Assembly (NCBI GenBank): GCA_900319405.1 | Contig: ONOH01000002.1 | Span: forward strand, 51,883-115,882 | DNA from: an uncultured Bacteroidales bacterium | GTDB taxonomy: Bacteria; Bacteroidota; Bacteroidia; Bacteroidales; UBA932 | Direction of reading: 5' to 3' | Length of the DNA: 64,000 bases | Shown here: piece after piece, positions 1-64,000 of the stretch | Layout: each line of letters opens with the position of its first letter | How positions within the stretch are numbered: position 1 is the stretch's first letter | Program-made: the position numbers and the translations under genes | The notes under the pieces: generated by a model | Databases searched by the model: none | The model's input: only the letters and a program-made list of their open reading frames with translations | What the model was told of the DNA's origin: nothing

Positions 1-462
1 GTTTTCCTCGGCGCAGGAGGTGAGGGGAAACTCCAGGTCTCCGCCCAGACCCCGGGCCCGGAGGTCCCAGTTGAGGGTGGTATCGGCAGCCAGATAGGCG
101 TGCTCCGGCACGTCGGTGGTGCCTTCGTAACGGGCCATCATGGTAACGCGTGTCCCGGCTTTCCGAAGGGCGTTCATCACCTCTTCCGACAGCATGGAGG
201 TCATGGCCCAGAGGGTATTGTGTCCAGCTACCAGCGCACTGTCCGGGCAGCGCCAGGAACTGCAAAGCGGGATGCCGTTGACATCTACATATTTTTTATA
301 CCAGGGATCCAGGTGGAGGGAATCCGGAGGCGTAGTAATCACGCACTCCGGAACACCCAATGCTTCTACAAAGTCCACCTGCGTCACGGCCGCTTTTTGG
401 GGGCCCTTGCAGCCCAGAATCAGGGCTGCAAGCACCACAACGGGAAGGAACAAGCGTCTCAT
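1..462 (-). CDS. Partial lipoprotein of unknown function (C-terminus beyond window)
   Basis: The reading frame opens with a lipoprotein signal (positively charged start, hydrophobic stretch, LILGC lipobox) and runs off the left edge after 154 codons. The visible mature part includes the stretches MMARYEGTTDVPEHAYL and WDLRARGLGG, and ends in TSCAEEN. I recall similar strings in secreted proteins of unknown function, but I cannot name a family. It starts 3 bp after the pruA stop, so it is probably the second gene of a pruA transcript. Role unknown; an envelope location is inferred from the signal. Confidence 0.7.
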   Translation of the reverse strand, partial: MRRLFLPVVVLAALILGCKGPQKAAVTQVDFVEALGVPECVITTPPDSLHLDPWYKKYVDVNGIPLCSSWRCPDSALVAGHNTLWAMTSMLSEEVMNALRKAGTRVTMMARYEGTTDVPEHAYLAADTTLNWDLRARGLGGDLEFPLTSCAEEN

Positions 463-465
463 AGG

Positions 466-2091
466 CTACTTCATATAGGTGTAACGATAGTCCGTCGGAC
501 TCACCAGGGTTTCCTTGATCACTCTGGGGATGATCCAGCGGATAAGGTTGAACTCACCGCCGGCCTTGTCGTTGGTACCACTGGCGCGGGCGCCGCCGAA
601 AGGCTGGTTGCCCACCACGGCTCCGGTGGGTTTGTCGTTGATGTAGAAGTTGCCGGCCGCGTAGCGCAGGTCGTGGGCAATTTTCTCCACCGCCAGGCGG
701 TCCTGGCCGAACACGGCGCCCGTGAGGCCGTACGGGGAGGTGCCGTCGCAAAGCTTGACAGCCTCTTCCAGCTTGTCATCGTCGTAAGGATAGACGGTGA
801 GCACCGGGCCGAAGATTTCCTCTTCCATGCTCTTGAAATGAGGATTTGTGGTTTCGATGATGGTAGGTTCCACAAAGTAGCCCACGCTCTTGTCGCGCTT
901 TCCGCCCATCACCACCTTGGCGTCGGCGGCGGCTTCGGCATAGGAAATATAATCGTTGATGTTGTCCCAGGAGGCTTCGTCGATGACGGCGTTGATGAAG
1001 TTGGCGTGGTCCATCACGTCTCCCATCTTCACCTCGGAAGCATACTGCTTCACGATACCCAGCACCTCGGGCCACAGGCTCTTGGGCACGTACATGCGGG
1101 AAGCGGCCGAACACTTCTGGCCCTGGAACTCGAAGGCTCCGCAGAAGGCGGCGGTGGCGACGGCCTTGGCATCGGCCGAAGGGTGTACAAAGATGAAGTC
1201 CTTGCCGCCGGTTTCTCCGACCAGGCGGGGGTAGCTCACATAATGACCCAGGTTCTCGCCGGCCTGGCGCCAGAGGTTGTTGAAGGTACCCGTGGAACCG
1301 GTGAAATGGATACCGGCAAACCACTTGGAAGAGGTAGCCACCTTGCCGATGAGGGCGCCGCTGCCCGGCAGGAAATTAATCACACCGTCCGGCAGACCGG
1401 CCTCCTTGTACAGTTGCATGAGGTAATAGTTGCTGAGGGTGGCGGTGGTGGAAGGCTTCCACAGGGCCACGTTGCCCAGCAGGACCGGAGTCATGCACAG
1501 ATTGGAGGCGATGGAGGTGAAGTTGAACGGAGTCACCGCCAGGATGAAACCCTCCAGGGGACGGAACTCCATGTGGTTGATGTTCATATAGCCGTCCTTG
1601 GGCTGCATCGCATAAATCTTGGAGGCATAGTGGACGTTGTAGCGGAAAAAGTCGATGGTCTCGCAGGCGCTGTCAATCTCGGCCTGGTAGATGTTCTTGC
1701 TCTGGCCCAGCATCGTGGCAGCGTTGAGGATGGGACGGTACTTGGTGGCCAGCAGTTCCGCCATTTTGAGGACGATGGCGGCGCGGGTGGTCCAGGGCGT
1801 CTCGCTCCAGATTTTATGGGCTTCCATAGCGGCATCGACAGCCATCTGGACTTCCTTTTCCCCTACTTTGTGGAAAGTGGCCAGCACGTGATTGTGGTCG
1901 TGCGGGCATACCACTTTGCCCGTATTTCCGGTGCGGATTTCCTTTCCGCCGATGATGATGGGGATATCCACCACCGTGTTGAATTGGCGTTTGAGCTCTG
2001 CGTCCAGGGCAATGCGCTCCGGAGAGCCTTCCAGATAAGCCTTCACCGGCTCATTGGCCGGCACCGGGAAATTGATGATTGCGTTGTTCAT
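466..2091 (-). CDS. pruA: L-glutamate gamma-semialdehyde (1-pyrroline-5-carboxylate) dehydrogenase
   Basis: This NAD-dependent aldehyde dehydrogenase oxidises glutamate-5-semialdehyde (from P5C) to glutamate, the last step of proline catabolism, in the cytoplasm. The 541-residue length is normal for the stand-alone Bacteroidota enzyme. Family signatures are visible: the FTGSTGTF cofactor loop, the LVGETGGKD segment with the general-base glutamate, and the FQGQKCSA segment with the nucleophilic cysteine. No proline dehydrogenase is visible in the window. It has its own -7 box and a palindrome upstream. Its position next to a locus with a proline-type dipeptidyl peptidase may be functional, since proline or hydroxyproline would be a product, but this is inference. 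Confidence 0.93.
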   Translation of the reverse strand: MNNAIINFPVPANEPVKAYLEGSPERIALDAELKRQFNTVVDIPIIIGGKEIRTGNTGKVVCPHDHNHVLATFHKVGEKEVQMAVDAAMEAHKIWSETPWTTRAAIVLKMAELLATKYRPILNAATMLGQSKNIYQAEIDSACETIDFFRYNVHYASKIYAMQPKDGYMNINHMEFRPLEGFILAVTPFNFTSIASNLCMTPVLLGNVALWKPSTTATLSNYYLMQLYKEAGLPDGVINFLPGSGALIGKVATSSKWFAGIHFTGSTGTFNNLWRQAGENLGHYVSYPRLVGETGGKDFIFVHPSADAKAVATAAFCGAFEFQGQKCSAASRMYVPKSLWPEVLGIVKQYASEVKMGDVMDHANFINAVIDEASWDNINDYISYAEAAADAKVVMGGKRDKSVGYFVEPTIIETTNPHFKSMEEEIFGPVLTVYPYDDDKLEEAVKLCDGTSPYGLTGAVFGQDRLAVEKIAHDLRYAAGNFYINDKPTGAVVGNQPFGGARASGTNDKAGGEFNLIRWIIPRVIKETLVSPTDYRYTYMK

Positions 2092-2109
2092 AAATGTGTT
2101 ATTAATGTG

Positions 2110-2130
2110 TTTAATATTTCCAATATTAAA
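2110..2130. promoter_or_regulatory. Perfect 9-bp palindrome at the pruA transcription start
   Basis: TTTAATATT and AATATTAAA are separated by TCC and sit just downstream of the pruA -7 box, about where transcription should start. This is a typical repressor-operator position. An mRNA 5' hairpin is the alternative. Confidence 0.5.
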
Positions 2131-2135
2131 GTCTT

Positions 2136-2143
2136 CAAATATA
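2136..2143 (-). promoter_or_regulatory. pruA -7 promoter box (TATATTTG)
   Basis: It matches the Bacteroidota -7 consensus TAnnTTTG on the minus strand, 44 bp upstream of the pruA ATG. No clear TTTG lies 19 bp further upstream, so factor-assisted initiation is possible. Confidence 0.55.
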
Positions 2144-2169
2144 AGGATTATTTCCGAGAAAAAGAAAGC

Positions 2170-4215
2170 CTAAAGATACTTGTAAGTGATGATGAAGTCA
2201 AAGGTTCGGGACCCGACGGCCAACTTGTTGCGAAAGACAAGGGTTCTGCCCTTGGCAGCCGCCACACGATCCGGATGCATCCCCACAAAAAAACGGCCCT
2301 GGTTTTCTCCCTTTCCATTGGGATCGCCGTCGTAAGTAATGGTATTGCCGTCCTTATCCTTTTTCCCACCCCAGACATACCACTGCCAAAAAGCCGTTCC
2401 ACTACTCCAGGTGCAGGATTCCCCATTCATATCCACCCACATGCCAGGCTTGTAGGAAGTCATGTCCGCCTTGGTGCCGTCCGGATTGTAACAAGTGAAA
2501 CTGCGCTCGTCCAACTGGCGTACATCCGCAGCGATGAAAGCATTCACTTTGTCCACAGGCAGTTCGAAATGCCCCAGCTCAAAACCTCCGCGGGCGGCCG
2601 CTTCGTCGGTATCGATATTCACGTTTACCGAGATGGTGTTTCCGGAAAGGGCCCAGGAGTAGGTACTGCCCAGCCCTGCGCCTTCCAGGTTTCCGCTGGA
2701 GGGAGCCGTCATATCCAGAACCTGGTCATCGGCCATACATTTTATCTTGTAGGGCCAGATGCGGTCGTTGGCGTTGTTGTCGTCCCAAAGGTGGGAAATA
2801 TAGGAAATGGGCGTACAGGCCACTACCGCCCACACATACGCAGCATCGGAAGGGACCGTCCAACTGGCCACAGCAACATTTCCCGTTGCGGCCGACGCCA
2901 TAACAGGAGCGCTGTAGCTGCGGGTGGACATATCTTCTCCCAACGACACGAATCCCACCGTCCAGCCGGCCACGGAAGCATCTCCGCTTTTGTTGAAACC
3001 GGCCTGGTTGGGAAGGCCCGAAAAATGGGCCGTAAGTTCCTGACCTGGTGCCACACTCAGGCGGATGAGATTGAAGCCGCTTGCCTCCGGCGCCTTGGAG
3101 GGATCCACCAGATAATAACCCTCGCCCGCATCGTTTCCTTTCCAGGATACAGCGCCGGCATATTTTACACCGTCTGTGCGGGTCTGCTGGAAATCCCAGG
3201 TGGCAACCCGCGCAGCATAATCGTACAACTGGGCATTGAATTCCTCGATTCCGAGGCCATATGCCGCCATATAAGCCTCCAGGGCATCCTTGGGCCTGCG
3301 GGCTGTCCTCCACACATTGGCCACGGCGTCAATCCCGTATTTGTCCACCCAGTAATAATGGAAGAAATAACTGCCGTAACGCATATCCTCGTGGGCGAAA
3401 TGCCGATGGCAATTGTCGCAGAATCCGGCGAAATTATAATTGGTAAAGGTTTCTTCCGGCACCATCTGATAAGCCTGCCATTGGGCGGTCTGTTCCCAGA
3501 ATGTACTCCCCTTCCCCTGGTCGTAGCGAAAGGCTGCCGTGTTGATGTCGGTCACTTCCTTGTTAAGTACCAGATCGCAGGCGGTCTGGTACTGGAAACT
3601 ATGACCAATCTCGTGAGCCACGGTGGAGCGGCTGTTGGCCGCCTCCGGATTCACCCACAGACAGCCGGTAATGTTGTCGTCCGGACCGGAACCATAAGCG
3701 GCCCATTCTGTCTGGTGCCAAAGGAATATCTGAAATTTATAGCTGTCCAGATAGGATTTTTTCTCGGGCGTAAAATGGGCGAACTTAAGGGTGTTCACGT
3801 AATAGGCATAAATCTCCTCGCACCAGGACAGAAAAGAGTCCGTATCCAGATGATAGGGGCTGGCACTCTCGTCCGGAGTCTTGTCGCCGAAATCCCTGTC
3901 CCAGAAAAGGATAAAATGTTCACTCTGCTTGCTGCGGCCGAAATAGTACAGGCTCTCCGGCTTGAGCGGATCATAGAATGTGCCGGTCACCGTCCATCCG
4001 CGTTCCGCCTTGTAGAACTCGGAGGTCATATAGATCTTCTCGTAATTGGGAACGTCCGAGGGTTTGAGCCCCTTATCCGTCTCCGGTTCCACCTGTTTTT
4101 CCTCCTCCGGTTTTTTCCCATCCGGAGAGCCGGGATTGAAAGGCTCTTTCCCGCAGGAAACGGACAGGAGAACTCCTGCCAGCAGCAGGGCAAACAACGA
4201 TTTTAGCGTTTTCAC
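2170..4215 (-). CDS. Lipoprotein with HEIGH zincin-like DUF6055 domain and C-terminal DUF4859 module
   Basis: The 681-residue lipoprotein has a signal ending SVSC (Cys 21). The central region has the conserved SEHFILFWD motif and HEIGH at residues 201-205, the HExxH zinc-binding pattern, with a conserved FWEQTAQW glutamate (241) 36 residues on that could be the third ligand of a gluzincin. The last ~130 residues are a DUF4859 module (SYKPGMWVD, FWQWYVWG). It is paralogous to the genes at 30056 and 31891, differing by having no BACON domain. It is the last gene of the minus-strand operon. A surface metallopeptidase or glycopeptidase role is inferred; DUF6055 has no activity known to me. Confidence 0.85.
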   Translation of the reverse strand: MKTLKSLFALLLAGVLLSVSCGKEPFNPGSPDGKKPEEEKQVEPETDKGLKPSDVPNYEKIYMTSEFYKAERGWTVTGTFYDPLKPESLYYFGRSKQSEHFILFWDRDFGDKTPDESASPYHLDTDSFLSWCEEIYAYYVNTLKFAHFTPEKKSYLDSYKFQIFLWHQTEWAAYGSGPDDNITGCLWVNPEAANSRSTVAHEIGHSFQYQTACDLVLNKEVTDINTAAFRYDQGKGSTFWEQTAQWQAYQMVPEETFTNYNFAGFCDNCHRHFAHEDMRYGSYFFHYYWVDKYGIDAVANVWRTARRPKDALEAYMAAYGLGIEEFNAQLYDYAARVATWDFQQTRTDGVKYAGAVSWKGNDAGEGYYLVDPSKAPEASGFNLIRLSVAPGQELTAHFSGLPNQAGFNKSGDASVAGWTVGFVSLGEDMSTRSYSAPVMASAATGNVAVASWTVPSDAAYVWAVVACTPISYISHLWDDNNANDRIWPYKIKCMADDQVLDMTAPSSGNLEGAGLGSTYSWALSGNTISVNVNIDTDEAAARGGFELGHFELPVDKVNAFIAADVRQLDERSFTCYNPDGTKADMTSYKPGMWVDMNGESCTWSSGTAFWQWYVWGGKKDKDGNTITYDGDPNGKGENQGRFFVGMHPDRVAAAKGRTLVFRNKLAVGSRTFDFIITYKYL

Positions 4216-4237
4216 AATCGAACGATGGTTGGTCTGG

Positions 4238-4269
4238 CGACTGTGGGGCCGGTCAGGGCCCCGCAGTCG
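4238..4269. other. Intercistronic GC-rich hairpin
   Basis: A 13-bp stem (12 Watson-Crick pairs and one G-T) encloses a 6-nt loop between the DUF4859 gene and the DUF6055 gene of the operon. No T-run follows on the minus strand, so it looks like an mRNA-processing or stability hairpin or a partial attenuator rather than a strong terminator. Confidence 0.5.
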
Positions 4270-4281
4270 AAAAGGAGAAAT

Positions 4282-5994
4282 CTACTCGGCAATGCGGATG
4301 GTGACATTCCACTCCTTGCCGTAGAGAATATTTTTGGAGGTACCTTCATCACCCACGGCGAACTCATAACCTGGGTTGTTGCCCAGCAGCATCAGGTTCG
4401 GGATAGCGTATTCGTAGGTTTCTGCGGTATAGTACTGCCAGAAGGAATAACCGGAGCTCCAGTCCTTGACAGAACCGTCCTTCCCATACCACTGGCCGGG
4501 AGCATAAGAAGACCAGCTTTCCTGCTGGGTGCCACTCTCGTCAAGCGGATAGAAGTCGGCAATGGTAGCCTCGTCGATGGTGATGTCGAAGAAGTTGTTG
4601 ATGTAGACTTCATTGACGGCGATACCATACCAGTTCCAGCTGTCATCAAATGCGGCCAGGGAGACATCCGTGGTAAAGTTGAAACCCTTATCATCCAGCT
4701 TCCAACTGTAGCTATGCGGGCCCATACGACCTTCCTTGGCGGTAAGCATCGAATCGTGGAAGTGGACGGAAACCGTCATCAGTTTGTCTCCCAGCTGCGC
4801 CTTGGAAACCACCGTCTGACCGGCAACCGTGGACACATTCCCCGGATTCACGCCCACTACCAGAAGTCCCTCGGTGAAGTGGCCGTCGTACTTGTTGTCG
4901 CCGAACTGGTACTGCCAGTAGAATACACCCTGCCAGTTGGTGGCGTTGCCATCGGCATCCACCCATTGTCCGGGAGCATAAGACGTCCATTCCTCCAAAG
5001 CGGTACCGTCTGCCGCAAGCGGATGGAAATAAGCCAGGTCGGTCAGCGCGCCCATATCGTCAATCCCCAGATAGGAAGTCATGACTTCCGGGTTGATGAC
5101 GATACCCAGCAAGCCCCAGTCCTCGATCGGTTCTTCCTCCGTGGAAACCAGATCCACATCAACGTGGAGACCTTCCTCGTCGAAGTACCAGCTCCACTGG
5201 TGGTTGCCCTCCACACCGGAGGAATAGGAGTATCCGCCCAGACCGGAGTCCATGGGTTCATCCTGATACCCCTCGGTTTCAGGGAGAGGTTCCGGCGTAT
5301 AGTCGGAATACTTGATGTTCACGATGAAGTCATAACTTTCTCCACCGGCGATGAGCTTGGCCTTGGAGGTAACGGTAGTGCCCGAAAGGTCATTTGCCTT
5401 TCCGGCTACATTGCCCGGATTTCCACCCACGAGGAACAGACCGTTGTACTGCTTGTCGGTTCCCTCGCCGTAGTCGTAGAAGATGCCTTCACGGCCTGTC
5501 CAGATGTACCACTGCCAGTAGTTGACACCACCGGACCCGGAGGCTGTTCCGTCGGCATTGATCCACATACCCGGTTTGTAGGAGGTCCAGACGGCGTGGT
5601 TTTCACCATAGTCCAGTTTGGAACCGTCCGGCTCTACACCATAGAAGTTGTCCTCCGTCGTATCGGAAGTGACCAGGATGCCCAGATAGTCATTGATGGA
5701 ATTGATATCCAGGAAGAAGTAACCCAACTCCCAGTTCCCGCCTTCAATGTATTCTTCCAGGTCGAAGCCGATGTTGACAACGATGGCATTGTCCTTGGCC
5801 TCCCAGGAATAAGTGCTTTTGAGCTGTTTTTGCTCGCCGATGGCACCGGTCACCAAGTTGCCGGAACCTTCATAGGTAATCTCCGGCTGAGGGCGTTCCA
5901 CCATGGGAACGTCCGGGTTCAGCTTGGTCTCGTTGAGGTTGCAGCTTACCAGCGCCAAGGCTGCCGCCGCAATCATATAGAAAGACTTTTTCAT
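4282..5994 (-). CDS. Lipoprotein with three DUF4859 modules (SusE/F-like position)
   Basis: The start chosen is the MKKSFY methionine, which gives a clean lipoprotein signal ending VSC; an ATG 9 nt upstream is possible. The protein is almost entirely three DUF4859-type beta modules (roughly residues 45-230, 250-420 and 430-570). Each carries the pattern W(T/S)SY(K/A)PG(M/Q)W followed by an aromatic FWQY/YWQWY strand and a Gly-Asn-Pro-Gly turn. It directly follows susD (12-21 bp gap depending on start), the slot normally filled by surface glycan-binding proteins. Binding of the locus substrate at the cell surface is the likely role; the ligand is unknown. Confidence 0.85.
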   Translation of the reverse strand: MKKSFYMIAAAALALVSCNLNETKLNPDVPMVERPQPEITYEGSGNLVTGAIGEQKQLKSTYSWEAKDNAIVVNIGFDLEEYIEGGNWELGYFFLDINSINDYLGILVTSDTTEDNFYGVEPDGSKLDYGENHAVWTSYKPGMWINADGTASGSGGVNYWQWYIWTGREGIFYDYGEGTDKQYNGLFLVGGNPGNVAGKANDLSGTTVTSKAKLIAGGESYDFIVNIKYSDYTPEPLPETEGYQDEPMDSGLGGYSYSSGVEGNHQWSWYFDEEGLHVDVDLVSTEEEPIEDWGLLGIVINPEVMTSYLGIDDMGALTDLAYFHPLAADGTALEEWTSYAPGQWVDADGNATNWQGVFYWQYQFGDNKYDGHFTEGLLVVGVNPGNVSTVAGQTVVSKAQLGDKLMTVSVHFHDSMLTAKEGRMGPHSYSWKLDDKGFNFTTDVSLAAFDDSWNWYGIAVNEVYINNFFDITIDEATIADFYPLDESGTQQESWSSYAPGQWYGKDGSVKDWSSGYSFWQYYTAETYEYAIPNLMLLGNNPGYEFAVGDEGTSKNILYGKEWNVTIRIAE

Positions 5995-6015
5995 ATCGTT
6001 CATAGATTAGTTGGA

Positions 6016-7707
6016 TCAATAACCGGGATTCTGCTTCAGATTGGGGTTGGTGTTCAGCACATCCAGCGGAATCGGGAAGATGGAAGTATGACCGTCCGGA
6101 ATGGCCTCGTGGTTGAACCAGTTCTTGGTGGAGAAGGTTCCGAAGCGGATCATCTGCTGGCGGCGGAGACCCTCCAGGGCAAATTCCCAGCCCCATTCAT
6201 CATACATACCTCCCAGGAATACGGCCGTTCCGTCCTGACCGGACTGGACGGGCGTCTGGGAAGCTTCCAGGGCTTCCACCACCGAGGACCAGTCGTGCGT
6301 AGCGTCGCACTGGGTCCACATATCATAGGTGGCGGCCCCCCAGGGAACCAGACCGTACACCATCTTGGTATTGGCGCGAAGCGTGGCCTCGTCCGTTGCA
6401 GGAGCGACGCGGGTGCGCACGGCATTCACCAGGTCTGCAGCCTTGTTTCCCCTGGTACTGGATTCACCGCGAAGGATGCATTCGGCTGCCGTATAATAGG
6501 CCTCGGCCAGACGGAAGTAAGGGACATCGTTGGTGAAGTAGGAAGGATCACTGGTGTCCGGTTCATACTTCTGCTGACGCAGGCCATAGTCGATGGAGGT
6601 CATGGACTGGCCTGCATCGTTCTTGCTGGTCAACGAAGGAAGGTAGTTCAGGTTGGTCCAGACGATGGTGCCGCTGGGATCCAGGGCAGGGCCGTACATC
6701 CAGGTGAGTTCCTTGCGGGTGTCTCCGGGCTGGTAAGACTTTACGAACTGCGGATTGGCGCAGCTTCCTCCCCAGCACTGGAAAGCCCAGCCGAAATGAT
6801 TCTTGGATACGGGAGGATACCATTTGCGGCACTGGGAGAACACATGGCCGCCGGTCGTATGCGTGGAACCGTCGTAAGGAATGGCAAACATCACCTCGGT
6901 GTTGGCCGAACTCAGTGCTACGGAGAAGTTCTCCTTGTAGGTAGGAGAAAGGGCATAGGGGCTGTCGGAGATGATTTCCTCGGCAATGGCAAGGGCCTCC
7001 TTGTACATCTTGCGGCCCACATAGACATCGGCATTGAGATATACGCGCATCAGAATCATGCTGGTGCTCCAGTGGTTCAGACGAGTATAGGTAGCCGAAC
7101 TCTTCTCCTTGGTGAGCAGTCCGCCTCCAAGAACCTCCTTGAGCTCCGTTACCACAAAGTTGAAAACTTCTTCACGCGTGGCCTGCTCGGGCACCTTGTC
7201 GGTGAAGGCCGTAACGATGGGCACATTGGCATGGGTGTCCAGAAGGATGGAATACCACAGGGCGCGGACGGCTCTAAGCTCAGCGATCATGGCTTCGGAG
7301 GCTTCTCCCGCATTCAGGGCGCCGCTCTCAATCTGGTCTTTGACGCGGTTGCAATTGTTGATACCCTTGTAACAGGTCTCATAAGTGTTCCAAGGCTGCC
7401 ATTCCTCGGCATCCCAGGTATGCTTGTGCATACGCTGGTAAGTACCGCCGTCATCCCAGCCGTTGGGGCGGACGGGGGTAATGATGACATCGGCCGGTTC
7501 TTCCTGGGCATCGAAGCCGCCCTGCCAATCGAACCAATAGGCGAGCTCGGTGTAGGCACTGGCCAGATAGGCCGCTACGTCCTGGTCCGAAGGCTCGAAC
7601 TTTTCCTGCAGGATTTCCGAATAAGGAACCTCGTCCAGGTTAAAGCATGCGGTGCAAAGTCCCGAAGCAGCTATAAGGGCAAGAATGCTGTATTTAATCT
7701 TTTTCAT
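6016..7707 (-). CDS. SusD/RagB-family outer-membrane lipoprotein
   Basis: The 563-residue protein has a lipoprotein signal ending CTAC, then the TPR-rich SusD fold. Visible family hallmarks are the early YKGINNCNRV region, the RALWYSILLDTHANVPIV segment, and the C-terminal FPIPLDVLNTNPNLKQNPGY tail typical of SusD proteins. It caps the partner SusC and binds the substrate at the cell surface. It lies 12 bp downstream of susC and is followed at once by the DUF4859 lipoprotein. Confidence 0.95.
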   Translation of the reverse strand: MKKIKYSILALIAASGLCTACFNLDEVPYSEILQEKFEPSDQDVAAYLASAYTELAYWFDWQGGFDAQEEPADVIITPVRPNGWDDGGTYQRMHKHTWDAEEWQPWNTYETCYKGINNCNRVKDQIESGALNAGEASEAMIAELRAVRALWYSILLDTHANVPIVTAFTDKVPEQATREEVFNFVVTELKEVLGGGLLTKEKSSATYTRLNHWSTSMILMRVYLNADVYVGRKMYKEALAIAEEIISDSPYALSPTYKENFSVALSSANTEVMFAIPYDGSTHTTGGHVFSQCRKWYPPVSKNHFGWAFQCWGGSCANPQFVKSYQPGDTRKELTWMYGPALDPSGTIVWTNLNYLPSLTSKNDAGQSMTSIDYGLRQQKYEPDTSDPSYFTNDVPYFRLAEAYYTAAECILRGESSTRGNKAADLVNAVRTRVAPATDEATLRANTKMVYGLVPWGAATYDMWTQCDATHDWSSVVEALEASQTPVQSGQDGTAVFLGGMYDEWGWEFALEGLRRQQMIRFGTFSTKNWFNHEAIPDGHTSIFPIPLDVLNTNPNLKQNPGY

Positions 7708-7719
7708 ATCCTCTTCAAA

Positions 7720-10700
7720 TTAAAAAGTGATGTTCACACCGAAAGTGTAGGAACGGATGGTAGGATATTTGTCACGGTCGTCGGTACCGGGGTCGTAGCC
7801 GTTGTCACCATAGGAAACACGGATTTCCGGATCCAGGCCGCTGTACTTGGTAATGGTAGCGAGGTTACGTATGGAAGCGTAAACACGCAGTCTCTTGAAG
7901 TACGGGTGCTTGAAATTGCGGGTGTAACCCAGGGTCACATTATCAATCTTCCAATAGTCGCCATTCTCGATGTAGTGGCTTACATAACGCTGGGAATCGG
8001 AGATATAGGCTTTTTCACCGGTCTTCTGGCCCGTGTATTCATCTACTACGTCAATCTTGTCGAAGGCGCTCTTGAGCACGTTGTACTGGATGGTAGGGTT
8101 GCCGTAGAAGAGTTTCTGGTAGTTCAGCACCTGGAAGGCAAACGCTCCGCGCATGGTGATATTGAGGTCGAAGCCCCTGTAACGGAAGGTGTTGTTCCAG
8201 TTGGCGTAAATCTTGGGGACACCGTTGCCCAGCACCTGCCAGTCGGCCGACGTGGCATTCTCCGCCAGGTCCGGGAATACGCTGACGGGAGTCTTTCCGT
8301 CTTCGGCAAAGTTGTAGCGCTCTACGATCCATTTACCGGCGGAATTCAGACCCAGGGACTTGAGGCCGTAGAAGTTACCTATCGGCCAGCCTTCCTTCAC
8401 GCGGTGCGTGGAGGTCTGGATGGGTTCTCCGGTGTAACCGGTATCAAAGTAGTCCGTGGACATCTGGAACTGGTCATTCTGGAGGGATACCAGTTTGTTG
8501 GCATTGTATGAATAGGTGGCCGAGGTGCTCCATTCAAAGTCCTTGGTGCGCACGGGAACGGCATTCAGCAGGATTTCGACACCGCGGTTCTGGATGTGGC
8601 CCACATTGGCCATAATGGAACCATACTGGTACGGAGGCACCGGAACGGAATACCAATAGAGGGCATCCCTGGTGTCTCTCTGATAGAAATCAATGCTTCC
8701 GCCCAGGCGCCCGTCCAGGAAAGCGAAGTCCAGGCCGATATTGTACTCGTACTTCTTTTCCCAACGCAAATTAGGGTTGTCATTACGGACCGGGATGAGG
8801 CGGGGAATCCACTGGCCGCCGTAGAAGAAGTATCCGGAATAATTGAGGGAGGACAGGGACTGGTAGGGATCGTTCACGTCGATACCGGTGATACCGAAAC
8901 CGGCGCGGAGCTTGAGGTTATCCAGCCATTTCACTCCTTTGAGGAAGCTCTCGTTGTTCAAACGCCAACCGGCCGAAATGCCCGGGAAATTACCCCATTT
9001 GTTGCCGGCACCGAACTTGGAAGATCCGTCACGACGATAGGAAACCATAAGGAGATAGCGGTCATCATAATTATATGTGGCACGGGCGAACAGACCGATG
9101 AGTTTGGTCATATATTTATAAGAGCTTTCCGTAGCAGTCCCTTCCGTGAGACCCTGACCCTTCTCCATGTTGTTGTAGGCGTACATATCCGTGGGGAAGT
9201 TCCTGTTGCTCATGGAGAAGCTCTCCGAGGTGTTGTCCTCATAGGAGTAACCACCCACGGCGGTCACATGATGCTTGCCGAAGTCCTTCACCCAGGAGGC
9301 ACTGATTTCCAGCATATTGTTGATGTAATCCGAGGAGCCGCGGGATGCATATCCGTTGTAGCCGTTCTCTGTGGTGGTTACATCCTGATGGGTGTAGTAG
9401 TAACCATTGATGGAACTCTGACCCTTGCGTACATACAACATCTTGAATGTGAGGGATTCGATGGGTTTGAATTCCACCACACCGTTGAAGCGCAGGTTGC
9501 GATTGCGGTTCATCCCTTCGCGTTCATAGATGTAGGACAGCGGGTTGTCGTAGAAATAGACCCCGCGCTCGACCCAGTTTCCTTGTTCGTCCTTGATGGG
9601 TTGGGTAGGGTTCTGGATGCAGGCCTGCCGATACACATAGGAAGGGCTGAAACCGGTCTTTCCATTGGATTCATTGGCCATGATTTCGGCCGAAAGTTTG
9701 AGCTTGTCGTCGAACAGGTACTGGGACACCATGGCGCGGGCACGGATATTGGTTCGGCCGGTGCCGATGATGGTTCCCTGGTAGTCATTATACGTAAGGT
9801 TGGCGGTATAGGTGTTGTGCTTGCCGCCGCCCATGATGGACAGGTTGTGGTTGTGGGAAATGGCTGTGCGGGAGATTTCCTTGAGCCAGTCGACGTTGTC
9901 TTCATAGTCCTTGTCGTTGGCGCCGGAGAAGGTCCATCCGTCGGCGTAGAGCTTACGGAGGTCATCGGCCTTCAGGAAATCGGGGGCCTTGAGCCAGGTG
10001 GATGCGGAAACATATCCCGCGTACTCCACGGTGGCAGGCATCTCACGCTTGGCGTTACGGGTGGTGATGATGATCACACCGTTGGTGCCGCGGGTACCGT
10101 AGATGGCCGTGGCGGAACCGTCCTTCAAAACGTCGATGGACTCGATGTCCTCAGGGGCGACGGTGCTAAGGTTTCCGGGAATGCCGTCGATGAGCACCAG
10201 GGGGGCGGTAGAACCCAGCATCGAGGAATAACCGCGGAGCATCACGGAAGACGATGCGGTCGGGTCGCCGGAGGACATCGTCACCTGCAGGCCGGCCACC
10301 TTGCCCTGGATGAGCTGACCGGCATCCTGGATGGCTCCTTTGTTGAAATCATCCGATTTCACACTCTGTACGGAAGAGGTGATGTCGGCCTTCTTCTGGG
10401 TACCGTAACCGATGGCTACGGCTTCCTGAAGGAAGGAGAGGGCCTCCTCAAGTGTTACGTTGATGACGCCCTGGCGGCCCACCGTCACCGATTGTGACTC
10501 ATAGCCGATGCAGGAAAAATCCAGAACCGAAGCAGGGCCTTTTACCACGATGGTATAGTTACCGTTACCATCCGTGACAACACCGTTTGTCGTTCCGGAC
10601 TCGACGACACCGGCCGCTATCACGGGCTCACCCGTGGCGTCGGTGACGGTTCCCCTCACCGTGACGGACTGGGCCATCGCAGGGACAGCCGCCGCCAGAA

Positions 10701-10737
10701 GCAGAAGGGAAAGACAGATTTGAAAGAAACGTTTCAT
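7720..10737 (-). CDS. SusC/RagA-family TonB-linked outer-membrane transporter
   Basis: The 1005-residue protein has a signal peptide, an N-terminal carboxypeptidase-regulatory-like beta domain (VTVRGTVTDATGEPVIAAGV), the SusC motif VAIGYGTQKKADITSSV, a plug domain with VLIDGIPG and YGTRGTNGVI, then a 22-strand barrel ending in aromatic ITF. It imports oligosaccharides or glycopeptides with its SusD, powered by TonB. The 45-bp gap upstream to the S9 peptidase gene holds no recognisable promoter, so it is probably co-transcribed from the GH127 promoter. Confidence 0.95.
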   Translation of the reverse strand: MKRFFQICLSLLLLAAAVPAMAQSVTVRGTVTDATGEPVIAAGVVESGTTNGVVTDGNGNYTIVVKGPASVLDFSCIGYESQSVTVGRQGVINVTLEEALSFLQEAVAIGYGTQKKADITSSVQSVKSDDFNKGAIQDAGQLIQGKVAGLQVTMSSGDPTASSSVMLRGYSSMLGSTAPLVLIDGIPGNLSTVAPEDIESIDVLKDGSATAIYGTRGTNGVIIITTRNAKREMPATVEYAGYVSASTWLKAPDFLKADDLRKLYADGWTFSGANDKDYEDNVDWLKEISRTAISHNHNLSIMGGGKHNTYTANLTYNDYQGTIIGTGRTNIRARAMVSQYLFDDKLKLSAEIMANESNGKTGFSPSYVYRQACIQNPTQPIKDEQGNWVERGVYFYDNPLSYIYEREGMNRNRNLRFNGVVEFKPIESLTFKMLYVRKGQSSINGYYYTHQDVTTTENGYNGYASRGSSDYINNMLEISASWVKDFGKHHVTAVGGYSYEDNTSESFSMSNRNFPTDMYAYNNMEKGQGLTEGTATESSYKYMTKLIGLFARATYNYDDRYLLMVSYRRDGSSKFGAGNKWGNFPGISAGWRLNNESFLKGVKWLDNLKLRAGFGITGIDVNDPYQSLSSLNYSGYFFYGGQWIPRLIPVRNDNPNLRWEKKYEYNIGLDFAFLDGRLGGSIDFYQRDTRDALYWYSVPVPPYQYGSIMANVGHIQNRGVEILLNAVPVRTKDFEWSTSATYSYNANKLVSLQNDQFQMSTDYFDTGYTGEPIQTSTHRVKEGWPIGNFYGLKSLGLNSAGKWIVERYNFAEDGKTPVSVFPDLAENATSADWQVLGNGVPKIYANWNNTFRYRGFDLNITMRGAFAFQVLNYQKLFYGNPTIQYNVLKSAFDKIDVVDEYTGQKTGEKAYISDSQRYVSHYIENGDYWKIDNVTLGYTRNFKHPYFKRLRVYASIRNLATITKYSGLDPEIRVSYGDNGYDPGTDDRDKYPTIRSYTFGVNITF

Positions 10738-10782
10738 ACTGTGCGGATTAGTTAATAAAAAGGTTAATAAGGAATATGCAAG

Positions 10783-12828
10783 TCAGCGGCGGCAATGGCG
10801 CCAGAAGAATTCAAACACGCGACGGGTAACCCAGGGAGCGCCCAGGTTGTGGGAAAAGCCGGGAAGGTAAAGCTGCTCAAAGTCCTTGTTGTGCTTCACC
10901 AGTTCGGAAACCACCTGCAGGGAGCTGGCGGGATCCACATTGTCGTCCAGCTCACCGTTGATGATGAAGAACTTGCCTTCCAGGCGATGGGCATTGTCCA
11001 CATTGGAATTTTCACTGTACCAGGGACCGGTGGGATAGCCCATCCACTGCTCGTTCCACCAGATTTTGTCCATACGGTTGTCGTGACAGCCGCACAGGGC
11101 CACGCCTACCTTGTAAAACTCAGGGTGGAAAAGGAGGGCGGCGAGGGTGTTCTGCCCGCCGGCGGAGTAACCGAAGATTCCCACGTTGGAAATATCCATA
11201 TAATTGTACCTGGCGGCGGCGGCCTTCATCCAGAGGATACGGTCCGGGAAACCGGCATCCTTCAGGTTGCGCCAGGCTACGTCCTGGAAGCTTTTGGAAC
11301 GGTTGTCGGTGCCCATCCCGTCAATGGTGACCACGATGAATCCCAGGTCGGCCAGGCGCATGAAGCGCGGTACAAAAGCCATGAAATTCTTTTCCACGTG
11401 GCTGTCGTGCGGACCGGCGTAAATGTATTCGATGACGGGATATTTCTTGCGCGGATTGAAATGGGCCGGGCGCCAGATGGTGCCCCAGATGTCGGTAAGC
11501 CCGTCACGGCCCTTGGCGCAGAAGACCTCGGGCATCGTAAAGCCGAATTTCTTGTCCAGGTCGGAGATATCGGCCTTCTGGATGGGAAGGAGAACGCTTC
11601 CGTCCACGGCGCTTCTGAGAACGCTGGTGGAGGGAAGGTCCGGACGGGAATAATTGTCCACGAAGGTCTTGGCATCCGGGCTCAGGAACACGCTGTGGTT
11701 GGCGTTTTCCGGAGTAAGGTCGCGGATGGCGGCCGATGCCACGTCGATGCGGATCACGTGCTTGTTGTAAGGGTCCTCTCCGGCGGAAGCCTTGAGGCCG
11801 TTGGCATTGGCCAGGATGTAGGAACCCTCGGGATCCACATAAAGGATTTCACGAACATTCCACTCCCCCTTTGTGAGCTGGCGCATCTTGAGCGACTGGG
11901 TGTCAATGATGTAAAGATGCCGCCAATTGTCCCGCTCCGAGATCCAGAGGACGTGTTTTCCGTCGGGATACAGGTAACGCCAAAGATCGTAATAATAGAT
12001 AAAGGTCGCGGACTCTTCCCGGGCCAGGGTCCTGACCTTCCCATTGATGTCCACGGCAGCCAGTTCATAAAGCTGATGGCCGCGCTGGTTGTACTCATAG
12101 GTGAAGAAAGAGCCGTCGGAAGCCCATTGGCCCAGTTCCAGGAAATACTGGTCGCGGCCCACGCTGCGGTCCAGCGCAACAGGCCTGCGGGCCTCCACGT
12201 CCAGAAGGACGGGCGTACACTGGGGAAGGCGGTCTCCGGGTTTTGCGTAGTCCAGGTACTTATACTTGGGCTGGAGCTGGTCTTCAGGGCGGGAGGTGCG
12301 CAGCACAATCTGACGCTCCTTCACCACTTCCTTCCTCAGGGCAGCGATTCTCTTTCCGTCCGGAGACCACAGGAACTGCACATAGGTGTCGGCATCCGTT
12401 CCGTCAAAACTGAGCTGCGCGGGGGCCGATCCGTCCGGGGCGCTCACCCAGACATTGTTGTCACGGATGAAGGCCACCAGGGTGCTGTCCGGGGAATATA
12501 CCTTTTCCTGCCGGCCCAGAGAGTACATACTCTCGTCCGAAGGATCGTAATAGGCGTTGCGCTGGCGGGCGGAAGCCTCATCATAGACGCTCTGCTGCAC
12601 GGGCGTTTTCACGCCGGCGCTCACCTGATACCAGGCTTTTCCGCTGCGTTCGAGGGTTTGGAAGACAAAACAGTCATCCCCGGTCCAGACGGGCCTGACG
12701 GGACCGTTGTAAATGTGGTCTCCCAGGGTGGAGACAAATTCGGTGCGCTTGTAGGCGTCGTCAAAACTCTGCGCCGACAGGGACAGGCATGCCAGAGCGG
12801 CAAGGGTAAAGCTTATCAGTCTTTTCAT
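10783..12828 (-). CDS. DPP4-like S9-family serine peptidase
   Basis: The 681-residue exported protein has a signal peptide (SLSAQ), an N-terminal DPPIV beta-propeller (WSPDGKRIA, the Y-E-Y-rich blades), and a C-terminal alpha/beta hydrolase. The nucleophile motif is GYSAGGQ (Ser near residue 555), the aspartate lies in NGELDDNVDP and the histidine in GFSHNLG. DPP4 relatives remove X-Pro, X-Ala or X-Hyp dipeptides from N-termini. A peptidase among arabinosidases and a galactosidase points to a glycoprotein or glycopeptide substrate. The gene sits 7 bp after the GH27 stop. Exact specificity cannot be read from sequence. Confidence 0.9.
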   Translation of the reverse strand: MKRLISFTLAALACLSLSAQSFDDAYKRTEFVSTLGDHIYNGPVRPVWTGDDCFVFQTLERSGKAWYQVSAGVKTPVQQSVYDEASARQRNAYYDPSDESMYSLGRQEKVYSPDSTLVAFIRDNNVWVSAPDGSAPAQLSFDGTDADTYVQFLWSPDGKRIAALRKEVVKERQIVLRTSRPEDQLQPKYKYLDYAKPGDRLPQCTPVLLDVEARRPVALDRSVGRDQYFLELGQWASDGSFFTYEYNQRGHQLYELAAVDINGKVRTLAREESATFIYYYDLWRYLYPDGKHVLWISERDNWRHLYIIDTQSLKMRQLTKGEWNVREILYVDPEGSYILANANGLKASAGEDPYNKHVIRIDVASAAIRDLTPENANHSVFLSPDAKTFVDNYSRPDLPSTSVLRSAVDGSVLLPIQKADISDLDKKFGFTMPEVFCAKGRDGLTDIWGTIWRPAHFNPRKKYPVIEYIYAGPHDSHVEKNFMAFVPRFMRLADLGFIVVTIDGMGTDNRSKSFQDVAWRNLKDAGFPDRILWMKAAAARYNYMDISNVGIFGYSAGGQNTLAALLFHPEFYKVGVALCGCHDNRMDKIWWNEQWMGYPTGPWYSENSNVDNAHRLEGKFFIINGELDDNVDPASSLQVVSELVKHNKDFEQLYLPGFSHNLGAPWVTRRVFEFFWRHCRR

Positions 12829-12835
12829 AACAGTT

Positions 12836-14056
12836 TTATTGCTTTCTCAGTCGGACCATCAGCACCCCGTGGGCGGGGATATCGGCCCTGAGCCGTTCTT
12901 TGGTGGTGCCGATGTCCTTGTGTTTCCAAAGGTCCCGGATGGTATAGTCCCATTTCTTGAGATTGACCTCCCGGGCAAAATACATGGTCTGGGCCCTCCA
13001 GTTGTAGTCCAGTTTCCACGGCGTACTTCCGCGGTTCAGGAAGCACACGGCAATTTCACCGTCCTGCAGCGGCTTGGCCCAGATTTCCTGGTCTCCCATC
13101 TTCATAAAACGGATGGCCTGCTTGCCCAGAGGATCCTGGTTCACGTCTATCACTTCCTTGTTGGTGAGGATCTGCCTAATTTTGAAGTCCATTTCGCGAA
13201 GGTCGTTTCCGCACATCAGGGGCGCGGCCATCATGCACCACATGGAAAAGTGGGTCACGTTTTCGTCGTAGGTGAGTTCTCCGTTACCTACCTCCAGCAT
13301 TTCCATGTCGTTCCAGTGTCCGGGGCCGGCGTAGGGATAAAGGTCCGCCGCGGCGTCGATACACTGGAGCACGCCCACCCCGCCCCAGTCGAAAGTGCAG
13401 TCGAAGCAGGCCCGGATGTCCGGGGTGACCCGCCACAGATGGCCGATTCCCTCTCCCCACTCCCAGGGCTTGTTCTCTCCCCATTCGCAGATGCTCAGGA
13501 TGATGGGACGGCCGGCGGCCTTGATGGCCTCCGCCATCGTCTGGTAGGCTGCCCTGGCGTTCTGGCCGTCGTTGGCGCACCAGTCGTACTTGAGGTAATC
13601 CACGCCCCATTTGGCATATTGCAGGGCATCCTGGAACTGGTGTCCCTTGCTGCCAGGCCGGCCCTGGCAGGTATAAGAGCCGGCACAGGAATAAATGCCG
13701 AACTTGAGGCCCAGGCCGTGGATGTAGTCGGCAAGGGCTTTCATCCCCGAAGGGAAGCGTTCCGGATCCGGGACGATGTTCCCGTCCTCATCCCGGCTCA
13801 CCTGCCAGCAATCGTCGATGACGATGTACTGATAGCCCACATCGGCCAGCCCGTAGGCTGCCATCGCGTCGGCCATGTCACGGATGAGCTGTTCACTCAC
13901 GTTGCAGCCGAATTTGTTCCAGCTGTTCCAGCCCATGGGAGGAGTGGCGGCCAGACTGCGGTACAGGGAATCGGAAAGAGGCTGCGGCTTCTCCTGCGCA
14001 GAAAGCGCGGAGCAGCACGCAAGGGAAAAAGCAATAAGCAGCGATTTCAGATTCAT
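12836..14056 (-). CDS. GH27 alpha-galactosidase (or beta-L-arabinopyranosidase)
   Basis: The 406-residue protein has a signal peptide and a GH27 (beta/alpha)8 catalytic domain starting TPPMGWNSWNKFGCNV. The nucleophile is Asp158 in YLKYDWC and the acid/base is Asp213 in WRVTPDI. IDDCWQ and the GHWNDMEMLEVGN motif are also present. A short beta-sandwich domain closes the protein. GH27 members are mostly alpha-galactosidases, but some remove beta-L-arabinopyranose, which would also fit the arabinose-rich context. Periplasmic or surface action is inferred from the signal peptide. Confidence 0.93.
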   Translation of the reverse strand: MNLKSLLIAFSLACCSALSAQEKPQPLSDSLYRSLAATPPMGWNSWNKFGCNVSEQLIRDMADAMAAYGLADVGYQYIVIDDCWQVSRDEDGNIVPDPERFPSGMKALADYIHGLGLKFGIYSCAGSYTCQGRPGSKGHQFQDALQYAKWGVDYLKYDWCANDGQNARAAYQTMAEAIKAAGRPIILSICEWGENKPWEWGEGIGHLWRVTPDIRACFDCTFDWGGVGVLQCIDAAADLYPYAGPGHWNDMEMLEVGNGELTYDENVTHFSMWCMMAAPLMCGNDLREMDFKIRQILTNKEVIDVNQDPLGKQAIRFMKMGDQEIWAKPLQDGEIAVCFLNRGSTPWKLDYNWRAQTMYFAREVNLKKWDYTIRDLWKHKDIGTTKERLRADIPAHGVLMVRLRKQ

Positions 14057-14077
14057 GGTTATTGTAAGGTTTTAGTT

Positions 14078-15385
14078 TTAATGCGCAGGATATTTGCGGA
14101 TGACGTCATCCAGGTGCTTGAAGCGCTTGGCCAGCCAGGTCTTAAGCTTGTCGAACTCTTTCTTGTGCTTGTAATTCCTGATGCCCCAGAGGTCCATATC
14201 CCTCTGGGCTTCCTCGCCGATGATCTCCTCCACCTGATCCAGATAATCCAGCAGGCCGACCAGCAAATCGCTGTGGGTTTCTTCCCAGCGGGCCTGCAGC
14301 TGCCTGACGAACTCGGGAATGCCGAACAGGCGGCAGAAAAAGGGCGAGGCGGAGGTGCCGTATGCACCGATGTGGTAATAAGGGTTCGAGCCAAAGACCA
14401 GGTAACTGTAATCTCCGAAGAACGTATGTCCCCAACCGCGGGAGTCAAACATATCTCCCCAATTGTAGGAAAAACCTCCGTCACAGTCCCAGACCGGACC
14501 CATCACCCACTTGGAGTCATCGTCATAACGATGGATAAAGCCGCTGCGCATACTGGGATAGTTATCCATTTCCACATTGCCGATGATTTCCTGGACAAGG
14601 ATATAGTTAATCATCGATTCTACGTCCAGAAGTTCCTGGATGGCATCCCAGTCTTCGTCCTCAATGGCTTTTTCCAGCTGCGCGAATTCTGCCTTCACCT
14701 GTTTGGAGATGGCCCTGGTGGCATCTTCGGGATATTTTACGGCGCAGGCCATCCCGAACACCTCACTCCAGAAATTGTCAGTGGCACGAGGCATATCTCC
14801 GGGACCGTCGTTGATATCCAGCGCCAGCAGTATTCCCTCCTTCCCATCCAGTTTTACGCGGTTTCCGCCTTCCTCCACCTGCTCGGTAAGGGCATACAGT
14901 CCCATATCCTTTCCGTTCAGGACAAGGGTCACATAACGGATGTGGTTGGTATGGGGCAGACCCAGCTCCCGTGCCAGGTAGAAACCGGCGGCATTCATCA
15001 TATGCGTGACATCCCTGTAATCGGCCAGGAGCACCCAGTCCCGGTTCTTCGGAAGGCCCAGCATAATGGACGCTGCATCCAGCTTGATCCGGTACGGCTT
15101 TTTGGGATACCAGTCCCAGGTGGAGTTGCCCCGGCCGCGAATCTGGGCCGGAACGTCTTTCACGATGGCGCTGTCAAACACCCAGTCTACGGTAAGCGTA
15201 CAGCGGCGGTAATCGGCAGGGTCCTTGCTGTCCACGGCTGCGCCGTTTTCCGTGTTCACAATCAGCTTGGCGATGGGGGACAGCTCGGGAATATTCTCCT
15301 CCGGTATTTCGGGGATGACCTCCCGCCTGCAACCGGCCAGCGCCAGCGCAAGGAGCAAAACCCATCCCGATTTTTTCAGATACAT
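14078..15385 (-). CDS. CotH-family kinase-like lipoprotein
   Basis: The 435-residue protein has a lipoprotein signal ending LAGC and a CotH domain. The diagnostic stretch RGRGNSTWDWYPKKPYRIKL is followed by LLADYRDVTHMMN, the LYALTEQVEEGGNRVKLDG segment and the DCDGGFSYNWGD metal-binding-like motif. CotH proteins are atypical protein kinases first studied in spore coats; in Bacteroidota they are common in polysaccharide loci with no settled role. It lies 3 bp after GH51 and 21 bp before GH27, so it belongs to the operon. The target is unknown. Confidence 0.87.
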   Translation of the reverse strand: MYLKKSGWVLLLALALAGCRREVIPEIPEENIPELSPIAKLIVNTENGAAVDSKDPADYRRCTLTVDWVFDSAIVKDVPAQIRGRGNSTWDWYPKKPYRIKLDAASIMLGLPKNRDWVLLADYRDVTHMMNAAGFYLARELGLPHTNHIRYVTLVLNGKDMGLYALTEQVEEGGNRVKLDGKEGILLALDINDGPGDMPRATDNFWSEVFGMACAVKYPEDATRAISKQVKAEFAQLEKAIEDEDWDAIQELLDVESMINYILVQEIIGNVEMDNYPSMRSGFIHRYDDDSKWVMGPVWDCDGGFSYNWGDMFDSRGWGHTFFGDYSYLVFGSNPYYHIGAYGTSASPFFCRLFGIPEFVRQLQARWEETHSDLLVGLLDYLDQVEEIIGEEAQRDMDLWGIRNYKHKKEFDKLKTWLAKRFKHLDDVIRKYPAH

Positions 15386-15388
15386 GGC

Positions 15389-17422
15389 CTAATTCCTATG
15401 AAATCTGTAAACGACGAAAGTCCTTCCGCCCAGTCTTTCACTGTATTCCACGCTTCCGTCCGGCTGCCGGCGTACGCCCAGAAGCCAGGCGTTGTCCGGA
15501 TCTGCCACAGGGGTGAAATCCAGTGTCCGGCTCACCGGAACAATGGTTTCCGGCGCATCCAGGCTGTTCTCGGCCACAGGATTGTCGCTATGCAGGGTAA
15601 TCCTTTCTCCGGACTTCACTTCTGCGGGCAGTGCAAAATACAGCGTCTGGGAATAAGGACTCAGGTTGGCCACCTTGACGATGATGTCTCCGGTGGCCTC
15701 GTCAATGGCCGCGCTTGCATTGAGGCCGTCGGCGTTAACAACCGGCTTGCCGTCCACGGTAATGGGGATGGCTCGGTCTCCTTTGTTGGCAGCGTACAAC
15801 TGCTGGACATAGTAGCTGCAGGTTTTCATCACACGGAGGTTGTCGAACCAGATGAGGTCCGGCCGCCACTGCCAGCCCTCCACGTGGGCGAAGGTAGGCG
15901 CATAACTGGACATCACCACAACGTCTGCGTTGCGCTCCAGACCGGTCATGAACGAGGCTTCCAGGAGGGCGGCGTTGAAATGGTTGAACTTCTTGCCGTC
16001 GGAGCCGTGGCAGGCATACTCTCCGGCAAACACCTTGGGACCGGTGCGGGGATAGGAATCGTAGCGGCCAGCGTTCTTCTCGTAAAAGCCCTCCCAGCTG
16101 TAATAATGCTCGTCCACCAGGTCCACGTCCAGGCGGCGCATCTCCTTCCAAAGGTCATCGAACCATTCCCCGCCCAGATAGGGACCCGAGGTGCCGATAA
16201 TCTTGATTTCCGGATACCTGGCCCGAACGGCTTCCATAAAGGGAATAAAACGCTCTATGAATTCTGCGCCCCACTGCTCGTTGCCGATTCCCAGGTACTT
16301 GAGATTGAACGGTTCCGGATGTCCCATCTGGGCGCGCACCTTCCCCCACTTGCTCTTGGGCGATCCATTGGCAAATTCAATGAGGTCCAGGGCATCCTGG
16401 ATGTAGGTCCGGAGGTCATCCATGGAACAGTTGGGATGCCAGTCCGGATCGTTCTGGAACTGGCAGGCCATACCGCAGCTCACAATAGGGACGGGCTCTG
16501 CACCGATCTCCTCCGCCAGGCGGAAATACTCATAGAAACCAAGTCCGCCACTCTGGTAATAGTCCGGGAACATACGCTCGAAGGTGCCGTAGTTCCAGCG
16601 GTTGATGTTGATGGGTCTGTTCTCCACCGGTCCCACCGTATTTTTCCACTGATAGCGGTTCTCCAGCGTCGTGCCTTCCACGATGCAGCCGCCGGGGAAA
16701 CGGAGAATGCCGGGGTGAAGATCGGCCAGCGCCTGGGCCAGGTCTTTCCGGAGGCCGTTCCCGTCCCCGTTGAAAGTCTCCGCAGGGAACAGGGAAATGT
16801 GCTCCACATCCACTGCTGCCTGGGGATCTTCATCCCAGAGAAGCAGGCGGAAGGCGCCTTTCTCCAAAGTTATGGGAGAAGTAAGGGTCGCCTCATATCT
16901 GGCCCACTTGCTGCCTTTGACGGTGATCTCTGCCAGTGCCAGGTTCTGGTTCTCCCCTTCCCCCTGCGGCTTCACCAGAATGGCAGCCAGGCCCACCTCC
17001 TTGGGTTTTCCGGCCGTACGGGCCCAGAACGTCAGCTTGTAATCGGCCCCTTTTTCATAGCCGATTCCGAACCAGCCGTCGTTCTGCAGGCCACTCTGGC
17101 GGGCAGGGTGCCCCTGATAGCCGAAACGGACATAGTGCGGGTTGCGCTCAAAGGGAGCTTCATCCGTGCGCACTTCCACCTTGCCGAAGCTTTTCCAGCC
17201 CTGCAGCGGGTTTTCGTATTCGAACGATCGGTTGCAGATTTTCTCGGCGTACAGGCCGCCGTCTGCTGCAAAGTTGATGTCTTCCAGAAAAATGCCGTAC
17301 ATCGTGGGCTGGATGGGAATGCCGGGGGCATCCACCGCCAGTTCCAGCACATTCTTCCGGGCCTGGGCAGCGGCCGTCACACAAAGGGCGGCCAGCGCGG
17401 CGCTTAACAATAGCTTTTTCAT
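15389..17422 (-). CDS. GH51 alpha-L-arabinofuranosidase
   Basis: The start at 17422 overlaps the GH127 stop as ATGA; an ATG 12 bp upstream would add MGGK and is less likely. A signal peptide (VTAAAQ) is followed by a carbohydrate-binding-like beta domain. The GH51 barrel has the acid/base Glu382 in GIGNEQWG and the likely nucleophile Glu468 in VFAGEYA, then the C-terminal alpha-L-AF_C sandwich. The architecture matches the plant/Bacteroidota type of secreted GH51. It removes terminal alpha-L-arabinofuranose from arabinan, arabinoxylan or extensin-type arabinosides. It is the second gene of the operon. Confidence 0.95.
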   Translation of the reverse strand: MKKLLLSAALAALCVTAAAQARKNVLELAVDAPGIPIQPTMYGIFLEDINFAADGGLYAEKICNRSFEYENPLQGWKSFGKVEVRTDEAPFERNPHYVRFGYQGHPARQSGLQNDGWFGIGYEKGADYKLTFWARTAGKPKEVGLAAILVKPQGEGENQNLALAEITVKGSKWARYEATLTSPITLEKGAFRLLLWDEDPQAAVDVEHISLFPAETFNGDGNGLRKDLAQALADLHPGILRFPGGCIVEGTTLENRYQWKNTVGPVENRPININRWNYGTFERMFPDYYQSGGLGFYEYFRLAEEIGAEPVPIVSCGMACQFQNDPDWHPNCSMDDLRTYIQDALDLIEFANGSPKSKWGKVRAQMGHPEPFNLKYLGIGNEQWGAEFIERFIPFMEAVRARYPEIKIIGTSGPYLGGEWFDDLWKEMRRLDVDLVDEHYYSWEGFYEKNAGRYDSYPRTGPKVFAGEYACHGSDGKKFNHFNAALLEASFMTGLERNADVVVMSSYAPTFAHVEGWQWRPDLIWFDNLRVMKTCSYYVQQLYAANKGDRAIPITVDGKPVVNADGLNASAAIDEATGDIIVKVANLSPYSQTLYFALPAEVKSGERITLHSDNPVAENSLDAPETIVPVSRTLDFTPVADPDNAWLLGVRRQPDGSVEYSERLGGRTFVVYRFHRN

Positions 17423-19836
17423 TTTACCTCCCATTCATACAGGCCGGCCGAAAGCTCTTCCGGCAAATCGACTTCCAGTTTTACGGCAGTGGTGGTCACC
17501 GGGGTGAAGTGAACCTCACAAGCGGCGCCCTTTACCGTAGGATAAGCATCGGCTCCCTGTACAGGGACCCACTCCCCTGCCTCGTTCCTGTAGAGAATGC
17601 GCCAGGCTTTGGGCACGGAGCAGCCGCCCCAGGGCTGGTCGTCAAACCAGTAGATGGTGCAGGAAGATACCGTTGCCGGGGCTTTGAAGCTGTAGGAGAC
17701 CCATTCGGTGCCGCCGTTTTTGGGCCACCAGTGATAGTACGGCGACGATTCGTCACCGGGAATGAGCTGGTCATTGACAGCGCCGATGGAACGGACCATG
17801 TGGGAAGCGTCAATCACGCTCTCGGAGGCCAGGGTAGCCGGTTTGGAAGGCTTGGTGGCCCGCAGGGCCTGGGGAAGCCAGACGGCCATTTCTCCGCTGC
17901 CGCGGTGACACCAGGCATAATAAGGGATGAGGATGAGTTCCACATCACGGGTGGAAAGGCGTCCGTCTTCTCCGAAAGAGAGTGTCTGGGCACAGCTGGC
18001 AATCTTCTCTATGCCAAAGAGTTCATCGGCGTGCTTAACAATAAACTTGGGCTCCTGGTTCATCAGGATGCTGCGTACGGAGAAGCCGGGGTTGTCCGGC
18101 CATTCGGCGCAATAGACCACGGGGCCGCGTTCAATGGAAATGCGTCCCTTGTCCGCCTCTACGGCCTGGTGGGCTTTCACCACACGCGGTTCCATATCAA
18201 AGTGAACGCTCACCTTGTCTCCCTTTTTCCACTTGCGGGAAATCACAAAATAGCCGTCCACCAGCCCAGCTTCCACTTTTTCTCCGTTCAGGCTCACCGA
18301 GTAGCCCAGTTGTTTGCCATCGGCATATTTATAAAGGTCCGAGGGGACCACCTGGCCCCTTACCCAGCCGGGAATGCGGATTTTGAGGGCCATCTCTTTC
18401 CGGAGCTCCGTCTTGTCAATGGTAATGTCGATGTCTCCGTTCCAGGGATAGGACGTCTTCTGCGAGAGGGTCACTTCCCTTCCCTGCACCTTCTGCTTCA
18501 TCGTGTTGGGCATAAAGAGGTTCACATACAGGGCATTGTCCTTCACGGCATAGACGTAACCGGGCACGGAAGGAATGAAGCGGCAGATATTGGACGGACA
18601 GCAGGCGCAGCCGAACCAGGCCTGGCGCTGATGCTGGCCGATGCTTTCCAGCGGATTGGGATAGAAGAAGCCATTGCCCTCCAGCGAAACGCCGCTGATG
18701 AGACCGTTGTACAGGGTGCGCTCCAGCACATCGTAGTACTTGGACTCTCCGTGCAGCAGGAACATACGGTAGTTCACATACACATTGCCGATGGCAGCGC
18801 AAGTCTCGCAGTAGGCGCTCATATTGGGAAGCTGGTAGTTCTCACCGAAAGCCTCTCCCGCATTGGTGGCACCGATACCACCTGTGATATAGAGTTTTTT
18901 GGAAACGATATTGTCCCAGATCCGGTCGATGGCGTCAATGTAGCCCCGGTCTCCTGTAAGGGCGGCGACATCAGCCATACCGGCATACATATACGCGGCA
19001 CGGACGGCGTGCCCGACGGCCTCATCCTGGTCCAGGACGGGCAGATGGGTCTGGTTGTATCCGTCCCGGTAGTCGGTCTTTCCCCGCTCGTCCAGGAAAA
19101 ATTTAGCCTCTTCCAGGTATTTCTTTTCTCCTGTGGCCAGATACAGTTTCGCCAGGGCCATTTCAGCGATCTGGTGTCCCGGGACCACACGGGCCTGTCC
19201 GGAACCGGAGCCCACTTCCCTGACCACGCAGTCCGCGAACTTAATGGCGATGTCCAGGAAATTGCGCTTGCCGGTGGCCTGATAATGGGCGATGGCGCCC
19301 TCCACCATATGGCCCAGGTTGTACAGCTCGTGGCTCAGCTCCTCATCCTTTACCCAGCGACGGTCTCCGGCCCACTCGTGGGGGTGTTCCGGGTTCATCG
19401 TACGGGAGGTGTAAAGGTAGCCGTCCGGCTCCTGGGCGGCAGCCACGATGGCCAGCACGCTGTCGATATAGCTCTCCAGTTTTTTATCCGGATAGGTTTG
19501 CAGCACATAGGAGGCACCTTCGATGGTTTTGTACACATCGGTGTCGTCAAAGGAATATCCTTTCACCTCATAACCCAGGTTCACCGGGGAGTGCATCTGC
19601 TTTTCCGCCTTGACAAAATTTTCGTAGCGGCCCTCGCTCTCGCATTTGGAAAAAGCCAGCGGAATGGTCACTTCCCGGGATGCCTTGAGACGCTGCCCCC
19701 AGAAGGAGTTCTGCTCGATTTTCACGCTGGTGAAGGGGACCGGATTAATAGGATAACCCGCCTGGGATGCGGGCTGTGCCTGGAGGGAGATGACGGCTGC
19801 CAGGCCAGCCAAAACGGCGATAAACTGCTTGGTCAT
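17419..19836 (-). CDS. GH127 beta-L-arabinofuranosidase (DUF1680)
   Basis: The start at MTKQFIAV is chosen because it opens a signal peptide. The DUF1680 (alpha/alpha)6 barrel carries the zinc-thiolate site of the HypBA1 type: Glu344 and Cys346 in YCETCAAIG, and Cys412-Cys413 in FGCACCPSNIC, one of which would be the nucleophile. Characterised GH127 enzymes release beta-L-arabinofuranose, classically from hydroxyproline-linked beta-1,2-arabino-oligosaccharides of extensin. It is the first gene of the nine-gene operon, and its promoter carries the shared direct-repeat operator. Confidence 0.93.
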   Translation of the reverse strand: MTKQFIAVLAGLAAVISLQAQPASQAGYPINPVPFTSVKIEQNSFWGQRLKASREVTIPLAFSKCESEGRYENFVKAEKQMHSPVNLGYEVKGYSFDDTDVYKTIEGASYVLQTYPDKKLESYIDSVLAIVAAAQEPDGYLYTSRTMNPEHPHEWAGDRRWVKDEELSHELYNLGHMVEGAIAHYQATGKRNFLDIAIKFADCVVREVGSGSGQARVVPGHQIAEMALAKLYLATGEKKYLEEAKFFLDERGKTDYRDGYNQTHLPVLDQDEAVGHAVRAAYMYAGMADVAALTGDRGYIDAIDRIWDNIVSKKLYITGGIGATNAGEAFGENYQLPNMSAYCETCAAIGNVYVNYRMFLLHGESKYYDVLERTLYNGLISGVSLEGNGFFYPNPLESIGQHQRQAWFGCACCPSNICRFIPSVPGYVYAVKDNALYVNLFMPNTMKQKVQGREVTLSQKTSYPWNGDIDITIDKTELRKEMALKIRIPGWVRGQVVPSDLYKYADGKQLGYSVSLNGEKVEAGLVDGYFVISRKWKKGDKVSVHFDMEPRVVKAHQAVEADKGRISIERGPVVYCAEWPDNPGFSVRSILMNQEPKFIVKHADELFGIEKIASCAQTLSFGEDGRLSTRDVELILIPYYAWCHRGSGEMAVWLPQALRATKPSKPATLASESVIDASHMVRSIGAVNDQLIPGDESSPYYHWWPKNGGTEWVSYSFKAPATVSSCTIYWFDDQPWGGCSVPKAWRILYRNEAGEWVPVQGADAYPTVKGAACEVHFTPVTTTAVKLEVDLPEELSAGLYEWEVK

Positions 19837-19859
19837 AGTATTTGTGTTTCGTTTCAGGA

Positions 19860-19867
19860 CAAATGTA
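19860..19867 (-). promoter_or_regulatory. -7 box of the GH127 operon promoter (TACATTTG)
   Basis: It matches TAnnTTTG on the minus strand, 23 bp upstream of the GH127 ATG. There is no TTTG at the -33 position, as expected for an activator-dependent promoter. The operator lies 28 bp upstream. Confidence 0.65.
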
Positions 19868-19895
19868 CCCAAACTTTCTTTCCACCTATGGCAGC

Positions 19896-19925
19896 GAAAT
19901 CCAATTGTTTTGTAAAATCGTCCAA
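19896..19925 (-). promoter_or_regulatory. Direct-repeat operator upstream of the GH127 operon
   Basis: Read on the minus strand, TTGGACGAT (19925-19917) is followed 21 bp later by TTGGATTTC (19904-19896). The downstream half-site ends exactly 28 bp before the -7 box. The same half-site and geometry occur upstream of susC at 22851 and the GH146-like gene at 37092. Two-turn tandem half-sites are typical of AraC-family binding, and the candidate protein is the regulator encoded at 19972. Confidence 0.65.
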
Positions 19926-19957
19926 AGAAGCCCTTGTATGAAATAAAAAAATAACAC

Positions 19958-19965
19958 TATCTTTG
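19958..19965 (+). promoter_or_regulatory. -7 box of the regulator gene (TATCTTTG)
   Basis: It matches TAnnTTTG exactly and lies only 6 bp upstream of the ATG at 19972, so the transcript would have almost no leader. The shared operator lies about 32 bp upstream, so autoregulation is possible. Confidence 0.55.
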
Positions 19966-19971
19966 TTACCT

Positions 19972-22845
19972 ATGAAAAAGATACTGACCGCACTGATTCT
20001 GATACTGTTCTCCCTGCAATGCCCGGCCGCGGGGCCCGAATACAGTTTCCGGCACCTAACCTCCGGGGATGGACTATCCTCCAATACCGTGCGCGCCCTC
20101 CTGCAGGACCACCGGAACATCATCTGGATAGGAACCTCCGAGGGACTGGACAGTTTTGACGGACGGGAGGTAATCCACCACGAGCTTTCGGAAAATGGCC
20201 CCAACTACGTGAACTGTTTGCTGGAAGACTCTTCCCACGTGCTGTGGGCAGGCACCGACGATGCCCTGTACCGATATGTAAACGGCGGTATGGAGCAGGT
20301 ACAGGACGCTCCCAAGGCAGCCTACTCCTGCATGGCGGAAGACAGCGACGGTGCTCTTTGGCTGGGTACGATAGACAATGGCCTCTACCGTTACCACAAC
20401 GGGGTATTCACGGCCTTTCTTCCGGGACAGATTATTGAAGCCCTCCGTTTTACGGAACAAGGCCGCCTGTGGGTGGCTTCCCTGTCGGCCCCGGACGGAC
20501 TGTTTCTTTTCAATGACGCACTGGAACAATTCACCGACCCTTCCTTTTCCTACTACGATTGCACGCCCGCACGCGTGTGCGCAATGGAGGAAGACGGAGC
20601 CGGCAACCTCTGGCTGGGGACTTGGGACAAAGGCATTTATCGAATGGACCCTACCACCCGGAGCGTGCGCTGTGTAGTCCCTGCCCAGACCGGGCTAACC
20701 CGCATTCATTCCCTGCTGCAGGAATCCTCCCGGAACCTTTTGGCCGGTTCCGACGAGGGTTTGTTTCAGGTAGACCCCTACACCGGAGAACACACCCTTT
20801 ACACGAATGATCGCAATGCCCTTCGCTCGTTGTCCAATAAATTTGTCTATCCCCTCCTGAAAGACCACGAGAACGGGTTGTGGATAGGGACATTTTACGG
20901 CGGTGTCAACTATGTATCTCCCGGCAACGGACAGTTTCTGTCCCTCTCCCTGTCAGACCTTACCGGCGCGGAAGAAGACTTCGCCGTGAGCAGCTTCTGC
21001 GAAGATCCGGACGGGAGCATCTGGATGGGATCGGACAACGGCGGCCTGTTCCGTTATTATCCTGAGAGCGGGAAAGCCGAGCAATGGGCCCCTTCGGCCG
21101 CCTGGGCATCGCGCTTTGCCTCGCTCAACATCCACGCACTGTACCGCCAGGGAGACTGGCTCTGGATTGGCAACTACCCCTCACGCTCCCTCCGGGTGAA
21201 CCTGAAAACCAAGGCCGTTCAGGAGTATGCTCCCCTGAGTGTCTATGCTTTCTATCTTGCGGAGGATGGCAGACTCTGGGCAGGAAACACATCCGGCATC
21301 TGGCGGTACAACCCCTCGGAAGACCTTTTTATTCAGGAAAAAACGGTCAGCGAAGTGGTCTGGACCATTGCGGGCGCCCCCGACGGGACCCTGTGGTTCG
21401 GCACCAGCGGCAAAGGCATTTTCGTGCGAAAGCCGGCAGGAGACTGGGAAGAGCTCAACAGCCAGAACTCCATCCTCCCCAACGACTATGTGAATCACCT
21501 GCTGTTCTCTCACGAAACGCTTGTGGCCAGCACCCGACGGGGCATTGCCGTCTTTGCAAAAGACAATCCTCACGTTTTGCTGCCCAAAACCGACGTTCGC
21601 TTTTTATCCTACAATTCCTCCCATCTTTGGATGTCTTCCACCAAGGCGCTGATGCGACTCGGCCCCCAGGAGGCCCCTGTATTGGAACGGTTCCAGAAGT
21701 ACGACGGCGTGTTCACGGAGCAATATATGCCCGGAGCCGGCCTCATTTCCAGGGATGGACATATTTACCTGGGGGCCGCCAACGGTTTCCTGTCCTTTTT
21801 TCCGGGCGCCGTCTATTCCGCTCCTCCGCTGCCCAAGGTGCTTTTCACCCGCTTTTATGCATCGGGGCACGGAAAGCTTCTCAATGTTTTTGCCTCTCAC
21901 GGTGACGAGCCTTTCCACCTCCCCTTCCGTATGCGGAACCTCACCATCGGCTTCGCCGCCCCCAGCTTCAGCGTTCCGGAAAAGGTTCAATATGCCTACC
22001 GGCTGGAAGGCGGCGACAACGAATGGACCGAACTGGGTAACCAAAACTGGGTGAACCTGAACCTGCTTCCGCCGCGCAGTTACCGCCTGCACGTAAAAGC
22101 CCGCAACAATAATGGAGAGTGGAATGAAGGTACCGTCCTGGAATTCGACATCAAAGCCCACCCCCTGCTCTCCAAAACGGCCATCGTAATCTATTTCATC
22201 CTGGGTGCCCTGCTGGTCTGGCTGGCCCTCCGCGCGCTCACCAGGCGCGTGGAGCGCAAAACCAAAATCCAGATCGAGGGCGAGGAAAGGGACGACCGCA
22301 TCCAGATGCTCAATACCCTGGCAGACCAGCTGGAGGCCCCTATTACGGGAATCGGCCTGCAGGTAAAAAAGCTGAAGGGAAGCGCATCCTCGGCGGAGCT
22401 TACCATCATTGACAAAAACCAGCGGATGCTCCGCGGTATCGTGGGGAATCTGCGGATGATGAAACAAACCACCTCGGAAGATCCTTCCAGGGCGGCCGAG
22501 CCAGAGGGACCGGAGGCCTTTATGGCCCGTTTGGACCATCTTATCACGGACAATCTGGCCAATCCGGACCTTTCCGTAAGCTTCCTGGCCCAGGAGATGG
22601 CCATCTCCCGCTCCGGCCTTTTCGCCAAAGTGAAAGAGTACACGGGAGAAACACCCAACAATCTGATTTCGCAGGCACGTCTGAACACGGCGGCCAACCA
22701 CCTGTCCCGCGGAAAATATTCCGTTGGAGAGATCTGCTATATGACCGGATTCTCCTCTCCCAGTTATTTCTCCAAAGTCTTTGCCGCCCAATTTGGTCTG
22801 CCTCCGCTCGAATGGGCAAAGAAACACGCCCATTTTATGGATTAA
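19972..22845 (+). CDS. Propeller/Y_Y_Y sensor-AraC regulator lacking kinase and receiver domains
   Basis: The protein has 957 residues from the ATG that opens a signal peptide. The layout is a periplasmic two-component-regulator propeller (repeated GLWIGT, SIWMGSDNGG, LWLGTIDNGL motifs, ~25-650), a Y_Y_Y domain (~660-725), a membrane helix (~735-757), a DHp-like two-helix segment, then an AraC HTH (~865-957). In the DHp segment the usual SHEFRTPLTLI is replaced by ADQLEAPITGI, so the phospho-accepting histidine position is Asp785. No N, G1, F or G2 boxes and no receiver domain exist between it and the HTH; full-length hybrid systems are about 1300-1400 residues. It probably senses a locus oligosaccharide and acts without phosphotransfer. 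Confidence 0.9.
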   Translation: MKKILTALILILFSLQCPAAGPEYSFRHLTSGDGLSSNTVRALLQDHRNIIWIGTSEGLDSFDGREVIHHELSENGPNYVNCLLEDSSHVLWAGTDDALYRYVNGGMEQVQDAPKAAYSCMAEDSDGALWLGTIDNGLYRYHNGVFTAFLPGQIIEALRFTEQGRLWVASLSAPDGLFLFNDALEQFTDPSFSYYDCTPARVCAMEEDGAGNLWLGTWDKGIYRMDPTTRSVRCVVPAQTGLTRIHSLLQESSRNLLAGSDEGLFQVDPYTGEHTLYTNDRNALRSLSNKFVYPLLKDHENGLWIGTFYGGVNYVSPGNGQFLSLSLSDLTGAEEDFAVSSFCEDPDGSIWMGSDNGGLFRYYPESGKAEQWAPSAAWASRFASLNIHALYRQGDWLWIGNYPSRSLRVNLKTKAVQEYAPLSVYAFYLAEDGRLWAGNTSGIWRYNPSEDLFIQEKTVSEVVWTIAGAPDGTLWFGTSGKGIFVRKPAGDWEELNSQNSILPNDYVNHLLFSHETLVASTRRGIAVFAKDNPHVLLPKTDVRFLSYNSSHLWMSSTKALMRLGPQEAPVLERFQKYDGVFTEQYMPGAGLISRDGHIYLGAANGFLSFFPGAVYSAPPLPKVLFTRFYASGHGKLLNVFASHGDEPFHLPFRMRNLTIGFAAPSFSVPEKVQYAYRLEGGDNEWTELGNQNWVNLNLLPPRSYRLHVKARNNNGEWNEGTVLEFDIKAHPLLSKTAIVIYFILGALLVWLALRALTRRVERKTKIQIEGEERDDRIQMLNTLADQLEAPITGIGLQVKKLKGSASSAELTIIDKNQRMLRGIVGNLRMMKQTTSEDPSRAAEPEGPEAFMARLDHLITDNLANPDLSVSFLAQEMAISRSGLFAKVKEYTGETPNNLISQARLNTAANHLSRGKYSVGEICYMTGFSSPSYFSKVFAAQFGLPPLEWAKKHAHFMD

Positions 22846-22850
22846 CAGGT

Positions 22851-22880
22851 TTGGACGATAGTTGAAAAACCTTGGACAAT
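22851..22880 (+). promoter_or_regulatory. Direct-repeat operator upstream of the second susC
   Basis: TTGGACGAT (22851-22859) and TTGGACAAT (22872-22880) start 21 bp apart, and the second ends 28 bp before the -7 box, the same geometry as upstream of GH127. The second half-site is also one arm of an inverted repeat, CCTTGGACAAT/ATTGCCCAAGG (22870-22897), overlapping the -33 position. Confidence 0.65.
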
Positions 22881-22908
22881 TTTTTTATTGCCCAAGGCGC
22901 ACGTCGTT

Positions 22909-22916
22909 TATATTTG
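22909..22916 (+). promoter_or_regulatory. -7 box of the second susCD operon (TATATTTG)
   Basis: It is an exact TAnnTTTG match, 43 bp upstream of the susC ATG. Only a weak -33 (ATTG at 22887-22890) is present, consistent with activation from the adjacent operator. Confidence 0.65.
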
Positions 22917-22959
22917 CGACAGTGAGATTACGCATAACTATTAACCAAATTCTATAAAC

Positions 22960-25900
22960 ATGCATTTCAAAACTATCTGTTCAGTTCTGGCCACCGGTCT
23001 TATGCTCCTCGTGGGCATTCAGGCCAATGCCCAGCGAACCATCGAAATTACCGGTACCGTCACCGATGCCAAGGGTGAACCCGTCATTGGCGCAGGTGTC
23101 CTTGTTTCCGGTACCCGAATCGGTGACATTACCAACGAACACGGTCAGTATCGTCTTACCGGCGTCAGTTCCAATGCCACCCTTACCTTCTCCGCCATCG
23201 GCTATCTTCAGGCCGATGAGCCCGTTCAGGGCCGCAGCGTCATCAATCAGACGCTCCAGGAGGACTTCCTGTCCCTGGAGGATGCCGTGGTCATCGGATA
23301 CGGCACCCAGAAAAAGGGCGACATCACTTCGGCTGTGGCCAATGTCAAGAACGAAGACTTCCTGAAAGGTAATATCGGAGACGCAGCCCAGCTGGTAAAA
23401 GGCAAGGTGGCCGGTCTGAATGTTACCAAAGGCAACGGTGACCCCAACTCCACCTCCACCATCATGCTCCGCGGTGTCAATTCCCTGATGGGCGGCTACA
23501 CCCCGCTGGTGCTGGTGGACGGCATTGAAGGCTCCCTGGCCACCGTGGCACCGGAAGCCATCGAGGAAATCACTGTTCTGAAGGACGCCTCCGCGGCTGC
23601 CATTTACGGAACCCGCGGTGCCGCCGGTGTCATCCTCATCACCACCAAGGCCGGCAAAGTCGGAGAACGTTTCAACATTTCCTACAACGGTTACGCTTCC
23701 CTGTCCCAGTTCTCCAAACGGGTGGACTTCATGGATGCCGAGTTTATGCATATGCTGGAATCTCTGGGGACCAACAGCAAGGGGCAGACCTACCTGTCCA
23801 TCTACTCCCCGTTCCCCAACCTGGGTTATACGACCGACTGGTTGGGAGAGGTTAGCCAGAACGGCTTCGCTCACAACCATAATATTTCCCTGGAAGGCGG
23901 TGCCAAACATATGGCCTATTCCGCCAACCTCACCTACCGCGACAACCAGGGTGTAATTAAGGGCTCCTACGGAAAAGACCTCCGCGCACAGGTGGACCTC
24001 ACCCAGTACCTGTTTGACGACATCCTGAGACTGAACGTCAACATCCTGAAGACCCTCTCCCAGAACGACAACCAGGACAGCTGGACCATATACCACCAGG
24101 CGGTCATCCGCAACCCCACGGCTCCCATCTACGTAAACGGAGACCCCAAGGAAGATTACTACGAGCAAACCGCCCCGCTGTATTATTACAACCCTATTCC
24201 TTATAACAAGGAGCACGTCGGTGACTATCGCATCGAAACCACCCGTCTGACCGGGAACATTACGCTGGAACCCATTCCCGGCTGGAAAACCAACCTGCAG
24301 CTGGGTACCCGCCGCAACAATTCCGTGAACGAGTACTACAACACCGCCAAATACCAGGGCAACCGCTGGGGCGGCATCAACGGCAGCGCCGGCAAGAGCC
24401 AGGGAGACTTCACCCAGAACCTCCTGGAGATAACCAGCCAGTATGACCGCCAGCTGAGCAGGCATCATATCAGCGGCATGGTCGGCTACAGCTGGATGCA
24501 AAGCATCAGCAGCGGTTTTGGCGCATCCAACTCCGAATTCCCCACGGATGCCTACCTGTACAACAAACTGCAAGCGGGCCGCTTCGCGGAACTCATCGAG
24601 CCGGACACCGCGGATCCCGCCACCCTGCGCACCTACGCGGGCGTTTCCTCCTACAAGAACGAATCCCGCCTCATCGCTTTCTTCGGCCGGGCCACCTACA
24701 ACTTTGACAACCGTTTCAACATCCTGGCCACCCTGCGTTACGAAGGCAGCACCAAGTTCGCCACCAACAACAAATGGGGCCTGTTCCCGGCCGTCTCCGT
24801 GGGTTGGACCCTCTCCAACGAAGACTGGCTCAAGAATGTGCGGTGGCTGGACAACCTGAAACTCCGTGCCGGCTACGGTAAGACGGGCGTTATCCCGGGA
24901 TCCTCCTATATGTCCCTGCTGCTGTACGACTATGACACTTCCTACGGCAACTACATCACCCCGGACGGCAAGTGGAGACCTTCCATCACCCCCATTCAGA
25001 ACCCGAATGACAACCTCAAGTGGGAAACCTCCCAGGAATTCAATATCGGTGCCGACTTCGGCTTCTTCAACGGTCGCCTGTACGGCTCCCTGGATGTGTA
25101 TTCCAAGGTGACCACCGACCTCCTGTGGGATTACACCGTACCCGTTCCCCCGAACCTGCACAACGTCACCACCGCCAACGTAGGCTCCATGTCCAACCGC
25201 GGCGTGGAACTGATGCTGGGCGGTGTCCCCGTGCGCACGCACAATTTTGAATGGAACACCACCTTCACCGTCTCCCACAACAAGAACCGCCTGGAGTCCC
25301 TCTCCAACGATCTGTATGAAACGGAAGACTACCTGGACGGTGCCTGGACCGAGGAGCCCACTTCCATGGTCCTGCAGCGTACCTACATCGGCGGCGCCCT
25401 GGGAGACTTCTATATGCTCAAGTCCACCGGACTCAGCACCGCCCGTTCCACGGCCGGCCAGTGGATGATCGAAGACCCCGAAACCGGAGAATCCACCCCG
25501 TTCATGGACGGCATGCGCAGCTATGACTCCCGCTACCGCCAGTACCTGGGCTCCGGCGTTCCCGCTGTCAACCTGGCCTGGAGCAACACCTTCCGCTACC
25601 GCGGTTTCGACCTTTCCCTGGCCTTCTCCTCCGCCCTGGGCTTCAAGATTTTCAACTGCCAGCGCATGTTCTACGAAAACCTGAACATCGGCCTCAACCG
25701 TTACAAGAGCGCCGTCCTGCCGGTATATGGCGGAGTTCTGTCCGCTTCCCAGCAGCCTGTGGCCGTGAGCTACTATCTTGAGAACGGTGACTACCTGAAG
25801 CTGGACAACCTGAACTTCGGTTACAGCTTCAAGACCGACAATTGCAAGTACCTGGAGCGCGCCCGCGTATTCTTCTCCGGCGAAAACCTGTTCACCCTCA

Positions 25901-26031
25901 CCGGCTACCAGGGCATCGATCCGGAAATGTCCACCGGAGACCGCTTCGGATTCGGCGTGGACTACCGCAACAAGTATCCCACAATCCGCACCTTCACCCT
26001 GGGCGTGAACGTCACTTTCGGCAACAAGTAA
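22960..26031 (+). CDS. SusC/RagA-family TonB-linked outer-membrane transporter (second pair)
   Basis: The 1023-residue protein has a signal peptide ending NAQ, a carboxypeptidase-regulatory-like domain (GTVTDAKGEPVIGAGV), the motif VVIGYGTQKKGDITSAV, a plug with LVLVDGIEG and YGTRGAAGVILITT, and a barrel ending FTLGVNVTFGNK. It is clearly paralogous to the SusC at 7720 but divergent in the loops, so a related but different ligand (for example another chain length) is likely. It is the first gene of the plus-strand operon and carries the shared operator. Confidence 0.95.
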   Translation: MHFKTICSVLATGLMLLVGIQANAQRTIEITGTVTDAKGEPVIGAGVLVSGTRIGDITNEHGQYRLTGVSSNATLTFSAIGYLQADEPVQGRSVINQTLQEDFLSLEDAVVIGYGTQKKGDITSAVANVKNEDFLKGNIGDAAQLVKGKVAGLNVTKGNGDPNSTSTIMLRGVNSLMGGYTPLVLVDGIEGSLATVAPEAIEEITVLKDASAAAIYGTRGAAGVILITTKAGKVGERFNISYNGYASLSQFSKRVDFMDAEFMHMLESLGTNSKGQTYLSIYSPFPNLGYTTDWLGEVSQNGFAHNHNISLEGGAKHMAYSANLTYRDNQGVIKGSYGKDLRAQVDLTQYLFDDILRLNVNILKTLSQNDNQDSWTIYHQAVIRNPTAPIYVNGDPKEDYYEQTAPLYYYNPIPYNKEHVGDYRIETTRLTGNITLEPIPGWKTNLQLGTRRNNSVNEYYNTAKYQGNRWGGINGSAGKSQGDFTQNLLEITSQYDRQLSRHHISGMVGYSWMQSISSGFGASNSEFPTDAYLYNKLQAGRFAELIEPDTADPATLRTYAGVSSYKNESRLIAFFGRATYNFDNRFNILATLRYEGSTKFATNNKWGLFPAVSVGWTLSNEDWLKNVRWLDNLKLRAGYGKTGVIPGSSYMSLLLYDYDTSYGNYITPDGKWRPSITPIQNPNDNLKWETSQEFNIGADFGFFNGRLYGSLDVYSKVTTDLLWDYTVPVPPNLHNVTTANVGSMSNRGVELMLGGVPVRTHNFEWNTTFTVSHNKNRLESLSNDLYETEDYLDGAWTEEPTSMVLQRTYIGGALGDFYMLKSTGLSTARSTAGQWMIEDPETGESTPFMDGMRSYDSRYRQYLGSGVPAVNLAWSNTFRYRGFDLSLAFSSALGFKIFNCQRMFYENLNIGLNRYKSAVLPVYGGVLSASQQPVAVSYYLENGDYLKLDNLNFGYSFKTDNCKYLERARVFFSGENLFTLTGYQGIDPEMSTGDRFGFGVDYRNKYPTIRTFTLGVNVTFGNK

Positions 26032-26049
26032 TCTAGGAGGAAAGCATCT

Positions 26050-27990
26050 ATGAAACACATTACCAAATACTTCGCCGGCGCGCTCGCCGCATTCGCCATC
26101 TTCTCTACCGCTCCCTCCTGCACGGACCTGACGGAGCACGTCTACGATTCCCTGTCCCCGAGCAATCTCTCGGGCACGGACGACGAGACCATGGATATGC
26201 TGGGTAACCTCTATGTCCAGCTCCGCTTTATGTACTGGTCCTGGGAAGGCTACTTCGACATCAACGAAGAAAGTTCCGACCTTATCATGACCCCTTACCG
26301 CACCTACGGCGGCTGGGGCGCCCAGTACATCAACCTGCACCAGAATGACCCGTACGCAGGTATTCCTCACCTCTGGCAGGAGTGGAACTACTGCTACAAC
26401 GGCATCATGAAAGCCAACCAGCTGCTGGAAACCCAGGTCATCATTGACAACAAAGAGGCTTTTGCCGAGGTTCGCGCCATCCGCGCCCTCTATTATTTCA
26501 TCCTCTTCGACCTGTGGCGCAACATTCCGCTGGAAATCAGCTTCGAGAAGACCCTGGAACCGGGTTATCTGCCGGAACAGTCCGCCCCCGAACACGTTTG
26601 GGATTTCCTGGCCAAGGAAGTGGAAGAATGCATTCCGGACATGCCCACCACAAAACTGTACGGCCGTATGAACAAATATGCCGCCTGTATGCTGGCCGCC
26701 AAGGTATTCCTGATGCACGACAGCTGGCTGCGCGGCTTTGAGAAGGACGCCACCCCCAACCTTGTGATGAGCGAACACGCCAACGCCAACCGCAACTGGG
26801 ACAGCGAATTCTTCCAGACCAATGCCCAGAACAACAACAAGTGGTACAAGAAAGCTTACCAGTACGCTAAAATAGTGGTGGACGAAGGCGGATATACCCT
26901 GGCCGACAACTATCTGGACAACAGCCGCAACAACCTCAGCGGTGCCCAGGAAGTTATATTCGTTCTCCCGCTGGATGGCGCCAAAGCCAGCCACAACTAC
27001 CTGATCAACAAGTGCTTCGTGGGTCGCGGCGGTGCCGCCTTCGGTTACAGCGGCACACCCTGGAACGGCTCCTGCGCCGTGCCTCAGTTCATCCATTCCT
27101 ATGATCCGGATGACAGTCGCCTCACCGATACCTGGGCCATCGGCCAGCAGTATTATTATGACGATCCCTCCTTCCCCATCTACGAACAGGAGCAGAAGCG
27201 CAGTGACGACGGCCCCGATATGCTCACCGCAGCCATGATCAGCGCCGAGCCCAGACACAAGCAGCGCAACCACGCTGCGGGCAATTACCCGCTGGTGTAC
27301 ACGGTGGAGGTCCACTCCATCAACAACCCCGGAGCCTACGACTTCGAAGGTGCCCGTTTCAAGAAGCAGGAAATTGTTCCCGGCAACCGCGGCACCTATG
27401 GCGACGATGTGTGCTTCTACCGCCTCTCCGACGCCTACTTCATCATGGCCGAGACCGTGCTCCGCGCCGGTGGCATTGACGGCGCAAGCGATGCTGATGC
27501 CGCCAAGTGGGTCACGATGGTACGCCAGCGCGCCTTCAAGAACAATCCGGCCAAGGCCACCCGTACCGCCGCCCAGCTCCGCGCAGACTCCGTGTATGAC
27601 TACGGCGTACGCGAATGCACCACTTCCACGTCGGCCAACCCGTATGCCGATTTCAAGTACGACGCCAACGGCAACGTGCTGCCTTCCTCCTTCACGGAAT
27701 ACACCAAGGACAACAGCGCCACTATCGAACTGGGAGGACTCCTGGACGACCTGGCCTGGGAATTCGTGGGAGAACACCACCGCCGCCAGGACCTGCAGCG
27801 TTTCATGCTTTCCGACGGACGCAATGTCTATAACGGAAAAACCTGGTTCTGCCGCAAGAACAAGATGGCCGTGGGAGACTGGCACAACAACGTATTCCCC
27901 ATTTACACGGAATTTGTCCAGTCCAACATAAAGATCAAACAGAACTACGGCTTCTCCGACGAATCGGCCTCCGAGCAGCCTGCAGGTTAA
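26050..27990 (+). CDS. SusD/RagB-family outer-membrane lipoprotein (second pair)
   Basis: The 646-residue protein has a lipoprotein signal ending APSC and the SusD fold: NGIMKANQLLE, AEVRAIRALYYFILFDLWRN and the C-terminal VFPIYTEFVQSNIKIKQNYG tail region. It lies 18 bp downstream of its susC. It is longer than the first SusD (563 residues), with an extended mid-region, and the two are not close copies. Confidence 0.95.
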   Translation: MKHITKYFAGALAAFAIFSTAPSCTDLTEHVYDSLSPSNLSGTDDETMDMLGNLYVQLRFMYWSWEGYFDINEESSDLIMTPYRTYGGWGAQYINLHQNDPYAGIPHLWQEWNYCYNGIMKANQLLETQVIIDNKEAFAEVRAIRALYYFILFDLWRNIPLEISFEKTLEPGYLPEQSAPEHVWDFLAKEVEECIPDMPTTKLYGRMNKYAACMLAAKVFLMHDSWLRGFEKDATPNLVMSEHANANRNWDSEFFQTNAQNNNKWYKKAYQYAKIVVDEGGYTLADNYLDNSRNNLSGAQEVIFVLPLDGAKASHNYLINKCFVGRGGAAFGYSGTPWNGSCAVPQFIHSYDPDDSRLTDTWAIGQQYYYDDPSFPIYEQEQKRSDDGPDMLTAAMISAEPRHKQRNHAAGNYPLVYTVEVHSINNPGAYDFEGARFKKQEIVPGNRGTYGDDVCFYRLSDAYFIMAETVLRAGGIDGASDADAAKWVTMVRQRAFKNNPAKATRTAAQLRADSVYDYGVRECTTSTSANPYADFKYDANGNVLPSSFTEYTKDNSATIELGGLLDDLAWEFVGEHHRRQDLQRFMLSDGRNVYNGKTWFCRKNKMAVGDWHNNVFPIYTEFVQSNIKIKQNYGFSDESASEQPAG

Positions 27991-28031
27991 TAATCTGTTC
28001 GTCAACAATAATTATTTAACATAACAGCCCC

Positions 28032-29930
28032 ATGAAAAAAGTATTTTTATTCCTTGCAACGGCAGTCCTCGCAGTAGCTGCCTGCAATAAACCCCAGTAC
28101 ATTATCCCCGTGGATGATAACACCGGTCAGGATGATCCCGAGCCGCAGGAAGGATTCGTAGAAACCACCCTTACTGTAGATATTGTCATGCAGGAGGGTG
28201 TCAACAACAACTACAGCGGCGTGCTGGGCGTAATGCCCGGTGAAAAAATCCTGGAAGCCCTGGACATGACGGCCAATGAATTCTACACCGCCATGGGCAC
28301 CTACAGCGGCTCCAATGCACAGACCAGCCAGGAGAAAAACACCATTCTCTTTGGCGTGGCCAATGCCAACAACACCGAAGACTTCAAATGGGTTCCTTCC
28401 TCCACCAACAACTTCGGCCATTGGTTTGGCAAAAACGGCGAACTCGTCGCCTGGGGTGACGAGGCTTACTTCTTTATGGAAAGCCGCTGCGAGTGGGGCC
28501 TGGACGCTCCCGATGCCGAGACACTGGCCGCCCTGTGGGACTTTACCGTAGGATGCTTCCCCGAAAGAACCGTAGCCGGAGAAAGCTACAAGGCTACCCA
28601 GGTTTTCCTGTACATTGACGACGACGATGTAGAGCACTACGTCTATGTCGTATGGAACATCACGGTTGAAGAAGCCGAAGAAGTGAGCCTGAACGTGGTC
28701 GGCACCCAGGAAGTGAACTACGAATCCCCGTTCTACGGTGACTACACCAGCACTCCGCTGTACACCGAAATCGACACCGACGCCCTCCAGGCCGCCATCG
28801 GCATTCCGCTGGAAGATGCCGACGTTTACGGCATCAACGCCGACGGCAGCGCGAGCCTGGCTCCCGGTACCAACTTCTGGTTCACCGCGGAAGGAAATAT
28901 CACCAAGTGGGGCGAAGGCGCAGGAATCTGCATCAATGACGATGCCGGCGACAATACCTGGTCCTGGTGCATGTTCCCGGACGAAGCCCTTTCCGGCCAG
29001 ACGCTGAAAGGCGCCGTCGCTTTCGTGAACCCGACCGACAACAGAGCCTACGTGGTGTATGTAACGGTTGTCATTACCGCCATCGACTATCTGAGCTTCA
29101 ACGTGCTTGTGTCCTACGAGACCGGTGAAAGCGTGTACACCCTTACCGAGAACAACATCGCCGCCATCGCGGACGCTCTCGGCGAAGAGACCATCGACCT
29201 TGCCACCATCGGCACCGATATCGCCATGAAGGGCGTCAATTCCGACGGTTCCATCTATGACGGCGGATACACCGCCAACAACGGTTACTGGTACAGCTCC
29301 AAGGGCGACGTTACCAACTGGGGATCCGACGACTTCAACACCTACATTGAATATCGCGGAGAAGGCAACTTCGGTTGTGGCCTTTGGGAAGAAACCGGCG
29401 TTACCAATACCGTCCAGCTGGCCCTGGTGAAGGGTGACAAGCAGGCCGTGCTTACCTTCAACCTGGAGGTTGATGAACAGAAATCCTATCAAACTGAAGA
29501 AATAGGCACTTTGACTTTTAACGCAACACAGAAGCTTTCTGACGGTTATGGCGGCGAAGTTCTTGTCGTTGATTATGAGGATCTCTGCACCAAACTTGGT
29601 CTCAGCGACGAAACCTTCGCCGAGAAATTCATCGTTATCACGGAAGAGGGCACAATGGATTATACCGGAGAAGCTCCTGGTTTCTGGTTCAATGCCGATG
29701 GTGTCATCTGTAACTGGGCTGACGACGGATCTTCCTTCTATCTCAATGTCAAGTATGGTGAAAACCTCCCCGAAGGCGCCACCAGCAAACTTATCATCAA
29801 CACGGGTATCCGCGCCGAGGAAAACCATGTCACTGCAACCGGAACCTTCACTGGGAAAATGCGCTTTGCCAACATTGAAACGTTGAAACACGTCACTGTT
29901 ACTGTGACCGTCACCGTGACCACTGACTAA
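28032..29930 (+). CDS. Lipoprotein with four DUF4859 modules (SusE/F-like position)
   Basis: The 632-residue protein has a lipoprotein signal ending VAAC, then four repeated DUF4859-type modules (about residues 41-217, 218-355, 356-493 and 494-632). Modules carry a G(I/V)N(A/S)DGS stretch and an aromatic FWF/YWY strand followed by a Gly-Asp/Asn-Ile/Val-Thr turn. The C-terminus is an unusual VTVTVTVTVTTD strand. It is the counterpart of the three-module protein at 4282 and occupies the same slot after susD. Surface binding of the locus substrate is inferred. A strong terminator follows. Confidence 0.83.
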   Translation: MKKVFLFLATAVLAVAACNKPQYIIPVDDNTGQDDPEPQEGFVETTLTVDIVMQEGVNNNYSGVLGVMPGEKILEALDMTANEFYTAMGTYSGSNAQTSQEKNTILFGVANANNTEDFKWVPSSTNNFGHWFGKNGELVAWGDEAYFFMESRCEWGLDAPDAETLAALWDFTVGCFPERTVAGESYKATQVFLYIDDDDVEHYVYVVWNITVEEAEEVSLNVVGTQEVNYESPFYGDYTSTPLYTEIDTDALQAAIGIPLEDADVYGINADGSASLAPGTNFWFTAEGNITKWGEGAGICINDDAGDNTWSWCMFPDEALSGQTLKGAVAFVNPTDNRAYVVYVTVVITAIDYLSFNVLVSYETGESVYTLTENNIAAIADALGEETIDLATIGTDIAMKGVNSDGSIYDGGYTANNGYWYSSKGDVTNWGSDDFNTYIEYRGEGNFGCGLWEETGVTNTVQLALVKGDKQAVLTFNLEVDEQKSYQTEEIGTLTFNATQKLSDGYGGEVLVVDYEDLCTKLGLSDETFAEKFIVITEEGTMDYTGEAPGFWFNADGVICNWADDGSSFYLNVKYGENLPEGATSKLIINTGIRAEENHVTATGTFTGKMRFANIETLKHVTVTVTVTVTTD

Positions 29931-29944
29931 TCCCTAATCCTTTC

Positions 29945-29980
29945 AGCAAAAGCCAGGGGGCTTCCCTCTGGCTTTTGCTT
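29945..29980 (+). terminator. Intrinsic terminator after the susC-susD-DUF4859 genes
   Basis: AGCAAAAGCCAG pairs perfectly with CTGGCTTTTGCT, extended inward by four more pairs (one G-T) to a CTT loop. The T-rich 3' arm is followed by TTTAAAAA. It separates the transport genes from the two DUF6055 genes and probably reduces read-through into them. Confidence 0.75.
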
Positions 29981-30055
29981 TAAAAATCAAGATTCTTCCC
30001 TCCGATTCGCTTTTGTAGAAAAGGCAACGCTGAAATTCAATATAACCATTACCGA

Positions 30056-31891
30056 ATGATGAAACGGATTTTCCTATTTCTGGTGCTGACGGCCGTCATT
30101 ATGCTTCCCGCCTGCCGGAAAGATAACGAAGGACAAGACCCCGGCCAGCAGCAAGAGGAGCCTACCGGTCCTACGGACGACTATGCTGCCACGATTACCC
30201 TCACGACACAGACCGTAAACATCGGCCCGGAAGAGGGCGACACCGGCACCCTCCTTTTTGCCTGCGACCACGAGTGGTTCCTGGAAATCCCGGAAGAAGC
30301 CAAAGACTGGCTCTCCTCCGAAAAGATGAAAGGCAAAAGCGGAAAGACCATCCGCGTCATCCTGAAGGGGAAGGCCAACGACGGCGGTATCCGCACCGCC
30401 ACCTGCCGCATTCTGTCCGGCTCCAAGAAGAAAAAATTCACCGTGACCCAGAACGCGGCAGTCCTGATCCTTTCGGCTGCCGATGTTCCGGACCTGGGAA
30501 AATACTACCAGCCGCAGGAATTCAATTTCGACATGCTTCGTTCCGACTCCAAGTGGAGCTGGTGCCGCAGCAAGCAAAGCGAGCATTTTGTCGTGTTCTG
30601 GGACATCAAGTACGGCGAATACGGTCTGTTCGGAGAGCGTATGGGAGAAGAAAACACCTGGCCCACCACCTGCAAAACCGGCTCGATGGCCGTGGATATC
30701 GACGACCTCCTGAAAAAGGCCGAAGAATTCTACGAGCTCAACGTGAACAAGCTCAAGTTTGCCGAGACGGGAAAGGGACTTTCCGTACTGGACAAATACA
30801 AGATGCAGATTTACATCATCTACCAGAGCGAATGGCTGGCCACCGGATCCGGCTACGACAACGTCATCGGAGCCCTGTGGGTGAATCCCTCCACCTGCAA
30901 ACCCGTGGGCAGCACCATCGGCCACGAAATTGGCCACTGCTTCCAGTACATGACTTTCTGTGACTATCTGGTGCGCAAGGGCGTGAGTGAAGAAAAAGCG
31001 CCCTCCACCTCCGGCAACCAGGGTCCCGGATGGCGCTATGGTTTCGGACCCAACGGGGCCGGCGGCAACGCCTTCTGGGAGCAGACTGCCCAGTGGCAGA
31101 GCATGCAGCTGCCCCAGTACCGGGAAGAGACTTTTGCCGGCTGGTACGGCGAATATACCCGGTCCACGCACCTGCACGTGATTCATGAGCGCCCGCGCTA
31201 CGCCGCCTATTTCATCCACTGGTGGTGGGTGGAACAGAACGACATCAGTTTCATCGGCCGGATGTGGAACGAGTCTGAATTCCCCGAGGATCCCGTGGAG
31301 ACCTATATGCGCCTGATGAAATACGATGTAGAGCAGATGAACGACTCCATGTACGGCTATGCCTCGCATATGGTCACCTACGACACCGGCGAACTCCGCA
31401 ACTACGCCAAATACAAACACGGCGGATCCACCATCGACCATCACGGAGAAATGGCCGTCGCCACCGGCGATATCAGCCAGAAAGACGGCTGGTGGAACAT
31501 CAAGGCCTCCCTCTCCCCGGAAACCACCGGTTACAACGTGATTCGGATGACTGTTCCCAAGGGACAGGAAGTGAGCGTGACGCTGAACCCGAACCTGGGC
31601 ATCAGCGGCTGCGTGAGCGGGTCGGCCTCGCTGGCCGGCTGGCGCTACGGTTTCGTTACCGTCAACAGTGACGAGACCCGCAGCTACAGCCCCGTCTGGA
31701 AGGCCACGGCCACCACCGACGGCCAGGAAAAAAACTGGACGGTTCCGGCCAATGCCAGCAAGATGTGGCTGGTGGTCACCGGCGCCCCTTCCAAGTACGA
31801 GCGTCACCCCTGGACCGACGAGTCTGACGACAAAGACACCAAATGGCCCTGGAAAGCCCAGTTCAAGAACACCAAACCTTACGGTAAATAA
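30056..31891 (+). CDS. BACON-DUF6055 lipoprotein with HEIGH zinc-binding motif
   Basis: The 611-residue lipoprotein has a signal ending MLPAC (Cys 20); the second Met may be the true start. Residues ~43-135 form a BACON beta domain (ITLTTQTVNIGPEEGDTG ending KKFTVTQNA). The DUF6055 region has KQSEHFVVFWD, HEIGH at 290-294 and FWEQTAQW with Glu342. A C-terminal beta region resembles that of the other paralogs, but the DUF4859 module is absent. The stop overlaps the next ATG by one base (TAATG), so the two are translationally coupled. No clear promoter is visible after the upstream terminator. Confidence 0.85.
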   Translation: MMKRIFLFLVLTAVIMLPACRKDNEGQDPGQQQEEPTGPTDDYAATITLTTQTVNIGPEEGDTGTLLFACDHEWFLEIPEEAKDWLSSEKMKGKSGKTIRVILKGKANDGGIRTATCRILSGSKKKKFTVTQNAAVLILSAADVPDLGKYYQPQEFNFDMLRSDSKWSWCRSKQSEHFVVFWDIKYGEYGLFGERMGEENTWPTTCKTGSMAVDIDDLLKKAEEFYELNVNKLKFAETGKGLSVLDKYKMQIYIIYQSEWLATGSGYDNVIGALWVNPSTCKPVGSTIGHEIGHCFQYMTFCDYLVRKGVSEEKAPSTSGNQGPGWRYGFGPNGAGGNAFWEQTAQWQSMQLPQYREETFAGWYGEYTRSTHLHVIHERPRYAAYFIHWWWVEQNDISFIGRMWNESEFPEDPVETYMRLMKYDVEQMNDSMYGYASHMVTYDTGELRNYAKYKHGGSTIDHHGEMAVATGDISQKDGWWNIKASLSPETTGYNVIRMTVPKGQEVSVTLNPNLGISGCVSGSASLAGWRYGFVTVNSDETRSYSPVWKATATTDGQEKNWTVPANASKMWLVVTGAPSKYERHPWTDESDDKDTKWPWKAQFKNTKPYGK

Positions 31892-34056
31892 TGAAGCATC
31901 TGCTAAGATTTGCAGCCCTCACCCTCGTGGCAGGGCTGTTTTTCTCCTGCCAAAAACAGCAGGAACTGGAGCCGGAAGAAGAAAAATGGACGGAAAACAC
32001 CGGCGAAATTGACTACCGGATTGCCCCGGCTGCGGAGTTTACCGCTGAAGGGGGTGAGAAATCCATCCGCTTCACCTGCACAGAATCGTGGCACATCGAG
32101 TGCGATGCCTCCTGGCTGCACTTTGACCCGGAACGCGCCAAGGGAAACGGAGATAAAAAGTCCTACAAGGTAACGATAAATGCCGATGAAAACCAAGAAC
32201 GGAAATCCCGCAAGGCCAACGTTTCCATAGTCAGCGGCGAGTCCCGATACAGCTTTACCGTCACCCAAAAAGCGCCCACCATCACCCTTAGCGATGAAGA
32301 GATCGCTGCAAAGGGCATCGATATCAAGCGCATTTACACGGGCGTTGCCGGCAGCCTTTCCAATCTCAAACGTTCCGACAACGAGTTCTTCCTGGGCCGT
32401 GCACGCGCCAGCGAGCATTTTATCGTCCTCTGGGACAAAGGCTACGACGAGACGGGAGAAATTGACCCCAGCGACAGCCAGACGCCCCAGGAGATTCGGG
32501 TTGACGTGGACGATCTCCTGAAAAAGGCCGAAATCTACTACGAAACCTATGTGAACAAGTTCCAGATGCGCGGCCCCGAGGGGAAATCCTTCCTGGATAA
32601 GTATTACCTCACCATCTGCCTGTACGGAACCACCAACTGGAAGGCTGAAGGCGGCGGAGCCGGTGATATGGGCGGCCTATGGGTGAGCGCCACGGCCTGC
32701 CAGCCCACAGGTAGCACCGTCGCCCACGAAATCGGCCATGCTTTCCAGTATCAGGTATATGCCGATTTCGGCCACAAAGACGCCGGATTTATGCAGAGCG
32801 GCGGTGTGTTCTGGGAAGCCTGTGCCAACTGGCAGAGTTACAACCTCTACGCGGAACAGGCCTACAACTCCGACAATTTCCGGGTTTTTGCCGAGAACAG
32901 CCACAAGCACTTCCACTACTTTGATATGCGCTACGCATCGTACTGGTTCCAGTTCCTGTGGACCGACAAGTACGGTTTTGACGCTTATGGCCGGATCTGG
33001 AAGGAATCCAAACGCAGCGAGGATGCCTGCCAGGCCTATATGCGGCTTTACTGCGGCGGAGACATCGCCAGCTTCAACCGGGACCTCTATGAATATGCTT
33101 CCCGCTGCGCCACCTGGGACTTCACTACGGAAGTGGTGAACCTGGACGAACAGGCGAATGTATCCCGCACGGCTTCCATCGGAGACTTCGGGAAAGACTA
33201 TATCGGAAACATCGGCTGGGTGGGTTACGACGACGGTGACGGATGGAACAGAGTGGGCGATGCCCGTGCCCCGGAAGCCACCGGCTTCAACATCATCCGC
33301 CTCAAACCCGCCGCCGGAAAAAGCGTCACCGCCGAATTCGAGGGCCTTGCCAAGAAGGCCGATGCCGGCTGGACATACGGATTTGTTGCCCTTCTTGCCG
33401 ACGGGTCCCGCGCCTACAGTTCCCCTACCCTCACCTCCGGTACGGCCAGCACCAGCTGGACGGTTCCCTCCTCCACGGAAAAACTGTGGCTGGTGGTCTC
33501 CTGCACACCTTCCCGGTATTATGGAAGCGAACAGGGCGGCAGCTGGCCTTACCGGGTCCGCTTCACCGGGACCGACCTGATTACCAAGATCGATTTCAAC
33601 GGCGACGAGACCCCTCACAATACCGAAATCATCAAGCATATTGACGTGCCTGCCTCTGACGGCTATGCCGGTCCTTCCTTCACTTTTGACGCCGAAGACT
33701 ATCAGAAGATAGGGATGGCCTTTGTGATGCAGCCTTCCGAGATTGCCGCCGCCATAGCGGCAGACCGGGCAAAATACGCCACCGGCAAGGTTAAATTCGG
33801 CTCTCTCGAGCCTGACGGGTCGGTCAGTTACAGATACACCGCCAACGGCTATGGTTTCTGGTACGGACCGGACGGCGCCGTAACGCCGTGGGAAGGAAGT
33901 CCTACCGTTTACACCCAATACGACCGTACCAGCTGGACCTTCCAGGTAGGAAGCAAGCCCGGCGTTGTCTCACCGGGTGAAAAATACACCATCCGCCCCG
34001 TCTTCGTGTACGGAAACTATCAGGCGGTGGTCACCATCCATATAAATATAAAGTAA
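31891..34056 (+). CDS. BACON-DUF6055-DUF4859 lipoprotein with HEIGH zinc-binding motif
   Basis: The 721-residue lipoprotein has a signal ending FFSC (Cys 20). In order: a BACON domain (~40-128, ending YSFTVTQKA), DUF6055 with RASEHFIVLWD, HEIGH at 279-283 and FWEACANW with Glu309, a beta domain, then a DUF4859 module (~590-721). It combines the accessory domains that the other two paralogs carry singly. A cell-surface metallopeptidase or glycopeptidase role is plausible from HExxH but untested. It is the last gene before a terminator. Confidence 0.85.
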   Translation: MKHLLRFAALTLVAGLFFSCQKQQELEPEEEKWTENTGEIDYRIAPAAEFTAEGGEKSIRFTCTESWHIECDASWLHFDPERAKGNGDKKSYKVTINADENQERKSRKANVSIVSGESRYSFTVTQKAPTITLSDEEIAAKGIDIKRIYTGVAGSLSNLKRSDNEFFLGRARASEHFIVLWDKGYDETGEIDPSDSQTPQEIRVDVDDLLKKAEIYYETYVNKFQMRGPEGKSFLDKYYLTICLYGTTNWKAEGGGAGDMGGLWVSATACQPTGSTVAHEIGHAFQYQVYADFGHKDAGFMQSGGVFWEACANWQSYNLYAEQAYNSDNFRVFAENSHKHFHYFDMRYASYWFQFLWTDKYGFDAYGRIWKESKRSEDACQAYMRLYCGGDIASFNRDLYEYASRCATWDFTTEVVNLDEQANVSRTASIGDFGKDYIGNIGWVGYDDGDGWNRVGDARAPEATGFNIIRLKPAAGKSVTAEFEGLAKKADAGWTYGFVALLADGSRAYSSPTLTSGTASTSWTVPSSTEKLWLVVSCTPSRYYGSEQGGSWPYRVRFTGTDLITKIDFNGDETPHNTEIIKHIDVPASDGYAGPSFTFDAEDYQKIGMAFVMQPSEIAAAIAADRAKYATGKVKFGSLEPDGSVSYRYTANGYGFWYGPDGAVTPWEGSPTVYTQYDRTSWTFQVGSKPGVVSPGEKYTIRPVFVYGNYQAVVTIHINIK

Positions 34057-34068
34057 CTCCGGTTAAAC

Positions 34069-34107
34069 AAAAAGACAGAGGCCTCACAAAGACTTCTGTC
34101 TTTTTTT
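34069..34107. terminator. Bidirectional intrinsic terminator
   Basis: AAAAAGACAGA pairs with TCTGTCTTTTT, followed by further Ts on the plus strand and preceded by As. It lies between the convergent ends of the genes at 31891 and 34122 and can serve both. Confidence 0.75.
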
Positions 34108-34121
34108 GTTTTCAGCCTGTC

Positions 34122-37004
34122 CTACAGGGCTTTCAAGGCATCCTCCAGGCGACGATAGGCAATGTCGATGAAGTCCTTGGTTCCGGAGCCGTCGTTCACG
34201 TAGCCGATAACCATATCGGCAAAGTCGATGGCCTCGCGAAGCGGGGTATTCTTGTCCCGGATCTCCTTGGCCTGAACGGTGAGTTTGAGGAGGGCATCCA
34301 GGTCCTCCGGCTCGGCCAGGTTGCCGGGCCGCATGGAGTTGATGGCCGCATTCAGGGACGACGTAGCACGGGTAACGGCTTCCTGCACGGAAGACTCATC
34401 GGCCAGTACGGTCTCCGCGGCCTGCAGCTGCTCCTGCATACGGGCATAAGCGTTGGGGGCCCAGGGGGCGAACGGCGGAACCTTCTCTTCCAGGGCATTC
34501 CAGGCATTCTGGGCCTGCACACGCGAGCGGGCAATCTTGACGGCCTGCTCCAGATAGGTCTTGTCCACAGTACCGGGCCTGGCCGTTTCCTTGTTTCCGG
34601 TAAGTACATTCAAGCGCAGGTAGTGCGTGCTGTGTCCGGTCAGGTAATAGTCCGGATAGAAGGTCTTGTCTCCCAGGGTAAGGCTATAGACATTGCCGTC
34701 TGTTCCTTCACCGCCGGAGGTTCCTTTGAGCACAATGTCCTTGAGGTCTGCATCCAGGGTGAATTCCGCCTGCTCCCAGACCGTGATGTCCGGGGTGGCC
34801 ATCACCAGCGGACCATACATGATGGCTCCTTCCCACATAGGCTCGAACGGAGTACGGACCTCATTGACGCCCGTCGCGGCCAGATCCATCTTGTCCGGTC
34901 CAAAGTGGATGTGGGCGCCGAAGGGCATTTTCACCTCCACCTTGTCTCCGGCCTTCCAGTCACGCTCCGGAATTTCCACATAAGAGCAGGACTTGTAAGT
35001 CTTGGCAACGGACTTGCCGTTCAGCTTTATGCTGAAGCCCTTGGTGGCCCAGTAAGGCACGCGCAGTTTCATCGCAAAGCAACCGCCCTTTTCGATGCGG
35101 ATAACCGACGCTTCCGCCGGCCAGCTGCATTCCTGGACAAACTCCACATCCTTTGCAGCCCAGCGGACCTGCGTGGGCAGGTACAAAGCTACCCACAAAG
35201 TATTCTCGTTGGTAAAAAAAGCCGCCTCCTGGTATTTCACGTGGTTCTCGGATCCGGTACCGCCGCAGCAGGTGCTTTGGGGCGTTTCGCTGCCAAAAGG
35301 CTTGCTGGCATTCATTCCAACGGCGTACTGGTAACAAACCCCGTATTCTTCCGGATGCACGGAACCCACCAGCTGGTTGTAAAGCACACGCTCATAGTAA
35401 TCCATGTAACGGGCGTCGTCTGGACGGAAGGCATTGAGATCCTTGGTGAGCTTGGCCAGGTTGTAGGCACAGCAGGTTTCGTTGATATCCGGGTTGGGGA
35501 AAAGGTTTCCGCTGCGGTCGCTCATCACGCTGGTGTTCATGCTCATCATCTGGGAATAAGGCTGGCGGAACATCTCCCCGTTGCCCACGCCGCCCATGGC
35601 ATAGGCATAGCGTCCCTGAATCATCTCCCAGAAGTTGGAGGCAATGTTGTAGTAACGCGGGTCTCCGGCCACTTCGTACGATTTCAGGGCCCCTACAATC
35701 ATAGGGATGTGCTGATTGGCGTGACGGGTGCGGATATCATCGATATTGCGGGAAAGCGGCTCATAAAAAGCCGGGGAGTCAAAATAGGTGGCAGCTTCGG
35801 CCAGGCGCTCTTTCTCCAGGGTGTCCGACACCATATCGCTAAGGCGGGAGAGAGATTCCTGCATGCCTCCCACTTCTCCGGCGATGTACATATTCCACAT
35901 CTCGTAACGGTTGCCGGGACGTGCCTGACGCTCGGCCTTGGTGCCCCCGGCATTCACATAAGTGCGATAATGAAGGCGGTTCCACACCCACAGTCCCATA
36001 TCCTTGGCGATAAGGAGAGCCTTGGAAGCGATCTGCTCGTCGTCAATCTGGAGGGCAATGTCGATAAGGCCGGCCAATTGCTTGTGGATGGAATAATACG
36101 GGGCCCACACGCCACTGAAGTTGTTGTACGCTGTGTATTTTTCAATCAGGACCGGATGCTGGGCGGGGATGGCATTGATGTAGCCGTAGCCATAGCGGGT
36201 GCAGTCTTTCTTGTATTCCTTGAAGGCATCCCATGTGCCTTTCATCTTCACCAGCTCAGCCTCCGGGGCCAGATCCCTTGCCTCGCGGTAGCGGCCCAGT
36301 TTCTTGTCAAACACGAAGGTGAGCTCCTGGCAGGCGCGGAGTTCGTCCACCATACGGGAGATATTGGCCTTGAGAGCCTCCTTGTGCCCGGGGTCGTCGG
36401 TGCTGGCATAAGCGAAGGCCAGGGCGCTCATATAATGGCCGCTGCCGTGGCCCTTGAGCTTGGTTTCCGGGGAATCCCAGCCGTCGCTCTCCGTATAACC
36501 CTCCGTGGAAAGACCATAGGTATCCCGGTAGTTGTACAGCTGCTGGGTGATATCCAGGGACAGCAGATTACGGATATCCAGATCACGGTTTCCGGTGAGA
36601 CGGTTGTTGCCAATAAGCTTCACATCCCCCAGAGGTAGGGGCTGCGCCACCAGCGAGGGCGTTTCCCAGGCTCCCTCCACCACCTCCACGGCCGCCTCCA
36701 GCGGATAACCGTTCTCGGTGGTGTTGTCTCCTATGATATAGCCTTTCACCACATACGTGCTGCCCGCTGGAAGGGCGGCTTCCTCCTCCTCGGTTTCACG
36801 AAGGGAGTTTGTCCATTTAACCTGGCGCCATTCCCGGGTTCCGTCAGCATAAGTGACCTGGATTTGCCAGGGCAGGCGCGGCACCGTGCCCTGCGGTGTC
36901 CGGACCGAAATATCGGGCACTTCCTGGATGATTCTGGCTGTTTTGGAGGAGGTGCAGGCTGCTGTCAAAGCGGCAAGAAGTACAAGTTTGGCTATGAGTT
37001 TCAT
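34122..37004 (-). CDS. DUF1680-family beta-L-arabinofuranosidase lipoprotein (GH127/GH146-like)
   Basis: The start is set at MKLIAKLVLL, which opens a lipoprotein signal (TAAC); the frame extends upstream but that part overlaps the promoter. The protein has 960 residues: an N-terminal Ig-like domain (RLPWQIQVTYADGTREWRQV), then a DUF1680 (alpha/alpha)6 barrel with INETCCAYNLAKL and STCCGGTGSENH, which supply the Glu/Cys zinc site of this clan. A beta domain and a helical C-terminal repeat region follow. It is only distantly related to the GH127 at 17419, so a different beta-L-arabinofuranoside linkage is likely. Its promoter carries the shared operator. Confidence 0.85.
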   Translation of the reverse strand: MKLIAKLVLLAALTAACTSSKTARIIQEVPDISVRTPQGTVPRLPWQIQVTYADGTREWRQVKWTNSLRETEEEEAALPAGSTYVVKGYIIGDNTTENGYPLEAAVEVVEGAWETPSLVAQPLPLGDVKLIGNNRLTGNRDLDIRNLLSLDITQQLYNYRDTYGLSTEGYTESDGWDSPETKLKGHGSGHYMSALAFAYASTDDPGHKEALKANISRMVDELRACQELTFVFDKKLGRYREARDLAPEAELVKMKGTWDAFKEYKKDCTRYGYGYINAIPAQHPVLIEKYTAYNNFSGVWAPYYSIHKQLAGLIDIALQIDDEQIASKALLIAKDMGLWVWNRLHYRTYVNAGGTKAERQARPGNRYEMWNMYIAGEVGGMQESLSRLSDMVSDTLEKERLAEAATYFDSPAFYEPLSRNIDDIRTRHANQHIPMIVGALKSYEVAGDPRYYNIASNFWEMIQGRYAYAMGGVGNGEMFRQPYSQMMSMNTSVMSDRSGNLFPNPDINETCCAYNLAKLTKDLNAFRPDDARYMDYYERVLYNQLVGSVHPEEYGVCYQYAVGMNASKPFGSETPQSTCCGGTGSENHVKYQEAAFFTNENTLWVALYLPTQVRWAAKDVEFVQECSWPAEASVIRIEKGGCFAMKLRVPYWATKGFSIKLNGKSVAKTYKSCSYVEIPERDWKAGDKVEVKMPFGAHIHFGPDKMDLAATGVNEVRTPFEPMWEGAIMYGPLVMATPDITVWEQAEFTLDADLKDIVLKGTSGGEGTDGNVYSLTLGDKTFYPDYYLTGHSTHYLRLNVLTGNKETARPGTVDKTYLEQAVKIARSRVQAQNAWNALEEKVPPFAPWAPNAYARMQEQLQAAETVLADESSVQEAVTRATSSLNAAINSMRPGNLAEPEDLDALLKLTVQAKEIRDKNTPLREAIDFADMVIGYVNDGSGTKDFIDIAYRRLEDALKAL

Positions 37005-37026
37005 ACGCGTTGTAATGTAGTTGATA

Positions 37027-37034
37027 CAAAAATA
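37027..37034 (-). promoter_or_regulatory. -7 box of the GH146-like gene (TATTTTTG)
   Basis: It is an exact TAnnTTTG match on the minus strand, 22 bp upstream of the ATG at 37004, with no -33 TTTG. Confidence 0.65.
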
Positions 37035-37062
37035 GCAAAAAGCCAGTCCATCAACTTGAAAA

Positions 37063-37092
37063 TTTGTCCCGAATTCTGGTAAAATCCTCCAA
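37063..37092 (-). promoter_or_regulatory. Direct-repeat operator upstream of the GH146-like gene
   Basis: On the minus strand, TTGGAGGAT (37092-37084) is followed 21 bp later by CGGGACAAA (37071-37063), which ends 28 bp before the -7 box. The first half and its flank, TTGGA(G/C)GATTTTAC, match the GH127 operator closely; the second half is weaker. Confidence 0.55.
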
Positions 37093-37120
37093 TTCCGCTC
37101 TCTGGACGCGGGAAAAGGGA

Positions 37121-38029
37121 TTATCCGCCCACGCGGACGTTGAGTCCGGCAGCGGAAAGGAGGGAGACGCAACGGTCTGTAAACGCTGCAGATGGTGCGC
37201 TCAAAGACAGGCCGTCCGGATTGTACAAGGTGCCCAAGCGCTCGTGCTTGCCCTTGCCGATGTCATGGTAAGGCAACAGGTCCAGAACCTGCGGCGGATG
37301 ATCCAGCGAGAGGAGGAAGCGGGCTGTGGCCCGGATATTCTCCTCCGAAGCGTTCACCTCGCAGATAAGCGGGATGCGCACCCAGTACGGAATTCCCAGG
37401 ACGGCCACGCGACGTAGATTGGCCAGAATGGGTTCGTTGGGTACGCCAGTGTAGCGCTTGTGCAAAACCGTGTCCATTGTTTTGACATCCACCATAAACA
37501 ATTCGCATTCCCCGGCGACCGCCTCCACCGTTTCCGGAGAGGCAAAAAGAGTGGTGTCCACGGCCCGATGGAACCCGCGGCGGCCCAGTTCGCGGAGGAG
37601 GGACAGGGTGAATTCCGCTTGCATCAGCGGTTCTCCTCCGCTGAGGGTGACACCCCCGCCACTTCCTTCCATAACGGCCCGCTCGCGCTCCACCTGGTTC
37701 ATCAGTGCCTCCAGGGTCCACTCCTTCCCGCAGATTTCCATCGCAAGCGCCGGGCAGGCAGCGGCACAGGCACCGCAGAGCCTGCAGCGGTGTCCCGTTG
37801 GCCGGACGCCCTCCGGGGTGAGCTCCAGCGCCGCTTCCGGGCAAGCCTGTACGCAGCTTCCGCAGCCAATGCATTTGCCTTTTTTGTACAGGCGCTGGGG
37901 GGCCGGAGACCAGCTTTCCGGATTGTGACACCAGACACAGCGCAGGGGACAACCTTTTACAAACAGGGTGGTTCGGATGCCGGGTCCGTCGTGAATGGCA
38001 TAGCGTTTGATGTCAAAAATAAGAGCCAT
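37121..38029 (-). CDS. Glycyl-radical enzyme activating protein (radical SAM, PflA-like)
   Basis: The start is placed at MALIFDIKRY, about 302 residues. The radical-SAM cluster motif CPLRCVWC follows the family opening HDGPGIRTTLFVKGC. A two-cluster ferredoxin insert (CIGCGSCVQACPEA and CRLCGACAAACPA) places it in the activase subfamily with extra 4Fe-4S clusters. GGEPLMQ is the SAM-binding GGE motif. Such enzymes generate the glycyl radical on a partner such as pyruvate formate-lyase-like enzymes; no partner is in the window. Its start faces the sigma-factor gene only 22 bp away. Confidence 0.9.
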   Translation of the reverse strand: MALIFDIKRYAIHDGPGIRTTLFVKGCPLRCVWCHNPESWSPAPQRLYKKGKCIGCGSCVQACPEAALELTPEGVRPTGHRCRLCGACAAACPALAMEICGKEWTLEALMNQVERERAVMEGSGGGVTLSGGEPLMQAEFTLSLLRELGRRGFHRAVDTTLFASPETVEAVAGECELFMVDVKTMDTVLHKRYTGVPNEPILANLRRVAVLGIPYWVRIPLICEVNASEENIRATARFLLSLDHPPQVLDLLPYHDIGKGKHERLGTLYNPDGLSLSAPSAAFTDRCVSLLSAAGLNVRVGG

Positions 38030-38051
38030 GGTGCTAAGATACAAAGTTTTG

Positions 38052-38567
38052 ATGGAAAAGCTGGAACAAATCTTCAATAAAATCGTCCGCGAGTACAGCG
38101 AAAGGCTGTACTGGCACGTCCGCCGGATGGTGGGCAGCCACGAGGATGCTGACGATCTGGTCCAGGAAATTTTCCTCAAGATTTGGACAAACCTTCCCTC
38201 CTTCCGCGGGGAATCGCAGATGTACACCTGGATATGGCGCATCGCCACCAACGAAACCCTCAACCATCTCCGGAAGGAAAGGGTGAGGGCTGCCCTGCGC
38301 TTCCAGGCGGTGGACGAGCTGATGGAGCGCCGCATAGAGGCCGATCCCTACTTTAACGGCACGGCTGCCCAGCGGGAACTGGCCAAGGCCGTGGCCCGCC
38401 TCCCCGAAAAGCAGCGCCAGGTGTTCGTGATGCGCTGGTGGGACGAACTTTCGTACGAGGAGATATCGGCCATTACCGGAATCTCGGTCGGGGCCCTCAA
38501 AGCCTCTTATCACATCGCCCGGGAAAAAATCGAATTAAACCTTTCCTCCTCCGAGGTGTCAAAGTAA
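38052..38567 (+). CDS. ECF-type RNA polymerase sigma factor
   Basis: The start is placed at MEKLEQIFNK, about 171 residues. Region 2 is evident (HEDADDLVQEIFLKIW, then TWIWRIATNETLNHLRKER), and region 4 is evident (LPEKQRQVFVMRWWDELSYEEISAITGISVGALKASYHIAREKI in pieces). It is followed by a small single-span membrane protein and a Spy-like periplasmic protein, a common Bacteroidota envelope-stress arrangement. The upstream gap to the divergent activase gene is very short, so promoters must overlap coding sequence. Confidence 0.92.
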   Translation: MEKLEQIFNKIVREYSERLYWHVRRMVGSHEDADDLVQEIFLKIWTNLPSFRGESQMYTWIWRIATNETLNHLRKERVRAALRFQAVDELMERRIEADPYFNGTAAQRELAKAVARLPEKQRQVFVMRWWDELSYEEISAITGISVGALKASYHIAREKIELNLSSSEVSK

Positions 38568-38573
38568 ACAGTT

Positions 38574-38942
38574 ATGGCAAGAAACAACGACATATCCACC
38601 CCCGAAGCTTATTTCCAGCATCTGGAAGAGCGGCTCAAGGCCATTCCCGCCCGGGAAGTGAAGCCTACGGTGATCCAGCGCGTTTCGCCCTGGATAGCCT
38701 ACGCCGCCAGCCTGGCTGTTCTGGCTGCCGTGGGGAACTTTATCTTCGGCCGCGCTGCAGCAGTGGAAGAAGAGGCCGACTGGGATTACATCTCCTATCT
38801 GTCCCGCTCCCTGGATCCGGACGGGCAGATCGAGCTCGCGGAGACGGAAGACCTCTCGGAAGAGGATATCCGGAGTTTCCTCATTGCCGACAACATCAGT
38901 GTTGAACATTTAGAGAGCCTAAACAATGAAGAAGATTATTAG
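38574..38942 (+). CDS. Small single-span membrane protein, possible anti-sigma factor
   Basis: The 122-residue protein has a cytoplasmic N-terminal part (~45 residues), one membrane helix (WIAYAASLAVLAAVGNFIF) and an acidic periplasmic tail. It starts 6 bp after the sigma-factor stop, and its end overlaps the next gene by 17 bp. Position and topology fit a regulator of the sigma factor, but there is no recognisable zinc-binding anti-sigma motif, so the function is inferred from context only. Confidence 0.7.
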   Translation: MARNNDISTPEAYFQHLEERLKAIPAREVKPTVIQRVSPWIAYAASLAVLAAVGNFIFGRAAAVEEEADWDYISYLSRSLDPDGQIELAETEDLSEEDIRSFLIADNISVEHLESLNNEEDY

Positions 38943-39432
38943 CGTATTATTTGCCCTGGCGCTCGTCGGCTGCATAGCGGCCTTCGCCCAGAAAAAAGAA
39001 AACAGGGAAGCCTGGCGGGAGAGAATCCGTTCCGAACGCGTGGCGATGATTACCTCCGAGCTGGAACTCACCGAAGCCGAGGCCCAGGCCTTCTGGCCGG
39101 TTTACAACGAAGTGCAGGCCCAGCGCCGCGAAGCCTTCAAGGCATCGGCCGAGGCCCTCAAAGTCCTCAAGGACGGTGCGGAAGGCAAGGATGCCGCCGC
39201 CCTCCTGGACCAATACGAGGCGGCCATCCAGAAAAACAATGCCATAGAACTCCAGGCCATGAACCGTTACAGGAAGGTTCTGCCCGCGGAGAAGGTGGCC
39301 AGGCTTCTGGTGGCCGAGGAGAAATTCCGTCACCAGCAGATTGGCAAACTGGGCAAAGGGCAGGGCAGCCCGCGTTCTGAAGGAAGTCCCGGCCGCAGGA
39401 CCGGCGGAAAACCCGTTCCGGTAGAAGACTAA
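38926..39432 (+). CDS. Spy/CpxP-like periplasmic protein
   Basis: The 168-residue protein has a signal peptide ending AFAQ, then a long charged helical domain with the [18 protein letters not shown] segment typical of Bacteroidota Spy/CpxP-like proteins, and a low-complexity Gly/Arg/Pro tail. A periplasmic chaperone or stress-sensing role is expected. It overlaps the preceding gene by 17 bp and its stop overlaps the convergent ABC ATPase stop by 4 bp. Confidence 0.75.
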
Positions 39433-40082
39433 ATCCAAGCTCCGTCCTGCAGGGTGCAGGTGCGGTCACATAACTGAGCCAGACCGGCGTCGTGGGTAAC
39501 GATGACTATGGTCTGGTTCAATTGTTTACGGAGGTCAAAGAAGAGACGGTGAACCTCCTCCTTGGTGCGGGAGTCCAGGTTGCCGGTGGGCTCGTCGGCA
39601 AAGAGGATGGCGGGGCGGTTGATCAGGGAACGGGCGATGGCTACGCGCTGCTGCTCCCCGCCGGAGAGTTCCGAAGGTTTGTGGGAGACCCGCTCCTGCA
39701 GCCCCACCGTTTCCAGCAGCTCCAGGGCCCATGCGCGGGCTTTTTTGCTTTCTTCCCCGCCGATGAGGGCCGGAATCATCACATTTTCCAGCGCACTGAA
39801 TTCCGGCAGCAGGTGATGGGCCTGAAACACGAAGCCGATGCGCCGGTTCCGGAAGGCCGACAGGGCCTTTTCTCCCAGATGGACCACCTCGGTTCCGTCG
39901 ATGACGAGGCTGCCGCCGTCCGGGGAAAGAAGGGTGCCCAGGATTTGCAGGAGGGTGGATTTTCCGGCACCGGAGGCGCCCATAATGGCCACCACCTCCC
40001 CTTCCGCCGCAGTAAAATCCACGCCTTTCAGCACCTGCAGGGGGCCGAAGCTTTTAGCGATATTCCTTGCTTCCAGAATCAT
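39429..40082 (-). CDS. LolD/MacB-type ABC transporter ATP-binding protein
   Basis: The start is set at [13 protein letters not shown] (217 residues), the usual LolD length; the frame extends further upstream across the promoter. Walker A is GASGAGKST, the signature is LSGGEQQR, Walker B is [12 protein letters not shown], and the switch histidine is in VTHD. It resembles the ATPase of lipoprotein-releasing systems (LolD) and MacB-like exporters. The membrane partner is not adjacent. A TATCTTTG box lies 9 bp upstream of the start (40092-40099, minus). Confidence 0.85.
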
Positions 40083-40129
40083 CTCTATTTGCAAAGATAC
40101 AAATTTTAACTTATATTTACATGACAATT

Positions 40130-40203
40130 CGGGGTGTGGCGCAGTTGGCTAGCGCATCTGCTTTGGGAGCAGAGGGTCGTGTGTTCGAGTCACATCACCC
40201 CGA
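40130..40203 (+). tRNA. tRNA-Pro (anticodon TGG)
   Basis: The acceptor stem CGGGGTG/CACCCCG, D-arm GCGC..GCGC, the 7-nt anticodon loop TTTGGGA and the T-arm with TTCGAGT all fold as a cloverleaf. The anticodon TGG reads proline. A TATATTTA box precedes it at 40112-40119. xylB begins 16 bp after its 3' end. Confidence 0.95.
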
Positions 40204-40219
40204 CTGGAGTCATTAAAAT

Positions 40220-41686
40220 ATGTATCTGCTAGGTTACGATATCGGTAGTTCTTCCGTAAAGGGGTCTGTGGTAGATGCCCAGACGGGGAAAACAGTGGCT
40301 TTCGCCTCCCATCCCGACCACGAAGCCATCATCATTTCCAAAAAGGCCGGCTGGGCCGAGCAGGAACCCGCCATGTGGTGGGGAAACCTGAAGCTGGTCA
40401 CCCAAGACCTCCTCCGGCACGTAAAGGCCGAGGACATCGGCGCCATCGGCATCTCGTACCAGATGCACGGGCTGGTTTGCATCGACAGGGACCGCAAGGT
40501 GCTGCGTCCTTCCATCATCTGGTGCGATTCCCGCGCCGTTCCCTACGGCCGGAAGGCCCAGGAGGCCCTGGGAGAGGAGTGGTGCCTGGAGCATCTGTTG
40601 AATTCCCCCGGCAATTTTACCGCCGCCAAACTGGCCTGGGTAAAGGAAAACGAGCCGGAGCTGTACGGACGCATCTGGAAAATCATGCTCCCCGGAGACT
40701 ATATTGCGATGCGCCTGACCGATACCGTCTGCACCACGGTGAGCGGCCTTTCGGAAGGCATCTTCTGGGATTTCAAGGCCGGTCGGCCCTCGGCCCGGCT
40801 GCTGGAGTGTTTCGGCTTTGACGAAACGCTCCTTCCCGCCTGTGCACCCACGTTCGGCACGCAGGGTGTCCTGTCGCGCACGGCCGCGCTGGAGCTCGGG
40901 CTCAAGGACGGCACCCCGGTCACCTACCGCGCTGGAGACCAGCCCAACAACGCCCTCAGCCTCAATGTCTTCAATCCCGGAGAGATTGCTTCCACCGCCG
41001 GCACGTCCGGCGTGGTGTACGGGGTCATCGACCAGATCAACCACGACCCCCAGTCCCGCGTGAACAGCTTCGCGCACGTGAACCATACGGCCGAAGACCC
41101 CCGCCTGGGCGTGCTGCTATGCATCAACGGAACGGGCATCCTCAACTCCTGGCTTCGTCGGCACGTAGCTCTGTCCAACACCTCCTACATAGAGATGAAC
41201 GATATGGCCGAGACCGTTCCCATCGGCTCCGACGGCATCAGCATTCTCCCCTTCGGAAACGGAGCGGAGCGTCTGCTGGGAAACAGGGACCAGGGCTGCA
41301 GCATCCACGGGCTCAACTTCAACCTCCACGGCCGTCCGCAGCTCATGAGGGCCGCACAGGAGGGCATCGTGTTCTCCTTCCAGTACGGTATAGAGATTAT
41401 GGAACAGATGGGCCTCAAGGTGAACAAGATTCACGCCGGAAAGGCCAATATGTTCCTTTCCAAAGTGTTCCGGGACACGCTCGCCGGCGTTTCCGGGGCC
41501 ACCATAGAGCTGTTCGACACGGAGGGAAGCGCCGGTGCCGCCAAAGGAGCCGGTCTGGGCGCGGGCGTGTACAAGAGCCCCGCGGAAGCCTTCTCCACCC
41601 TGGAGCGTCTGGCCGTCATCGACCCGGACCACCAGGAAGAGTACCGTGCCGCCTACGAAAGATGGAAATCCTACCTGTCATCCTGA
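40220..41686 (+). CDS. xylB: Xylulokinase
   Basis: The 488-residue FGGY-family kinase phosphorylates D-xylulose to xylulose-5-phosphate. The N-terminal ATPase motif GYDIGSSSVKGSV, the WAEQEP substrate-region motif, SYQMHGLV, and the C-terminal glycine-rich EGSAGAAKGAGLGAG segment are present. Upstream is tRNA-Pro, with just 16 bp between; downstream, 36 bp away, is xylA. The pair converts xylose to the pentose phosphate pathway. Confidence 0.93.
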   Translation: MYLLGYDIGSSSVKGSVVDAQTGKTVAFASHPDHEAIIISKKAGWAEQEPAMWWGNLKLVTQDLLRHVKAEDIGAIGISYQMHGLVCIDRDRKVLRPSIIWCDSRAVPYGRKAQEALGEEWCLEHLLNSPGNFTAAKLAWVKENEPELYGRIWKIMLPGDYIAMRLTDTVCTTVSGLSEGIFWDFKAGRPSARLLECFGFDETLLPACAPTFGTQGVLSRTAALELGLKDGTPVTYRAGDQPNNALSLNVFNPGEIASTAGTSGVVYGVIDQINHDPQSRVNSFAHVNHTAEDPRLGVLLCINGTGILNSWLRRHVALSNTSYIEMNDMAETVPIGSDGISILPFGNGAERLLGNRDQGCSIHGLNFNLHGRPQLMRAAQEGIVFSFQYGIEIMEQMGLKVNKIHAGKANMFLSKVFRDTLAGVSGATIELFDTEGSAGAAKGAGLGAGVYKSPAEAFSTLERLAVIDPDHQEEYRAAYERWKSYLSS

Positions 41687-41722
41687 ACGAAGTGAAGAAA
41701 CTGTCCAAAAAACATTCTGAAT

Positions 41723-43042
41723 ATGGAAAAAGAATACTTCCCCCAAATCGGAAAAATAGCCTTTGAAGGCCCTGAAAGCAAGAATCCCCTGGCTTTCCAT
41801 TATTATGACGCCCAGCGCGTGGTGATGGGCAAGCCCATGAAGGACTGGCTCAAGTTTGCCATGGCCTGGTGGCATACCCTGGGCCAGGCGTCGGGAGACC
41901 CCTTCGGCGGCCAGACCCGTTCCTACGAATGGGACCGGGCTGACTGCCCCTACGCCCGCGCCCGCGCCAAGGCCGATGCCGGCTTCGAGCTGATGCAGAA
42001 ACTGGGCATCGAGTACTTCTGCTTCCACGACATCGACCTGGTGGAAGACTGCGATGACATTGCCGAGTACGAAGCCCGGATGAATGACATCACGGACTAT
42101 CTCCTGGAAAAGATGAAGGAGACCGGCATCAAGAACCTCTGGGGCACGGCCAATGTCTTCGGCCACAAGCGCTATATGAACGGTGCAGCCACCAATCCGC
42201 AGTTTGACATCGTGGCCCGTGCCGCTGTTCAGATCAAGAACGCTCTGGACGCCACCATCAAGTTGGGCGGCTCAAACTACGTTTTCTGGGGCGGGCGTGA
42301 AGGTTACTACACCCTCCTGAACACCCAGATGCAGCGGGAGAAGGACCACCTGGCAAAGATGCTCACCGCCGCCCGCGACTATGCCCGCGCCCAGGGCTTC
42401 AAAGGCACTTTCCTTATCGAGCCCAAGCCGATGGAGCCCACCAAGCACCAGTATGACGTGGATACGGAAACCGTCATCGGCTTCCTCCGTGCCAACGGGC
42501 TGGACAAGGACTTCAAGCTGAATATCGAGGTGAACCACGCCACCCTGGCCGGCCACACTTTCGAGCACGAACTGACCGTGGCCCGTGAAAACGGCCTCCT
42601 GGGCAGCATCGACGCCAACCGCGGAGACGCCCAGAACGGCTGGGATACGGACCAGTTCCCCATAGATCCCTACGAGCTCACCCAGGCCATGATGCAGATT
42701 CTCCTGAACGGTGGCTTCGGCAACGGCGGCACCAATTTCGATGCCAAGCTGCGCCGTTCCTCCACCGATCCCGAGGACATCTTCATTGCCCACATCAGTG
42801 CTATGGACGCGATGGCCCACGCACTCCTCAATGCCGCCGCCGTGTTGGAAGAGAGCCCGCTTCCCCAGATGGTGAAGGAGCGCTATTCCAGCTTTGACAG
42901 CGGCCTGGGCAAGAAGTTCGAGGAAGGGAAAGCCACGCTCGAGGATCTGTACGACTATGCCAGGGAAAACGCCTCCCCTGTGGCCGCCTCCGGCAAGCAG
43001 GAACTCTACGAGACCCTGCTCAACCTGTACGCTGTAAAATAG
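41723..43042 (+). CDS. xylA: Xylose isomerase
   Basis: The 439-residue class II xylose isomerase interconverts D-xylose and D-xylulose in the cytoplasm. The catalytic FCFHDIDLV histidine, the WGGREGY motif, metal-ligand glutamate in [15 protein letters not shown], and the [16 protein letters not shown] and DANRGD metal-binding stretches are visible. It is of the Bacteroidota type that also gave rise to anaerobic fungal enzymes. It ends 9 bp from the convergent rimM stop, with no obvious terminator. Confidence 0.96.
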
Positions 43043-43051
43043 TTGGAAAAA

Positions 43052-43531
43052 CTATAAAAGACCTTCCGGGATGCTCAGGGTGAGTGTCCCGGTTTTTTCT
43101 TCCAGAGCCAGGACAAGCTCTTCGTGGAAGGGGACCAGGACCTCTTCCCCGTCGGGCTTGCGAAGCCACAGACAGGGGTTTCCGGGAATGTCCTCGTGGG
43201 TAACTACCGTTCCCGCCGGCCGGCCGTTCTGGTCCAGCACCTGCCATCCGCAGAGGTCTTCTTCCTCCTCCTGTTCAAAATAATCGGCGAACACGGCCCT
43301 CCCCGCCAGTTCGTCGGCATCCTTCAGGGAGTGGACGCCCGTAAGCCGCGCCAGGACACGGCGAGTGCCCCTGGGCGTAAACGATTCAAAATAAAAGGGA
43401 ACCGGCAGTCCATCAAATTCGATGAACACCGGTTCCTGGAGGTCGATATCTTCCGGGACAATATCCAGGAGGCTCATCAGAACCTCTCCTTGCGTCCCGT
43501 TGGATTTCAGAACCTGGGCGATTCGGAGCAT
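43052..43531 (-). CDS. rimM: Ribosome maturation factor RimM
   Basis: The 159-residue protein has the RimM N-terminal barrel (AQVLKSNGTQGEVLM, then LTGVHSLKDADELAGRAVFAD) and the PRC-barrel part (DQNGRPAGTV, then EVLVPFHEELV). It helps 30S head assembly with S19/16S. Its ATG overlaps the rpsP stop by one base (TAATG), so translation is coupled. Confidence 0.9.
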   Translation of the reverse strand: MLRIAQVLKSNGTQGEVLMSLLDIVPEDIDLQEPVFIEFDGLPVPFYFESFTPRGTRRVLARLTGVHSLKDADELAGRAVFADYFEQEEEEDLCGWQVLDQNGRPAGTVVTHEDIPGNPCLWLRKPDGEEVLVPFHEELVLALEEKTGTLTLSIPEGLL

Positions 43532-44082
43532 TACTCTGCCGGAGTCTCCACGGGTTCGGCAGCAGCCTCGGCAGTAGCTTCTGCGGCAGCCTCTTCGGCA
43601 GCCTTGCGGGCAGCTTCCTCGGCCTCGGCCTTTTTGGCGGCGATAGCCTTGGCGCGAGCCTCGTTCACCTCTGCCTCGGCGGCCTTGGCGGCCTTGGCCT
43701 TGGCGATAGCGTCATTCTTGAGGCCGGTCTTCTTGGCAGCGACCTTCTCGTCGTGCTGGGCTTTCCAGGCGGCGAATTTGGCATCAGCCTGGGCCTCGGT
43801 GAGGGCTCCCTTGGCGACGCCTTCCGCCAGGTGCTTGCGCAGAAGGACACCCTCGTAGGAGAGGATGCGGCGGGCCGTGAGGGTGGGCTGGGCACCCACG
43901 TTGAGCCAAGCCAGGGCCTTGTCACCGTTCAGGATGATGGTGGCAGGGTTGGTGTTGGGGTTGTAGGAGCCGAGCTGCTCAATGAATTTACCGTCGCGCG
44001 GTGCGCGGGAATCAGCCACAACAATGTGGAAGAATGCGAAATTCTTCTTACCGTGGCGCTGAAGTCTGATTTTAACAGCCAT
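43531..44082 (-). CDS. rpsP: 30S ribosomal protein S16
   Basis: The start is set at [11 protein letters not shown], the canonical S16 N-terminus, although the frame is open upstream. The S16 core fills residues 1-80. A ~100-residue Ala/Lys/Glu-rich C-terminal extension, common in Bacteroidota S16, makes the protein 183 residues. It is the first gene of the rpsP-rimM operon. Confidence 0.95.
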
Positions 44083-44139
44083 TGTGAATCTGTTGTTTAA
44101 AATTAATAATTGCGTAGTGCCCCAACTCGTGGGAGCCTG

Positions 44140-44147
44140 CAAAGATA
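44140..44147 (-). promoter_or_regulatory. -7 box of rpsP (TATCTTTG)
   Basis: It is an exact TAnnTTTG match on the minus strand, 57 bp upstream of the rpsP ATG. A TTTC lies at the correct -33 spacing. Confidence 0.6.
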
Positions 44148-44208
44148 ACAATTTATTTTTATCCCGGAAAAATTATTTGAAGTCTCCAGCAAAAAAGTCT
44201 CAAAAAGT

Positions 44209-44239
44209 TTTGGGAATTCAAAAATGCTCATTATCTTTG
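44209..44239 (+). promoter_or_regulatory. Consensus promoter of tRNA-Leu
   Basis: TTTG (44209-44212) and TATCTTTG (44232-44239) are separated by exactly 19 bp, a full match to the Bacteroidota housekeeping promoter, 14 bp before the tRNA. Confidence 0.75.
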
Positions 44240-44253
44240 CAGTCCCAATAGAT

Positions 44254-44336
44254 GCGGGTGTGGTGAAATGGTAGACACGCCACTTTGAGGGGGTGGTGGG
44301 CGTTAGCCCGTGGAAGTTCGACTCTTCTCACCCGCA
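44254..44336 (+). tRNA. tRNA-Leu (anticodon GAG)
   Basis: The acceptor stem GCGGGTG/CACCCGC, an anticodon stem CCACT/GGTGG enclosing the loop TTGAGGG, and a long variable arm (TGGGCGTTAGCCCGT) identify a class II tRNA-Leu reading CUC/CUU. A terminator follows immediately. Confidence 0.95.
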
Positions 44337-44337
44337 C

Positions 44338-44369
44338 AAAAAAGACGACTCTCAGGAGCCGTCTTTTTT
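44338..44369. terminator. Bidirectional intrinsic terminator after tRNA-Leu
   Basis: AAAAAGACG pairs with CGTCTTTTT with an inner CTC/GAG, followed by Ts. It serves tRNA-Leu and the convergent DUF2207 gene. Confidence 0.75.
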
Positions 44370-44375
44370 CGTGTC

Positions 44376-46094
44376 TTAACGGGATCCGCCGCCGTGGCCG
44401 CCACCGAATCCTCCGCCGCCACCGCCGAAGGAGATGGAGCCTCCACCGCCGCCGGAGCGACGCTGGGCTGCGGCACGGGCCGCCTCCCGCTGGGCCTGGC
44501 GGTTCAGGGCGGAAGTCATCATCGAGGAGGAGTTCCGCGTGATGCTGTCCAGGACATAGTATGTGGTGGTGGGGTCCAGCATATTGGCCTCCCGGGCATA
44601 CTCTTCCATCATCTTGGGGAAGAGTTTCTCGAAGTTTTTGGCCACTTTGTCGGCAATTCCCAGGGAAGCCGCCATAATCATATACTTTTTCCAGAGTCCC
44701 ACTTCGGGAGCGGAGCGCTCGCCGATGAGGGTAAAGTCGCTCAGGAAGTTCTTGAACTCGATGGCCCGGCAGCGCTCCTCCCTGGAAGCTTCCTGCCATA
44801 GCGTGCGGCCGCCGTAAATGGCCTCCGAGGGCCAGCTGACCACCTCGGTATCGTGCTTGTAGGACCACTTCTTGAACTCATCGGCCTCCAGGAGCATATC
44901 CCCGGAAGCCTGCACGGCGCCTTCGTAAATCATTCTTTCCACCTTGTCGGTGAATCCCACCTCGTCGGTCCCCCTGGAGAAACGCAGGTTCACGCGCTTG
45001 TCATCTCCGGGGATAGGTTCCACGCGGATGAGCCCTTCCTGGATCCATTTGAGAAAATACGCGCTCACCACATTGGTGAAGGCTTTTTTCTTGTCCGGGC
45101 ACAAGTGGTCTCCATTCTGGATAAGACTGTACAGGGCCGACGGGTTGCCACCAAAGGGGACAACCCGGTTCCAGCCGTCTATCTTGTCCTTACCGAAAAC
45201 GTCCTTCTTGTAACGCCTGTTCGTGATTCTCCGGTACAGCCGGACCACCGAATAGACAAGAACGGAAAAGATCGCAAGAATGGGAATGCCGATGAAAATG
45301 AGCAGGCCGACATACTTGAGCAGCTTGTCGGAGATGCTTTCCTCCTTCTCTCCGTAGTCGCTCCCCTCCATCGCCGTCTCCTTAAGCTGCTCGAAACTGC
45401 CGTCTCCTTCCACCTGCGGATGGAAAAGCCCTTTGTCAAACTGCACCAGGGCCGAGAAAAAACTGTTCCGTGACAGGCGCTCGGAAGACTCGAAGAAAAT
45501 TTCTCCCTTTTCGTTGAGCCGGGAATCTCCCCGGATACCGAAGCCCCAGAAACGGACGTTGCAGGAGTCTGTACGCTCCCAGAACCAGGGGTCGGACCCG
45601 GTCTCGTTCCGGATGGTAATGGAGACGTGCTGCGGGCGCACATACCAGTCGTCGTTGAGGAAATGCCAGTGGAAGCCGTCACATTCCGGGTATGACTGCA
45701 CCAGATTGTCGATGATGTAGGATACGGTCCAGACGTGGTCGCCGTAGTCTCCCTGACCCCAGCAGAGTTCGACATCTCCCCCGCCCTTCTCCACAATACC
45801 GCATCGGCCTTTCTTCTGGTCCAGCGAACGATTGGAGTCCCAGCGGCGACCGTCGTTTTCGTACTCCTTTCCGTTCTCGAACACCTTCAGGTCGTGGATG
45901 TACGATTTACCGGGATTGTCGATGGGGATATACCACTCGGTGCCTTCCGTCACGGTCATGTCCCATTTCTGGACAACCTGGGCATGGCCGTTGCGGAACA
46001 GGCTCACTATGGTCTGGATGTCGCGGATTTCCTGTGCAAAGGAAAAAACCGCTGCGGCCACAAAGGCCGCCGCGGTCAGGATGATTCTTTTCAT
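44376..46094 (-). CDS. DUF2207-family membrane protein
   Basis: The start is at MKRIILTAAAF (signal peptide SFAQ), about 572 residues. A large extracytoplasmic beta domain (VTEGTEWYIP opening) is followed by a membrane helix near the middle (VGLLIFIGIPILAIFSVL), a cytoplasmic region, another hydrophobic segment and a Gly/Ser-rich GGGGSISFGGGG tail. It pairs with LemA 4 bp upstream, the standard LemA-DUF2207 arrangement. Function is unsettled. Confidence 0.87.
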   Translation of the reverse strand: MKRIILTAAAFVAAAVFSFAQEIRDIQTIVSLFRNGHAQVVQKWDMTVTEGTEWYIPIDNPGKSYIHDLKVFENGKEYENDGRRWDSNRSLDQKKGRCGIVEKGGGDVELCWGQGDYGDHVWTVSYIIDNLVQSYPECDGFHWHFLNDDWYVRPQHVSITIRNETGSDPWFWERTDSCNVRFWGFGIRGDSRLNEKGEIFFESSERLSRNSFFSALVQFDKGLFHPQVEGDGSFEQLKETAMEGSDYGEKEESISDKLLKYVGLLIFIGIPILAIFSVLVYSVVRLYRRITNRRYKKDVFGKDKIDGWNRVVPFGGNPSALYSLIQNGDHLCPDKKKAFTNVVSAYFLKWIQEGLIRVEPIPGDDKRVNLRFSRGTDEVGFTDKVERMIYEGAVQASGDMLLEADEFKKWSYKHDTEVVSWPSEAIYGGRTLWQEASREERCRAIEFKNFLSDFTLIGERSAPEVGLWKKYMIMAASLGIADKVAKNFEKLFPKMMEEYAREANMLDPTTTYYVLDSITRNSSSMMTSALNRQAQREAARAAAQRRSGGGGGSISFGGGGGGFGGGHGGGSR

Positions 46095-46098
46095 AAGA

Positions 46099-46656
46099 CT
46101 ACTTTTTGAAAAGGTCCTGGGGAAGTTCTGCCTTTTCGGGTCTTTCGGCCAGGTAATCGCGCTTTTCAAAGCCCAGCATGGAGGCCACCACGGAACCCGG
46201 GAAGGCGCGGACGTCGCGGTTGTAGCGGGTTACCGTGTCGTTGAACGTCATTCTGCTCAGGCGCACGTTTTCCTCGAATTCGAAGTATTTGTGCATGGCA
46301 TCCTGATAGGCCTGGGTTCCCTTGAGCTCGGGGTACTGCTCGGCCACGGCCATCAGGCGTGCGGCAAAGCCGCCCAGGGCGCTTTCATTGGCGTTGATTT
46401 CCTCCACCGTGGGATTGGCAGAAGACACCGGACGGCGCATTCCGATGATTTTCTCGTAGTTCTCCCCTTCGATGGCGTTTTCCTCACGGGCAATCTTCAC
46501 GGCGGTCTCCAGCGCATCGTAACGGCTGGTCTGCTGCACGCTGATCTGCTTGAGGGCATTGTTGCAGAATTCGTCATTCTTGACAAGCTTGTTCTGGACG
46601 GAGATGCCCCACAATACCAGGACAGCGACGATGGCAATAACGATAATAAGTGTCAT
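46099..46656 (-). CDS. LemA family protein
   Basis: The 185-residue protein has an N-terminal membrane anchor (LIIVIAIVAVLVLWGISV) and the LemA helical bundle (RYDALETAVKIA, ENVRLSRMTFNDTVTRYN, FPGSVVASMLGF). It begins the LemA-DUF2207 operon. Confidence 0.92.
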   Translation of the reverse strand: MTLIIVIAIVAVLVLWGISVQNKLVKNDEFCNNALKQISVQQTSRYDALETAVKIAREENAIEGENYEKIIGMRRPVSSANPTVEEINANESALGGFAARLMAVAEQYPELKGTQAYQDAMHKYFEFEENVRLSRMTFNDTVTRYNRDVRAFPGSVVASMLGFEKRDYLAERPEKAELPQDLFKK

Positions 46657-46695
46657 AGTATTTTAGTTTACTTTCACAAATATCTAAAAAAAGTG

Positions 46696-46703
46696 TAAAT
46701 TTG
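46696..46703 (+). promoter_or_regulatory. -7 box of the DUF975 gene (TAAATTTG)
   Basis: It is an exact TAnnTTTG match, 24 bp upstream of the ATG at 46728. The gene start is therefore placed downstream of it. Confidence 0.5.
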
Positions 46704-46727
46704 TCAATAGTTAAAACCATTTTTGAG

Positions 46728-47462
46728 ATGAAAACAAACACGACCTTCAAAGAAGAAGCCCTCTCCGCCCTCCGGGGGAACTGGGCAAAGGGCATCCTGC
46801 TTGTCCTGCTGTACTACCTTCTGGCCGGCACCGTCATCGGCCCCAGCACGTACACAAGCATCCTGATGCAGAATCATCTTCAGTCGATGGGCGGAAGTAC
46901 CAACCTTATGCAAATGGCGGCCGCTTTTCAGGAGCCGGAGTTTGTCGCCCTGCAGACAAAAGCCAACGCGGCCAACAGCGGTCTCACACTCTTTCAAATC
47001 TTCATCCTTTTCCCCCTGACCCTGGGAATGGCCAATGCCTTCCGGAAACTGCTGGTGGAAAGAGACAACAATCTTGTCATCAACGCTTTCCACACGGGCT
47101 TCAAGCCCTATTTCCACAAAGTTTGGGGAATGCTTGCGAAGTATCTCCTGACTTTTCTGTGGTCGCTGCTGTTTCTTATCCCGGGAATCATCAAGACGTA
47201 TTCCTATTCGATGACACCCTACATCCTGCACGAGTATCCCGAGCTCAGCGCCAGTGAAGCCATCCATCGCAGCCGGATGATGATGCGCGGACACAAGTTC
47301 GACCTTTTCTGGCTCCAGCTCAGCTTCATCGGCTGGTTTTTCCTGTGCCTGTTGACCGCCGGCATCGGCTTCCTATGGCTCGTCCCCTATTACCAGACGG
47401 CGAAGGCCGCTTTCTACGAGGAAGTAAAAAGCGAGTACGGCATCCACGGAGGACTGGATTAA
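46728..47462 (+). CDS. DUF975-family integral membrane protein
   Basis: The protein has 244 residues from MKTNTTFKEEALSALRGNW. The ALxGNW opening, several hydrophobic helices and the FLWSLLFLIPGIIKTYSYSM and SRMMMRGHKFDLFWLQLSFIGW patterns (read in parts) are typical of DUF975. It probably has six helices; function unknown. Its 3' end overlaps the convergent phosphatase gene by 4 bp. Confidence 0.85.
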   Translation: MKTNTTFKEEALSALRGNWAKGILLVLLYYLLAGTVIGPSTYTSILMQNHLQSMGGSTNLMQMAAAFQEPEFVALQTKANAANSGLTLFQIFILFPLTLGMANAFRKLLVERDNNLVINAFHTGFKPYFHKVWGMLAKYLLTFLWSLLFLIPGIIKTYSYSMTPYILHEYPELSASEAIHRSRMMMRGHKFDLFWLQLSFIGWFFLCLLTAGIGFLWLVPYYQTAKAAFYEEVKSEYGIHGGLD

Positions 47463-49405
47463 TTCCTAAGCAGATTTACGCACAGCAGGGTGAGGTCGTC
47501 ACTGGCTTCGGCCTCTCCCACGTGTTTTTCCACCGCCTTCAGCAGGCGCTTGACAAGCGTTCCGGCATTGACGTATGGCTCCTGGGCAAGGATTTCGATA
47601 AGACGGTCGTTGCCCAGTTCTTCGTGCGCCGTATTCTCGGCCTCGTTCAGGCCGTCGGTATAGAGCAGGATGGGCGTTTTGCTGATATCCAGGGTCTGGC
47701 CTTCGAACTCCCAGCCGGCGCACACGCCGATGGGGGTGTTGGGCTGGCATTCCATGAACGCCGGACGCTCTTTAAGGAGAACGGGCGGATTGTGTCCGCA
47801 ATTGCAGAATTCCAGAAGGCCGGTCTTCAGGTCCAGCTGGCCGATGAAAAGGGTCACGAACATCAGCTGCTCGTTTTTCTCGGAGATGCCGTTGTTGACG
47901 TGGCGGGCCACCTCGGCCGGAGGGAGACCCTGGCGGGACACCAGGCGGAACAGGCTCAGGGTCACCGCCATAAACATACTGGCCGGAACGCCCTTTCCGC
48001 TCACGTCTCCCACGCAGAAATGCAGTTTCTCGTCCTGGATGAAATAATCGTAAAGGTCTCCTCCCACTTCCTTGGCCGGAGCCATGAAAGCATACATGTC
48101 CAGGTCTTTCCGGTCCGGGAACGGGGGGAACACATTGGGGACCATGCTCATCTGGATGTTCCGGGCAATCTGGAGCTCTCCTTCGATGCGCTCCTTCTTG
48201 GCGGTGGTAGTAGTCAATTCTTCGATATAATTCACCAGGGAGCTCTGCATATAGCTGAACGACTCCGTAAGGACGCCGATTTCGTCGGGCCGATGGGTCA
48301 CGGCCAGTTTCTCGCTGAAGTTGCCGACGGCGATGGTGCGGGCCTGTTCGGCCAGGGTGCGGAGCGGATCCAACTGCTGCTTGATAACCCGGGAGAACAC
48401 CAGGAACATCATCAGAAGGCCCATGACCACAATGCCAAGAACCACATGCTGCAGCCGGCGGAAACCGCCGAAGATGTCGCTTTCGGGGCAGACGATGCCC
48501 ACGCTCCAGCCGGTTGTCATCAGCGGTTTGAAGAACACGTAGTTTCTATTTCCGTCTATCCGGATTTCCCGCATCTCGTCCTGCCAGTCCAGCATCGCCT
48601 TTCCCAGGTCCCAGAGATCCTGGTCCGGTTCCACGAGCTGCTGGGTAAAGATGGTCTGGTAGAAGAGTTTTTCCGAGTCGGGATGGACCAGGTACGTACC
48701 GCCGCGGCCCACCACGATGGAATAAGAATGGGGGTAGGCCTTGACGGCCGAGATGGTCTCTGACAGCCATTCCAGGGAAATGTCCAGCGTGAGGCTCCCT
48801 ACAAAGGAACCGTCGTTTCCGATGAGCGGCTTGCAGTAGGAGACGCTCATCTTGGAGTCCATCGTATCATCGTCGAACTCTTCCTGATCGGTGTAGGGCT
48901 CGGTCCAGCAGGGCTGGTTCAGGAGTTTTGGAAGAAGGTACCAGTCCAGATAGAAATACTGGTACTGGTCGTTGCCCTCCTGCTGGGTGTAAACGTTGCG
49001 GCCGTTGTTGTTGGAGTAACAGGAATAATACTTGCCCTTGGAAGGGTAATAATACGGTTCGAAGGAAATGGAGCAGCCGTTGAGGAAAGGATTGTTCACG
49101 ACGACCTCCCGGGAGAGTCCCATCATCTTGTCGGGATGATCCAAGTCTTTGTAGATGAGGGTTTCCAGATTGTCGGCCAGCAGTACCACGTCTTCCAGGA
49201 TAACGTTCACGCGAAGGACGGTATTCTCCAGCTCGCGGGTGGCGCCCTTTATGGCCTCGCGCCGGACGGCTTCTCGGGAAACGACGAACAGATATCCCAG
49301 GCTGGCCGAAAAAATGGCGATGGCAAAAAGCACGATCCAAAGGCTCAGCCGCCGGCTGAGGGAACGTTTGATGATGCCTGGCAGGAGGTTGGAGCGCTTT
49401 TTCAT
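47459..49405 (-). CDS. dCache-HAMP-SpoIIE (PP2C) phosphatase
   Basis: The 648-residue membrane signalling protein has an N-terminal helix (LSLWIVLFAIAIFSASLGYL), an extracytoplasmic double-Cache sensor (~40-300), a second helix (HVVLGIVVMGLLMMFLVF), a HAMP linker (PLRTLAEQARTIAVGNF), and a C-terminal SpoIIE-type PP2C domain (APAKEVGGDLYDYF, GDVSGKGVPASMFMA, LLYTDGLNEAEN). Metal-binding aspartates are present, so it should be active on a phosphoprotein such as an anti-anti-sigma factor. Its ATG overlaps the upstream solute-binding-protein gene (ATGA). Confidence 0.92.
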   Translation of the reverse strand: MKKRSNLLPGIIKRSLSRRLSLWIVLFAIAIFSASLGYLFVVSREAVRREAIKGATRELENTVLRVNVILEDVVLLADNLETLIYKDLDHPDKMMGLSREVVVNNPFLNGCSISFEPYYYPSKGKYYSCYSNNNGRNVYTQQEGNDQYQYFYLDWYLLPKLLNQPCWTEPYTDQEEFDDDTMDSKMSVSYCKPLIGNDGSFVGSLTLDISLEWLSETISAVKAYPHSYSIVVGRGGTYLVHPDSEKLFYQTIFTQQLVEPDQDLWDLGKAMLDWQDEMREIRIDGNRNYVFFKPLMTTGWSVGIVCPESDIFGGFRRLQHVVLGIVVMGLLMMFLVFSRVIKQQLDPLRTLAEQARTIAVGNFSEKLAVTHRPDEIGVLTESFSYMQSSLVNYIEELTTTTAKKERIEGELQIARNIQMSMVPNVFPPFPDRKDLDMYAFMAPAKEVGGDLYDYFIQDEKLHFCVGDVSGKGVPASMFMAVTLSLFRLVSRQGLPPAEVARHVNNGISEKNEQLMFVTLFIGQLDLKTGLLEFCNCGHNPPVLLKERPAFMECQPNTPIGVCAGWEFEGQTLDISKTPILLYTDGLNEAENTAHEELGNDRLIEILAQEPYVNAGTLVKRLLKAVEKHVGEAEASDDLTLLCVNLLRN

Positions 49406-50355
49406 CGGTTCAAATCTTCTAAGGTGACCGGTTTCCGGATGATGTCGTTTCGAAGCAGGAGGTCACAGACCTGCTGCACCATATCCGGCCTCAGGAGGAA
49501 TGCACGCTCGCCGCTGTCGGGATCCAACTGCAGATCCAGGATTTCTTCCAGCATCAGCTTCTGGAGAATGCGGTTGGTGCCGATATGGTTCCTCCCCACA
49601 TACTTCATCACGATGTCCAGGGCTTCCTCAGGATGGTCGGCCGCATATTCCCAACCCTTGCGGCTGGCACGGGCAAACTTTTCGCACTGCTCGCGATGTT
49701 TTTCATAATATTCCCGGGTGACGTACAGGCCGTCTTCCTGGATATTGTATCCGTGCTCCGAAAAACGGTAAACGCTTTCCCCGTCCAGGGAAAAGCCCGC
49801 CTGCCGGATCTGGTAATACTCGTTGTAGGACATGGCCACCGAAGCATCTACGGCACCTGCCACGAAAAGCGGAACGCTGCCGGCTGCCAGAACCCATTGA
49901 TACTGAAGGCCCATCTCGTTCATCACAGCCTGGGCCACCTGGGTGAAGCCCGCCTGCCAGATGGCCACCTTTGCCTTCTTCATTTCCAGGGGGTTCTTTC
50001 CCCAGCGGGAAACAATGATGAGGGCATTGTTCATCGAGGTCTGCAGCAGGTTCACCAGGGGGATGCCGCTGTCCATAATCTGCATGGCCTGAGCCAGCTG
50101 CAGGGTGGTGGCATGGCTCTTGTGGGTGCGGATGCGCTCCATCGAAGACTGTGTAGCGTTGGGATGGGTAATCAGGACATCCACTCCCTCCTCATCATAA
50201 AAACCTTTTTCCTTGGCCACGTAATAGCCCGCAAATTGTGCCTGGGCCGTCCACTGCGGCGTAAATACCAAAGGCTCTGCCACCTTCTGCTTCTGGGCAG
50301 ACAGCGGAAGTGCGGAAAACAGTGCAAAAGCACACAGGAGCAGCAGTCTTTTCAT
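49402..50355 (-). CDS. ABC-type substrate-binding protein (NMT1/THI5-like)
   Basis: The 317-residue protein has a signal peptide (LPLSAQ) and an NMT1/THI5-like fold with FTPQWTAQAQFAGYYVAKEKGFY split by the usual helix, then the GIPLVNLLQTS and GAVDASVAMSYNEYYQ segments. Relatives bind pyrimidine, sulfonate or nitrate-type ligands. No permease or ATPase is adjacent; instead it overlaps the sensor-phosphatase gene, so it may present the ligand to that sensor. Confidence 0.85.
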   Translation of the reverse strand: MKRLLLLCAFALFSALPLSAQKQKVAEPLVFTPQWTAQAQFAGYYVAKEKGFYDEEGVDVLITHPNATQSSMERIRTHKSHATTLQLAQAMQIMDSGIPLVNLLQTSMNNALIIVSRWGKNPLEMKKAKVAIWQAGFTQVAQAVMNEMGLQYQWVLAAGSVPLFVAGAVDASVAMSYNEYYQIRQAGFSLDGESVYRFSEHGYNIQEDGLYVTREYYEKHREQCEKFARASRKGWEYAADHPEEALDIVMKYVGRNHIGTNRILQKLMLEEILDLQLDPDSGERAFLLRPDMVQQVCDLLLRNDIIRKPVTLEDLNR

Positions 50356-50371
50356 AAATCCCTGTTTTACA

Positions 50372-50402
50372 ATTGCAAATTTACAAAAAAAGATTATATT
50401 TG
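50372..50402 (+). promoter_or_regulatory. uxuB promoter, overlapping a divergent promoter
   Basis: ATTG (50372-50375), 19 bp and TATATTTG (50395-50402) drive uxuB 21 bp downstream. On the other strand TAAATTTG (50383-50376) serves the substrate-binding-protein operon, so the two promoters overlap. Confidence 0.6.
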
Positions 50403-50423
50403 TTTGAACGTATTTTTGAAGAT

Positions 50424-51242
50424 ATGGATAATCTGTTTGACATTTCAGGAAAAGTAGTGGTCGTGACCGGAGCCTGCGGTGTTCTGGGGAAACCCATCTG
50501 CCGGTATTTTGCGGGAGCCGGCGCCCGCGTAGCCATCCTTGCCAGGGAACACTCCCGCGAAGAAGCCCGGCAAATGGCGGATGAAATCCGGGCCGATGGC
50601 GGAGATGCCCTCTTCCTCCCCACCGACGTACTGGACGAGGGGCTTTTGGAAAAGAACCATCATGAGCTTCAGGAGCGCTGGGGCGGGGTTGACATCCTTC
50701 TCAACGCGGCCGGCGGAAACCTGGGCCCGGCCAATGTCACGCCGGAACAAACCCTCTTCGACCTGGACATCGAGGCCACCCGGCGCGTAGTGGAACTGAA
50801 TCTTTTCGGCACCATCCTCCCCACCAAGGTTTTTGCCCGTTCAATGGTGCAGAAAAAGAAGGGTTCCATCATCAACTTCTGTTCCATGTCCTCCTTCCGT
50901 CCGCTCACCCGCGTGGCCGGATACGGAATGGCCAAGGCCGGCGTGGCCAGCTGGACCCAATGGCTGGCCGGTGAACTGGCCGCCAAATTCGGAGAGGGAA
51001 TCAGGGTCAACGCCATCGCCCCCGGCTTTCTCCTGACCAAGCAGAACAAAAGCCTGCTTACCCACCCGGACGGATCCCTGACGGAGCGCTCACACAAAAT
51101 CCTTTCACATACGCCCCTCGGCCGTTTCCTGCAGCCGGACGAGCTTTTCGGAGCCCTGCATTATCTGGCCTCCGACGCCTCCAAAGGCGTAACGGGAAGC
51201 ATCCTTACGGTTGACGGCGGGTTCAACTCTTTCAGTATCTGA
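50424..51242 (+). CDS. uxuB: SDR-family D-mannonate oxidoreductase (probable)
   Basis: The start is set at [10 protein letters not shown] (272 residues). It has the Rossmann motif [13 protein letters not shown], the catalytic Ser/Tyr/Lys (SMSS, YGMAKAG) and a C-terminal [10 protein letters not shown]. The activity is inferred from position 5 bp before uxuA: in Bacteroidota fructuronate reductase is often an SDR rather than the E. coli UxuB type. It would reduce fructuronate to mannonate. Confidence 0.8.
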
Positions 51243-51247
51243 GCCTT

Positions 51248-52411
51248 ATGTATCTGATGAAACAAAGCTGGCGCTGGTACGGACCGGGGGATCCCGTGAG
51301 CCTGGACCACATCCGCCAGGCGGGTGCCACGGACATTGTCTCCGCCCTTCACCACATCCCCAACGGAGAAGTCTGGCCCGTCGAGGAGATCCGCCTCCGA
51401 CAAGACCAGTGCCTGGCCAAAGGCCTTTGCTGGAGCGTTGTGGAAAGCGTCCCCGTCCACGAACACATCAAAACCCGGGAAGGTGAATATCTGCAATACA
51501 TTGAAAATTACAAGCAGACGCTCCGTAACCTGGCCGCCTGCGGCATCCACACCGTCACCTACAATTTTATGCCGGTGCTGGACTGGACCCGCACCGACCT
51601 GGCCTACCCTATGCCGGACGGCAGCCTGGCCCTCCGTTTCGAGCGGGCCGCCTTCCTGGCCTTCGACCTCTGCATCCTGCGTCGTCCGGGAGCGCGGGAG
51701 GAGTATTCGGCCCGGGACATCGCCCTGGCGGAAGAGCGCTTTGCGCAGATGTCGGAAGAGGAAATCCGGCTGCTTACGCGGAATATGATCGCAGGGCTGC
51801 CGGGGAGCGAAGAGAGTTTTACCCTGGAGCAGTTCCAGGCGGCCCTGGACCGGTATAAAGGCGTGGATGCGGAAACGCTTCGGGCCAATCTGGTTTTCTT
51901 CCTGCAGCAAATCTGCCCCGTCTGCGACGCAATCGGCACCCGGATGGTCATCCATCCCGACGACCCTCCCTACCCCATTCTGGGGCTCCCCCGCATCCTT
52001 TCCACCGCGGAAGACTTCCGGAAACTGGTAAAGGCGGTTCCCAACCCCTCCAACGGCCTGAACCTGTGCACCGGCTCCCTGGGTGTCAGGGCCGACAACG
52101 ACCTCCCCGCCATGATGCGGGAATTCGGAGACCGCATTGATTTTGTACACCTTCGCTCCACCAGACGGGACGAGGAAGGCAATTTCTACGAAGCCAATCT
52201 CCTGGAAGGGGATGTCCCTGTCGTAGAAGTGATGAGGGCCATGCTGGAGGTGGAGCAGAAACGCGCCTGCCGCATTTACCTCAGGCCCGATCACGGCCAC
52301 CAGATGTGCGATGACCTGCAGCGAAAGTCCAACCCGGGCTATTCCTGTTACGGCCGGCTCCGCTCCCTGGCCGAACTCCGGGGAATCGAGCATGCCCTGC
52401 AAAAGCTTTAA
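51248..52411 (+). CDS. uxuA: D-mannonate dehydratase
   Basis: It dehydrates D-mannonate to 2-keto-3-deoxygluconate in hexuronate catabolism. The N-terminus [30 protein letters not shown], and metal-site segments RIDFVHLRS and YLRPDHGHQ are canonical. The ATG at 51257 (MKQSWRW) may be the true start, by comparison with other UxuA proteins. With the upstream SDR it forms a two-gene operon. Confidence 0.95.
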
Positions 52412-52489
52412 GGCCACGCCATTCTCCTGCAAGGGCAGTTTGTCGGGAATCAGAATACCCTATTCCAGACACACTGGATGGAACACTAC

Positions 52490-52571
52490 CCAGCAGGTCA
52501 TGAAGACCGTTTTCTTTCTCGGCATGCTTGCACATTACCTCAGAAAGTTGTTCCTTTGTAAAAGTTAGCAT
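52490..52571 (-). mobile_element. Stub of an IS256-like transposase gene (N-terminus only)
   Basis: On the minus strand the first ~26 codons (MLTFTKEQLSEVM, then ENGLHDLL) resemble the N-terminus of Bacteroidota IS256-family transposases. The frame then loses any similarity and runs into the antisense of uxuA. This looks like an internally deleted element. The family assignment is from memory of the N-terminal pattern and is tentative. Confidence 0.35.
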
Positions 52572-52634
52572 AAGTCTGTTTCTTTAAAGTTGAACTTACC
52601 AGGTTCATTTTGCACTCTTTAAAGTTACAGACTT
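52572..52634. repeat. Inverted repeat between uxuA and the island
   Basis: AAGTCTGT-TT-CTTTAAAG (52572-52589) is the inverse of CTTTAAAG-TT-ACAGACTT (52617-52634) apart from the two central bases; the spacer is 27 bp. On the plus strand the second arm ends in a T6 run, so it could terminate uxuBA. On the minus strand it precedes the transposase stub. Confidence 0.6.
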
Positions 52635-52893
52635 TTTTCTTTTACCTATCTGGACACACTTTTTGGGATACTATCCCCCGGTGGGGAGTTGGAGGGGCAT
52701 AAACCAGCAAGAGTCTGTGGCCGGCTTGCCCGGTAACAGTCTCTTGACCGCTTTCCCTTATCCATCCGACAGCACAGAGCACCGACGCCGGAACCGGACA
52801 GCGCCATTGACTCAAATAACGGCCCAATCATCTCGATTTTTAATTAACCTATAATGGGCTTGTATTCAACCTGGAATCCTCCTAACGATTGTT
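52635..52893. other. Non-coding stretch with a bulged hairpin
   Basis: No convincing gene. CAAGAG-T-CTGT-GG-CCGG and CCGG-TA-ACAG-T-CTCTTG (52708-52746) form a 14-bp hairpin with two symmetrical mismatched spots and loop CTTGC. GC content falls sharply after about 52840, the left edge of the AT-rich island. Confidence 0.4.
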
Positions 52894-54118
52894 TTAATCT
52901 GATACAGGGCGAATTGAAAGACCTACTTCTCTATTACACTTCTCAATTACAAAAGGGCTCATCGAATAATCCGATTGCACATTTAAATATAAATAATAGG
53001 CCATCTTTGGATATTGTTTACATAATGAAGAAGACCATAAAGTGGCCCCAGAATTTCCACTGGTATATGTCACACTAGCACCAGGTATCGTTATTGTATT
53101 ATCATTCTTCTTATAACGTATTGTCCATCCGCAAACAACTCGCCCAGAATTGTCAATATCCCCCCAAACGGCCCATGTCCACTCATAGTTATCATCATAC
53201 TGGGTGTTTAGGAGCTCACCTATTTCTTCTATTGTGGGTATTCGCCAATTTCCTCCAAGTTTCTGGAATGCCACATCATCTTCCTTGCCTAAAGTAGTCT
53301 TATTATCAGGTTCTCCTGCACCTCCCCAAAATTCTTTCTTGTCTTGTGGGCAATACTTTGTGATTAAGACATCACTCCCACCCGAATAATAACGATAATT
53401 AGACCATTCATAAATAGGACTTGGATTCTATTTCGCCCCAAGAATAACAATCCCCATAATCCTCAGGAGATGCCGCCCCGAGATTGCATTTTGCCCAGTA
53501 GACACTCAACCCAATGTCGGCCCCACCATCTGGAACTACTCGATTTCGAACGTTAACGGAACAGACTGCGCTTTTTCCTTCTACACTAGCAATTATGTTG
53601 GCTTGTCCTGAATTAACGTCTGTTATTTGTCCATTAACAACAGTAACTATGTTGGTATCAGATGATTCCCAATTAACTATTTGGTTAGTCGCATCATTTG
53701 GGAGTATTGTAAGGGTTAAAGCAGCAACGTCTCCCGTTATTAAACTAAGTTCTGATTTGTCAAGATTGACAGATTCTACAGCAATATGCATGGGTAAAAC
53801 AGAAATGTAGCATGTAGCTCTTATTCCATTAGCTAGAGAGGTGGCAATAATAATAGCGGATCCCTCTTTAAAAGCAGCGACAAAACCTTGATCATCAACA
53901 ATTGCCACTTCGCTATTGTCACTTTCCCAACGAATCTCCTTATTTGTTGCATCAGAGGGATATATTGAGGCTATAAGGTGCTCTTTCTCGCCGACTAATA
54001 GTGCAAGAGAGGCAGGTGAAATGGAAATACTTGAAACCTCAATTATTGGATTTATGCCTGACGGAGTACATGCTGTAATTAAAAGAATAATAACCGCTAA
54101 AAGCCATGACCTTTTCAT
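52894..54118 (-). pseudogene. Frameshifted Big_2/FISUMP-type lipoprotein
   Basis: The first part (54118-53408) has a lipoprotein signal (LLITAC), two Big_2 Ig-like domains (SISISPASLALLVGE; DKSELSLITGD) and the opening of the FISUMP-like domain (GGADIGLSVYWAKCNLGA, then CYSWGEIESKSYL and stop). The rest continues in another frame (SPIYEWSNYRYYSGGSDV to LSIRPVSD, ending 52894). Reading one base as extra near 53420-53428 restores an open frame of about 407 residues matching the neighbour at 54121. Either a real null mutation or a sequence error. It starts 2 bp after the neighbour's stop. Confidence 0.75.
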
Positions 54119-54120
54119 AT

Positions 54121-55083
54121 CTAAAAAATATCTGAAACAGGACGAATTGTTAATCCGTGCTCTCGCATCGTATTCTCTCCCCAATAGAAATCGACCGAAC
54201 GGAATGTAAATAAACCTGCAGCATCAGGATATGTTAAATCAACTGATGATGACCAATATAGGCCATATGATCCTATAGTTTCTGAATATTTTTTCCCCAA
54301 GTGTCCCCCAGCTGGGAAGAAAACAGTATTACCGTTGATTAAATATTTAACACTCCATCCATAATGGCCATTTCTTGACTCCCAGGTCCATCCATATTCT
54401 TTCTTTAATTCTTTAGTAGCAATTAATTCCAAAAACTCTTCTTTGGTTGGCAAACGCCAACGGTCACCTAGAAGAACAGTTGCAGCATCATCCTCTTTCT
54501 CGAGGACAACTTTATTATCCGGGCTCCCGTCCCCTCCCCAATACTTAGTTTTGTCAGAAGGGCAATATTTCAGTATTTTGTTACGATCGCCGTCTTTGAA
54601 CCATTTATATGAATAATCAAGATAGACATCTTTAGTAGTAATCTCGCCCCAAGAATAATAATTACCATATTCTTCCGGCTTAGAGGCTCCGAGATTGGAT
54701 TTCCCCCAATACACGCTTAAACCAATATCTTCAGCCCCATTAGGAACCGTTTTTTTAACCGACACTGTGCATTTTGCCACGACTGAACCGACCTTAGCAG
54801 ACACTATTGCCCCTCCTGTCTTTAATGCTCCAATTTTGCCAGTTTTATCGACAATTGCGACACTCGGATTATCACATTCCCATAACACATTAACATCAGT
54901 GGCGTCTGAAGGGCTTACTATTACAGTGAGTTGAAATGTCTCTCCTTCATATAAAGACAAGTTATCCGGTTCAATTGAAAGATTATTGACTTCAATCCGG
55001 GTGTCATTCTCTGGACCTTTAGAATTGCACATCCACAATAAAGGTACTAAGCTCAACACAAGTATTAGAATATATCGATTCAT
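54121..55083 (-). CDS. Big_2/FISUMP-type lipoprotein
   Basis: The 320-residue protein has a signal ending LLWMC, one Big_2 Ig-like domain (LSIEPDNLSLYEGE to TVSVKK) and a FISUMP-like domain (NGAEDIGLSVYWGKSNLGA, YYSWGEI, RWRLPTKEEFLEL, YWSSS, HGLTIRPVSDIF). Such proteins are abundant surface paralogs in gut Bacteroidota, with no known activity. It is the intact tandem copy of the frameshifted gene downstream, in AT-rich sequence unlike the rest of the window. A -7 box (TATCTTTG) lies at 55323-55316. Confidence 0.8.
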   Translation of the reverse strand: MNRYILILVLSLVPLLWMCNSKGPENDTRIEVNNLSIEPDNLSLYEGETFQLTVIVSPSDATDVNVLWECDNPSVAIVDKTGKIGALKTGGAIVSAKVGSVVAKCTVSVKKTVPNGAEDIGLSVYWGKSNLGASKPEEYGNYYSWGEITTKDVYLDYSYKWFKDGDRNKILKYCPSDKTKYWGGDGSPDNKVVLEKEDDAATVLLGDRWRLPTKEEFLELIATKELKKEYGWTWESRNGHYGWSVKYLINGNTVFFPAGGHLGKKYSETIGSYGLYWSSSVDLTYPDAAGLFTFRSVDFYWGENTMREHGLTIRPVSDIF

Positions 55084-55135
55084 ATAATTAAAGAATTAAG
55101 ATCATTAAAAAGGTGTGGGCGTCCTGCATGAACTC

Positions 55136-55251
55136 GATCCTAAGGCATCGCCAAATGCCCGCAACCTCCGTCCAAGATTCTGCTCACACCTAATGTGCGA
55201 GCATTCACTTGGTACGGTAGGTTGATTCATAATTTGGCGATTTTTAGGATC
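55136..55251. other. Long bulged hairpin element (structured RNA or DNA)
   Basis: Three nested stems stack into one long hairpin. Outer: 55136-55156 with 55232-55251 (18 Watson-Crick and 2 G-U pairs, one bulged C at 55146). Middle: 55163-55176 with 55208-55223 (14 pairs, single bulged Ts at 55213 and 55218). Tip: GCTC-CAC/GTG-GAGC at 55182-55202, loop CTAAT. An alternative stem AGGTGTGGGC (55111-55120) with GCTCACACCT (55182-55191) competes with the tip. The G-U pairs favour a plus-strand transcript, but the only promoter box seen (55316-55323) points minus. Function unknown. Confidence 0.65.
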
Positions 55252-55281
55252 TACCCGTACAAAGCAAACGCTTTATTTCTA

Positions 55282-55317
55282 TGTCTTGTCGCCGGGATGG
55301 TTCCGTCGGACAAGACA
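55282..55317. repeat. Hairpin overlapping the lipoprotein promoter
   Basis: TGTCTTGTC (55282-55290) and GACAAGACA (55309-55317) form a perfect 9-bp inverted repeat with 18 bp between, partly paired itself. Its right arm touches the minus-strand -7 box, so it could be an operator. Confidence 0.55.
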
Positions 55318-55323
55318 AAGATA
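55316..55323 (-). promoter_or_regulatory. -7 box of the FISUMP lipoprotein pair (TATCTTTG)
   Basis: It is an exact TAnnTTTG match on the minus strand, 232 bp upstream of the ATG at 55083. This gives an unusually long leader containing the bulged hairpin. Confidence 0.5.
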
Positions 55324-55406
55324 GTGAAAAAAAACTAACAGTTCGTTAAGAACTCGAAAACACAGGCTTTTCATTATCGTAATCGGTCAATGAAGAAGAC
55401 TATAAC

Positions 55407-56198
55407 ATGGGAAAAGTGTTTCATATTAGAGGAGGTGTTTTCGCCACAACGGGAAACCTTTATACAAGGAATATCTATGCTGGTGATGGTCGATGCCCAG
55501 AGGGCGCGATTATTATTACTCCACCAAACGGCATATTAGAAATTACACATAATTCAGGGTCAATTTTTGACACCTATTACGTAAAAGATTTCGTAACCGC
55601 GTCTGGAATTGATGTTGGCAACATCTTTGCCTTCAAAAACATATATCAGTTTACCGTCAATTCTTACCATAATAACCGAGAATTATTGACAAGACTTCTT
55701 ATGAGCCCTCCGGAAGATGTTCAACTGAGGCAGGTATTCTATCAACAACAATACGCCCATGTTTTTAGCTTGATGGAGAGATTCTTAAGTGATACCTTTG
55801 TGCGGCAGACTTGTGATAACGAAGGCTCGTATCATCGAGTCTTGGACTCGGGCATACTCACAACTAAAAATATCGTTCAAGGGAAAGCAAATAAAGAATT
55901 AATCAGGGGGGATGACTGCCTGGAAAAAGAGCTTCTTTATATCAGGTCGATTGAAAACTATATTGTTTATCACAAATTCGACCTTATTAGCGAATTGTTT
56001 TCAATCGCATTTGATATCTCGGTGGATTTTAACTCATTAAAGAGACCCTTGGATGTCCGGCATGATATAATCCATCGATTCGGCCATTCCGTTAAAGGGG
56101 CAGAAGTGGTAATAACCGAAAAGGATGTTCTTTCTTTATTAGATACGATCGATGGTTTTGTAACAACCATCTCATCACAAATCACATCTCAAGAGTAA
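55407..56198 (+). CDS. HEPN-domain protein (MAE_28990-like), putative RNase
   Basis: The 263-residue AT-rich gene encodes an all-alpha second half with the HEPN signature R-x4-H (RHDIIH, residues 218-223), preceded by the helical QQQYAHVFSLMERFLSDTFV segment. The N-terminal ~90 residues are a beta-rich domain of unknown type. HEPN proteins are mostly RNases of toxin or phage-defence systems. No adjacent MNT antitoxin is seen. It sits in the accessory island between the bulged hairpin and the P63C gene. Confidence 0.65.
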   Translation: MGKVFHIRGGVFATTGNLYTRNIYAGDGRCPEGAIIITPPNGILEITHNSGSIFDTYYVKDFVTASGIDVGNIFAFKNIYQFTVNSYHNNRELLTRLLMSPPEDVQLRQVFYQQQYAHVFSLMERFLSDTFVRQTCDNEGSYHRVLDSGILTTKNIVQGKANKELIRGDDCLEKELLYIRSIENYIVYHKFDLISELFSIAFDISVDFNSLKRPLDVRHDIIHRFGHSVKGAEVVITEKDVLSLLDTIDGFVTTISSQITSQE

Positions 56199-56544
56199 AA
56201 GCCAAGTGTGTCATATTTGATGAGGCTCAGTTCCTCCCAAAACCATGGTCTATCCGGAGGAGGCGCATTTTCTGCAGGAGGTCGTTCCAGGAGACGAACG
56301 AGTGTCTGGGATAGAGGAAGTCAACGTTCGTGTCGTATGCGGCACCGGATGGAACCACGCCTTCTGAACGAAGCTTAAGCGGAGCGAAAAGGACTCGTCC
56401 GCTTTGAATATGATATCGGGAAAGCCATGATCATTCATCCTCAAACACCTTCGACTTTCCTTCATCCACTTTGTTGTTCAATACACCAATCCCACTGAAG
56501 CCATACTATTGGCCGGGTCCTTGATATATGTTTGCAAATTTAAT
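56199..56544. other. Gene-poor stretch with a possible coding remnant
   Basis: No intact gene. On the minus strand, one frame between about 56370 and 56227 reads like a protein C-terminus (YDTNVDFLYP, SFVSWNDLLQKM, stop) without a start, and the GC content is higher than on both flanks, suggesting debris of a displaced gene. The family is not recognised. Confidence 0.3.
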
Positions 56545-56575
56545 TTTGAGTTTAATTTAACAATGATTATATTTG
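56545..56575 (+). promoter_or_regulatory. Consensus promoter of the XRE-P63C gene
   Basis: TTTG (56545-56548), exactly 19 bp, and TATATTTG (56568-56575) form a full Bacteroidota promoter 33 bp upstream of the ATG. Confidence 0.7.
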
Positions 56576-56608
56576 CATAGATTAATTTTAAAGACATATT
56601 TATAGGAT

Positions 56609-57682
56609 ATGAAGAATAATATTAAACGGGCCATTGATTCGATGGGCATAACACAGAAAGAACTAGCTGCATTAGTTGGTATGACAGAGCCCGGAATAAG
56701 TAAAGCAATTAATGGTAGCGCATCAGAGGATACCATTCGCAAAGTTGCCAATGCTCTTCACGTAACCGAAGCCAGCCTCATTGACGATTCTGAGCTTTAC
56801 GAAAAATATTCCTCCGGTGACAATCCTTTACAATTGGGTAACCTTCAACTTGACTGCTATGTCCTTAATAATGGGCTTCGCGTATTTTCCGGACGCGGTA
56901 TTCAGCGGGCCTTGGGTAATACAAGTCAAAGCGGAGAATGGCTTAAGCGTTTCTGTACGGCGGATTCACTCTATCCAGTCTTTGGCACGGGAGAGAATAG
57001 TATTGCCAATCGAGCAATGAACCCGGTTACTTTTCGACGTAAAAATGCCGGTGGCTCTCAGACAACAACTAATGCCTATGAGGCGACTTTCCTAATTGAC
57101 TTATGTTCCGCAATCCTTGATGCAAGAGACGCACTTCTTATTTCTGATTCTAACATTATCGAAAGTGCTGAGATAATAATTCGCTCCGTTGCGAAAGTTG
57201 GTATTATAGCGCTTGTTGACGAAGCAACGGGATACGATAAGGTCAAAAACAAAGCAAAAGATGCGCTCCGAAGTTTTTTGGACACATTCATTAAAACTGA
57301 GGCATCTCGTTGGGTAAAAACTTTCCCCGATTATTTCTTTGAAGATATTTATAAACTACGGGGCTGGAATTGGACGAATATCGCTCAGCGCCCTGGAGTA
57401 GTCGGGAAAATGATTAATGACATCGTATACGAACGGTTAGGCCCCTCGGTGTTAGCACAATTGCAAGAAATAAACCCTACGGATGCGAATGGTAAAAGAG
57501 CCAAGAAGCATCACCAGTTTTTAAGCCAAGATGTTGGAATCCCGGCATTAAAAGATCATCTCGTTTCCGTTCACACCCTTGCAAAAGCCTCAAAATATAA
57601 TTGGACTGTGTTTATGCAATTGTTGGACGAAGTTCATCCTAGGCAGTATCAACAATTATATCTTTTTGGCCCCGAGATATAA
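56609..57682 (+). CDS. XRE helix-turn-helix protein with P63C domain
   Basis: The 357-residue protein begins with an XRE HTH (GITQKELAALVGMTEPGISKAI, residues ~12-35 region). The C-terminal P63C domain shows RWVKTFPDYFFEDIYKLRGW, RPGVVGKMINDIVYERLGP and KKHHQFLSQDVGIPALKDHL in order. P63C is a phage-derived domain of unknown biochemistry. The HTH suggests self-regulation or DNA binding. A terminator follows, shared with the convergent KilA-N gene. Confidence 0.85.
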   Translation: MKNNIKRAIDSMGITQKELAALVGMTEPGISKAINGSASEDTIRKVANALHVTEASLIDDSELYEKYSSGDNPLQLGNLQLDCYVLNNGLRVFSGRGIQRALGNTSQSGEWLKRFCTADSLYPVFGTGENSIANRAMNPVTFRRKNAGGSQTTTNAYEATFLIDLCSAILDARDALLISDSNIIESAEIIIRSVAKVGIIALVDEATGYDKVKNKAKDALRSFLDTFIKTEASRWVKTFPDYFFEDIYKLRGWNWTNIAQRPGVVGKMINDIVYERLGPSVLAQLQEINPTDANGKRAKKHHQFLSQDVGIPALKDHLVSVHTLAKASKYNWTVFMQLLDEVHPRQYQQLYLFGPEI

Positions 57683-57759
57683 CCATTGTATCACTCATAA
57701 TATATTGAAGCACGAAGCAACTGCCGTCATCCTGTTTGGGTGGCGACAGTGAGTATAAG

Positions 57760-57791
57760 AAATGCCCCCGAATCTCTCCGGAGGCATTTTA
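57760..57791. terminator. Bidirectional intrinsic terminator
   Basis: AAATGCCCCCG pairs with CGGAGGCATTT with one mismatch, followed by Ts. It lies between the convergent P63C and KilA-N genes. Confidence 0.65.
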
Positions 57792-57802
57792 TTGTGACAT
57801 CA

Positions 57803-58681
57803 CTACTTATCTTCTATTTGCTTATGTGCATCAGGGAGTGTTTTGTCATCCAGCTTCTTCAATGACTTTATCACATCGACTTGATCCAAAAGATTGCGCT
57901 GCTCATTGGCCGTTTGAGATAATATTCTTATCCTATCTTTCTTCTCAACTCCTCGCTTTATGAGATCGGCATTAAGATTCTCCAGATTCGTGAGAATGAG
58001 AAGCTCATTAATACTTGCCATATCACGAATATTCTCATTCCTTGCTGCTCTCTCAGGATTTGCCACCCTCCATTGTTTTGCAGTACAACCGAACAATGCA
58101 ATATTAAGGACATCGGCTTCATCCGCATAAATCCATTCGCGCTTCTGTCCTATTGTAAGGGTTGGTATCACATATTTGTCTATTGCATCGGTATGGATAC
58201 GGTAATTTGATTTGGCCAAGACTCGTCTAACGTTCCATTCAATATTGTACTGATTAAACTCAATTTCCTTAAGTCGCTCATACTCTTTAATAACGTACAA
58301 CTGGAAAACTGGGCTAATCCACATACAGAATTGCATAGCAATATCTTTATGCGCAAACGTTCCCCCATAACGACCAGTTTTGGCGACAATTCCTATAGCA
58401 TTAGTTCTCTCAACCCACTCCTTTACGCTGATTTTGAAGTTGTTGAGACCTGCTTGGTTTCTAATTATGGCGAATTCGCCATAATTAAAATTTTTATTAT
58501 GTAGACTTTCCCAAGCACCAAGGAACTCAAGAGTGTTACGGTTTCTAAGCCAATCAGTTACGAAAAAATCTCCGTCCTTGGCTTTAAGCATATCCGTTAT
58601 AGAAAAGAAATCTTGACCCTCACTCGTATTGAAGATCGTTATTTCTGTATTCTCGACCTTTATGATGCGATTCGGCGACAT
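57803..58681 (-). CDS. KilA-N domain protein
   Basis: The 292-residue protein has a KilA-N DNA-binding domain: DFFSITDMLKAKDGDFFVTDWLRNR, a conserved WVERTNAIGIVAKTGRYGGTFAHKDIAMQFCMWISP segment (in parts), then a helical tail. KilA-N proteins are common on phages and mobile islands of Bacteroidota; the role is usually unknown. A full consensus promoter precedes it. AT-rich composition matches the island. Confidence 0.85.
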   Translation of the reverse strand: MSPNRIIKVENTEITIFNTSEGQDFFSITDMLKAKDGDFFVTDWLRNRNTLEFLGAWESLHNKNFNYGEFAIIRNQAGLNNFKISVKEWVERTNAIGIVAKTGRYGGTFAHKDIAMQFCMWISPVFQLYVIKEYERLKEIEFNQYNIEWNVRRVLAKSNYRIHTDAIDKYVIPTLTIGQKREWIYADEADVLNIALFGCTAKQWRVANPERAARNENIRDMASINELLILTNLENLNADLIKRGVEKKDRIRILSQTANEQRNLLDQVDVIKSLKKLDDKTLPDAHKQIEDK

Positions 58682-58700
58682 AACAATTCAGTATTATTCA

Positions 58701-58731
58701 CAAAAATACTCAATCCTTTCTAATAAACAAA
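58701..58731 (-). promoter_or_regulatory. Consensus promoter of the KilA-N gene
   Basis: On the minus strand TTTG (58731-58728), exactly 19 bp, then TATTTTTG (58708-58701), 19 bp before the ATG. Confidence 0.7.
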
Positions 58732-58742
58732 ACACAATAACC

Positions 58743-59420
58743 TTATACCTTCTCGTATTTGCCCTGGGCGATTCTCCGGTAGTGCCCCCTTGCCAGTTTC
58801 TCCAGCCGGGTGCCAGTCCAGGCGCGGATGTAACGCTCGGCAGTGGGGATGGTGAGGCCGATGGATTGGGCGATGGCCTTGAAGTCCTTGGCCTCAAACT
58901 CATCCGGTAGATTGTCCCAGAAGGTTTGGAGGAGGAGAGGTTCTTTGGCTTTGCCGACAACCATCCTGGTGGGCGTAGCCGGGAGTTCGTTGATGACGCG
59001 GAGCATGTGCTGCTGGAGGACTTCGCTGATGGACATGGCCACTTCATAATCGGCCTCGCTGCAGACGCGGGGGCTAGCGGTGTTGCCATCGTCCATGATG
59101 CGAAGGGCGGTCAGGATCATAGCCATGCGGAAGGTGCTGGTGGCAAGGCGGCGGACGGAGGCGATGGTGTCTTCCCCAAAGAGGCTTTCGTATTCGTCCT
59201 GAAGGAGGCGGAAGTGGGTGTTGAAGGCCTGCTGCTGGTCCGGGTGAATCTGAGGTTCTAGTCTACGATTAGCATTCTGCGAAGCTGTTGCCAGAGTATC
59301 TTTGACACTATATTTACGGATAGCACGATCCTCAACGGAATCCCGAATCTTGCCGAAAAGCCAGGAGCCGAGCCCCCATAAAATCCATAGTGCAAATATG
59401 CACCCGATGATGTATCCCAT
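58743..59420 (-). CDS. Membrane-anchored remnant with a DUF3987-like C-terminal region
   Basis: The 225-residue protein starts with a membrane helix (IIGCIFALWILWGLGSWLF) and a basic linker. From about residue 65 it resembles the C-terminal end of DUF3987 (primase/helicase-type) proteins of mobile elements: VRRLATSTFRMAMILTALRIM, then a winged-helix-like tail (FKAIAQSIGLTIPTAERYI). The usual 300-plus-residue ATPase part is missing. It looks like a fusion of unrelated pieces left by recombination. It begins 3 bp after the truncated phosphatase gene. Confidence 0.6.
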   Translation of the reverse strand: MGYIIGCIFALWILWGLGSWLFGKIRDSVEDRAIRKYSVKDTLATASQNANRRLEPQIHPDQQQAFNTHFRLLQDEYESLFGEDTIASVRRLATSTFRMAMILTALRIMDDGNTASPRVCSEADYEVAMSISEVLQQHMLRVINELPATPTRMVVGKAKEPLLLQTFWDNLPDEFEAKDFKAIAQSIGLTIPTAERYIRAWTGTRLEKLARGHYRRIAQGKYEKV

Positions 59421-59423
59421 ACA

Positions 59424-59921
59424 TTAACGATTTATCTTGTATAAAGTTCCGATATTGGTTTCACATCTCCAAATAACTGCAAGGCTTGGGGGACATCCCG
59501 ACACGTGGAGGGTTTTTCCATTATAGAAGGCCCCTTTGCCCTTCTCGGCCGTGTATAACTCACCCCGCCAAGGAGAATAAACAACACCGAGGAGCGGCTC
59601 ACCCTTTTTCAGGAGGGCCACGCTGATGCCGCAGTTCTCGTTACCGCGGGCATAGTTGGCCGTCCCGTCGATAGGGTCGATGACCCAGACCGCCTCGTGC
59701 CCGGAGACATCATTGAGATCCTCCTCCTCACAGAGGAAACCCACCTCGGGGAAGCACATGCGAAGCTGCCCGGTGAGGAAATGCTGGACGGCGAGGTCGG
59801 ACGAAGTGACGATATTCTCGCGGGCACCCTTGTCATGAACCTCGAAGCCGCCGGTGCGGTCCATATGGGTGGATGCGGCCCGGACAATGTCCGAGACCAG
59901 CTGTATGTCGATAAATGTCAT
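59424..59921 (-). CDS. C-terminally truncated inositol-monophosphatase-family protein
   Basis: The 165-residue protein has the first half of an IMPase: the EEEDL metal ligand, WVIDPIDGTANYARG with the catalytic Asp-Pro-x-Asp-Gly-Thr, and GVVYSPWRGELYTAEKG. After LHVSGCPP the sequence becomes unrelated and stops. Normal members have ~260 residues, and the missing part holds the second conserved aspartate motif (WDxAAG) needed for metal binding. Probably inactive. Its start overlaps the upstream gene as ATGA. Confidence 0.75.
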   Translation of the reverse strand: MTFIDIQLVSDIVRAASTHMDRTGGFEVHDKGARENIVTSSDLAVQHFLTGQLRMCFPEVGFLCEEEDLNDVSGHEAVWVIDPIDGTANYARGNENCGISVALLKKGEPLLGVVYSPWRGELYTAEKGKGAFYNGKTLHVSGCPPSLAVIWRCETNIGTLYKINR

Positions 59922-60583
59922 AGTTGTTGTACTGAGTCGTTCTGTCTGCGGATGGCCTCCAGGTAGAAGGCCTTCCGCTGCTCCTGGAAGATGCGGTAGC
60001 GGATCATCCGGGACCCTTCGTTGAGCCCGTCATCGAGGTTACAGACGAAGAGGTCGTTCACATCGGCGATATAAAGCCTGTCGTACCGCTGGTCCTGATA
60101 CTTCTGGAGAAAGAGAGTGTAGTCCATCGCTTTCCTGGCCTCCGTCTCACCGAGGTTCTCCCTGCTGAAAACAAAAAGGCCCATCTTCCCGAAGTGCCCG
60201 TAGAAGCCGTTGCCGACCTTGGAGACCTTGCTCTCCAGGATGCGCTTCATCGGATGGGCCATCGACCAGTAGGAGAGCTCCTTCGGGCCGATGTACTTTC
60301 CTTTCTTAAGACCATACGCGTAACCGTACTCAAGAATCTGCTCAATCTCCTCATCCCTCGGAGACGGAGTGACCCCGGCGATGTCCTTCATCAGTGCTTC
60401 CTGCGCCAGCTTGTTTTCCTCCATGGCCCGGGTGACCTCGATGCCGACGGACGCGCCGTCCGGGGACTGGAGGTCCGGCCGGTCCCTATTCACGAGAGAG
60501 GTCATCTCGCCGCCGAGGAAGGTCGCGAGGGTAATCTGGGCGTACTGCTCAAAGAAACAGGTTCCAAAAGGACGGCTATCCAT
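59918..60583 (-). CDS. Hypothetical protein, possible nuclease-like fold
   Basis: This 221-residue protein is not recognised. A DRPDLQSPDGASVGIEVTRA stretch near residue 35 resembles the acidic D...ExT pattern of PD-(D/E)XK-type folds, and a later YIADVNDLFVCNL strand could be core. It has no signal or membrane segment. It overlaps the truncated phosphatase by 4 bp and follows the C_GCAxxG_C_C gene by 5 bp, so it is one of five closely spaced minus-strand genes. A nuclease role is speculative. Confidence 0.6.
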   Translation of the reverse strand: MDSRPFGTCFFEQYAQITLATFLGGEMTSLVNRDRPDLQSPDGASVGIEVTRAMEENKLAQEALMKDIAGVTPSPRDEEIEQILEYGYAYGLKKGKYIGPKELSYWSMAHPMKRILESKVSKVGNGFYGHFGKMGLFVFSRENLGETEARKAMDYTLFLQKYQDQRYDRLYIADVNDLFVCNLDDGLNEGSRMIRYRIFQEQRKAFYLEAIRRQNDSVQQL

Positions 60584-60588
60584 AGGCG

Positions 60589-60984
60589 TTACTGGCTGAG
60601 GAACTCTTCCAGGAACTCCGATGCGTCGGCAACGCAGTCCGGGCAGTCACGAAGGACCTTCCCGGTTCCGATACCCTTAAGGAGCCTGCACCGGGTGGCT
60701 CCGTTCCGCTGCTGGAACTTCTCCATCATTACTTTCATGCGGGCTCTGGACTCGATGCGGTCCTTCATGGCGAGACCCACAATCATCCCGGCTCCGACCA
60801 GCGCTCCGCAGGTCCCCTCCATGTTCCCCATGCCGGTCCCGTAGGCTCCGGCGATATCGAGGGCCGTCTGCTCCGGTAGACCAACAAGGTCGCAGTAGGT
60901 GCAGACCACAGCCTGCGCGCAGTTATGGGAGTTGCAGCGTTTCTTCTCGGCTGCAAGGTGCTTACGTGATTCCATAGGCGTCAT
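60589..60984 (-). CDS. C_GCAxxG_C_C-family protein
   Basis: The start at 60984 overlaps the upstream stop as ATGA; an ATG at 60975 is an alternative. About 130 residues with the family cysteines: NCAQAVVCTYCD, the GTCGALVGAGMIVGLA core and CRLLKGIGTGKVLRDCPDCV. The family is thought to be redox- or metal-related and often lies near metabolic genes in anaerobes. Its role here is unknown. Confidence 0.8.
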   Translation of the reverse strand: MTPMESRKHLAAEKKRCNSHNCAQAVVCTYCDLVGLPEQTALDIAGAYGTGMGNMEGTCGALVGAGMIVGLAMKDRIESRARMKVMMEKFQQRNGATRCRLLKGIGTGKVLRDCPDCVADASEFLEEFLSQ

Positions 60985-61397
60985 TTGCTGAAAAAGAAAT
61001 AGAATGCGGCCCACTTCATTGGGATACCGTCGGCATGCCCGATGGTCCTGTAGTTGGAATCCTGCACGGTTCCGTCGCTCTTGACATGCCCGATGGTCCT
61101 GTATGAGGAGTCCTGTACGGTGCCGTCGTTCTTGATGTGTCCCACCGTCCGGTAACTGTCGTCCTGGACCGTGCCGTCGCTCTTGAGGTGACCAATCGTG
61201 CGGTATGAAGCGTCCTGAACGGTCCCGTCACTCTTGATATGCCCGATGGTTCGGTAATTACTGTCCTGGATAGTCCCGTCGGACTTGATGTGGACGACGG
61301 TCTGGTAACTGCCGTTCGTGATCCTCTGTGCGAGGAGGGTTTCCGGAAGAAGGCAGCCAAGGAGAAGCCCCAGGATGATAAGAAGTGTCCGTCTCAT
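60981..61397 (-). CDS. Exported 5-fold beta-flower repeat protein
   Basis: The 138-residue protein has a signal peptide (ETLLAQ) followed by five 17-residue repeats of the form IKSDGTVQDSNYRTIGH. The repeats are nearly identical in both protein and DNA (51-bp period). It matches what is called the 5-fold beta-flower protein, a five-bladed structure of unknown function. It starts a run of five minus-strand genes with overlaps or gaps of at most 5 bp. Confidence 0.8.
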   Translation of the reverse strand: MRRTLLIILGLLLGCLLPETLLAQRITNGSYQTVVHIKSDGTIQDSNYRTIGHIKSDGTVQDASYRTIGHLKSDGTVQDDSYRTVGHIKNDGTVQDSSYRTIGHVKSDGTVQDSNYRTIGHADGIPMKWAAFYFFFSK

Positions 61398-61740
61398 AAT
61401 GAATTATTGGTATTCCCTGCGAAGTTACGGAAAAAGTTGCTAATCGCGAATAGGTGCCTTGTACCAAGTCCGCAAAGCTATTGTGCGGCGGCCAGGCCGT
61501 CAAGGCCAAAACAAGCGCCCCTGGCGGCCTTGACTGCAAGCCCGCCGACCCGAAATAAAGCAGCTACCTTGGAACAAGGATTGGTCTGTACAATAGGCGT
61601 TGGCCGGGGCCTTCGGCCGGCAGGGGAAGACAGAAGGGAGCACTGCGCTTTCATCCTCATCGGCCGTCACCTGAGCTGGTCGGTATCCGATTTCCCCTTA
61701 CTGCGTTTGTCAAAGGCATCCGTCCGCAGGACCTGGAGCA
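61398..61740. other. Stretch without recognisable gene
   Basis: No supported gene on either strand. The GC-rich middle (about 61480-61640) reads like debris of mobile-element coding sequence, next to the ArdC-like fragment. No clear promoter box for the beta-flower gene was found. Confidence 0.3.
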
Positions 61741-62034
61741 TTCCCATCGGCCCGGGATGAGGCCCGCCGCAATCGCCAGAGTGAGCGTCCCATCACACGC
61801 TTTGGAGACTCTGCTTACTCACGGGAGGAGCTCGTCGCCGAGATCGGCAGCGCGATGATTTGCAACCGTCTCGGAATCGAGCACGAGAAGGCCTTCAAGA
61901 ACTCCGCCGCCTACATCCAGTCCTGGCTGAAAGCCCTCAAAAACGACAACCGGATGATCGTCTGGGCCGCCAAAAAGGCCGAAGAAGCAGCGAGGTATAT
62001 CCTGGGGGATACAGCCCCATTCGATGGGACATGA
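61741..62034 (+). pseudogene. C-terminal fragment of an ArdC-like antirestriction/zincin protein
   Basis: The plus-strand frame ending at TGA 62032-62034 reads RPITRFGDSAYSREELVAEI, then NSAAYIQSWLKALKNDN and AAKKAEEAARYILG, the usual C-terminus of ArdC/DUF1738-type proteins of Bacteroidota conjugative elements. Upstream there is no start and no metallopeptidase core in frame. It is a remnant of an integrated mobile element. Confidence 0.65.
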
Positions 62035-62040
62035 CAGGTA

Positions 62041-63098
62041 TTATGATTCTCCCTGCTGAATGAATATTTCTTTCTGGCGTTCAATCTCCTGCTTGAGCTC
62101 CTCTTCTGACGGAAGATATGTCAGGTACTTGGCGGCAAAGAGCTGTGGATTTTCATGCAGGACAGAATACTTGGCGATGTCTTTGCTGGTCTCCGTGCAC
62201 AGGATCAGGCCGATTGTCGGATTATCGCCATCTGTACGTTTAAGCTCGTCGTACATCCGGACATACATGTCCATTTGTCCAACATCTTGGTGAGATATCT
62301 TCGTCGTCTTTAGGTCAATCAGCAGAAAGGCCTTCAAAAGATAATTGTAGAAGACAAGGTCAATGTAAAAATCGCCGACATCCGTAGATATACGCTGTTG
62401 CCGGGCCACAAAGGCATACCCTTTCCCTAACTCAAGCAGGAACTTCTGTATGTGAGTTAAAATGGCGCTTTCCAGCTTTGATTCCGTGAAATCAAAGCTA
62501 TCGGGCAGTCCTAGAAATTCTGCAACAACCGGATTCTTGATAAACTCATGTTTGTCCGCTTGGAATTCAGCCGTGTTTTGTTCCATTTCCCGGACTACCA
62601 CATCCTTATGTTGGGATTGAAGAAGACGGAAATAGTATTGCGATCCTACGTTCCTGTCCAAAGTACGCACGTTCCAGCCCTCCCGGGATGCTTCATTCAT
62701 ATACCAGTAGCGGGCGTCATGGTTGTCAACAGGAAGTAGTGACCGGAAGTGCGACCACGTCAGATTCGGCACACGTGTGTGCCAAATCTCAAAGTCAGGG
62801 AACTGAACATAAAACTGACGAAAGTTTCGCAAGTTCCTTTCAGTAAACCCTTTACCGAATTCAGACGTCAATTCTTTCGATAGAATCTGCAATAACTGTG
62901 TGCCATATTCGGCACGCAGCCTGCCCTTCTGCTCCTCCTCGACTATCCGTTTTCCTACACGCCAATAGGTCTCGATGGCGCTCGCGTTAACTGCAGCATA
63001 TGCAGATTCTCGCCCCTCTCGGACGATGCTGATGACATCTGCGACAAGCTCCTTTCCAAAGGATGGATTTGCCGATATCTGGTTCTTTGGTCACTCAT
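62041..63098 (-). pseudogene. DUF1016 (YhcG-type) PD-(D/E)XK nuclease with an N-terminal frameshift
   Basis: The ATG at 63098 reads MSDQ, then leaves frame. Adding one A to the AAA at 63086-63088 gives a continuous ~352-residue DUF1016 protein (NPSFGKELVADVIS, YWRVGKRIVEEE, FGKGFTERNLRNFRQFY). The remaining open part from 62892 keeps the nuclease core (FYIDLVFYNYLLKAFLLIDLKT, in parts) but lacks ~70 N-terminal residues of the DUF1016 N domain. YhcG proteins are linked to mobile elements and restriction-type loci. Inactivation or a sequence error are both possible. Confidence 0.75.
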
Positions 63099-63119
63099 AA
63101 AAAATACAAATCAGTTGCG

Positions 63120-63127
63120 CAAATATA
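63120..63127 (-). promoter_or_regulatory. -7 box of the DUF1016 gene (TATATTTG)
   Basis: It is an exact TAnnTTTG match on the minus strand, 21 bp upstream of the ATG at 63098, supporting 63098 as the ancestral start. Confidence 0.5.
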
Positions 63128-63274
63128 AGCTTTTTGCTTGGTTTTCTCTTACAAGAAGCCGAATAAGACAATGCCCTTCCTTTCATCAAAGAAGATTTCC
63201 TGTCAGGTGTAGTCAAATGGAGATTCTTACAGAAAAATGGCCAAAAGTGTTCCACTAATTGTTCCATTATTAAC

Positions 63275-63309
63275 AAAAATCCCTCTCAGAATACTCTGAA
63301 AGGGATTTT
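63275..63309 (-). terminator. Intrinsic terminator directly after tRNA-Ala
   Basis: On the minus strand AAAATCCCT and TCAGA pair with TCTGA and AGGGATTTT (14 pairs, one bulge), followed by a T-rich tail. It begins one base after the tRNA, so transcription from the 16S side should stop here. Confidence 0.7.
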
Positions 63310-63382
63310 GTGGAGGTAGTCGGATTCGAACCGGCGACCCTATGCTTGCAAAGCATATGCTCTACCAGCTGAGCTATACCCC
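63310..63382 (-). tRNA. tRNA-Ala (anticodon TGC)
   Basis: The minus-strand cloverleaf has acceptor GGGGGTA/TACCTCC, D-arm AGCTC..GAGC, anticodon loop TTTGCAA and T-arm GTTCGAATC. Anticodon TGC reads alanine. It borders the accessory island. Confidence 0.95.
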
Positions 63383-63662
63383 CTTGCTTTGGGGTTCTTT
63401 TTGCCAATCTGTTCGTTGGACTTCGTTCTTCAGTCAGTCACAACCGGAAGGTTGCTCCTTCCTTCATCACTCGTCCGCCTCCAGCTTGCCAAAAATAACC
63501 TCCAAATCTTTAACAAAAAATGCCGGTCTGGTGGCCGGCATTTTCGGAGCTTTAGCGACCCCGCCTGCAGGCGGGCGGCCGGGCCGTGTATTTGCGCAGC
63601 AAATACGGAAAGGCGATTAGGCCGCGGGGTGCTCGAGGGGCTGCCCCTCGTTAGCTTTAAGG
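63383..63662. other. 280-bp spacer between tRNA-Ile and tRNA-Ala
   Basis: Much longer than a usual Ile-Ala spacer. No gene is seen. It contains an intrinsic terminator (63517-63545) and a GC-rich part with short palindromes (CCTGCAGG, GAGGGGC..GCCCCTC). Confidence 0.5.
63517..63545. terminator. Bidirectional terminator between tRNA-Ile and tRNA-Ala
   Basis: AAATGCCGG pairs perfectly with CCGGCATTT across an 8-9 nt loop, flanked by A and T runs on both sides, so it can act in either direction. Confidence 0.65.
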
Positions 63663-63736
63663 TAGGCCCTGGCAGAGTTGAACTGCCGACCTCTACATTA
63701 TCAGTGTAGCGCTCTAACCAACTGAGCTAAGAGCCT
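63663..63736 (-). tRNA. tRNA-Ile (anticodon GAT)
   Basis: The minus-strand cloverleaf has acceptor AGGCTCT/AGGGCCT (one T-G pair), anticodon stem CTACA/TGTAG with loop CTGATAA, and T-arm GGCAG TTCAACT CTGCC. Anticodon GAT reads isoleucine. It lies about 68 bp after the 16S 3' end, as in rRNA operons. Confidence 0.93.
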
Positions 63737-63803
63737 ATATAATAATGAAAGACTAAAGTACAACCTTGTACTTTCCGAGCGTCCAAGTCAAGAACGCGCT
63801 CCA

Positions 63804-64000
<197 letters not shown>

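What the first reader, a model, noticed from the sequence alone, without database searches (positions are those of the whole stretch)
19896..22916. Shared direct-repeat operator with identical geometry at two divergent promoters flanking the regulator gene
Seen directly: TTGGACGAT-N12-TTGGATTTC upstream of GH127 (minus) and TTGGACGAT-N12-TTGGACAAT upstream of the second susC (plus). In both, half-sites start 21 bp apart and the downstream half-site ends exactly 28 bp before a TAnnTTTG box that lacks a good -33 element. A 9-bp exact match plus identical spacing at both ends of the regulator gene is unlikely by chance. AraC-family activators bind such two-turn repeats. Inference: the regulator at 19972 activates both operons from this site and may autoregulate, since the first operator also lies upstream of its own promoter.
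Basis: partly seen in the sequence, partly recalled or inferred. Interest (0 to 1): 0.8.

Follow-up and report, generated by a model that had tools for sequence, protein, structure and literature searches.

The report
Sugar-gene switch that lost its kinase
Two copies of a paired DNA signal flank a bacterium's sugar-sensing gene and are probably read by its product to switch on plant-sugar digestion genes; the sensor belongs to a well-known phosphate-relay class but has lost the relay parts while keeping the DNA signal.

Summary
TTGGACGAT-N12-TTGGA occurs at 19900-19925(-) and 22851-22876(+); the relaxed pattern occurs nowhere else in the 2.13-Mb genome. In relatives the site keeps its sequence and its 58-bp distance to a TAnnTTTG box while flanking DNA diverges. 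It travels with the regulator: 16 of 400 genomes of the genus had the pattern; 13 of these have the orthologous regulator beside it, one a shortened version, two look like chance. A third, weaker site (37063-37092, -) precedes a second GH127-type gene. A 21-bp direct repeat is the published operator form of hybrid two-component systems (HTCS; PMC3878776), so the operator is ordinary. The regulator is not: in 12 of 12 complete orthologs HATPase and receiver are missing, and a histidine-less DHp-like hairpin joins membrane helix to AraC domain. Its nearest complete HTCS relative stands beside a GH127-family gene with a weaker site of the same kind at 58 bp. Best reading: a phosphorylation-free, membrane-anchored activator derived from an HTCS. 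Autoregulation is open. Binding was not tested.

The parts
19896..19925 (-). Operator 1: TTGGACGAT-N12-TTGGATTTC upstream of GH127
   Evidence: first half-site invariant, second 93% identical in 11 non-redundant genomes
19860..19867 (-). TACATTTG box, 58 bp from the first operator base
17419..19836 (-). GH127 gene, first gene of the minus-strand run
   Evidence: Pfam PF07944
19958..19965 (+). Regulator's own TATCTTTG box, 6 nt before its ATG
19972..22845 (+). Regulator, 957 aa: Reg_prop propeller + Y_Y_Y + transmembrane helix + DHp-like hairpin + AraC; no HATPase_c, no Response_reg
22162..22242 (+). Predicted transmembrane helix (about residues 731-757)
   Evidence: hydropathy; part of one long helix in the model
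22255..22497 (+). DHp-like hairpin without the phospho-acceptor His (residues 762-842)
   Evidence: hhalign probability 95.1, E 3.1e-8; HisKA match in 2 of 12 orthologs
22585..22821 (+). AraC-type DNA-binding domain (HTH_18, residues 872-950)
22851..22880 (+). Operator 2: TTGGACGAT-N12-TTGGACAAT upstream of the second susC
22909..22916 (+). TATATTTG box, 58 bp from the first operator base
22960..26031 (+). susC2 (TonB-dependent receptor), first gene of the plus-strand run
37063..37092 (-). Operator 3 (weaker): TTGGAGGAT-N12-CGGGACAAA
   Evidence: matching site at the orthologous gene in G038
37027..37034 (-). TATTTTTG box, 58 bp from the first base of operator 3
34122..37004 (-). Second GH127-type gene (960 aa; Big_4, GH127 catalytic and middle domains)

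Best explanation
The sites are operators of the regulator encoded between them. The regulator is a membrane-anchored descendant of hybrid two-component systems that has lost the kinase catalytic domain, the receiver and the phospho-acceptor histidine. Most likely mechanism: a periplasmic glycan fragment binds the propeller; the change passes through the membrane helix into a dimeric DHp-derived hairpin; this places two AraC domains on the 21-bp direct repeat (two turns, same DNA face). From there they help RNA polymerase at a TAnnTTTG promoter that has no good -33 element, with no phosphate transfer. Targets are the GH127 operon, the susC2 operon and, with a weaker site, the second GH127-type gene. 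Shown by sequence: site, spacing, conservation, co-occurrence, domain loss, kinship with complete HTCSs. Inferred: DNA binding, activation, dimer, ligand, direction of signalling.
For: Uniqueness in the genome and shuffles. In 400 genomes of the genus 16 have the pattern (up to 1 mismatch) and 0 the backwards pattern. Of these 16, 13 have the orthologous regulator starting 25-48 bp away (G359's is cut by a contig end), and G096 has a 286-aa membrane-helix + AraC protein beside it. Among the 101 genomes searched with the regulator, 5 of 5 with the ortholog have the site and 1 of 96 others (G096) does. The 58-bp spacing to TAnnTTTG holds in 12 of 13 GH-side promoters and in the 6 downstream sites that exist. 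Flank identity is 36% and 41%, half-sites 100% and 93% (11 genomes). The operator stays when the neighbour changes: GH27 instead of GH127 in G003, G394 and G359. HATPase_c and Response_reg match 0 of 12 orthologs but match the complete relatives L010 and L012. DHp kinship. Sister to the complete HTCS of G088 with SH-aLRT 99 and 100. That HTCS has a site of score 14.7 at 58 bp before a GH127-family gene; 0 such sites in 2.46 Mb of other loci, both strands counted.
Against: No binding or expression data. Of 12 orthologs whose downstream side was read, 6 have no complete second site, and 2 of the 6 that have one are weak (11 of 15 letters); in G389 a susC2 relative follows with only the first half-site left. 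In G336 the GH-side box at 58 is TAATTTTA, with TAATTTTG at 66. Operator 3 is 1 mismatch off a loose pattern whose backwards control also gives 17 hits against 57 at up to 2 mismatches. For 289 of the 400 genomes the regulator was not searched, so co-occurrence is shown only where both searches were made, and the genomes are related. The hairpin part of the model has low confidence (pLDDT 50-65), and HisKA passes E 0.01 in only 2 of 12 orthologs. The G088 site is much weaker (14.7 against 26-45 for family sites) and the AraC end of its regulator is cut by a contig end.
Confidence: 0.78

Rival explanations
1. The regulator reads these operators but is still switched by phosphorylation, through a separate kinase or receiver protein that docks on the DHp-like hairpin.
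For: The hairpin is kept, with several invariant positions in 12 orthologs.
Against: The acceptor histidine is absent in the 12 aligned linkers; there is no receiver in the 12 proteins, and none among the PUL genes scanned. The rest of the genome was not searched for orphan kinases or receivers.
Confidence: 0.1
2. The operator belongs to another regulator, and its place beside this gene is inherited gene order.
For: Orthologous loci share ancestry, so co-occurrence is not independent.
Against: The site survives changes of neighbour gene, was found in only 1 of 96 genomes without the ortholog, and has the published HTCS form. In that one (G096) a short protein whose AraC domain is 53% identical sits beside it.
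Confidence: 0.07
3. The protein binds as a repressor and the ligand releases it.
For: AraC-type proteins can repress (recalled).
Against: The site lies upstream of the promoter, ending 28 bp before the box, at promoters that mostly lack a -33 element, as expected for activation.
Confidence: 0.05

Closest known systems
Bacteroides hybrid two-component systems (HTCS), e.g. BT4663 and BT4124
   Same: Propeller sensor with Y_Y_Y, C-terminal AraC domain, susC/susD neighbours, and an operator of two direct repeats about 21 bp apart (PMC3878776: passages, section 8 read)
   Different: No HATPase_c, no receiver, no phospho-acceptor histidine; 957 aa, against about 1250-1450 for most complete HTCSs
SusR-type regulators
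   Same: Bind sugar in the periplasm and activate sus operons (PMC3878776 passages); membrane-anchored without phosphorelay (recalled)
   Different: Predicted SusR motifs have tandem sites 67 or 77 bp apart and a DNA-binding domain unlike other known ones; here AraC and 21 bp
ToxR/CadC-type transmembrane one-component activators
   Same: Periplasmic sensor, one membrane helix, cytoplasmic DNA-binding domain, no phosphorelay (recalled)
   Different: Their DNA-binding domain is a winged helix (recalled); no common origin is claimed

Membership tests
Hybrid two-component system (HTCS) | Propeller sensor with Y_Y_Y | tested here: met
   12 of 12 orthologs
Hybrid two-component system (HTCS) | C-terminal AraC domain | tested here: met
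   12 of 12 orthologs
Hybrid two-component system (HTCS) | Histidine kinase with phospho-acceptor His and HATPase_c | tested here: not met
   HATPase_c in 0 of 12; acceptor His absent in 12 of 12 aligned linkers
Hybrid two-component system (HTCS) | Receiver domain | tested here: not met
   Response_reg in 0 of 12
Hybrid two-component system (HTCS) | Descent from HTCS | tested here: met
   one clade (100) joined to the complete HTCS of G088 (99, 100; quick trees, LG+G4, midpoint root, long branches flagged elsewhere); DHp kinship
HTCS operator | Direct repeat about 21 bp apart | tested here: met
   published form in PMC3878776
HTCS operator | Same 58-bp spacing at promoters of other HTCSs in the genus (my own question, not part of the published definition) | tested here: inconclusive
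   23 of 40 susC upstream regions had a usable box: lag 21, offset 59 tops the map, but partner-shuffled controls reach the observed 3.43 (mean 2.91, max 3.64)
One-component transmembrane activator | Signal transfer without phosphorylation | not testable with these tools
   only the loss of the relay domains was shown

The most novel reading that the evidence does not exclude
HTCSs can drop kinase and receiver and keep working as phosphorylation-free transmembrane activators on the same operator and target. In this genus it seems to have happened several times: with regulators labelled by the distance from Y_Y_Y to AraC, the quick tree needs 8 changes, at least 5 forced by well-supported branches; without L206, which keeps an H-box, 7 and 6. 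In G096 the periplasmic sensor is gone too. This family and its kinase-bearing sister in G088 would be a natural experiment on what the phosphorelay is for.
Probability: 0.6. Interest if true: 0.68.

Novelty: new variant of a known kind. Interest (0 to 1): 0.57.

Why it matters
HTCSs are a major class of polysaccharide-use regulators in gut Bacteroides, and phosphotransfer is taken as their working principle. In complete ones tested (BT4124, BT4663) the receiver holds the DNA-binding domain back (PMC11253607, passages). A conserved family without receiver or kinase, on an operator that keeps the HTCS form and a fixed promoter distance, suggests that sensor-driven dimer geometry alone may be enough. 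It also gives a compact, testable regulon for enzymes acting on beta-L-arabinofuranosides.

Tried and rejected
Tried without result: the same geometry at HTCS promoters in other families of the order (40 loci). No lag-21 peak near 58 appeared in 93 intergenic boxes; of 17 susC upstream regions most had no TAnnTTTG within 300 bp, so this is a poor test. The genus test (23 of 40 susC regions; earlier 55 boxes in 45 loci, top at lag 21 offset 61) is suggestive only: shuffled partners reach the value and several promoters are related. The next complete HTCSs (G007, G024) show no PWM site; in G024 one exact TTGGACGAT lies 59 bp before a box at the second GH127-type gene, without a second half-site. 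Model and fold search support only the AraC domain.

Set aside: one search used a mis-spaced pattern (0 of 300, own genome included) and is ignored; one search was out of frame, redone; one search mixed two kinds of site and is replaced; the pattern hits in G225 and G177 were taken as chance, as the printed sequence shows no TAnnTTTG at 58 bp and no ortholog is beside them. G394 and G359 were dropped as near copies of G003. In some searches reading frames under 850 or over 1600 aa were left out. The 82 frames include one identical pair and one contained in another. Paper searches aimed at kinase-less HTCSs listed no title or abstract start that describes one; of the listed papers I read only passages of PMC10766802, and the library lacks most subscription papers.

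Full report
1. The window has TTGGACGAT-N12-TTGGATTTC on the minus strand (19896-19925) and TTGGACGAT-N12-TTGGACAAT on the plus strand (22851-22880). In both, the half-sites start 21 bp apart and a TAnnTTTG box begins 58 bp after the first base. The relaxed pattern TTGGANNATN12TTGGA hits only these two places in the genome (2.13 Mb, 59 contigs, 89% complete), with no hit for the pattern read backwards. In 20,000 dinucleotide shuffles of the two intergenic regions, 8 shared any lag-21 5-mer repeat and none reached the observed 9 of 9.

2. What lies around. Pfam finds GH127, an arabinofuranosidase (ASD1 domain, GH51-type), CotH, a GH27-type Melibiase_2, an S9 peptidase, SusC and SusD in tight order on the minus strand from 19836 down, then a gene with a DUF4859 match below its cut-off and a DUF6055 gene. 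On the plus strand after operator 2 come SusC, SusD, a DUF4859 gene and two DUF6055 genes. On the minus strand at 34122-37004 there is a second GH127-type gene. The two named relatives found are an uncultured Bacteroidia MAG and a Bacteroidales MAG.

3. The site in relatives. The pattern TTGGACGATNNTNNAAAANNNNTGGA with up to one mismatch was found in 16 of 400 genomes of the genus, the backwards pattern in 0 of 400. Five of the 16 were known from the 101-genome regulator search to have the ortholog; the other 11 were then searched. In all, 13 of 16 have the orthologous regulator beside the site (G000, G003, G005, G038, G069, G148, G217, G295, G336, G359, G366, G389, G394), its start codon 25-48 bp from the operator. 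G096 has the site beside a 286-aa protein with a membrane helix, a linker and an AraC domain but no propeller; there the site is also 58 bp from a box, before GH97 and GH127 genes. G225 and G177 look like chance. Among the 101 genomes, 5 of 5 with the ortholog have the site and 1 of 96 others does (Fisher 7.6e-8; the genomes are related, so the number is only a guide). In 289 of the 400 genomes the regulator was not searched.

4. Fixed geometry. The GH-side distance from operator to box is 58 bp in 12 of 13; G336 has TAATTTTA at 58 and TAATTTTG at 66. On the downstream side 12 orthologs could be read: 6 have a site, all with a box at 58 (G000, G005 and G038 complete, G366 14 of 15 letters, G069 and G148 11 of 15), and 6 have none complete (G003, G217, G295, G336, G389, G394). 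In 11 non-redundant genomes the 45 bp before the operator are 36% identical, the first half-site 100%, the middle 88%, the second half-site 93%, the 31 bp to the box 41%, and the box 82%, aligned without gaps. On the regulator's side the distance to its own box is 31-34 bp in 12 and 10 bp in G148. So the operator is set for the target promoters; a role at the regulator's own promoter is open.

5. More targets. A pattern with the 58-bp spacing, up to two mismatches, gave 57 hits in 14 genomes against 17 for the backwards control (my sums of the table). Among hits with at most one mismatch, the second GH127-type gene or its relative follows in G000, G038, G069, G148, G217, G295, G336 and G389, and a lipoprotein-like gene of about 520 aa in G069, G148 and G336; of the latter only the G069 one was scanned, with a weak DUF6055 match. 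Whether the other genomes have these genes was not checked throughout.

6. The regulator. The 12 complete orthologs all match Reg_prop, Y_Y_Y, HTH_18 and HTH_AraC; none matches HATPase_c or Response_reg; 2 match HisKA weakly. The complete relatives L010 and L012 match HisKA, HATPase_c and Response_reg. Profile comparison of the linker with the DHp region of 12 complete HTCSs gives probability 95.1 and E 3.1e-8; 20 column shuffles reach at most 1.3, the reversed profile 0.2; the HEIRTP-type box is replaced by QLEAP-like letters with no histidine at the acceptor place. The AlphaFold2 model (mean pLDDT 74.8) shows one helix through the membrane into a hairpin, then the AraC domain; the hairpin has low confidence. 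Its best PDB matches are AraC-type proteins.

7. Origin. Among 82 sensor-plus-AraC reading frames in the genus loci in hand (a set chosen by likeness to this protein, so biased; one identical pair), 70 have 339-477 residues between Y_Y_Y and the AraC domain and 12 fewer than 330; 11 of these 12 have no H-box, L206 has one. Pfam confirmed the missing domains in four of the 12 (L018, L023, L073, L211). In a quick tree of 89 rows the family is one clade (100) joined to the complete HTCS of G088 (99), then to those of G007 and G024 (95); without L206 the first two are 100 and 100, and the third is not listed as well supported. The short state needs 8 changes with at least 5 forced, or 7 and 6 without L206; both runs flag long branches. 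The G088 HTCS stands divergent from a GH127-family gene, with a site of PWM score 14.7 exactly 58 bp before TATCTTTG; no so good site at that distance occurs in 80 other loci (2.46 Mb counting both strands). So the operator and target probably predate the loss of the kinase, though this rests on one weak site, and the AraC end of the G088 protein is cut by its contig end.

8. What is known. PMC3878776 (section 8 read) predicts for 16 of 36 B. thetaiotaomicron HTCSs direct repeats with a mean of 21 bp between tandem sites, read as a dimer on one DNA face. The operator is therefore of a known kind. The same paper says all HTCSs it identified have kinase and receiver (passage). PMC11253607 (passages) reports that the receiver inhibits the DNA-binding domain in HTCSs; here there is none. 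Six paper searches listed nothing that announces a kinase-less HTCS, in a library that lacks most subscription papers.

9. Substrate, inference only. GH127 of Bifidobacterium longum belongs to a system for arabino-oligosaccharides of hydroxyproline-rich glycoproteins such as extensin (PMC7263609, passages). Two GH127-type genes, an alpha-L-arabinofuranosidase, a GH27-type alpha-galactosidase candidate, an S9 peptidase of DPP IV type and three DUF6055 lipoprotein-like genes with HExxH would fit glycoproteins of that kind; extensin also has Ser-linked alpha-galactose (recalled).

10. Verdict. A real, conserved operator of known HTCS form, read most likely by a regulator that has lost the HTCS phosphorelay. 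Ordinary as an operator; unusual as a regulator.

Noticed in passing
30056-31891 (+), 31891-34056 (+), 2170-4215 (-): Three DUF6055 lipoprotein-like genes carry an HExxH motif and one a weak Peptidase_MA_2 match: perhaps secreted metallopeptidases, fitting a plant-glycoprotein rather than a plain polysaccharide substrate.
   Followed up: partly
19958-19974 and 12 ortholog loci: The regulator's ATG lies only 3-7 nt after its TAnnTTTG box in 13 of 13 genomes, which suggests a leaderless or nearly leaderless mRNA.
   Followed up: partly
L094:4254-5114 (-), genome G096: A 286-aa protein of membrane helix, linker and AraC domain stands in for the regulator beside the same operator: the sensor is absent as well as the kinase.
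   Followed up: partly
G000:C22 about 19-20 kb (L101): The only other Reg_prop protein that one search found in this genome also runs from a membrane helix to an AraC-type end without room for a kinase (translation, cut at the locus end). No complete Reg_prop HTCS showed up in this 89%-complete genome.
   Followed up: no
L192:4605-13532 (-), genome G069: A single open frame of 2976 aa holds an HTCS and about 1600 further residues: a fusion or an assembly effect.
   Followed up: no
14078-15385 (-): A CotH kinase-like gene sits in the GH127 operon and has relatives in the same place in several genomes; its role in sugar use is unclear.
   Followed up: no
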